Shown: piece by piece, positions 1 through 40,300 of the stretch | Layout: each line of letters opens with the position of its first letter | How positions within the stretch are numbered: position 1 is the first letter of the stretch | From: Dietzia cinnamea NBRC 102147 | GTDB lineage: Bacteria; Actinomycetota; Actinomycetes; Mycobacteriales; Mycobacteriaceae | Length of the DNA stretch: 40,300 nucleotides | NCBI RefSeq assembly: GCF_001571065.1 | Contig: NZ_BCSW01000027.1 | Location: forward strand, 1-40,300 | Direction of reading: 5' to 3' | The notes under the pieces: model-generated | What the model was told of the DNA's origin: nothing | Database searches by the model: none | The model's input: only the letters and a program-made list of their open reading frames with translations | Made by a program: the position numbers and the translations under genes

Positions 1-30
1 TGCGCGCTCTCCCATGAGGGAGGGCGCGCA
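1..30. terminator. GC-rich hairpin downstream of pgl
   Basis: A near-perfect inverted repeat: positions 1-7 pair with 24-30, position 8 forms a T.G wobble with 23, and 9-13 pair with 18-22, leaving a four-base loop (14-17). It lies about 120 bases past the pgl stop. There is no T-run, which is usual for actinobacterial intrinsic terminators. It probably ends the pentose-phosphate operon, or a gene entering from the left edge. Confidence 0.6.
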
Positions 31-59
31 CCCCGCTTCGTCGTACCGGGTGATCCGAC

Positions 60-153
60 GTGGCGCCGGGCCGGCTCTGTGGCGCCGGGCCGACTCCGTG
101 GCGCCGGGCCGACGAGCAGTGCCGGGCCGGCTCTGCGGCGCAGGGCCGGCGTC
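60..153. repeat. Tandem 19-bp GC-rich repeat, about five copies
   Basis: Units start at 60, 79, 98, 119 and 135. The core GTGGCGCCGGGCCG is exact in the first three copies and degenerate in the last two. The array runs right up to the pgl stop codon (152-154), so it forms the 3' flank of the operon. Each unit contains the self-complementary GGCGCC, so transcripts could fold. No coding sense is apparent. Confidence 0.7.
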
Positions 154-880
154 AGCTCACCAGCGAGGCGGCTGGCCCGTCGAGGTGGAAGGTCGTGGAC
201 TCGGTGCCGACAGCCCCGGCGACCGGCCAGTCCGCCGGATCAGCACCACCCAGACCCTTCGCGACCGCCTCGGCCTTCCCCTCTCCGGTGGCCACGACGA
301 TGACGTGCCGCGACCGGCGCACCGCCGGCAGCGTGAAGGTGAGTCGCTCCGGCGGCGGCTTGGGACAGTCGCGGACGCCCACCGCCAGCCGGTCGGTCTC
401 GGCGATCGCCGGAGTGTGCGGGAACAGGGAGTCGATGTGCCCCTCCGGCCCCATCCCGAGTAGCGTCACGTCGAACAACGGCTCGTCGCCACCGGCACCG
501 GGCAGGTCCACCTCCGTGAGGAACGCCTCCGCGGCGGCGTCGACGTCGTCGAACTCATCTCCCCGCGCCGGCCAGCGGTGGATGGTGGCCCGGTCGCCGA
601 CGGCATCGAACAGCACCTCGGCGAGCTGCCCGTCGTTGCGGTCGGGATGACCGGCCGGGACGAAGCGCTCATCCCCGAGGAAGATCGTGACCCGGCTCCA
701 GTCGACCTCGGTTCCGGCGAGGGCGGCGGCCGTCTTCACGCCCACCGAACCACCGGTCAGGGAGAGCGTCGCCCGGCCGGCCGCGGCAACGCGCTCGTTG
801 AGGTGACCGGCCGCGGCGAGGGCGGCGGCCTCCGCGAGGGACTGCGCATCCTCATGGACGAGATGACGGGTGACTGACAT
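152..880 (-). CDS. pgl: 6-phosphogluconolactonase
   Basis: Hydrolyses 6-phosphogluconolactone to 6-phosphogluconate, the second step of the oxidative pentose phosphate pathway in the cytosol. The product is 242 residues, normal for the family. It shows the sugar-phosphate isomerase-like pattern: an LSLTGG segment near the N-terminus, an FLGDERFVP segment, and the signature GMGPEGHIDSLFP, equivalent to the usual GMGxDGHxASLFP. The ATG at 880 was chosen because AGGAG lies five bases upstream; the frame stays open to 946 but the extra residues look non-native. It is the last gene of the operon, 62 bases beyond opcA, as in M. tuberculosis (Rv1445c). Confidence 0.93.
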   Translation of the reverse strand: MSVTRHLVHEDAQSLAEAAALAAAGHLNERVAAAGRATLSLTGGSVGVKTAAALAGTEVDWSRVTIFLGDERFVPAGHPDRNDGQLAEVLFDAVGDRATIHRWPARGDEFDDVDAAAEAFLTEVDLPGAGGDEPLFDVTLLGMGPEGHIDSLFPHTPAIAETDRLAVGVRDCPKPPPERLTFTLPAVRRSRHVIVVATGEGKAEAVAKGLGGADPADWPVAGAVGTESTTFHLDGPAASLVS

Positions 881-942
881 CGACGCTCCTGTCGTGGTGG
901 TGGGGTGGGAACGGACGCGGGTGCCGGCCTTCCGGCCCCGGC

Positions 943-1875
943 TCAACGAACCGACGCCGAGGTGTAGATGACGCGATCGTGGTTGGCCAACGCGTCCGCG
1001 TACACACCATCAGTGTCCATGCGGCGCAACTCCTCCGCCAGACAGTCGGCCACACTCCGACCCACGAGAGCGACCCGCGTGGGGGACTGCCCGGTGATGC
1101 GCAGCTCCGCGGAGGTCGCGCTGACCTGCTCGACGACGATGGACCCGGAGGCCCGCTCCAACACGACCATTCTGGGCCCGACCGCCCGCAGGACGTCGAT
1201 CCCGAGGCGGGACGCTAGCCACCCGCCGGCGAGATCGACCGACGCCGCACGCTCCGGCCCGCACACGGTGGCGCCCGTGATCGGCTCGAAAGGGGGTCGA
1301 TCGAGGGTTGCGGCCAGCAACGAACGCCAATGGGTGATGCGCGCCCACGCCAGATCGGTGTCACCGGGGGAGTACCCGGCCGCTCGCTTGGCCAGGGCGT
1401 CCGTCGGATGCCCCTCGGCGTCCGAATCGACGATGCGGCGCCGGGCGAGCCGACCCACGCGGTCCTCGGACAGCAGCGTCGGGGAGTGGCGGGGCCACCA
1501 CACCGCGAGCGGGGTGTCGGGCAGCAGCAGCGGCGTCACGAGCGACGCCGACTGCGACGCCATCGCGCCGGACGTGCGCAACACGACGACCTCCGCCGCG
1601 CCGGCGTCGCCGCCGACGCGGATCTGGCCGTCCAGCCGATCGGCGTCGGCGCGCCGCCCCCGGATCACCACGATGACGCGGCACGGGTGCTCCCGGCTGG
1701 CCTCGTTCGCCGCGTCGATCGCCGACTCGCTGCCACGGACGTGGTCGGTGATGACGATCAGCGTGAGGACGCGGCCGATCGTGCTCAGGCCCGCCTCCTC
1801 GCGGATCTGCACCAGCTTCTTGGCGATCGCGCGGGTCGAGGTGTCGGGTAGGTCGATGATCACGGTCGCCTCCAT
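943..1875 (-). CDS. opcA: Glucose-6-phosphate dehydrogenase assembly protein OpcA
   Basis: OpcA is an accessory protein needed for full glucose-6-phosphate dehydrogenase activity in cyanobacteria and actinobacteria. The 310-residue product starts [21 protein letters not shown], typical of the actinobacterial family. It contains a central segment of the form LLLPDTPLAVWWP, a recognisable family signature. The ATG at 1875 lies inside the end of zwf (16-base overlap), so translation is probably coupled to the enzyme it serves. An alternative start at 1965 would add 30 low-quality residues read from within zwf and is rejected. The gene order zwf-opcA-pgl is the standard one in Mycobacteriales. 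Confidence 0.9.
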   Translation of the reverse strand: MEATVIIDLPDTSTRAIAKKLVQIREEAGLSTIGRVLTLIVITDHVRGSESAIDAANEASREHPCRVIVVIRGRRADADRLDGQIRVGGDAGAAEVVVLRTSGAMASQSASLVTPLLLPDTPLAVWWPRHSPTLLSEDRVGRLARRRIVDSDAEGHPTDALAKRAAGYSPGDTDLAWARITHWRSLLAATLDRPPFEPITGATVCGPERAASVDLAGGWLASRLGIDVLRAVGPRMVVLERASGSIVVEQVSATSAELRITGQSPTRVALVGRSVADCLAEELRRMDTDGVYADALANHDRVIYTSASVR

Positions 1876-3440
1876 GCGCGGCCGCTGCGGGCCAGGATCT
1901 CGTCGGCGCCCCTGGGCCCCCAGGTGCCCGCCTGGTACTGCTCCGGTTGGCCCTCGGACTTCCACTCGCGCAGGACCGGGTCGAGCAGTTGCCAGCTCAA
2001 CTCCACCTCACGCGAGACCGGGAAGAGAGACGGCTCGCCCAGCAGCACGTCGAGGATGAGGCGCTCGTACGCCTCGGGGGAGGATTCGGTGAACGCCTCG
2101 CCGTAGGCGAAGTCCATGTTGACGTCGCGGACCTCCATCGCGGTCCCCGGTACCTTCGACCCGAACCGCAGGGTGACCCCCTCGTCCGGCTGGACGCGGA
2201 TCACCAGGGCGTTCTGTCCCAGCTCCTGCGTCATCGTTGCGTCGAAGGGCAGGTGCGGCGCGCGCCGGAAGACGACCGCGATCTCGGTGACACGACGCCC
2301 CAGGCGCTTACCGGTCCGCAGGTAGAACGGGACGCCCGCCCACCGTCGGTTGTGGACCTCCAGGGTGATGGCCGCGTAGGTCTCGGTCGCCGAGGACGGG
2401 TCGTAGCCCTCTTCGTCCTTCAGCCCGACGACCTGCTCGGAACCCTGCCAGCCACCGGCGTACTGACCGCGCGCGGCGGTCTCGGAGATCGGCAACGCCA
2501 GCGAGGTGGACTCGAGGACCTTGGTCTTCTCCGCACGCAGCGCGGCGGCGGAGAAATCGGTCGGCTCCTCCATCGCCACCAGCGCCATCAGCTGGATCAG
2601 GTGGTTCTGGATGACGTCGCGCGCGGCACCGATACCGTCGTAGTACCCGGCGCGCCCGCCGAGACCGATGTCCTCGGCCATCGTGATCTGGACGTGGTCC
2701 ACGTGGTTGGCGTTCCACACCGGCTCGAAGAGCTGGTTGGCAAAGCGCAACGCCAGGATGTTCTGGACCGTCTCCTTGCCGAGGTAGTGGTCGATACGGA
2801 ACACCGAGTCCTCGGGGAACACCGCCCCCACGACCGCGTTGAGCTCGCACGCACTGGCGAGGTCATGACCGAAGGGTTTCTCGATGACCACCCGGCGCCA
2901 GGACCCCTCGGGGCCCCGCGTGCACCCGGTGCGATCGAGGTGCCGGCACACGGTCGGGAAGTCATCCGGGGGGATCGACAGGTAGAACGCGTAGTTGCCA
3001 GCCGTGCCCCGCTCCGCCTCGAGCGCGACCAGCTGGTCCGCGAGGCGGTCGAATCCCTCGTCGTCGTCGAAGGTGCCGGTCACGAACCTCAGTCCCGCGG
3101 CGAGTTGCTCCCATACATCCTCACGGAACGGTGTCCGGCAGCGCTCGCGGGCCTGTTCGCGGGCGAACGCCGCGAACTCCTCGTGCGCCCACTGACGCCG
3201 ACCGAACCCGATGAGCGAGAACCCGGGCGGGAGCAGACCCCGGTTGGCGAGATCGTAGATCGCCGGGATGAGCTTCTTCTTGGACAGGTCACCGGTGACG
3301 CCGAAGATCACGAGGCCGGAGGGCCCAGCGATCCGCGGCAGACGCCGGTCGCGGGGGTCCCGGAGCGGGTTGACCCATCCCTCGGTGGCCCCTGTAGAAC
3401 TTTCGGCGTCGGACGTGTCCAGACGGTCGGGGCCGGTCAC
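1860..3440 (-). CDS. zwf: Glucose-6-phosphate 1-dehydrogenase
   Basis: Oxidises glucose-6-phosphate to 6-phosphogluconolactone with NADP+, the committed step of the oxidative pentose phosphate pathway. The 526-residue product has the N-terminal nucleotide-binding segment [22 protein letters not shown] and the active-site motif [13 protein letters not shown], with the histidine near residue 218. The GTG start at 3440 overlaps the tal TGA as GTGA. It gives a leader ending in [19 protein letters not shown], which matches mycobacterial Zwf2. The frame is open much further upstream, but that region is coding sequence of tal. Located second-last but one in the tkt-tal-zwf-opcA-pgl operon. Confidence 0.95.
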
Positions 3441-4543
3441 GAATCCGACGGGATCTCGTCGATCCGCGCCCTCACCGTGTCCATCAGGTCGTCCCAGGCG
3501 GTGACGAACTTCTCCACGCCCTGGCGCTCGAGCAGCGCGAAGACCTCGTCCAGGTCGATGCCCTCGGCGCGCAACGCGTCGAGCGTGGCCCGGGAGGCCT
3601 CGGCGGTCCCACGGACCGTGTCCCCCTCGACCACGCCGTGGTCGGCGAACGCCTGCATGGTGGCGAAGGGCATCGTGTTGACGGTCCCGCGAGTCACCAA
3701 CCCGGTCACGTACAGCGTGTCGGGGTATGCCGGGTCCTTGACCCCCGTGGAGGCCCACAGCAGACGCTGCGGCCGGGCGCCGCGGTCCGCCAGCTCGCCG
3801 AATCGGCCGGCCGGGTCGAATACCTCGTCGTAGACCTCCTGGCACAGGCGGGCGTTGGCGAGCCCGGCCTGGCCGCGCAGCTCTGACGACTCCGGGAGGC
3901 GAGAGTCGATCTCGGTGTCCAGGCGGGAGACGAACACCGACGCCACGGAGTGGATCGACGACAGATCGTGCCCGGCGGCCACGGCCCGCTCTAGGCCGGT
4001 GAGGTACGCCTCCGCGACCTTCCGGTATTGGTCCGCCGAGAAGATCAGCGTGACGTTGACGTCGATGCCCTTGCCGATGACATCGGTGATCGCCGGCAGT
4101 CCCGCAGAGGTGGCGGGGATCTTGATCATGACGTTGGGCCGGTCGACCGCGGCGGACAGCTCGACCGCCTGCTGGACGGTCTCCGCCGTGTCGTGTGCCA
4201 GGCCCGGGTCGACCTCGAGGGAGACGCGGCCATCCACGCCGTCGGTCGCCCGATAGGTCGGCGCCAACAGGTCACAGGCGTCCCGGACGTCTGCGGTGGT
4301 GAGCGCGCGGACCACGGAGGCGAGTTCGCGGTCGGCCCGCACCGCCTCGGCGAGGGCGCCCTCGTAGGCCGACGAGTCCGCCAGTGCCGACTGGAAGATC
4401 GCAGGGTTGGTGGTCACACCCACGATGGAGTACTCCGCCATCCGCATCTCGAGCTCACCGGAGGCGAGGAGCTGACGGGACAGGTCGTCGAGCCACACGG
4501 AGACCCCGGCGGCACTGAGAGCGGCGAGATTGGCGTTGGTCAT
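3437..4543 (-). CDS. tal: Transaldolase
   Basis: Transfers a dihydroxyacetone unit between sugar phosphates in the non-oxidative pentose phosphate pathway. The 368-residue product belongs to the longer actinobacterial/cyanobacterial transaldolase family. The Schiff-base lysine lies in [12 protein letters not shown] (K141), and the segment [10 protein letters not shown] near the N-terminus is typical. The ATG at 4543 overlaps the tkt stop as ATGA, so the two genes are translationally coupled, and its own stop overlaps the zwf start. Longer upstream reading lies inside tkt and is discarded. Confidence 0.95.
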
Positions 4544-6651
4544 GATGCCTCCCCTCGGGCGGCCGCGAGCGACTCGCGGGCGGCGGAGACCACCGCGTCG
4601 GCGGTGATCCCGAATTCGGTGAACAGGGTCTCGTAGGGCGCGGAGGCGCCGAAGTGCTCGAGCGAGACGGCCCGGCCGGCGTCCCCGAGGAACCGGTACC
4701 ACGGCATCGCGATGCCGGCCTCGACCGAGACCCGGGCGCGCACGGCAGACGGGAGGACCGACTCGCGGTACTCGGCGTCCTGCTGGTCGAAGAACTCGAC
4801 ACAGGGCATGGAGACCACCCGCGTGGGCACGCCCGCGTCCTCGAGGGTCTCCCGCGCGGCCACGGCCAGCTGGACCTCGGACCCCGTGCCGATGAGGATC
4901 ACCTCGGGGGTACCCGTCGACGCCTCGGCGAGGACGTAGCCGCCCCGCTCGACACCCTCACGGGCGAGCTGCGCGGTGCCCTCGAGCACGGGCACGTTCT
5001 GCCGGGTCAGACACAGCCCCTTGGGCCCGTCGAGCGCCTTCAGCATCGCCCGCCAGGCGGCGGCGGTCTCGTTGGCGTCGGCCGGACGGAGGATCGCCAG
5101 CCCCGGGATCGCGCGCAGCGCCGCGAGCTGCTCGACCGGCTGGTGGGTCGGGCCGTCCTCGCCCAGACCGATCGAGTCGTGGGTCCACACGTAGTAGGCG
5201 TTGCTGCCCTGGAGCGCGGCCAGCCGGACGGCCGGGCGCATGTACTCGCTGAAGATGAGGAACGTCCCGCCGTACGGGCGGGTGGGGCCGTGGAGTGCGA
5301 TGCCGTTGAGGATCGCGCCCATCGCGTGCTCCCGGACACCGAAGTGCAGGTTCCGCCCGTAGGGGGAGGCGGTCCACGTGTCGGTGGTGATCGACGTGGG
5401 GCCGAAGGAGTCCGCGTTCTTGATGGGGGTGTTGTTGGATCCGGCGAGGTCGGCGGAACCGCCCCACAGTTCCGGGAGCGTGGCCGCGAGGGCCTGGATG
5501 GCCTCGGCGGAGGCCTTACGGGTCGCGACGCCCTTGGGGTCGGCCTCCCAGGTCGGCAGGTCGGCGTCCCACCCCTCGGGGAGCTGGCCCGAGTAGAGGC
5601 GGTCGAACAGCGCCTTGCGCTCCGGGTTGGCTTCCGCCCAGGCGTGGAACATGTCGCTCCACTGCGCGTGGACGCGGGCGCCGCGGTCGCGGGCCGCACG
5701 GGTGTGGGCGATCACCTCGTCCTCGACGGTGAACGGCTCGGTGCCGCCCATCCCGAGGACCTCCTTGACGGCATCGACCTCGTCCTGGCCCAGCGCGGCA
5801 CCGTGCGCCGCGCCGGTGTTCATCGCGTTCGGCGCCGGGTAGGCGATGATCGTGCGGAGGACGATGATCGACGGCTTGTCCGTGACGGCTCGTGCGTCGG
5901 CGATCGCCTCCTCGATCGCTGCCACGTCCTCGCCGCCGTTCACCGTCTGGACGTGCCACCCGTAGGCCTCGTAGCGGGCCGCGACGTCCTCGTTGAACGC
6001 GATTCGGGTGTCGTCCTCGATCGAGATCTCGTTGTCGTCGTAGATCGCGATGAGGTTACCGAGTTGCTGCGTGCCCGCGAGCGAGGCCGCCTCGGCCGTG
6101 ACGCCCTCCTGAATGTCACCGTCGGAGGCGATCACGTAGATGAAGTGGTCGAACGGGCTCTTGCCCGCGGGGGTGTCCGGGTCGAACAGCCCGCGCTCGT
6201 ACCGTGCCGCCATCGCCATACCGACCGCGGAGGCCAGTCCCTGCCCGAGCGGGCCGGTGGTGATCTCCACCCCGTCGGTGTGCCGCCACTCGGGATGGCC
6301 GGGGGTCTTCGAGCCCCACGTACGCAGCGCCTTGAGATCCTCGAGTTCGAGGCCGAACCCGGCGAGGTACAGCTGGATGTACTGGGTGAGTGAGGTGTGC
6401 CCGCAGGACAGGATGAAGCGGTCCCGTCCCACCCACGTCGGATCGGACGGGTCGTGCCGCATGATGCGCTGGTAGAGCGTATAGGCCAGCGGGGCGAGGC
6501 TCATCGCGGTGCCCGGGTGACCACTGCCGCAATTCTGCACGGCCTCGGCGGCGAGAACGCGTGCGGTGTCCACTGCACGGGAGTCCAGTTCGGTCCAGTC
6601 GGATGGGTGGCGGGCGGTGGTGAGCTCGGTGATCTCCGACGCGCTGGTCAC
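4540..6651 (-). CDS. tkt: Transketolase
   Basis: Thiamine-diphosphate enzyme moving two-carbon units between sugar phosphates. The 703-residue product is full length. It shows the N-terminal substrate-site motif [20 protein letters not shown], the thiamine-binding GDGDIQEGV...[12 protein letters not shown] region, and the pyrimidine-domain motif [11 protein letters not shown] with the catalytic glutamate. The start is GTG at 6651, with GGAGA about eight bases upstream. It is the first gene of the operon and diverges from ctaB. This arrangement is that of M. tuberculosis Rv1449c/Rv1451. Confidence 0.96.
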
Positions 6652-6826
6652 TTGTGGTTCTCCCGGGTCTGAGGGTGCGGCGCGGATCCGCGCGTATGTC
6701 GTGAACCACCTTAGTGGTCACGGCCGCGGGGGGCGTACCGTCCCCGCCCCCGCTCTTTCGCGGACCGCGCGGGGGGGACGTAGTATCGGCTCGGTAGTGC
6801 GTTGACGTCTGCTGCGAGGAGTTCCG
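6652..6826. promoter_or_regulatory. Divergent tkt/ctaB promoter region
   Basis: This 175-base spacer separates the tkt operon from ctaB. On the plus strand TAGTAT at 6781-6786 is a fair -10 box, with no convincing -35. GAGGAG at 6816-6821 is the ctaB ribosome-binding site. On the minus strand TAAGGT (6708-6713) could serve tkt. It overlaps a small inverted repeat, ACCAC-CTTA-GTGGT (6705-6718), which could be an operator. Promoter assignments rest on hexamer resemblance only. Confidence 0.4.
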
Positions 6827-7843
6827 GTGCACGATTCCACCCCGACCCGGAGTGGGGGGCCATCAGTCTCCCCTCCAGAGTCCACGGGGCGGCCGGCTCC
6901 GGCGAGCGGGCGGGCCCGCGTGGTCGACGTGGTGATGGCGTACATCGCCCTCACCAAGCCGCGGGTCATCGAGTTGCTCCTCGTCGCCGCTATCCCGGCC
7001 CTGCTGCAAGCGGATCGCGGGAACATCCACCTCTCCCTGGTGCTGCTCACCCTAGTCGGCGGTTGGATGGGCGCGGCGAGCGCGAACTCGCTCAACATGG
7101 TCGTCGACTACGACATCGACCAGGTGATGAAGCGCACCGAGCGCCGCCCGCTCGCCCGCCACGCGATCACCCCGCGTGCCGCGCTGGTCTTCGGCCTGAC
7201 GCTCGGTGTGGCGAGCATGCTCTGGCTGGGGCTCCTGGCCAACAGCTGGCTCGCCGCCTTCTTCATCCTCATCACGATCCTGTTCTACGTGATCGTGTAC
7301 TCGATGATCCTCAAGCGGCGGACCGCTCAGAACGTCGTCTGGGGCGGCGCCGCGGGCTGCATGCCGGTTTTCGTCTCGTGGGCGGTCATCACCGACAACC
7401 TGCCGGATGGACAGCCCCATAACTGGTGGCAGGCGGTCGTGCTGTTCCTCATCATCTTCTTCTGGACGCCACCGCACACCTGGGCCCTCGCGATGCGTTA
7501 CAAGGAGGACTACAAAGCCGCCGGCGTGCCGATGCTGCCCGTGGTCATGGGTCCCGAGGGCGTGACCCGCCGCATCACGATCTACACGTGGGTCACCGTG
7601 CTGTGCACGTTCGCGCTCATCCCCGCGGCGGGTTGGGTCTACGCGGCCGGCGCGATCGGCTTCGGCGTGTGGTTCATCGTCATGGCGCATCGCCTCGAGG
7701 CGGGCGTGCGCCGCGGCGTCGAGGTGAAGCCGCTCAAGCTGTTCATTTTGTCGAACAACTACCTCGCCGGGGTGTTCGTGGCCCTGTCCATCGACGCGGT
7801 GCTCGGACTGCAGACCGTGGCGGAGCTCCTGTCGCTGGCCTGA
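6827..7843 (+). CDS. ctaB: Protoheme IX farnesyltransferase (heme O synthase)
   Basis: Adds a farnesyl group to protoheme, giving heme O for aa3-type cytochrome oxidase, in the cytoplasmic membrane. The 338-residue product is a UbiA-family membrane protein. It has the first prenyl-diphosphate motif N-x3-D-x3-D at N90/D94/D98, followed by [12 protein letters not shown] second loop, [16 protein letters not shown], is typical of CtaB. Several hydrophobic helices follow residue 33. The start is GTG with GAGGAG five bases upstream. Its partner ctaA lies nearby at 10447-11442, and the two act in sequence. It ends only 11 bases from the convergent qor-like gene. Confidence 0.95.
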
Positions 7844-7854
7844 CCGGGTCCCGC

Positions 7855-8823
7855 TCAGCGGTCGGGGTCGAGTGTCACCGAACCCGTCGTCCGCCGCTCC
7901 TGCAGGGCTCGGTGCGCTTCCGCGGCCTCTGATAGGCCGAACGTCGCCCCCACCGACAGCCGCAGTGTGCCGTCGACGACCCCTTCGAGGACCTCGCCGG
8001 CCCGGCCGCGGAACTCCTCCGTCGTCGCGATGTAGTCGGCGAGGGTCGGGCGGGTGAGGAACACCGATCCGGCCGCGTTGAGTCGCTGCGGATCAACCGG
8101 GGGCACCGGACCGCTCGCGGCGCCGAACAGCACGAGCGTGCCGCGCCGTGCGAGGACCGCCAGACTGTCGTCGAACGTGTCCCTACCCACGCCGTCGAAA
8201 ACGGCGGCGACGCCCCCCTCCGCCAACTCACGCACCCTCTCCGGCGTGGCCTCCGGGTAGAGCAGCACGTGGTGCGCCCCGAGGTCGCGGCAGAGGTCGG
8301 CCTTCTCCTCGGTCGAGGTCGTCGTGATCACCCGGAAGCCGTGGGCCACCGCCAGCTGGATGAGGAGCTGTCCGACGCCGCCCGCCCCGGCGGTGATTAG
8401 CACGTGATCGCCGGCCGAGGCCCGGTGGGTGTCGGTGATCAGGTAGTGCGCGGTGAGTCCCTGCAGCAGCATCGAGGCCGCCACGTCGTCGTCGATCCCC
8501 TCCGGCACGGTGACCACCGACTCGGCGGGGGCGACGACGTACTGGGCGTAGGAAGAGGGCACCTGGCACCAGGCCACCCGGTCACCGGCGACCAGGTCGG
8601 GAGTGCCCTCGCCGACCGCCTCGATCACCCCCACGCCTTCGCTACCCGGGACGAACGGCAACTCCCGCGCGTAGACGCCCTCGCGAAAGTACGTGTCGAT
8701 GAAATTGACCCCGATGGCGCGGGTACGGACGAGCACCTCGCCCGGGCCGAGCGACGGCTCGTCGACCTCCACCGGTGTGAGCACCTCGGGGCCGCCGTGT
8801 CGGGAGATCTGGATCGCACGCAT
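7855..8823 (-). CDS. Quinone oxidoreductase, zinc-independent MDR family
   Basis: A 322-residue member of the medium-chain dehydrogenase/reductase superfamily, probably an NADPH-dependent quinone reductase. The N-terminus MRAIQISRHGGPEVL and the Rossmann motif AGAGGVGQLLIQLA are characteristic. The catalytic-zinc ligands of alcohol dehydrogenases are absent, as in the QOR (zeta-crystallin) subfamily. It occupies the position of M. tuberculosis Rv1454c (qor). The ATG at 8823 has no ribosome-binding site but has a -10-like GATACT ending seven bases upstream, so the transcript is probably leaderless. Substrate is not determinable from sequence. Confidence 0.88.
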   Translation of the reverse strand: MRAIQISRHGGPEVLTPVEVDEPSLGPGEVLVRTRAIGVNFIDTYFREGVYARELPFVPGSEGVGVIEAVGEGTPDLVAGDRVAWCQVPSSYAQYVVAPAESVVTVPEGIDDDVAASMLLQGLTAHYLITDTHRASAGDHVLITAGAGGVGQLLIQLAVAHGFRVITTTSTEEKADLCRDLGAHHVLLYPEATPERVRELAEGGVAAVFDGVGRDTFDDSLAVLARRGTLVLFGAASGPVPPVDPQRLNAAGSVFLTRPTLADYIATTEEFRGRAGEVLEGVVDGTLRLSVGATFGLSEAAEAHRALQERRTTGSVTLDPDR

Positions 8824-8937
8824 GGCGCCCAGTATCCGGTAGGGCGCGGCCCGGCGCAGCCGGAGCGCCGTCACCGGTTCGGGGCAACGCGGGAGTGCCG
8901 ACCGATCCGCAGCGGGGGAGACGATAGGCTACGCCCC
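8824..8937. promoter_or_regulatory. Divergent leaderless promoters, qor-like/low-complexity gene
   Basis: Two -10-like hexamers face away from each other. GATACT on the minus strand (8831-8836) is seven bases from the ATG at 8823. TAGGCT on the plus strand (8925-8930) is seven bases from the ATG at 8938. Neither start codon has a Shine-Dalgarno sequence. That spacing is what leaderless actinobacterial transcripts show. No clear -35 boxes are seen. Confidence 0.45.
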
Positions 8938-10236
8938 ATGAGCCTGCAGATCCTTTCCCAGTACGCCGGGGGGCCGCGAGTCCGGGCCACCGGCCGGTCC
9001 GAGATCACCACGACGGGATCCGATACGGCGTCCGAACCCACAGAGTCGTCGACGGCGGCTGAGGAGACGACGGCGGTTCCCGCGGCCGCACAGGCCGAGC
9101 CGTCCGGGGCCGGCGTGGACGAGCAGGCTTCCATCGCCCAGGACACACCGGAGGCGGGGGAGCCGGCAGCGGAGGCCGGGACCCCGGAGAAGCCGGCCCC
9201 AGCTCCCGCCGCAGCCGGCGGTGCGGGCGGTGCGGGCGGCGGAATCTCGCTCGGCCGTCGCGCCCCGCGCGCCCCGGGGGGAGGTGCGTCGACCCTGCAC
9301 GGCTCGCGCATCACGGAGCTCGGCGGCGGTTCCGCCCCGGCGTCCTCCGCGTCCGAGCCAACTCCCACCGAATCGGCGCCAGAGGCCGAGGACGCGGCGC
9401 CGGCCTCGCCGAAGCCGGCGACCGTCGCTCCCGCGTCCGGTGGCGGCCTCAAGCTCGGTGGCGGCTCCAAGGCCAAGGCCCCCGGCGGCGGTTCGGCCGC
9501 CAAGGTCGTGCTCGGGGGCGGCGCCGCGGCTGCCGCGGCGGGAGTTGCCGGCACCGCTGCGCCCGTCGCGGAGGAGAAGACCTCCGGCACCGCTTCGCCG
9601 GCCGAGAAGAAGTCCGGCGGTCTCACCCTGGGTGGCGGCTCCGGCGCGAAGGCACCGGGCGGCGGCGCGTCCGGCGGTCTCACGCTCGGCGGCGGGTCCA
9701 AGGCGAAGGCCCCCGGAGGCGGCACGTCCGGTGGCCTCACGCTCGGTGGCGGCGCGGCCGCCGCGAAGCAGACCGCGGAGCTCACCGCTGACGCGAAGGA
9801 GACCGACGCACCGTCGGCCGCCGATCGCCCGGCCGACGCCCCCGCCGCGTCGCAGCCCGCTGCTGTGCCCCCGGCGGACGAGCCGGCGGAGAAAGCCGAG
9901 AAGGCACCGGCCGAGAAGATCGAGGCCGCGCCGGTTCCCGCGGGTCCGACGCCTCCGGCCAAGACGGCCAAGTTCGTGGAGAAGTTCCTCGCCCGCCACG
10001 GCGGGTCGGCGGACGTCGTCCTCCAGCCGGTCGGTCGCCGCGGCGTCCGTATCACCCTCGTGGGTGCCGACGGCGTCCTCGGGGACACGATGGTGGACTC
10101 GCTGTCCGAGGCCGAGTCCGTCCGCGACGGCATCTCCGGCCTCAGCGGCTCGGACTGGACCCGCGAGCTCGTGTCGCGCACCGATGTCCCGGCGGGGCAC
10201 TGGAAGCGCATGGCGGGATCGGGCGCTCTGGTCTGA
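8938..10236 (+). CDS. Ala/Pro/Gly-rich repeat protein with conserved-looking C-terminal domain, function unknown
   Basis: A 432-residue protein I do not recognise. Residues 1-165 are Ala/Glu/Thr/Pro-rich and look disordered. Residues about 167-280 hold imperfect 19-residue repeats of the form SGGLTLGGGSKAKAPGGG(A/T). An acidic, Ala/Pro-rich linker follows. The last 95 residues (from AKTAKFVEKFLARHG) look globular and end ...VPAGHWKRMAGSGALV. There is no signal peptide or membrane segment. It sits where M. tuberculosis has Rv1455, but homology is untested. The ATG at 8938 fits a leaderless start; the frame is open further upstream within the qor-like gene, which is coincidental in GC-rich DNA. 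Confidence 0.75.
   Translation: MSLQILSQYAGGPRVRATGRSEITTTGSDTASEPTESSTAAEETTAVPAAAQAEPSGAGVDEQASIAQDTPEAGEPAAEAGTPEKPAPAPAAAGGAGGAGGGISLGRRAPRAPGGGASTLHGSRITELGGGSAPASSASEPTPTESAPEAEDAAPASPKPATVAPASGGGLKLGGGSKAKAPGGGSAAKVVLGGGAAAAAAGVAGTAAPVAEEKTSGTASPAEKKSGGLTLGGGSGAKAPGGGASGGLTLGGGSKAKAPGGGTSGGLTLGGGAAAAKQTAELTADAKETDAPSAADRPADAPAASQPAAVPPADEPAEKAEKAPAEKIEAAPVPAGPTPPAKTAKFVEKFLARHGGSADVVLQPVGRRGVRITLVGADGVLGDTMVDSLSEAESVRDGISGLSGSDWTRELVSRTDVPAGHWKRMAGSGALV
9436..9770 (+). repeat. 57-bp tandem coding repeats
   Basis: Units begin at 9613, 9670 and 9727, exactly 57 bases (19 codons) apart, with a more diverged copy from 9436. Each encodes SGGLTLGGGSKAKAPGGG-like sequence. The period is a multiple of three, so copy-number change would keep the reading frame. 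Confidence 0.75.
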
Positions 10237-10244
10237 CCGCCCGG

Positions 10245-10272
10245 GCGCCGGACCCGCCCAAGGGCCCGGCGC
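10245..10272 (+). terminator. GC-rich hairpin after the repeat-protein gene
   Basis: GCGCCGG (10245-10251) pairs with CCGGCGC (10266-10272). A further CCC/GGG pairing extends the stem inward past one mismatch. It begins eight bases after the stop codon at 10236. Confidence 0.5.
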
Positions 10273-10299
10273 AGGTGCGTGCCCCCGGGGCCTGGCGCC

Positions 10300-10389
10300 G
10301 GAACGCGGGAATCCGCTACTCCACCCACGGATCCGCTACCCGCACAGGGGTAGCGGATCCGGGAGAGGGGTAGCGGATTCCGGCGTTCC
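10300..10389. repeat. 90-nt nested palindrome between convergent genes, probable bidirectional terminator
   Basis: The outer arms (about 10300-10321 and 10368-10389) match at roughly 20 of 22 positions when one is reverse-complemented. The inner arms GGATCCGCTACCC (10329-10341) and GGGTAGCGGATCC (10348-10360) are perfect complements around a six-base loop. The same core, ATCCGCTAC/GTAGCGGAT, occurs in both arm pairs, so the element is two related palindromes, one inside the other. It separates the repeat-protein gene from the oppositely oriented ctaA. Confidence 0.75.
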
Positions 10390-10446
10390 AGGATGTTTCG
10401 CGGCGCTGGCGCGGGCGTCGGCGGACGCCCACACCGGGGTCGTCGG

Positions 10447-11442
10447 TCAACGCACGGCGGACGCGGGGATCCGGTCGCGGATGACCCCTGCGGCCCACAA
10501 GGCGCCGGTGCCGGCGGTGATCGCGCCGGCCAGGGTCACGTGTGCCACGACGAGGATTTCCGGGACACCGAGCTGGTACTGGGTGATGCCGATGACCGCC
10601 TGCGCGGCGATGAGCCCGATCAGGATCGCGCACCGCCGGATCGCGGGCCCCTCGGTCCGTAACGCGACGAGTCCGGCGAGCAGGCCGATGAGCAGGCAGA
10701 CGTAGCCGATCATCAGCTCGGCGTGGAAGTGCACGAGCCACTGGATGGGCAGCTGTAGGCGGTCGGCGGCCTCGATGCGGGCATCGCCGGCGTGGGGGCC
10801 GGCACCGGTGACCATGGTCCCTGTCGCGAGGACGCCGGCGAGCAGCACCGCCGACAGGGCCGTGAGCCAGGCGAGCGGCCGGGGCACCACACGCTTCGGC
10901 GGGGCGGTGTCGTCCTCTCCGATCCGGACGTACAGTACCGCCGCCACCCAGGCCAGGAGCATGGACGGCAGGAGGTGCAGCGCGACGGTCCACCACACGA
11001 GGCCGGCGAGCACGGTGATGCCTCCGATTATTGCCTGCGCGACGATGCCCAGCGGCATGGCGAGGGCGAGCATCTTCAGCTCGGTGCGTCGCCCCGCCCG
11101 GAAGACCGCCAGGATCAGGGCCGTGGCCACGGCCACCAGGACGAACGTGAGCAGTCGGTTGCCGAACTCGATCGCCTGGTGGATGGCGGGCCCGGCGCCG
11201 GGCACGGGGACGAAGCTGTCCTGGTTACAGCGTGGCCAGGTCTCGCACCCGAGTCCGGAGGCGGTCACGCGGACGGTGACGCCGGTGGTCATGATGCCGA
11301 TCTGGGCGATCACGTTGGCCAGGGCGATGCCCTTCTGGACCCGCAGGGACGGCATCGGCAGCCGGGAGAGCGGACCGCCGGATCCCTTCGACGCTGGCGC
11401 GGCCGGGGCTCCGGCGGTCGGGGCGTGCGATGTCGAGGTCAC
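10447..11442 (-). CDS. ctaA: Heme A synthase
   Basis: Converts heme O to heme A in the membrane, following CtaB. The 331-residue product has about eight hydrophobic helices. It contains the extracytoplasmic cysteine pair in GLGCETWPRCNQDSF and the EFGNRLLTF motif after the first helix, a COX15/CtaA hallmark with the essential glutamate. A GTG start at 11442 (VTSTSHAPTAG) is preferred because it is the nearest start after the upstream gene, but its ribosome-binding site is weak and a later start near MPSLRVQKG is possible. It is the last gene of the leftward mptB-ABC-ctaA group, the same order as Rv1459c-Rv1456c. Confidence 0.92.
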   Translation of the reverse strand: MTSTSHAPTAGAPAAPASKGSGGPLSRLPMPSLRVQKGIALANVIAQIGIMTTGVTVRVTASGLGCETWPRCNQDSFVPVPGAGPAIHQAIEFGNRLLTFVLVAVATALILAVFRAGRRTELKMLALAMPLGIVAQAIIGGITVLAGLVWWTVALHLLPSMLLAWVAAVLYVRIGEDDTAPPKRVVPRPLAWLTALSAVLLAGVLATGTMVTGAGPHAGDARIEAADRLQLPIQWLVHFHAELMIGYVCLLIGLLAGLVALRTEGPAIRRCAILIGLIAAQAVIGITQYQLGVPEILVVAHVTLAGAITAGTGALWAAGVIRDRIPASAVR

Positions 11443-11480
11443 GGCCCCGATTCTAGGCCGCGCGCCGCCGGTCTCTGCTA

Positions 11481-12272
11481 TCAGGTGAACGAGAAGTGAC
11501 GCACGGCAAACCCGCCGCAGACGGCGGTCCACAGTGCCAGGGACAGCGCGGCCAGTGCGGGTACCCCGCCGCCGGTCGCGGTGACCAGTGCGGTGGTCAA
11601 CGCGTAGGAGGGTACGACGACGAGGAGGTCGTGGGCCACGGTGGGGAGATCAACCACCCCGATCGCGAGTCCGGCCCCACCGATGAGGACGAACCAGATG
11701 AGGTTGGCCAGCGCGAGGACGATCTCCGCGCGCAGGGTGCCCCCGAGGAGCAGCCCCATCGAGGAGAACGCGACCGAGCCGAGGGCGACCGCCACGCCAC
11801 CGAGTGCGAGTCCGGCGGGGTCGGGACGCCATCCGAGTACGGCCGCGATGGCTCCGAGGATTACGGCCTGCCCGGCCACCAGCGCCAGGGTCGCGAGCAT
11901 CTTGCCCGCGATGATGACGGCCGGCGGCAGCGGGGTCCCACCCAGGCGTTTGAGTGCGCCGTAGCGCCGATCGAAGCCGACGGCGATCGCCTGCCCGGTG
12001 AACGCGGTCCCCATGACGGAGATGGTCAACACCGCGGTGATCGCGTAGTCGATCCGCGGCTCGGGCACGGCGCCGAACTCGACGGCGGTGAGGGCGAACA
12101 GGATCGCGACCGGGATGACGAGCGCGACCAACAGTTGCTCGCCGTTGCGCAGGAACAGTGCCAGTTCCATGCGGGTCTGCGCCGCGGTCATCCGGGCGAC
12201 GGACGCCGGGGCGGACGGCCGGGCGAACGTGCCGGGGGCGAAGCGGTTTCCGCTTTCGGGGGCGTGGGTCAT
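11481..12272 (-). CDS. ABC-2 type exporter, permease subunit
   Basis: A 263-residue integral membrane protein with a cytoplasmic N-terminus and about six hydrophobic helices, typical of ABC-2 permeases. The ATG at 12272 overlaps the stop of the ATPase gene (ATGA), so the two are translationally coupled and almost certainly form one transporter. In M. tuberculosis the equivalents (Rv1457c/Rv1458c) are annotated as a putative antibiotic/drug exporter. Their lasting association with ctaA would also fit a role linked to heme or envelope assembly, but the substrate is unknown. Confidence 0.85.
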   Translation of the reverse strand: MTHAPESGNRFAPGTFARPSAPASVARMTAAQTRMELALFLRNGEQLLVALVIPVAILFALTAVEFGAVPEPRIDYAITAVLTISVMGTAFTGQAIAVGFDRRYGALKRLGGTPLPPAVIIAGKMLATLALVAGQAVILGAIAAVLGWRPDPAGLALGGVAVALGSVAFSSMGLLLGGTLRAEIVLALANLIWFVLIGGAGLAIGVVDLPTVAHDLLVVVPSYALTTALVTATGGGVPALAALSLALWTAVCGGFAVRHFSFT

Positions 12273-13204
12273 CGCAGTTCCCGTCCGGTCAGGTCGAGGA
12301 AGACCTCCTCGAGGCTCCTGGTGCGGGTGGCCAGGGAGGTGAGCTGCACGCCGGACCGCTCGAGCGCGGCGCACATCGCTGTCATGAGGGCGGGGGAGAC
12401 GGGCCCGTGGACCTCGAGCACGCCGGCGGCGGTCCCCGCGGCGACGGTGTGCTCGTCGCCGAGGACGTCCGCGAGCAGGGACGGGGACACCTCGCCGTCG
12501 ACGACGAGGGTGACCCCCTCGGCCGCCCCGGCGCGTTCGAGCTCCGCCGGACTGCCGGAGGCGACGCGCCGCCCGTGGTCGACGATCACCACCTCGTCGG
12601 CGAGCGACGCGGCCTCGTCCATGAGGTGGGTGGTGAGCAAGACGGCCGCGCCGTCACGACGCAGCGCGCGAACGAGGTCCCACACCGCCCGTCGTGACTG
12701 GGCGTCGAGGCCGGCGGTGGGTTCGTCGAGGAACACCAGCTCCGGCCGTCCGATCACCGCGATCGCGAGGGACAGTCGCTGCTGCTGCCCGCCGGAGAGA
12801 CGGCGGTAGGGGGTCCTCACGTGGTCACTGAGGCCGAGCTCGCCCAGGAGCCAGTCCGGGTCGAGGGGGTCGGCGTAGTAGGAGGCCACAAGGCGGAGCA
12901 TCTCGCCGACACGCGCGGCCGGGTAGGCGCCGCCGCCCTGCAGCATCATCCCGATGCGGCTGCGCACCCGCTGGCGGTCGGTCACCGGGTCCAGTCCCAG
13001 GACGCGGACCGTTCCGGCGTCGGGGCGCACGAACCCCTCGCAGATCTCCACGGTGGTGGTCTTACCGGCGCCGTTCGGCCCGAGCAGCGCCATCACCCGA
13101 CCACGGTCGAGCCGCAGGTCCAGACCCGCGACGGCGGTGGTCGCGCCGAACCTCTTGACGAGTCCCTCGACGTGCAGTGCGGGGGAGTCCGTCGATGAGG
13201 TCAC
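12269..13204 (-). CDS. ABC-2 type exporter, ATP-binding subunit
   Basis: A 311-residue ABC ATPase of the drug-exporter (DrrA-like) class. Walker A is GPNGAGKTT, the Q-loop is near MMLQGGGAYP, the signature is LSGGQQQRLSLA, Walker B is LVFLDEPTAGLD, and the switch histidine follows in LLTTHLMDEA. A C-terminal extension past the nucleotide-binding domain is usual for this class. The GTG start at 13204 lies 25 bases after the mptB stop; the ribosome-binding site is weak, so expression probably depends on the upstream message. It pairs with the overlapping permease gene. Confidence 0.9.
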   Translation of the reverse strand: MTSSTDSPALHVEGLVKRFGATTAVAGLDLRLDRGRVMALLGPNGAGKTTTVEICEGFVRPDAGTVRVLGLDPVTDRQRVRSRIGMMLQGGGAYPAARVGEMLRLVASYYADPLDPDWLLGELGLSDHVRTPYRRLSGGQQQRLSLAIAVIGRPELVFLDEPTAGLDAQSRRAVWDLVRALRRDGAAVLLTTHLMDEAASLADEVVIVDHGRRVASGSPAELERAGAAEGVTLVVDGEVSPSLLADVLGDEHTVAAGTAAGVLEVHGPVSPALMTAMCAALERSGVQLTSLATRTRSLEEVFLDLTGRELR

Positions 13205-13229
13205 GGATGCCGATTGTAGGCCCGTCCGG

Positions 13230-14816
13230 CTAGCGGTACCGCAACAGCCCCGGCCACCGGAAGAGGGCGATCAGCAGGGTCGCGACGATCACCACCGTCG
13301 CCGCCCACGCCTGGACGGTGACGAACGGCGGCAGGCCCGCACCGGGGGGCAGGGTGAAGCACGCGAGCACCGCGCTGACCGCGACCACGGGTACGCGGAA
13401 CTCCCAGCGGGACGCCCACGCCGCGAGCGGGACGAGCGCCCACAGGATGTACCACGGGTGCACGACGGGGAAGCACAGCACGATCGCGGCCATGGAGACC
13501 CCGAGCCCGCCGACCGGGTCGATGCGGCCCGACTGCACCGCGAAGAGCATGCGCACGGTGAAGGCGCCGGCGACGACCAGGGCCGCGGTCTGGACCATCA
13601 CGAGGATCTGGGCGGTGTGGTCGCCGAGCCCGAGGTACTGACCGATCCCGCCGACCAGCACGCCGAGCGCGGTCGGCGGGGACAACCAGCTCCGCAGTGA
13701 CGTGGCGGCCCCGAGTTTGGTGACCCAGCCGAAGCCCGACGACGTGACGGCCATCGCGACGGCGGTCGTGAGCCCGGAGATCAGCAGCATCACGGCGGCC
13801 GCGCGGACCGTCGCCCGCCAGTCCCCGCCCCAGCGGCGGGCCAACGCCATTCCGACGAACCCCAGCGCGACGATGGTCGGCAGCTTGACCAGCGCCGACC
13901 CGGTGATCAGCACGGTGCCCAGGACGAAGAGCGGGATCGACCGACTCGGGGGGGCGACGGATTCCACGGCCCGGAGGGACAGGACCAGGCCGACCGCCAG
14001 GAGTCCCATCATGAGGGACTCGGAGTGGATCCCCGAGACCAGGTGGAACAGCACCAGGGGATTGGCGACCGCCAGCCACAGCGCGGCCACGTCCGAGACG
14101 CCGCAGTATTCCGCCAGGCGCGGCACCGCCCAGCCGAGCATGAGGATCCCGATCACGGCGACGACGCGGTGCAGGACGGTGCCCGCCACCACGTCGTCCC
14201 CGGTGAGCGAGTGGATGGCCTTCTGGACGCCGAGGTAGAGCGGCCCGTACTGGTTGGGCGTGTCGCGCCAGATGTCGGGGACGTTGATCGTGAGCGCGTG
14301 TCCGGCCCCGAGCGCTGAGACCGGTCCGCGCTCGTAGGGGTCGTCCAGTGCGTTGCCGATGGCGCCCTGGGCGAGGTAGCTGTACACGTCCTTGCTGAAC
14401 ATCGGGGGAGCGAGCGCCAGCGGGAGCGCCCACGAGGCGATCACCCTGTCGAGCGTCGCCCGGTCGATCCGCCCGCTCATCCGGCCCCGGCGATCGCGCC
14501 CCAGCACGTACGGGGCGAGGAGCAGCCAGCAGAGCGTCACCACGACCATCCCGGCCATGACCACCGTCATCGACGACTGCTGGAGGCGGAGCCAGAGCCC
14601 GAACAGGCGCTCACCGGCGATCGGGTTCTGCAGCACCGGCAGCGCGCCCGCGCCGAGCGCGCCGACCGCCATCGCGACGGACGCCGTGGTGCCGATACGC
14701 CGGATGCGCCACAGTCGTGCCATCTCCGCGGACGGCGGGGAGCCCGTGAAGCGCTCCTGCGTGTGCAGCCGGGAGGTGACCGAGCCGGCACCACGCACCG
14801 GGACGTCGCGTCGCAT
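13230..14816 (-). CDS. mptB: Alpha-(1->6)-mannopyranosyltransferase of the MptB family
   Basis: A polyprenol-phosphomannose-dependent mannosyltransferase of the GT-C fold that extends the alpha-1,6-mannan core of lipomannan/lipoarabinomannan. The 528-residue product has about a dozen hydrophobic helices. The first extracytoplasmic loop carries MFSKDVYSYLAQG, where the acidic residue is expected to be catalytic, followed by NVPDIWRDTPNQYGPLYL. The ATG at 14816 has GGAGGGA about seven bases upstream. Its presence next to the suf operon matches Rv1459c and supports assignment of the genome to the mycolata. Confidence 0.88.
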   Translation of the reverse strand: MRRDVPVRGAGSVTSRLHTQERFTGSPPSAEMARLWRIRRIGTTASVAMAVGALGAGALPVLQNPIAGERLFGLWLRLQQSSMTVVMAGMVVVTLCWLLLAPYVLGRDRRGRMSGRIDRATLDRVIASWALPLALAPPMFSKDVYSYLAQGAIGNALDDPYERGPVSALGAGHALTINVPDIWRDTPNQYGPLYLGVQKAIHSLTGDDVVAGTVLHRVVAVIGILMLGWAVPRLAEYCGVSDVAALWLAVANPLVLFHLVSGIHSESLMMGLLAVGLVLSLRAVESVAPPSRSIPLFVLGTVLITGSALVKLPTIVALGFVGMALARRWGGDWRATVRAAAVMLLISGLTTAVAMAVTSSGFGWVTKLGAATSLRSWLSPPTALGVLVGGIGQYLGLGDHTAQILVMVQTAALVVAGAFTVRMLFAVQSGRIDPVGGLGVSMAAIVLCFPVVHPWYILWALVPLAAWASRWEFRVPVVAVSAVLACFTLPPGAGLPPFVTVQAWAATVVIVATLLIALFRWPGLLRYR

Positions 14817-14883
14817 GGTCTCGTCCCTCCTCCACCTCCGCCGTCAGCATGTCCGGCCCCCGCGGGGCGCGCCCGGGGGTGGG

Positions 14884-14920
14884 GGAATATTTCCGAAACG
14901 AAAGTGTTGCGTAATATCAG
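14884..14920 (+). promoter_or_regulatory. Candidate sufR/suf operon promoter and operator
   Basis: An AT-rich island in GC-rich DNA upstream of sufR. TAATAT at 14912-14917 is a good -10 box; a -35 is not clear. GGAATATTTCC (14884-14894) is an 11-base palindrome. On the minus strand ACACT (14903-14907) resembles one half-site of the mycobacterial SufR operator, but the second half is not convincing. Autoregulation by SufR is expected from other Mycobacteriales. Confidence 0.5.
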
Positions 14921-14970
14921 GAGGTGCGCCCCGCCCGGGCGCACAGAGCATATCCGGAAGGGAGTGGCGT

Positions 14971-15708
14971 ATGAGCGTGCAGCACGCGGTAGACAGCAGT
15001 ACGCGCCCCGACACCCGCTCGACGATCCGGGAACTCCTACTGGAACGCGGAGCGCTGACCGCGGCCGAGATCGGACAGGAACTGGGGCTCACCGCCGCCG
15101 GTGTCCGACGCCACCTGGACCACCTGGTCGAGGCCGGCGAGGTCGAGGCCACCCGCACGCGGCCGGCGGGCACCCGCGGACGCCCGGCCCGGGCGTTCCA
15201 GGTCACGGCCACCGGTCGGAGCACCGCCCGCCACGGGTACGATCACCTGGCGGTCGAGGCGCTGACGGCCCTGCGGCGCATCGGCGGATCGGCCGCGGTC
15301 ACGGAGTTCGCCCGTGAGCGGGTGCGCTCGGTGATCGGACACGTCCGGCCGGCCGAGGGTCCCCATGACGTCGAGCGCGCGGCGACCGACATCGCCGTGG
15401 CCCTGTCCGAGGCGGGGTACGCGTCGTCCGTAGAGGACGCCGGCAGGGGGTTGCAGATCTGCCAGCACCACTGCCCGGTGTGGAACGTCGCCTCCCGGTT
15501 CCCCGAACTCTGCGAGGCCGAGCAGGAGGTGGTGTCCGAAATCGTGGGCACCCACGTCCAGCGACTCGCGACCATCGCGGGCGGCAACTGCGCCTGCACC
15601 ACGAACATCCCGACCGGGACCGTGACCGCGGAGGATCTCGCGGCCACGATCCCCGCACCGGCCGGCGCATCCGCGTCGGCACCGACCGCCGAAAGGACAG
15701 TGCGATGA
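14971..15708 (+). CDS. sufR: Iron-sulfur-cluster-sensing repressor SufR
   Basis: DeoR/MarR-like winged-helix regulator that represses the suf operon when it carries an Fe-S cluster. The 245-residue product has an N-terminal helix-turn-helix ([23 protein letters not shown], about residues 30-53) and a wing rich in Arg/Gly. The C-terminal half has cysteines at 164, 168, 181, 207 and 209 (CQHHC...LCEAE...NCACTTN), the expected cluster ligands. The ATG at 14971 has AGGGAG upstream. Its stop overlaps the sufB start (ATGA). It heads the operon, as in Rv1460. Confidence 0.94.
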
Positions 15709-17156
15709 CCATCACCCCCGATCAGGTGACGGCCGACGTCACCGAGCCGACCACCGATGAGGAGCGGATCGCCTCCATCGGCCAGTACAACTACGGCTGG
15801 CACGACTCGGACGATGCCGGTGCCGCCGCGCAGCGAGGCCTGTCCGAGGCGGTCGTGCGCGACATCTCCGCCAAGAAGAACGAGTCCGAGTGGATGCTCG
15901 ACAAGCGTCTCAAGGCTCTGAAGATCTTCGACAAGAAGCCGATGCCCAAGTGGGGATCGGACCTGTCCGGGATCGACTTCGACAACATCAAGTACTTCGT
16001 CCGCTCCACGGAGAAGCAGGCCACCAGCTGGGAGGACCTGCCAGAGGACATCAAGAACACCTACGACAAGCTCGGCATCCCCGAGGCCGAGAAGCAGCGG
16101 CTCGTGGCCGGCGTGGCCGCGCAGTACGAGTCCGAGGTGGTCTACCACCAGATCCGGGAGGACTTGGAGAGCCAGGGTGTCATCTTCATGGACACCGACA
16201 CCGCGCTCAAGGAGCACCCGGAGTTCTTCGAGGAGTACTTCGGCTCGGTCATCCCCTCCGGGGACAACAAGTTCTCCGCCCTCAACACGGCGGTGTGGTC
16301 CGGCGGCTCGTTCATCTATGTCCCCAAGGGCGTGCACGTGGACATCCCGCTCCAGGCCTACTTCCGCATCAACACGGAGAACATGGGGCAGTTCGAGCGG
16401 ACGCTCATCATCGTCGACGAGGACGCCTACGTCCACTACGTCGAGGGCTGCACGGCGCCGATCTACAAGTCGGACTCCCTGCACTCCGCGGTGGTCGAGA
16501 TCATCGTCAAGAAGGGCGGCCGCTGCCGCTACACGACCATCCAGAACTGGTCGAACAACGTCTACAACCTCGTCACCAAGCGGGCCCGCGCCGAAGAGGG
16601 CGCGACCATGGAGTGGATCGACGGCAACATCGGTTCCAAGGTGACCATGAAGTACCCGGCCGTGTGGCTGACCGGTGAGCACGCCAAGGGCGAGGTGCTG
16701 TCGGTCGCGTTCGCCGGCGAGGGCCAGCACCAGGACACCGGCTCCAAGATGCTCCACCTGGCGCCCAACACCTCGTCGAACATCGTCTCCAAGTCGGTGG
16801 CGCGTGGCGGCGGACGCTCGGCGTACCGCGGGCTGATCCAGATCAACCCCGGCGCCAAGGGCTCCAAGTCCAACGTCGAGTGCGACGCCCTGCTCGTGGA
16901 CAACATCAGCCGGTCCGACACCTACCCCTACATCGACATCCGCGAGGACGACGTCACGCTGGGGCACGAGGCCACGGTCTCCAAGGTGAGCCAGGACCAG
17001 CTGTTCTACCTCATGAGCCGCGGCCTGGCCGAGGAAGAGGCGATGGCCATGATCGTGCGCGGCTTCGTCGAGCCGATCGCCAAGGAGCTCCCCATGGAAT
17101 ACGCGCTCGAGCTCAACCGCCTGATCGAACTGCAGATGGAAGGATCGGTGGGCTGA
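15705..17156 (+). CDS. sufB: Fe-S cluster assembly scaffold SufB
   Basis: Core of the SufBCD scaffold that builds Fe-S clusters in the cytosol. The 483-residue product begins [14 protein letters not shown] and contains segments typical of Suf[31 protein letters not shown], and [26 protein letters not shown]. The C-terminal part is the beta-helix core. The coding sequence is uninterrupted, whereas M. tuberculosis sufB carries an intein. It starts within the sufR stop codon (ATGA overlap) and ends four bases before sufD. Confidence 0.97.
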
Positions 17157-17160
17157 CCCC

Positions 17161-18369
17161 ATGACCGACACGACCACCCCCGAAACCGGGTCCGCCCCGG
17201 CCCCCCTCACGGATCGCTACGGCGTCCCCGTCGACGCGACGAAGGGTGACCAGTTCACCTCGTACGACGTCGGCGCGTTCGAGGTCCCCAGCCACAAGGA
17301 CGAGATCTGGCGGTTCACCCCGCTGCGTCGCCTGCGCGGTCTCCACGACGGCTCCAACGTCACCGCGACCGGTCGACTGACAGCGTCCGTCGGAGAGCGC
17401 GAGGGCCTCACCGTCGAGACCGTCGCGATGGACGACAAGCGCGTCGGCGAGGCCGGGGCCCCCCGCGACCGCGTGGCCGCGCAGGCGTTCAGCTCGGCCA
17501 CCGAGGCCTCGGTCATCACCGTCGCCAAGGAGGTCGTGCTCGACGAGCCCGTGTACGTCACCGTCGACGGGCCGGGCGAGGGCGAGTTGGCCTACGGTCA
17601 CACCCAGGTCCGCCTCGAGCCGTTCGCCAACGCGACCTTCGTCGTGGACCAGCGGGGCGGCGGCACCATCGCCGAGAACGTCGAGTTCATCGTGGGCGAC
17701 TCCGCCCACCTCGAGGTCGTCCTCATCCAGGACTGGGACGACGACGCCCTGCACCTGGCCGGACACCACCTGCAGGTCGGTCGCGACGCGACGCTGACGT
17801 ACACCACGGTGACGTTCGGCGGCGAGGTCGTGCGTGTCTCCCCGTTCGCGCGGTTCACCGCGCCCGGCGGCACGGTCACGCTCAACGGCCTGTACTACGC
17901 CGACGACGGGCAGCACCTCGAGCACCGCCTGCTGGTCGACCACTCCGTGCCCAACTGCACCTCGCGCATCCTGTACAAGGGCGCGCTGCAGGGGGACGCT
18001 TCGTCAAACCTCCCGGACGCGCACACCGTCTGGATCGGCGACGTCCTCATCCGGGCTGCGGCACTGGGCACCGACACGTACGAGATGAACCGCAACCTCG
18101 TGCTCACCGACGGGGCCCGCGCCGACTCGGTGCCGAACCTCGAGATCGAGACCGGCGAGATCGCCGGTGCCGGCCACGCCAGCGCCGTCGGCCGGTTCGA
18201 CGAGGAGCACCTGTTCTACCTCATGTCGCGGGGCATCCCCGAGGACGTCGCCCGACGCCTCGTCGTCCGCGGGTTCTTCGGCGAGGTGATCAACCGCATC
18301 GGCGTGCCCGAGGTGCGCGAGCGGGTCACCGAGGCCGTCGAGCTGGAGCTGCAGTCCTCCGGCATCTGA
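17161..18369 (+). CDS. sufD: Fe-S cluster assembly protein SufD
   Basis: Paralogue of SufB that completes the SufBC2D scaffold and is needed for iron acquisition. The 402-residue product has the shared C-terminal signature [36 protein letters not shown], parallel to the SufB ending. The N-terminal region, including [12 protein letters not shown], is characteristic of SufD. It starts at ATG 17161, four bases after sufB, and is followed by a 61-base gap before sufC. Confidence 0.95.
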
Positions 18370-18430
18370 CCGAGCCCGCAGGCCCCCGATCATCCCCCGA
18401 AGACTTCTCACACAGATTGCGAGCACATCA

Positions 18431-20932
<2,502 letters not shown>

Positions 20933-20938
20933 TGTGAC

Positions 20939-21409
20939 ATGACCGAGCAGATGACACCTGCCAACGATCCCGCGGTCGACGACCCCACGTCGGCCGCCGA
21001 GAACGACACGCCCGCGGGGACCGCCTACAACGGCGAGTTCCGCCCCGACCCCAACCGGCCGGAGCAGTCCGAGGAGGACCTCGCGCTGGTCGCCGATCTC
21101 GAGGAGGCCATGCGCGACGTGGTCGACCCCGAGCTGGGCATCAACGTCGTCGACCTGGGTCTGGTCTACGACATCTGGGTCCGCCCCGGCGAGACCGAGG
21201 GATCGACCATCGCACGCGTCGACATGACCCTGACGTCGGCGGCCTGCCCGCTCACCGACGTGATCGAGGACCAGGCCCGCTCCGCGACGGTCGGCTCCGA
21301 CCTCGTCAACGACCTCGAGCTCAACTGGGTCTGGATGCCGCCGTGGGGACCCCAGATGATCACCGACGAGGGACGCGAGCAGCTGAGGGCCATCGGCTTC
21401 ACCGTGTAG
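20939..21409 (+). CDS. sufT: SufT / MIP18-family Fe-S maturation factor
   Basis: A DUF59 (MIP18) protein believed to help insert Fe-S clusters into target proteins. The 156-residue product has a 35-40 residue acidic N-terminal tail, then the domain starting LEEAMRDVVDPELGINVVDLGLVYDI. The conserved cysteine lies in LTSAACPLTDVIEDQ, and the domain ends ...WMPPWGPQMITDEGREQL. ATG 20939 has AGGAG eight bases upstream. It is the last gene of the suf operon, followed by a strong hairpin (Rv1466 equivalent). Confidence 0.93.
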   Translation: MTEQMTPANDPAVDDPTSAAENDTPAGTAYNGEFRPDPNRPEQSEEDLALVADLEEAMRDVVDPELGINVVDLGLVYDIWVRPGETEGSTIARVDMTLTSAACPLTDVIEDQARSATVGSDLVNDLELNWVWMPPWGPQMITDEGREQLRAIGFTV

Positions 21410-21454
21410 CCCTCTTCGCGGCGCCGCCGCCGCGATCCGCGTGCCCGCTAGAGC

Positions 21455-21481
21455 GCCCGCCCCGTTCTGGAAGGGGCGGGC
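21455..21481 (+). terminator. Terminator of the suf operon
   Basis: GCCCGCCCC (21455-21463) pairs perfectly with GGGGCGGGC (21473-21481) around a nine-base loop. It lies 45 bases past the sufT stop. There is no T-run. Confidence 0.75.
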
Positions 21482-21540
21482 GTCTCCGCGTCGTCGCCGG
21501 CGATTACGGTTCCGTTCGGCCGACATTTACGCTGGGGGAC

Positions 21541-22326
21541 ATGTCCGCATCCGCTGATCACATTGTTGGCGACCGGTCTGAGGCCGAGAGTGGGGGCGGG
21601 CGTGTCATCGAAGGAACCCGCCTCACCCGGGCGACGGCGTGGCTGGTGTTCCCCCCGTCGCTTCTGCTAGCCCCGCTGTCGGGTTTCCTGCTCTACATGG
21701 TGCACGCCACTGGCAGCGATCAGCCGTGGCACGTCTGGAACCTGCTGTGGACCGCCTTCGACATCGGTGCCGAGGGCAACGCGGCCGTGTGGTTCGCCTC
21801 GGCGGTCTGGCTCCTCGTGGGCGCCTTCGCGGCCCTCGCCGCCGTCACCACCGCCCGTTTCCGCTCGTCGTGGTGGCTCTTCTCCGCGGTCGCCGTGACC
21901 GCCTCCGTGGACGAGGCGGGCGCCCTCCACGAGCGGCTCTTCGTGGTGGGGGACCGGCTGGCCCCGTACCTGCCGTTCGACACCTACTACAACTGGGTGA
22001 TCCCCGGCGCCGTGATCGCCCTGATCGTGGGCGGTCTGCTCATCAGGCTGGTCCTCGCTCTCCACCGCCGCGTCGCCGTCTCGTTGATCGCGGCGGCCGT
22101 GGTCTTCCTGTCCGGCTCGCTCGTGATCGAGAGCCTCACCGGGCTCGTCGACCGCGAGATCGGCGCGTCGTCGACTCTCTACCTCACACTGATGTACATC
22201 GAGGAGACGTTCGAACTCCTCGGCGTGGCGGGGGCCGCGGTCGCGCTGTCGTCGATGTTCCGCGTCGCTCGCCGCCCGGGCGGCCTGTTACTCACGTTCG
22301 ACGGGTTTCGATCGCGCGACGCCTGA
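21541..22326 (+). CDS. Multi-spanning membrane protein, function unknown
   Basis: A 261-residue protein with about six hydrophobic helices after a 30-residue cytoplasmic N-terminus. I do not recognise a family. Conserved-looking polar residues sit in or beside the membrane: SVDEAGALHERL after the third helix, and MYIEETFELLG before the last. The DE...HE spacing could bind a metal or form an active site, but this is inference. The ATG at 21541 follows GGGGG. The 3' end overlaps the convergent lycopene cyclase gene by 39 bases, so the two messages are antisense at their ends. Confidence 0.8.
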   Translation: MSASADHIVGDRSEAESGGGRVIEGTRLTRATAWLVFPPSLLLAPLSGFLLYMVHATGSDQPWHVWNLLWTAFDIGAEGNAAVWFASAVWLLVGAFAALAAVTTARFRSSWWLFSAVAVTASVDEAGALHERLFVVGDRLAPYLPFDTYYNWVIPGAVIALIVGGLLIRLVLALHRRVAVSLIAAAVVFLSGSLVIESLTGLVDREIGASSTLYLTLMYIEETFELLGVAGAAVALSSMFRVARRPGGLLLTFDGFRSRDA

Positions 22327-23496
22327 CAGCGCCGCGGGACCGCGGGCAGAGCGCCGCAGGACCGCGGCCACCATCCCGGCCTTGTCGCGCACGGGCATGG
22401 TCACCCACATGTCCCACATCGCGGCAGCGACCTGGTGCGACGGACTCGCCCCGTCGAGGAACCACCGCTGGCGGCAGCCGTCGAGGCGCCCGAACGCCGC
22501 GAACAGCGCCCGGAGGGTCCGGTCGTCCGCACGGAGCAGCGCCCGCAGGCCAACACCGTGAAGGGTCGTGCTCAGAGGGGACCGCGGCGCGGGAAGCGGG
22601 TGGCCGGCCCCGAGCGCGAGGACGGCCGCGGGGACGGCCGCGAGCATCGCGGCCACCGAATACCCCGTCGCCGCGTGTCCGTGCCCGCCCGCGGTGCCGA
22701 ACGCCTCGACCAGCGGGTTCCCGGACCCGCCCGGCCGCGGCAGGAGCGGGATGTGCACCCGCTCCACCGATAGCGGGTCGTCGATCGCCGCGCTGGGCAC
22801 CCCCCGGCCCGCCAGGCGCGAGCGCAGCCGGCTCGCCAGGACGGCGGGATCCGGGGCGGGCAGCCCCGCCAGACACGTCTCCTCCAGCAGAACCCGATCC
22901 GCGGACAAGGGGATCGCGTACAGGAAGCTGGGGCCGACCTCGTCGTCGTCACCCCGGCCACGCGCGTAGTCGGTGCGCCAGTCCATGAACAGGGCCGCCT
23001 CCCCGCCCAGGGCCGGCGCCGCGTCCGCGGCGTCCACCACGATGCCGTACGCCGTCTGCAGCGGGCCCTGGTTGAGCCGGCCCCCGGCGCCGCGGCAGTC
23101 CACCACGCGGTGGGCCCGGGCCGTCAGGTCGCGCAGACCCGCGTCGTCGACCGCCTCCCGCTCCACGGTGACCCCGGAGCCGAGCGGCAGGGCACGCCGC
23201 AGGGCGTCGTTGTCGAGCACCGCGTACTCGCGCTGGAGCACCGCACGCCCGGGCGCGTACAGGGCGGGCGAGGAGACCCGGTGCGCCAGCACGTCGATCC
23301 CGCACGCCTCCGGACGCAGCCACGGCGGCACCTGGTCGGCCCACACGGACAGGGTCTGGTGCCACGGCGCGTCTGGCCGCGGATCGAGCGCGAGGACCGT
23401 GAGACCGGCTGCGGCGCAGCGGGAGGCGAGCGCGCGGCCGGCGGGGCCGAGCCCGACGACGGCGACGTCGAACAACCCGCCACCCGTAGCCTTCAT
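22288..23496 (-). CDS. crtL: Lycopene cyclase, CrtL type
   Basis: FAD/NAD-dependent flavoprotein expected to cyclise lycopene to beta-carotene at the membrane surface. The 402-residue product has the dinucleotide-binding motif VVGLGPAG (G15, G17, G20). It also has the family segments ALFMDWR, FLYAIPLSADRVLLEETCLA and FGTAGGHGHAATGYSVA. These match plant/cyanobacterial CrtL-like cyclases also found in Rhodococcus and Dietzia. No other carotenoid gene is nearby. The ATG at 23496 has no ribosome-binding site but TAGTGT ends eight bases upstream, suggesting a leaderless start. A start at 23532 would overlap the divergent gene and is less likely. Confidence 0.85.
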   Translation of the reverse strand: MKATGGGLFDVAVVGLGPAGRALASRCAAAGLTVLALDPRPDAPWHQTLSVWADQVPPWLRPEACGIDVLAHRVSSPALYAPGRAVLQREYAVLDNDALRRALPLGSGVTVEREAVDDAGLRDLTARAHRVVDCRGAGGRLNQGPLQTAYGIVVDAADAAPALGGEAALFMDWRTDYARGRGDDDEVGPSFLYAIPLSADRVLLEETCLAGLPAPDPAVLASRLRSRLAGRGVPSAAIDDPLSVERVHIPLLPRPGGSGNPLVEAFGTAGGHGHAATGYSVAAMLAAVPAAVLALGAGHPLPAPRSPLSTTLHGVGLRALLRADDRTLRALFAAFGRLDGCRQRWFLDGASPSHQVAAAMWDMWVTMPVRDKAGMVAAVLRRSARGPAALSGVARSKPVERE

Positions 23497-23530
23497 ACGA
23501 ACTGACACTACCGTCGCGCGAGAGGAACCC
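23497..23530. promoter_or_regulatory. 34-base divergent start region, crtL/thioesterase
   Basis: On the minus strand TAGTGT (23505-23510) lies eight bases from the crtL ATG and fits a leaderless -10. On the plus strand AGAGGAA just before 23531 is the ribosome-binding site of the thioesterase gene. Its promoter must therefore lie inside crtL. Confidence 0.4.
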
Positions 23531-24313
23531 ATGTCCGGCGCCTTCTACCAGCAGATGGACCACGGTCGCTTCGGGTCGACCGCGCTCACCGCGGGCCCGT
23601 GGTCCGCCGAATCCCAGCACGCCGGGCCGCCGAGCGCGCTGCTGGTGCGGGCGATGGAGCGGTTCGAGGCGGACCCGACGCTGCGGCTGGCGCGGGTCTC
23701 GGTGGACGTGCTGGGGCCCGTCCCCATCGCGCCGCTCGACATCGAGGTCCGCACCGTGCGCCCGGGACGCAGCGTCGAACTCCTCGAGGCCACCGCCTCC
23801 GTGGCCGGCCGGCCCGCGCTCGTCGCCCGCGGGTGGCGGATGCGCCGCACTCCCGACGACTTCCCCACGGTCGGAACCCACGACGGGCCGCCCGTGCCCA
23901 CCACACGCGAACGCGGACCGATGATGAGCTTCGCCCACGCCGACGGCTACCTGTCCGTCGTGGACTTCTCCTTCGACTCCGGCGGCGGTGACGAGCTCGG
24001 GCCCGCGCAGGCCTGGGGGCGTGCGCGCGTCGATCTCGTCGAGGGGGAGCGCATGACCGGGTGGCAGCACACCGTGGTGGTGGCCGACTCCGCCAGCGGC
24101 GTGTCCCTGGCCAGCGACCCGCTGAGCCACCCGGCGGTCAACTGCGACCTCGTGGTCTCGCTGCACCGCGACCCCGAACCCGGCTGGGTACACCTCGACA
24201 GCGAGACCGTCGGCGGGCCCGGGCAGGGAGTGCTCACCGACACGCTGATCTCGGACGATCGCGGGCGGCTCGGCCGCTGCGTGCAGAACCTCTACGGTCG
24301 ACGCGCGGGCTGA
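23531..24313 (+). CDS. Thioesterase family protein, TesB-like double hotdog
   Basis: A 260-residue protein resembling the acyl-CoA thioesterase (TesB-like) family. The N-terminal half has the pattern GPWSAESQHAGPPSALLVRAME (the HGGP-like turn followed by a helix) and a strand with LARVSVDVLGPVPIAPLDIEVRTVRPGRSVELLEA. The second half repeats the fold and ends SDDRGRLGRCVQNLYGRR. It would hydrolyse acyl-CoA thioesters in the cytosol; the chain length is not determinable. The ATG at 23531 has AGAGGAA upstream and is head-to-head with crtL. A strong hairpin follows the stop by 11 bases. Confidence 0.8.
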   Translation: MSGAFYQQMDHGRFGSTALTAGPWSAESQHAGPPSALLVRAMERFEADPTLRLARVSVDVLGPVPIAPLDIEVRTVRPGRSVELLEATASVAGRPALVARGWRMRRTPDDFPTVGTHDGPPVPTTRERGPMMSFAHADGYLSVVDFSFDSGGGDELGPAQAWGRARVDLVEGERMTGWQHTVVVADSASGVSLASDPLSHPAVNCDLVVSLHRDPEPGWVHLDSETVGGPGQGVLTDTLISDDRGRLGRCVQNLYGRRAG

Positions 24314-24324
24314 GCTTTCGCAGC

Positions 24325-24386
24325 CGCCCCTCACGATGGCGTCTGGCCTGCCCCGATGCGCGGGCGAGACGCCATCGTGAGGGGCG
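24325..24386 (+). terminator. 62-nt hairpin with perfect 20-bp arms
   Basis: Positions 24325-24344 are the exact reverse complement of 24367-24386, with a 22-base loop that can itself pair (GCCC/GGGC). It begins 11 bases after the thioesterase stop and probably ends that message. An 11-base part of the arm, GCGAGACGCCA, recurs at about 24415-24425. Confidence 0.7.
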
Positions 24387-24740
24387 AGGAGGGCTGTCGT
24401 GGACATCTGCAGGAGCGAGACGCCAGGCAGACGAGCGGCTGTGCGGAATCGCGACGCGTCCGCGCCGGGCGGGAATGCACGGGCGGGAGCGATGAGCCAG
24501 GGCCGGGAGCAGCTGCACACAGTGGACGCCTGGAAGGCCGCCCACAGACCGCAGCGAACGGAGTGCGGCGGGAGAATCCGCTAGAAGGCGGACTCGGCGT
24601 ACACGCTCTGGTGGCGGAGACCCACGTCACCGGACTCGTCGGCTCACTCGCGCCGCAGGTAGAGTGGCAGGTCGGCCCGTACCCGTCAGCGGGCGGGCCG
24701 CCGACTCTTCCCCGAAAGCTACAGCGAGGTACCCGCGCAC
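24387..24740. other. Gene-free interval before the ABC-F gene
   Basis: Several short frames are open here in GC-rich DNA but none has a ribosome-binding site, a recognisable domain or native-looking composition. A partial copy of the upstream hairpin arm lies at 24415-24425. A small inverted repeat, ATCCGC...GCGGA, occurs near 24576-24594. TAGAGT at 24661-24666 is a weak -10 candidate for the ABC-F gene, without a clear -35. I see no tRNA. It may contain decayed sequence. Confidence 0.45.
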
Positions 24741-26372
<1,632 letters not shown>

Positions 26373-26378
26373 GAGAAT

Positions 26379-26395
26379 CCCTTAGCTTGCTAGGG
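26379..26395 (+). terminator. Weak hairpin after the ABC-F gene, at the island edge
   Basis: CCCTTAG and CTAGGG can pair with one bulged T around the loop CTTG. It begins seven bases after the ABC-F stop. G+C content falls sharply from about this point. Confidence 0.3.
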
Positions 26396-26475
26396 TGAAC
26401 GCCATATTTTCGCGATGAAACAGACCATATCAGGCTAGGTATTCGACAGTTGGTGGTCCACCGGAAGGTGCGATT

Positions 26476-27723
26476 TTGACGTATTCAGGGAAACTTTTCC
26501 GCACAATCGTGAGACTGCCGTATCCACTACCTGTTTACAGTGGTCAGAAAGTTAGTCTCTATTCTACAGGTGCCGAAACTGGCGTCTCTGAACCCACCTT
26601 CCTTCAATTTCACGAAGGACGCAGCAATACCGGCCAAGCCGACATCCAGTTTAATTCTATTCGCGACCTGCTTGAGCATGAATCTCTAATTTCAAATAGT
26701 GATATGCCCCCATCTTCAGGCATCCAATATCGCTACACAATAGTAGATGCGATTACTACTATGCCCACACCTCGAGTTGAGTACACCTCGCAACATGCGC
26801 GCAATGTTCCGAGTGAGTACGACCCAATAAATAGAATAGTTTCTGGAATTGCCTTAGTTTCCCGGGCATACCTTCTGGCAACAAAGGCCCGTGTCCATAT
26901 CGCCTCATACGAAGACCTACCAGAGTTTCTTCCAGTTTGGATCGCCGACTTCGAGACCGAAGACTGGTCCAAACTCGATTTCAGAAAACTAGATTGGTCT
27001 GGATCAGTAGTATTGCTCGAGACACTTACATTCTCTCCGGACTGGTCAAACCCCGAACTTGAAGACGGCGGCGATCGAGAACTAGAAGAAGCAGCTAAGT
27101 TCTTCGCCCATCAAATTGAATCTGGCGATCCGCTGTCTTTGTCACTCGAATGGGCAATGCGGTCAAAGTATGCCATGAACGCCCAAGGAAACTACTACGA
27201 TGCAGTGTCGAATAGCATCACGTTTGTTGAATCCTTCACGGTCGCTATTGCTACATGCTTGCTGTGGGAAGAGCAGTTCGCCACCGACAAGTCAATCACA
27301 CCCGAGGAGGCTGCGGGATATTTCCAGTATGAAACCCGCGGCAGCATTGTCGAGCGGGTCCTACAACCGCGCTTAGGTGGCGACTGGACGTCAGTCCGTT
27401 CGCCATGGTCGGAGTGGAAATCGAGCGCGCGACCCTTGCGTCACCGCATTGTACATGCCGGATACTCGCCAGCACGAGCAGAGGCTGATCACGCCGTTGA
27501 CACGTCGCTATCGGTCCAATCCTGGATCCTAGACCTACTCAGCAAGAAGCTTCGCAAATTTCCTCGCACTAGCTGGATGACTATGGGTCAAGAGGGTTTG
27601 TCATCGAGAGGTGAATGGACTCGGTTCATTCAAGAGTTCATAGACGAACGTGCCGGCAAGGAATCAAACTGGAAGACCGAATACATTAAGTGGCATCACG
27701 ATGTGATGTCATATGAAAGCTAA
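26476..27723 (+). CDS. Candidate HEPN-domain protein, island border gene
   Basis: A 415-residue protein of unknown function with much lower G+C (about half) than its neighbours, and frequent codons such as AGA, CTA and ATA that are rare in the core genes. The N-terminal 200 residues look beta-rich and are not recognised. The C-terminal half is helical. It has a GNYYDAVSNSITFVESFTVAIA helix followed by PLRHRIVHAGYSP, in which R322-x4-H327 fits the catalytic R-x4-6-H motif of HEPN ribonucleases. It is convergent with the BREX-2 operon. The start is TTG, supported by GGAAGG seven bases upstream. The CDS call is firm because of length and composition. HEPN membership is inference from one motif and its helical context. 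If correct, an RNase toxin or abortive-infection role is likely. Confidence 0.8.
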   Translation: MTYSGKLFRTIVRLPYPLPVYSGQKVSLYSTGAETGVSEPTFLQFHEGRSNTGQADIQFNSIRDLLEHESLISNSDMPPSSGIQYRYTIVDAITTMPTPRVEYTSQHARNVPSEYDPINRIVSGIALVSRAYLLATKARVHIASYEDLPEFLPVWIADFETEDWSKLDFRKLDWSGSVVLLETLTFSPDWSNPELEDGGDRELEEAAKFFAHQIESGDPLSLSLEWAMRSKYAMNAQGNYYDAVSNSITFVESFTVAIATCLLWEEQFATDKSITPEEAAGYFQYETRGSIVERVLQPRLGGDWTSVRSPWSEWKSSARPLRHRIVHAGYSPARAEADHAVDTSLSVQSWILDLLSKKLRKFPRTSWMTMGQEGLSSRGEWTRFIQEFIDERAGKESNWKTEYIKWHHDVMSYES

Positions 27724-27883
27724 ATTGGATCACCACAATCGCACTATAGCATTTGATCACAGTCGAGTTAGCTATACATCCAACAGCTTTCGGAAGCTCG
27801 AATTACTTTCTTTGTTCATGCAACAAGATTCTACGCCTATTAGCTGCTTTCGCGGATGGTTCAGTTTCCGTTTTCTTTGTCTA
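27724..27883. other. AT-rich spacer between convergent genes
   Basis: 160 bases separating the candidate HEPN gene from the end of the BREX operon. It shares the low G+C of the former. Only weak complementarity (TATAGC near 27747 with GCTATA near 27770) is visible. No clear terminator, attachment site or gene was found. Confidence 0.4.
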
Positions 27884-29995
27884 TCAGCTGATCAGTCTTC
27901 GTGCGATGACCTCTTGTGCCCACTCCACCGGCAACGCCTCCGAGAACTTGAGCTTGTCGACCAGCGTCGGGGGCACCGCAGGAAGCGGCCTCTCGCTCTC
28001 CGGGAGTGACTCCAAGAACTCGAGCCTCTCCGCTGCAGCCTCGGTGGGCATGCCTTCATAGAGAGTGATCGCGTCGGGGTGGACTATCCCTCCCTGGGGT
28101 GCCAGCTCCTCACCGAGGGCCGGCCCGAGGGCTGCCTGGTACCGGCGGTTGGCTGCGCTGCCCTCGTAGGTCCACCATTTGCGGACGTGATCGGTGGTGG
28201 TCCACACCGGGCCGTGGTGACTGACGGTGTGCCGGAGCCGGTCCTCGTCGTCGGCGAGCGCTGCCCGGGCACGGGCGGTGAGTCGGATCTGCTCTGGCAG
28301 CTCCCCGAGGAGCACCGCCCGCATACCCTGCGCCACCTGGTACCCGATGTCCGCTCCACCGAACCCGTACCTGGCCCTGCCCCCGCCCGCGGCGGGCTCC
28401 ACCTGGACTCGGTGGCGAGGCCAGGTGATGTCGGTGACCTTCCAAGACCGTCCGGCGAGAAGCAGGTGGATCGGCCCCTCCCCTCCGGAGAGGGCGCGCC
28501 ATTCCACGGTGCCCACCTCCTGCCGGCCGGCGAGCACGGTGAACTGCCGCGGCATCGCGAAGGTGGTGAGCAGGTCCATGAAGTGGCGGCGGCCGAACAC
28601 CCTCTCGGCGTCGGGCCCGAGGAACATCGCGCCGCCGTCGACGGTGAGGTACCCGCGCTCCACCAGGAAGTCGACGATCAGCTCGGCGGGACGCTCCAGG
28701 GTCTCGACCGCCATCAACGGGGTGGCCGCCCACCGGTCCTGCCAGCCATACCGGGGGAGCGCGCCCTCCTGCAGCATCGCGGCCATGATCTGCTGCGCCA
28801 CCAGGTGCAGCGGGACCGGCGGCGGGACGACGGGTTCAACGTACCCAGTGCCCCACGCGTGGAGTAGCCCCAGTGTCCGGAGCAGATGACGGGGTTCGGT
28901 GGCGATGAACAGGCAGTTGCGGAGGGTGTCGGCGCGGCGGCCGGTCCGCCCAAGCCGTTGGACGAAGCTCGACACCGTAGAAGGCGCCCCGATCTGGATC
29001 ATGCGGTCCAGGTCCCCGATGTCGATCCCCAACTCAAGGGTCGAGGTGGCCACGATCACGCAGTCCCGCGCTTCAGCAAAGGCGATCTCGGACCGCCGGC
29101 GTTCTTCGGCGGATAGGGACGAGTGGGAGAGGTACACGTCCACGTCGAATCCGCGAAGCATGGACGCCAGTTCCTCGGCCTGCCGACGGCTGTCCACAAA
29201 CACGAGTCGCTTCTGCCCGCGGTACAGCTTGGACAGCAGGACCGCGGCGGAGTCGAGGGTGTCCACGGCGTCCACCACGATGTCGGCCTCCCCTGCAGCG
29301 GGCCGCACCGGCTCACCCACAGCGACACCCGGCGCGATCACCCGCCCGGCCCGCCCGTCGGCACCTCCCTGCAGCCACCGCAGCAGGTCCTCGGGGTTGC
29401 CCACCGTGGCGCTCATGCCGATGCGCTGCAGCGGCCGGCCGACCAGGTGCTCGAGCCGCGAGAGGACGGCGGACAGGTGCCAGCCACGGTCGTCGCCGGC
29501 AAAGGCGTGGACCTCGTCAATCACCACGGTCCGCAGATTGGCGAACAGCCTGCGGTGATCGGTCTTGGTGGAGGCGAGCATGGCCTCGATGGACTCGGGG
29601 GTGGTGAGCAGGATGTCGGGCGGATCGGCGCGGATCGACCGGCGGGCGCTCTCACCCACGTCGCCGTGCCACACATCCACGCGCCGGCCCATCCACTCGG
29701 TGTAGTCGACCAGCCGCACGGCGAGGTTGTTGAGCAGCGCCTTGAGCGGGGTGACGTACAGGATGGTCAGCCCGGCCCAGTCCTCGTGGGCCATGCGGGT
29801 GAGGACAGGAAAGACGGCCGCCTCGGTCTTTCCGCCAGCAGTGGGCGCGAGCAGCAGGGCGTCCTCGCCGTCGATGAGCGGCCGGACGGACTGCTCCTGC
29901 AGTGGCCGCAGGCCGGGCCAGCCGAGGGAGTTGACCACGTGGTGCTGGAGCAGTGGGTGCAGGGCGGCGAAGCCGCCCGGGGTGCGGTGGTCCAT
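27884..29995 (-). CDS. brxHI: BREX-2 DEAD/DEAH-box helicase BrxHI
   Basis: A superfamily 2 helicase of the Lhr-like group, the helicase of type 2 BREX systems. The 703-residue product has motif I APTAGGKT (50-57), motif II DEVH (160-163), motif III SAT (195-197), and motif VI QRLGRTGRR (346-354). A winged-helix and Lhr-type C-terminal region follows. It presumably remodels nucleic acid during phage restriction; its exact job is not known. The ATG at 29995 directly follows the brxD stop codon with no spacer (TAG-ATG), so it depends on the same message. It is the last gene of the operon and faces the candidate HEPN gene. Confidence 0.9.
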   Translation of the reverse strand: MDHRTPGGFAALHPLLQHHVVNSLGWPGLRPLQEQSVRPLIDGEDALLLAPTAGGKTEAAVFPVLTRMAHEDWAGLTILYVTPLKALLNNLAVRLVDYTEWMGRRVDVWHGDVGESARRSIRADPPDILLTTPESIEAMLASTKTDHRRLFANLRTVVIDEVHAFAGDDRGWHLSAVLSRLEHLVGRPLQRIGMSATVGNPEDLLRWLQGGADGRAGRVIAPGVAVGEPVRPAAGEADIVVDAVDTLDSAAVLLSKLYRGQKRLVFVDSRRQAEELASMLRGFDVDVYLSHSSLSAEERRRSEIAFAEARDCVIVATSTLELGIDIGDLDRMIQIGAPSTVSSFVQRLGRTGRRADTLRNCLFIATEPRHLLRTLGLLHAWGTGYVEPVVPPPVPLHLVAQQIMAAMLQEGALPRYGWQDRWAATPLMAVETLERPAELIVDFLVERGYLTVDGGAMFLGPDAERVFGRRHFMDLLTTFAMPRQFTVLAGRQEVGTVEWRALSGGEGPIHLLLAGRSWKVTDITWPRHRVQVEPAAGGGRARYGFGGADIGYQVAQGMRAVLLGELPEQIRLTARARAALADDEDRLRHTVSHHGPVWTTTDHVRKWWTYEGSAANRRYQAALGPALGEELAPQGGIVHPDAITLYEGMPTEAAAERLEFLESLPESERPLPAVPPTLVDKLKFSEALPVEWAQEVIARRLIS

Positions 29996-31297
29996 CTACA
30001 GCTCGATGGCGTCGGGGTCGTCGATGATTGACGACGACGAGCCCACCGCCGCGGACCGTTCGCTGTCGCTGAGGTCTGACGTGTTGAGCGTGGGATTGAA
30101 GTGCTCGCGCGGGAGGAAGTCGGGGAACATCTCGACGCGGTCCAGGCAGTCGACGAGCATCCGCAGGTACTGCCGGGGCGCGATGCCCACCTGCCCACCG
30201 AGCTTCCCGGCCACGGACTCGGCGAGCACGCGTAGGTACGCGTCGTCGACGAGCTCGGTGACCCGCTGCGCCGCGCCGGTCTCGAGCCCGGCGGCGTAGA
30301 GGTCCCGCACGCGCGAACCCACCTCGACGAGGCGGTCGAAGTCGAAGGGGTGGAGGCGGATCTGCGGTTGCCGGGGGTTGTCGAAGCGGGGGTCGGCGTC
30401 GAACTTCACGCCGAGACGCTGGTCGAGCGGCGGCAGACGCTTGATGCCCTGTTGCCCTTCGAAGAAGGCGCTGGTTCCGGTGATGAGCAGGTACATCCCG
30501 GGGTAGCGGCCGGAGTCCAGCTCGTCGATCCACTGGCGCAGGGCGTTGAGGGCCTTTTCGCGGACGTCGCCGCGCATGCGCTGGAGGGTCTCGACCTCGT
30601 CCAGCACCAGCAAGAGCCCGCGGTGGCCGGAGCCGGCGAGCACCTGGAGCAGGCCCTGGAAGAAGCCCATCGCGAGGAAGTGATCCAGCTCGCCCTTGAC
30701 CCCGGCGGCGCGTTTGGCCGACGCCGCCACATTGCGTTGCCCGCCGAGCCAGGCTGCCAATCCATCGGCGGTGTCGGCGTCGCCATTGAGCAGTGCCTCT
30801 CGGTATCCCCGGAGTGCGAGCGGAAAGACGGGTGCGGCCTCGGCCACGGGGCGCAGTCGCTCCTCCAACAGTGTGGCGCCGTCGGACCCGGCGGCGGCGG
30901 CGTCGTCCTCCACGCCCAGCAGCCAGTCGTCCAGGACCGCCCGGAACGCCTGGCGCGAGACCGCGGAGGTACGCAGCTCCTCACACGCGCGCCGGTAGAC
31001 GGTCTCGAGCCGGTGCAGGGGAGTCTCCAGCTCAGAGATCTGGACCTCGGTCACGGCGAACCCGCGGTCGAGCGCCTGCTGCTGGAGCCAGCGCGCGAAG
31101 AAGGTCTTGCCGGAGCCGTACTCGCCGCGGACGGCCTTGAACACGGCCGCCCCGCCGGCGACCTTGTCCAGTTCCTCACCCAGCACCGGCGCCAGCCGGT
31201 CCAGGCCCACGGCGAGCTGGTCCAGCCCTTCGGCGGGCACGGTTCCGCGGCGCAGGGCGTCGATGATCGCGGTGCGGCGGGCGGGGGAGAGAGTCAT
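29996..31297 (-). CDS. brxD: BREX-2 ATP-binding protein BrxD
   Basis: P-loop ATPase of the family found in BREX type 2 (BrxD, formerly DUF2791). The 433-residue product has Walker A GEYGSGKT (58-65) and Walker B LLLVLDEVE (228-236), in an AAA/STAND-like domain. A segment TGTSAFFEGQQGIKRLPPLDQRL follows, a family signature. Near the C-terminus lies a serine run (420-423) and an acidic tail. The ATG at 31297 immediately follows the pglZ stop (TAG-ATG). Its place between pglZ and the helicase is diagnostic of type 2 BREX. Confidence 0.9.
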   Translation of the reverse strand: MTLSPARRTAIIDALRRGTVPAEGLDQLAVGLDRLAPVLGEELDKVAGGAAVFKAVRGEYGSGKTFFARWLQQQALDRGFAVTEVQISELETPLHRLETVYRRACEELRTSAVSRQAFRAVLDDWLLGVEDDAAAAGSDGATLLEERLRPVAEAAPVFPLALRGYREALLNGDADTADGLAAWLGGQRNVAASAKRAAGVKGELDHFLAMGFFQGLLQVLAGSGHRGLLLVLDEVETLQRMRGDVREKALNALRQWIDELDSGRYPGMYLLITGTSAFFEGQQGIKRLPPLDQRLGVKFDADPRFDNPRQPQIRLHPFDFDRLVEVGSRVRDLYAAGLETGAAQRVTELVDDAYLRVLAESVAGKLGGQVGIAPRQYLRMLVDCLDRVEMFPDFLPREHFNPTLNTSDLSDSERSAAVGSSSSIIDDPDAIEL

Positions 31298-34210
31298 CTA
31301 CAGTCCGAACTGCTCAAAGAGGATCTGGGGTGCCAGCACCACGTCGTTGTCCTCGCGCTCGAGGACCGGCATGCCGTCCACGTTGACCACCTTCTGGATC
31401 CGCGCGACGGTGCCGCTGATCTGGAGCGCGTTGAGCCCGAGCGTTGTCCCGAGCACGGCGATGGGCATGCGGCCGTTGTTGGCGGCGATGGCTCGGAGCA
31501 CGTCCGCCAACTCGGCCGGGCTGGGCTTGAGCTGTTGGGCCTTGACCCGCTCCTTGAAGTACTGGGTACGGCCGAGATCGGCGAACTTGTCGGCGGGCTT
31601 GGCATGTGTAGCTCGAGCGGGAGTTGCGGTGGGCTCGTCGCCGTCGAACGAATCGAACAGCGACACCTGCTCGGTGGCACGTGCCGCCTTGCGCCTAGCA
31701 CCGCTCTTCGGGGTGGCGGGCCGCCCGGCCGTCGGTTGCCCCCCGGCCGAACCGATCCCGGTCGCTGAGGTCGGCGCGGCGTCCGCCGACGCCTCCGAGG
31801 CCGCCGTCGCGATGGGCCACCAGCCCGGCCACGGGTCCAGGACGGGCGGGCCGGCGGGGAACGTCGAGTGCTCGTCGAGTCCGTCGAGGCTCTGGACCAG
31901 GACGGCGACGGGGGCGCAGACCTCGGCGGGGGAGGCGCCGCCGTGGTAGCCAGCCTTCTTGCCGGTGTAGCGCAGGTCCTCGTCTACGGCCAGGATCGCC
32001 TCGTGCCGGGGTGTGCCGTCGGCGCCGGGCGCGAGGACCCGGTTGCCGGAGACGTACCGCTCGTTCTCCCCGGCGGGCCCCCCGGCGGCGGGCCGCCAGC
32101 GTGCGCTCACAGCACCGTCGGCGGTGACCTTGCCCACCAAGCTCCGTTCGACCACGTGACCGTGGTCGGAGAGCAGGACCACGTCCCGCCCCACCGCTCG
32201 GGCGTAGTCGAGCAGCTTGTCCAGGTGGGTGACGCGCGAGGTGGTCCAGGTGGTGGCGATGGGGTCGGACCGGTCCAGCGCGTCGTCGACGGTGTTGAGC
32301 ACAACCCCCACCACGGGGACGTGTGTGGTGTCGTAGATGGCGCTGCGGACGGTGTCGGTGAGGCCGGCGTCGAGATCTGCCTTGTGGAACAGCGTGCCGC
32401 CGGGGAACCTGGCGGCGAACCCGGACCTCTCCTCCTGCTGCCCGCCCAGCGCAAGCTCTCCGCGGAGCAGCGAGGTCCTCGACGCGGTGGTCACCGACGG
32501 CAGGGTGGAGGCGGCCACGTCGAGCCCGCGGGAGGCCAGGTCGAGCCGCTGCCACACGGTGGAGTGGCGAGCGGCCACGTCCTCGAGCAGGGCGTGCGCG
32601 GCGGGCACAGATAGTCCGTCGATCACCAGCACGAGCAGGGTTCGCTGTCCCCGCGTGCCGGACTCGACCGGCCCGGCCTCGCGCAGCGGAACCACCACCG
32701 TGGTTAGAACGTCCTCGACGAGCAGCGCGCCGCCGGCGGTGGCGCGATCGGCAAGCCTGGCCCCGACGAGCGCGGCGAAGCTGCGGTCGATCTCGCGCCG
32801 AACGGCGAGGGCTCGGTCGAGGACGCGGCGGCCGAGGGCGTCCGGGTCTGCGGCGGACTGCCCGGTCGGGGGCTTGGGGTCGGCGGTGAAGCCCCGCCAG
32901 GCGGAGTTGACGGCCCGGTCAACCCAGCTCAGCTCGTCGACGTAGGCGCGCATCGCCTCGATGTGGCCGGCGGACCGCAGCCGGTCCGCGGCGGCGACCG
33001 CCTCGGTCCGGTTCCACCGGTGCAGCCGGACCAGCGCGGTGGCGGTCTCGAGGTCATCGGGCCGGGAGCGTTCGGACTCGACGTGCGCCCGCAGCGCGTC
33101 GAGCCCGCGCAGCAGGGCTGTCTCGTCGCCTCCGTCAAGGGCGGTGGCGAGCCCGCGGGCGTACACGTCGAGGCGTCGCTGGAAGGCGCCGGGCAGGACG
33201 GTGGATCCGGCGAGCAGGGAGGCGCCGCCGTTCTGCTCGAATCCGGCGATCAGCCGGTGGGCCTCGCCGAGGACGGCGGTGAGCGGCTGACCGTCGTCGA
33301 GCGCTACGCGCACGGCCTTGGCTGCGGCGGAGCCCCATTCGCGCAGCGACTGCTCTCCGAGGGTGGTGCCGACGTGGTGGCGGAACAGGGCCCGCGCTCC
33401 GGTGAGTTCGGTGGGCGTGTCCTGCCACTCGGGGGTGCGGAGGGTCTCCGCCGCCAGCCCGGCCGGCAGCAGCGCCCGTGGCCCGTGGGTGGTCCACAAG
33501 CTGCGGATGCCGGACCCGGTCAGCGTGAAGGAGCGGCAGAGCCACGCGATGAGCCCCGCGCGGACGTCGTCGGTGAGCTGGGAGGCCAGCCCGTCCCACG
33601 CGTCGTGGGCGTCGGTCGTGGCGCTCCAGGCCAGCAGATCCGTGAGCCGGTGGTCCGGTTCCAGTCCCAGGACCTGTGTGCTGAGCGCGCCGTAGAGGTG
33701 GTCGGCGGTGAGAACCGGGGTCGGGGTGGGTGCGAGGGCGTCGCGGTGCTCGGCGAGCGCGGTGGTGAGCCCCCGCACGTCGTCGCGCCCGCGGGGGATG
33801 CGACCGTCGGTGCGGTCGGCGGAGAACATCCCGAGCAGGGTGCCCGTTGGGTCGAGTTCGCGCATCCGCCCGAGCGGCTGGAAGTGCTCCTTGACCCCCT
33901 GGGGGATCTCGTCCTCGGGGAGGTCGGTGAGCACGACGCGCCACGGCACGTCGGGGTCGTTCCGGTGCCGCACCACGTCGCGGATCTCGAGCACCGTCCG
34001 GCAGCAGTGGACGGGCACGGTGAGGTCGTCCACGCGCAGCGCGGTGCCGTCCCATTCGGGCCGGGCGTGCATCACCAAGAGTCCTCGTCGGTGCTTCTTG
34101 TCGCGGTAGAGACCGCCGAGGAGTGGGACGAGGTCGGCGGCGGTCGCCGTACCGAGGGACGACGACGAGGTGGTGCCACCCCCCGCTAGTCCGGCACTGA
34201 CTCCGGTCAC
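31298..34210 (-). CDS. pglZ: BREX-2 phosphatase-fold protein PglZ
   Basis: Alkaline-phosphatase-superfamily protein, the hallmark of all BREX systems; in Streptomyces Pgl it is needed for phage resistance. The 970-residue product has an N-terminal helical region, then the catalytic-type domain. Candidate metal ligands and nucleophile are D531 (LVLVIDGLS), T574/T575 ([11 protein letters not shown]), D682 and H683 (LLSDHGHV), and H756 (GYHGGASP). A low-complexity Ala/Thr/Pro linker near residues 800-870 leads to a winged-helix-like C-terminus. A serine run lies at residues 15-18. The GTG start at 34210 overlaps the pglY stop (GTGA). Length and domain order match Streptomyces PglZ. Confidence 0.93.
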
Positions 34211-37200
34211 GTCCCGGGCTCCTCGGCGGTGATCTCGATGCGGTAGCGCACGCCCGGCCCGTGGGTCCGCTTGAGGTCGGCGAGTGCCCGGTGGAGCGCG
34301 GCCTCAACTTGGCTACCGCGGGCCTCAAAGGACCGGCGTGGACCGAAACCCTCGATACGCACGGCATCGACCTCCGAGCCGCCGCCGGTGTCACCGGTCC
34401 CGCCGCCCGGACCGGACCGGGAGTCGTCGCCGGAACCATCTCCAGCACCCGATCCTGCACGGGAATCGCCGGTTTCTCCGGCGTCCCCAGTATCCCCGGT
34501 ACCTCCGTTGCCCGTGCCTCTGGAACCATCGCCCCCGGGTCCGCCCCCCGAACCATCGCCGCCCGCGATCACCCTGTTAATCCAGTCCTGGGCGCGCTTC
34601 TCGAACTTCTGCACCGCCGTGTTCAGGTGCTGGACGAACTCGTGGGTGTCGACGCCGCTGTCGAGGTCCACAATGATTTGCGCGGCCTCGGCGCCCAGAG
34701 CGCCCTGCTTTGCCCGCCCACCGATCAGGGTCTCGAGGGTTGGCCCGATGTTGCGCGCCACGGCCGCCACCTCCTCGGCGGTGGTGATGGACTGGCTCGC
34801 CTCGTTGGTGGTGGCCCCGAGGTAGGTGCCCGGCCCCTCACAGGAGGCGGCGAGGGCCGCCACGATCTCGCCGTGGTGCTGTTTCTTGCGCACCAACACT
34901 TGCAGCAGCTGCGTCTGCCGGCGCGCGAGCTGGAGCCGGCGCCCCTCCACGGTTCGCCCCAGACGCTGCTCGAGCTTCGACAGCTGCTCGACCAGATCCT
35001 CGCTGGACCGCTTGAACTCGTCGGCCTTGCTCGCCACCTCGCCCGCCAGGTGGGTGAGGTTGGTGGGGGAGAGGTGACCTCTCTCGGGAATGCCAAAGAG
35101 GTGCTGGGCAGCCTGGACGGCGCGATCCCACTCGCCCTGCTCGGGCAGTACGGGCTCGCGCAGCTGGTGCGACTGCTGGATGTCCTTAAAGGCCGGAGCT
35201 GCGACAGGGGTTCCGTAGGTGAACCAGCTGCGGTCGCGTGACTCGGCCCAGGCCGCCGCGAGCAGGGTGGTGCAGTCGCGGTTGAGCCCTGCCTGTGGCA
35301 TGAGCTTCTCGACGGCGGCCACTACCTGTGCCACCGTGAGTACGCCGTCGGCCTGCCCGGACTTCTCCGCCTCGGCGAGCGCGCGGTCGATCTGCCCGGC
35401 GAAGCTGGCAAAGGTGGCGCTGGGGAACACGAGGTGCGACTCATGGACGTCGGCCACCCGGAGGCCGCCCAGCACGAGCTGGACGGACTTGCGCTCGGCG
35501 GCCACAACCGCGGCGCGGCCGTCTTCGCGGGCGTCCGACCGGCGCAGCACGTCGAGTGAGACCGCGAAGTCCTTCTGCGTGAGCGCGCTGGTGGTGTCGA
35601 ACCGAGGGTGGTCGGGGTAGCGCTGGTCAAAGGCCTGATCGTAGAGCCGCCGGGCGGCCTCGCGCAGCGAAGCGCCGACGGGCCGCTGCACCACCACGGA
35701 GGAACTCAACGAGCGGACGGGCGGCTGCCCCTCGGGGAACACTGCGCCCTCGGCGATGCCGTACATCTTGCGCAGGATTGCGGCCAGCTGCCCGGCGAGC
35801 TGGTTGCGCTGGGTCACCATGACCTGGCGGACCCGCTCACGGTCGCCGTCGGCGAGGTAGCTGGTGTAGCCGAGCCACTTCTCCGACTGCAGAACCCAGT
35901 CCATGGTGACGAGCTTGCCCAGGTCGTCCATCTGCTTGCGATCGAGGAATGCGGGGAGCCAGGCGAGCGTGAAGTGATCGTGGCCGTCGGTACGGAGGCG
36001 GTCGAGTCGGGCGTGGTCCTCGGAAACTCCGTGGCCTTCTTCGTCGAACGGCAGGTCCACGATCACCCGCAGCGCCCCTGGTTCGACGGGGGCGATAAGG
36101 GTGTCGGGCACGGAGCCTGGGTCGCGGACGTTGCCAAAGACGATCTCGACGGTCCGATTCGTGCCGCGCCAGGTGATCCGGGTCGAGCGCGCGCCGTCGG
36201 CCTGCGGGTCGATGGCTGCGATCCCGAACTCTTCCTGCAGCATCGACCGGAGCCGTTCGCGGCGCCGCGAGAAGGTGTCCTCGCCGCGGGCGCGCTCAAG
36301 GATCTCGTCGAAGGGCAGCTCCTCCAGCGTGATGGAAATCAGCGGATCGTGGCTGTCTGTGCCCACGGTGATCTCGGGGACCGAGGTGTTCCACTCGCGG
36401 ACCGAGGCGAGCGCGCGGGTCGGCGCGTCAGAGGCGACGATCGAGACGAGCTCCCCGTGGTTGAGGTGCGCCAGGCGGCTGGCGGTGAGCGCCTTGAGCC
36501 CTGGCACCTCGGGCGCGAGAGCGGAGAGCAACAGCGTCTTGGCCAGCCGGAGCTGGGCCCGCACGCCCTTGGGCTGGTCCAGGTCCCGCACGCTCGGGTC
36601 GGCGTCCGGGAACTGGGCCAGGACGGCGGGACGGAGCTTGTCGTGCCACAGGGTGCGCGCCGTGCGGAACCGGGCGGCCACCGCCTCGTCGGTGCCGCCC
36701 TTCTGGGTGCCGTCGATGATGTAGTCGAACACCTCGCCCACGGGTATCACCTGGTCGACGGTCATGGTGTCGGCGAGGTCGACGAGCATCGACTCCATCA
36801 CCTTGAGCGCGGTGCGGTCGCGCTGCATGGCGGTGGACAGGTGGACGAGGGTGTCGATGAGGACCGGGCTGAAGGGATAGGTGAGCCGGAACTGCTCCTC
36901 GGTGGCTCCGCGGTGCTGGTCGTCGGTGTTGACCTTGTCCAGCAGGACGGGCTTGACGGCCGGGGACAGGTGCAGCCGCTGGAACGAGGCCTCGAGAGCC
37001 TCGACCGCCGCGGCGTTCTTGGGGGTGAGGAGTCGGCGGTGGGCGATCTGCGGCAGGTTGGCCGAGCCGAGCGCGATGCCGGAGAAGCGGCCTTCCTGGT
37101 GGGCGATGGCCTGCTCGCGGATCTTGGTGGCCTCGCCGGCCTCGATCGACGAGTCCTTCCACGCCTTGAGGTCGTGCTGACGGGCGATAAAGCTGACGAC

Positions 37201-38190
37201 CGGCACGGCCATGCGCCCCTGGTCGGATTCGACGAACCCGGTGAGCTTCTGGATCTCGCGGCCGAAGAACTCGCGGTTGGAGAAGTGGAAGGTGAGCCAC
37301 AGGATCAGCTCGTCGAGCAGCAGGACCACAGCCTCATAGCCGAGGGTCGTGGCGTGCGCCGCGATGGCGGACAGCCCCTCGGGCAGATGCAGCCAGTCGG
37401 TGTTGGTGTGCGCGGAGGTGATCCACGTCTGGCCGAGCGCGGAGACCAGCGCATCCCGCTCGGCGCGGGACGCGGCGGGGTGTCGGGCGCGGTCGTAGGA
37501 GTCGCGGTCCCAGGTGGCGGCGGTGGCGCCGCCGAGCGCGGCCAGGTCCAGGCCCCCGGGGGCGGAGGACGACGACGAGGTGACGCCGCCAGGTCCGGTG
37601 GTGGCAGTGGCCAGGCGGGCGAAGAACCTCTCGTCGCCGACCTCGGCACGCATCTGTTCGGCGTTCTCGAGCAGCCCGTCAGCCATGTGGAGTACCGGCG
37701 GGGTGACTCCCGGGTGGAGCCGGTTCAGGTGCGCCAGGTACGCCGAGAAGAGGGTGTCCTCGATGGAGTTCGAACCCAGGAAATGGAAGGGCAGCGCGAG
37801 GATCTTGCTCGACGTGGCCCGCGGGTGGTCGGCGATGTGCTGCTGGAGTTCGGCGATGGCGCGGGCGCGAGGGTCGCCGGTGAGCAGGGCCAGGAGTACA
37901 GCCATGAAGTGCGACTTGCCGGAGCCGAATGAGCCCTTGAGGAAGGCCCCCTTGTTCTCTCCGGTGGCCAGGGCGCTGTCGACCAGGGCGAGCGCCTCGT
38001 CAAAGGCATCGCCGATGGACGGGGTCACCACGTACTCGGCCAGGGTGGTCCCGAGTTCGTCTCTGGTGACGGCGTCGGAGAGTTGGAGGACGAACGTCGA
38101 GGTTCCCGAGTGCTCGGGGATCGAGAAGACGTCACGCAGGGTGGGGCTGGTGCCCGACCCTGCCGTCGCGCCGGGAGGGGTGAAGGCCAT
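34207..38190 (-). CDS. pglY: BREX-2 ATPase PglY
   Basis: Large P-loop ATPase of the BrxC/PglY family (DUF6079). The 1327-residue product has Walker [10 protein letters not shown] (86-94) and Walker B VVLLLDE (288-294). A serine run follows a Gly pair at residues 205-209, between the two. Long helical regions make up the middle. A Gly/Asp/Ser-rich stretch of about 60 residues (encoded near 34377-34566) then precedes a compact final domain of about 45 residues. In Streptomyces the Walker motif of PglY is required for the Pgl phenotype. The ATG at 38190 is five bases after the pglX stop. It is the longest gene in the window and complete. Confidence 0.93.
34377..34566 (-). repeat. Gly/Asp/Ser-rich low-complexity segment in pglY
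   Basis: About 63 codons rich in Gly, Asp, Ser and Thr with short repeats such as GTGDTGD and GDGSG. It links the helical body of PglY to its last domain and is probably a flexible tether. Confidence 0.6.
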
Positions 38191-38195
38191 GGCCT

Positions 38196-40300
38196 CTAGC
38201 TTTCCTTATCGGGTGTAGTAGCTGCGCCTGCGACGCGCTTGCGGCCGCGGGTCGCTGGGGCGGGACGCCAGGCGGACAGGTCGGCGATCGCGACGCCGGA
38301 ACGCTCGGCGAGCGAGGTGAGCTGTCCCCCGAGATAGTCGGCCCAGTCGATTCCGGAATGGGCGTCCATGCCGGAGTGCCACTGACGGATCCACGGCATG
38401 AGCTCGGCCAGCCCAGCGACGAGCGGAACGAGCTGAGCGGGGTCGGTGTCGTCCTTGCGATCGTCGTACAACGACACCAGGGCGATGCCTTGCTCGGCGT
38501 GGTCCCAGCCCGCCCAGCCCAGCATTGCGGTGGGATCGTCGGGACCCGAGGCACCGGGGTAGGAGATGAACCGTTCCTTGGGCACGTCGAGCTTGCCGCG
38601 AGCCTGCCAGTACGAGGCTTTGCGGAAGTCCGCGGAGGTGTACTTGGGTGGGACCGGGACCTGGGCGGTGGTGATCTCGCCGCGGTCCTCGGCACGCTGG
38701 GCCTCCCACGTGACCTGCCACTCGGCGAACTTGCGCAAGCCCGAGTCCTTGAGCCGGAGCGCGGCCAGGTACGGCACGGCCTCGTCCTGCAAGAGCGCCA
38801 CGAGGTTGGTGAGCACGCCGGCCTGCCGCTTGCTCGACCACAACTCGAGCGCCTCGGAAACTCCGGCCAAGTGCGGAGCGGTCTCGACCTTCGCGGCGAG
38901 CTGACGGACCGACTGCGGCTGCGGATACCCGTTGGGGTCCTTCCACAGCTCGGGGGTCTCTAGCCTGTCCAGGATCCACGCCGCCAGAGCTGCGCGGACC
39001 CGGTCGGACCACGGCACGGAAGACCAGCGCCGCTTGTACTCGGGACGCTCCAGCAGCTCCAGCGAACGATCCTCGGCGATCAGGTTCAGTCGCTGCTTTA
39101 CGCAGGCCCGATACTCCTCAGGTAGGTGCGCGGGAATCTCGGTCACCGGCGTCGAGCGGTGGCGCTCGAACCATGCAGTCTCGGCCTCACCTGCCTGCAC
39201 CTTACGGGCCAGGGCGACCTCAAACGCCCGCTCACCCAGCGCTATCCCGGGCACCTCACCCACCGGCAGCGCCAGGTCTGTCTCGGTGAACCCGTACAGG
39301 TGATACACCTGCCAGTCCAGCTCCTCCTGCTCGGCGATCATCAACCCTCGGAGTCGTTCCCATTCGGCCTCACCGCTGGCGAACAGCTCCGCGGAAGGAG
39401 ACGAATCCTCAAGAAGCGCGGCCGGCTCGACCGACGCCAACTCCTGCGCGAGTTGGTCGATGCGACGAGCACGCTCCAGCGTCGAGCCGGAGGGAAGGGG
39501 GAAGTCCTTGAGCGTGGTGCCAGTGTATTCATAGAAGTTCTCCCACGGTGCCAACGTGGTCCGCGCACCCTTCGAGTCAGTCGTGCTGCCCTTATTGAAG
39601 CAATTCTGTCTGAACCAAAACGCCGCCGTCGACGAGTTGAGCACCCCCAGCAGTTCAAGGTGCTCGTCCTCGCTCGCCCCCTCCTGCAGCTTGATCACCG
39701 GCGCCGAACGGTTGAACACCTTCCCGCCGCGATCCAAGACGAAATGGTTATGCGTCGCGACGAACGCAAACGCGATCCGAATTGGCCCTCTCAGTTTGGC
39801 TGGGTAAAGTTCACCAAACTCCCACCAATAATGACTGTCGAGCTCCTCGATGGGGCGACCGAACCGCTTTCGAAGCTGCATAATGCGCCTAAGTGGCCAG
39901 AAGTGCAGGCTACGGCCATCAAAATCCAAGTGCACGTAGTCCGTGCCGTAGGGAAAAATTGTCGTCGTAGACGAATATGCTTGGAAATCTCGGACATCAA
40001 GACCCTCGACCATTGTCCGAAAGTTCGTAATTCCCCTCCGCCGCATAAACCCGACGTCTGCAAAGAATGCATCGTCTTCGGCTGTAATCGCCGAGAAGCC
40101 GATCTGATCGACTCGACGTCCGAGGTGGGTCGCGATTTGGCTAAGGCGTTTAGAGATCTGTGGGGCGCCGCCACCTTGGAGAGACCACGGGTGCGCGTTA
40201 AGCACTTCTCGCGGGTATTCTAGAACACTGATCCAATTGTCCTCGTAGCCCGGCGTTTCGATGTTCTCGACAATACTGCGCCACACTACGCCATATGCGG
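38196..40300 (-). CDS. pglX: BREX-2 adenine methyltransferase PglX, C-terminal part (cut by window edge)
   Basis: The visible 700 residues are the C-terminal part of PglX, the adenine-specific DNA methyltransferase of type 2 BREX. The frame stays open to the right edge; a GTG at 40286 is internal, not a start. Recognisable parts include [44 protein letters not shown] and [19 protein letters not shown]. The last resembles the post-catalytic region of Eco57I-like methylases. The NPPY catalytic motif is not in view and must lie beyond the edge. About 39530-40300 is close to 50-55% G+C, far below the rest of the gene, and may hold the target-recognition part. The TAG at 38196-38198 is five bases before pglY. 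Confidence 0.88.

Follow-up and report, generated by a model that had tools for sequence, protein, structure and literature searches.

A HEPN-superfamily protein encoded beside a BREX-2 operon in Dietzia cinnamea, most likely a self-contained abortive-infection gene carried on mobile elements

HEPN proteins adopt a four-helix up-down bundle with an insert between helices 2 and 3 and with the Rx4-6H motif closing helix 3; the R of the motif is directly followed by a polar residue (N, D, or H), and DUF4145 is counted within the superfamily (PMC3710099). Tha, an anti-phage protein of S. aureus prophages, joins an N-terminal half of undefined nature to a C-terminal HEPN domain bearing R265NSIMH270, and phage tail proteins trigger it (PMC11087260). 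Earlier work has already put forward HEPN RNases as back-up effectors next to BREX (PMC12839542).

We analyzed a stretch of 40,300 nucleotides from D. cinnamea NBRC 102147 (hereafter the window), which is the entire contig C27 (NZ_BCSW01000027.1). An earlier note on this DNA had proposed a low-GC HEPN ribonuclease gene facing a BREX-2 operon, and both its ORF, 26476-27723, and its residue numbers, R322 and H327, proved exact. The features of the locus are as follows.

24741..26372, + strand: core gene for an ABC-F ATPase, to the left of the HEPN gene (20 of the 23 genus genomes have it)
26358..26368, + strand: left-hand copy of the short boundary repeat, GTCGAACTCGC, located at the 3' end of ABC-F (right copy at C43 8210)
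26373..40300, no strand: part of the island within the window (continues on contig C43 to about 8187-8210)
26463..26468, + strand: GGAAGG, Shine-Dalgarno-like, 7 bases before the TTG (read from the sequence)
26476..27723, + strand: HEPN-family gene, 415 aa, TTG start (ORF listing, start-codon check, homologue alignment)
26476..26958, + strand: N-terminal region, residues 1-161, alpha/beta in a low-confidence model, matching no known family, putative sensor (model, family searches)
27130..27546, + strand: four-helix HEPN core with a helical insert between helices 2 and 3, spanning residues 219-357 of the full-length model (two models; topology per PMC3710099)
27229..27231, + strand: E252, invariant acidic residue in helix 2 (alignments, domain model)
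27439..27456, + strand: Rx4H motif R322-H-R-I-V-H327, predicted to be catalytic, closing helix 3 (alignments, domain model, shuffles)
27562..27717, + strand: three partly conserved C-terminal helices that follow the core and span residues 363-414 (A4 alignment, models)
27884..29995, - strand: brxHI, convergent with the HEPN gene (family search)
29996..31297, - strand: brxD (family search)
31298..34210, - strand: pglZ of BREX-2 (family search)
34207..38190, - strand: pglY/brxC (family search)
38196..40286, - strand: pglX, C-terminal part, truncated where the contig ends (N-terminal part on C43:5-1543)

The start-codon check found TTG to be the sole possible start within the open frame of 26476-27723, and the starts of the homologues align with the N-terminus of the 415-aa protein. 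Checks near the gene for promoters, terminators, tRNAs, Rfam families, repeats, and RNA folds gave nothing exceeding chance or threshold. The low GC content claimed for the gene was borne out by computation: GC is 49.8% and GC3 is 0.50, against 63-73% and 0.77-0.93 in the comparison genes (ABC-F and five BREX genes). The earlier note had gone on to derive a separate acquisition from this foreign composition, and that step does not hold from GC alone, because low GC is common in the gene's family and because one island encloses both the gene and BREX-2. Indeed, GC below the surroundings is a common family trait: among 14 homologues compared with their own loci (locus GC counting the gene itself), 11 were lower, one was equal, and two were higher.

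The Rx4H motif by itself proves little, since 48% of 20,000 shuffles of the focal protein contain R....H (6% contain R[NHD]...H). We therefore examined its conservation in alignment A1, which comprises the focal protein and 14 homologues sharing 15-23% identity with it. Besides the start, the residues invariant in these 15 rows are G238, E252, W264, W304, W314, R322, and H327, and E252, R322, and H327 are likewise invariant in alignments A4 (nine rows) and A5 (11 rows). R, H, and E are kept in all 32 family ORFs from 30 loci, a count that is not fully independent because the ORFs were recruited by a family domain profile that contains the motif; the residue directly after the motif R is H in 16 of them, N in 15, and D in one. 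Conservation of R and H among homologues, a check proposed in the earlier note, was thus found throughout. No Ex3[KR] form of the acidic motif is seen in the family, E252 itself being invariant. As to the composition of these sets, L005 and L006 were not recovered by tblastn and stand outside A1; the same genes are L142 and L143, which keep R, H, and E; L040 and L042 are included in A5, L041 is in no alignment, and all three lie outside the 29 other family loci used below; and L032, interrupted by an in-frame stop, was represented solely by its part downstream of that stop.

The C-terminal half was modeled in the helix order of HEPN proteins. The R322-x4-H327 motif was confirmed in the sequence, and its helix-rich setting by two structure models. 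The AF2 domain model of residues 200-415 (pLDDT 87.8, pTM 0.85) has helices at 221-235 and 240-269, an insert at 276-284 and 288-300, and then helices at 310-328 and 334-356; E252 lies in helix 2 and RHRIVH closes helix 3. The four-helix order, the helix 2-3 insert, and the motif closing helix 3 are therefore all present, as judged by comparison of secondary structure. The fold alignment left out rows from genome-search loci. The full-length model is weaker (pLDDT 73.9), mainly in the N-terminal half. Foldseek searches against PDB and viral models returned no significant match (none at E ≤ 0.001), and among the best 50 of 293 rows the HEPN entries 1wol (highest probability, 0.72; TMt 0.57; E 2.3) and 3o10 (joint second, 0.51; TMt 0.50; E 2.7) stand low in the list. 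In the C-terminal helices after the core, P363, R364, G374, R378, and W399 are invariant in the nine rows of A4.

Curated models gave no direct assignment. The focal protein matched nothing in Pfam, NCBIfam, or PADLOC 2.0.0 at E ≤ 1, which also agrees with the description of its N-terminal ~200 residues as unrecognized, and nothing among PDB sequences at E ≤ 10; none of the 15 rows of A1 matched the HEPN models of Pfam at E ≤ 1, and the domain profile found no HEPN protein among PDB sequences, only two chance matches at E 0.17. Profile-profile comparison, another check suggested in the earlier note, yielded an indirect link to the HEPN models of Pfam through six intermediates of ~300 aa (L047-L052). 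With hhalign, the 15-row domain matched these intermediates at 97.8% (E 9e-13), while eight slices of PglZ used as controls scored 0.06-0.25%, and the profile of L047-L052 recovered the focal ORF at E 1.9e-5; their likeness to the family is selected, since it was the family's own profile that first brought them up. Evidence from outside this selection comes from L047, which lies exactly at the cut-off of PF05168 (HEPN), with 22.0 bits against 22 (E 1.9e-4); L049 and L052 fall below it. L047 also matched PF18739 below cut-off (E 0.0053). Of the ten relatives scanned, L047 included, seven others gave sub-threshold matches to HEPN models or DUF4145, together with some chance matches to unrelated models, and L041 and L044 matched no model. 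In A1, one member showed weak PADLOC matches to Csx1/Csm6 (best E 0.0029), and five of the 15 matched phrog_19381, a PHROG of unknown function (best E 0.001). Taken together, the invariance of the motif, the modeled helix order, and the indirect profile link make HEPN membership of the focal protein well supported, short of a three-dimensional comparison.

The N-terminal part behaves differently from the HEPN core. Mean pairwise identity in A1 is 0.19 over residues 1-200 and 0.29 over residues 201-360, and the former segment is the less conserved in 103 of 105 pairs. This divergence fits a sensor, but would equally fit any less constrained region; the N-terminal ~200 residues may perhaps be a sensor. 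L047-L051, whose five genera belong to a different family of the phylum, carry CxxC pairs near the N-terminus together with a similar HEPN module, which suggests that the module may be joined to different N-terminal parts.

Family members are patchily distributed. They occur in 13 of 397 genomes of the order, the focal genome included, and in one of 23 genomes of the genus, namely the focal genome itself. Four plasmid records contain relatives, and none was found in the phage records. A scan of genome_contigs with the single focal protein gave no relatives, and the four-row alignment A2 recovered 10 loci there and one in viral_contigs; L036-L038 were taken as likely G362, G382, and G273 and were not counted twice. 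In the class, 13 of 394 genomes were profile-positive, four of them through short weak matches; we took the short matches L027-L030 (E 7e-5 to 6e-4) to be chance. The 10 profile-positive genomes among 396 of the phylum are the focal genome, three with family members, and six with the ~300-aa intermediates. A tree of 20 rows places the focal protein with the Streptomyces, Arsenicicoccus, and Kocuria-plasmid members (support 94/91, not starred), and this position is uncertain because of its long branch.

The window protein and the members of Streptomyces, Arsenicicoccus, and the Kocuria plasmid are of a short form. A long form with ~130 extra C-terminal residues is found in L003, L004, L007, L010, L012, L015, L016, L035, and L039; seven of these nine have W-x3-(Y/H)-(H/R)-x2-P near the end. 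Two loci, L151 (G534) and L149 (G159), contain two family ORFs each; the pair in L151 (about 6330-9693) is divergent, with fewer than 200 bases between the genes, and could work together. The copy of Streptomyces alboflavus (L032, 4901-6220) is interrupted by an in-frame stop behind its N-terminal part, which may reflect gene decay or an error in sequencing.

We also inspected the neighbors of family genes, taking two ORFs per side where available, which gave 111 ORFs from 29 loci (111 of 112 were kept, L032:4955-5326 being excluded because it overlaps the family gene). In an uncontrolled tally limited to the families listed (the first 25 of 56 and of 72), the Pfam neighbors included phage integrases (three), DUF5677 (three), and TIR domains (two), as well as a relaxase, a resolvase, and transposases; single good PADLOC matches among those listed included type IIG restriction, a TIR effector, short-Argonaute SIR2, PifA, and others. 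In Arsenicicoccus (L034), genes for type ISP restriction and for a RAMA-domain protein precede the family gene on its own strand, and on the Kocuria plasmid the family gene is followed by a TIR gene and, at a greater distance, by one for an N-6 DNA methylase. Ordinary neighbors such as YchF, GlnE, and inositol phosphatase are also present, so that, with an uncontrolled tally, the mobile and defense neighborhood is suggestive only. The largest related groups among the 111 ORFs have three members. L145, L146, and L150, which are related family loci, share a convergent neighbor ORF of 272-275 aa. One DUF5677 neighbor is annotated in L015 and its homologue lies in L143. A two-gene system with a DUF5677-like partner was considered and dropped, because DUF5677 was found in only three of the 111 neighbor ORFs among the families listed and because a profile comparison of this partner with the other recurrent neighbor found nothing.

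In the focal genome, the island can be followed beyond the window. On C43, the N-terminal part of pglX is followed by pglW, a 437-aa ORF, and a 128-aa ORF. The 437-aa ORF (C43, locus L108, 6449-7762) is DO-GTPase2-like (PF19993, E 1.2e-7) and so resembles a class that has been assigned to predicted conflict systems (PMC7159879); the 128-aa ORF (7759-8145) has no Pfam match. In G008, a relative of the same genus, the ABC-F gene is followed, after ~100 bases, by sequence that matches C43 from 8187, so both the HEPN gene and BREX-2 lie between ABC-F and the sequence that follows it in G008. The 1.5 kb downstream of ABC-F in 19 relatives contained no match to the window except four of 23-40 bases. 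If C27 and C43 abut in pglX, a continuity that rests on the split gene, the HEPN gene and BREX-2 look like parts of one unit of ~22 kb; they may have come in one arrival or in successive ones.

In the window, GTCGAACTCGC occurs only at 26358. Its copy at C43 8210 marks the right boundary and lies inside a longer unit resembling repeats of the relatives; a further copy, at C43 4977 inside pglW, means that single copies can arise elsewhere. Nine relatives (L109-L117) have zero to four exact copies where ABC-F ends or beyond that point, three having none, and tandem copies are spaced 46-56 bases apart. The 3' end of the ABC-F gene is thus a probable insertion hotspot, apparently used repeatedly. 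ARAGORN found no tRNA gene in the window.

The earlier note had viewed the gene as a back-up module beside BREX and had proposed a survey of its homologues next to pglZ and brxHI. We tested this linkage in both directions. PglZ type 2 was above cut-off in 50 of 397 order genomes and in three of the 13 family-positive ones, against 1.6 expected by proportion if the two order samples are treated as the same genomes, going by handles. Two family-positive genomes with pglZ have the genes well apart, with ~1.48 Mb between them in G225 and a location on different contigs in G311. We then searched stretches of 15-20 kb around the 49 other pglZ genes, all of which included brxHI and brxD and 47 of which extended more than 1.5 kb beyond brxHI. 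No family member was found in any of the 49 other BREX-2 loci of the order sampled (E ≤ 10), while the positive controls, the window gene and six members outside the profile, were recovered at E 8e-28 or better; the profiles of L047-L052 and ApeA likewise gave no match in the 49 loci at E ≤ 10. Conversely, none of the 29 other family loci, of 4.7-21 kb, contained a BREX-2 gene (tblastn, E ≤ 1e-8). The pairing was therefore seen once in 50 BREX-2 loci, in the one island described here, and we rejected BREX-2 coupling as a recurrent feature; in this sample it is not a general property of the family. In the window itself, the HEPN gene lies outside the BREX operon, on the opposite strand and convergent with brxHI. 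Adjacency to BREX and an odd GC content do not make a gene part of BREX, and this one is probably an independent mobile defense gene.

These results bear on what the gene may do. It might still be a back-up suicide effector coupled to the adjoining BREX-2 and fired when BREX is overcome or inhibited, as its place in the same island next to brxHI would suggest and as reported for HEPN RNases beside BREX and related loci (PMC12839542). We regard this as unlikely in view of the absence of pairing in either direction, the distance between the two genes in G225, and an arrangement that is convergent rather than co-operonic, with a GC content far from that of the BREX genes. A toxin of a toxin-antitoxin or plasmid-stability module, in place of a phage sensor-effector, would agree with the carriage of family members on plasmids and with the frequency of HEPN domains among such toxins (PMC3710099). 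However, no partner was recognized in the window, where the neighbors are the core ABC-F gene and brxHI, and neighbor ORFs of the other loci form no related group larger than three, which makes this reading quite unlikely. A HEPN-MNT toxin-antitoxin pair was specifically rejected, as neither of these two neighbors is an MNT antitoxin gene; an N-terminal region of ~200 residues is not typical of MNT-paired HEPN toxins.

The remaining alternatives concern the HEPN domain itself. Some HEPN proteins have lost the motif and the nuclease role (PMC3710099), and L047-L051, present in five genera of one family, could be housekeeping genes, so that an RNA-binding or regulatory protein of HEPN fold with no suicide function might be imagined; yet Rx4H is intact in all 32 ORFs, and the family is patchily present in plasmid, mobile, and defense contexts, and we consider such a role very unlikely. 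That an unrelated helical protein carries the motif by chance hardly deserves credence: its frequency in shuffles and the absence of a significant HEPN match in Foldseek would allow it, but R, H, and E are invariant at low identity, and both the helix order and the profile link lead to HEPN.

We therefore favor, as the likely though by no means certain explanation, a HEPN-superfamily protein that acts as a self-contained abortive-infection gene on mobile elements. In such a system, the N-terminal region of ~200 residues would hold the enzyme inactive or else detect a signal made by the phage; upon infection, the HEPN domain with its intact Rx4H would, as a homodimer, cut RNA without metal, and the cutting would halt growth before phage release. 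RNase activity, dimerization, N-terminal sensing, and a role in phage defense are all inferred for this protein. Our broader proposal, on which we are evenly divided, is that it represents an unnamed, mainly actinobacterial family of single-gene HEPN defense proteins with a fast-changing N-terminal sensor of a new kind, a conserved RNA-cutting core, and short and long forms, which travels as plasmid and island cargo and was here picked up into a BREX-2 island. The family is apparently new and ordinary in kind, a HEPN effector in a defense island; we did not find it described in the open-access papers covered on HEPN proteins in connection with BREX, defense, ApeA, and DUF5677. If the gene does defend, it would add a HEPN effector family, with a candidate sensor, that is unmatched in PADLOC 2.0.0, Pfam, and NCBIfam.

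Compared with known systems, the protein resembles the HEPN superfamily RNases (PF05168 and relatives) in its Rx4H with H after R, the motif closing helix 3, the acidic residue in helix 2, and the helix 2-3 insert (PMC3710099), and differs from them in that no A1 row matches a curated HEPN model, that its N-terminal region is unassigned, and that Ex3[KR] is not kept by the family. It shares with ApeA (HEPN_Apea, PF18739) an N-terminal domain followed by a C-terminal HEPN domain, but membership of that family was rejected, as neither the window genome nor the 15 rows of A1 matched PF18739 and hhalign gave 6.9%. Like the back-up effectors described beside BREX (PMC12839542), it is encoded by a HEPN gene adjoining BREX genes; unlike them, the gene stands outside the operon and does not recur with BREX-2 in the order sampled. 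Tha-1 is a prophage-borne protein of 301 aa whereas the window protein has 415 aa, and the two share a layout in which one protein combines an N-terminal half of undefined nature with a C-terminal HEPN domain containing R-x4-H (PMC11087260). By this likeness to Tha, the window protein may be an autonomous sensor-effector.
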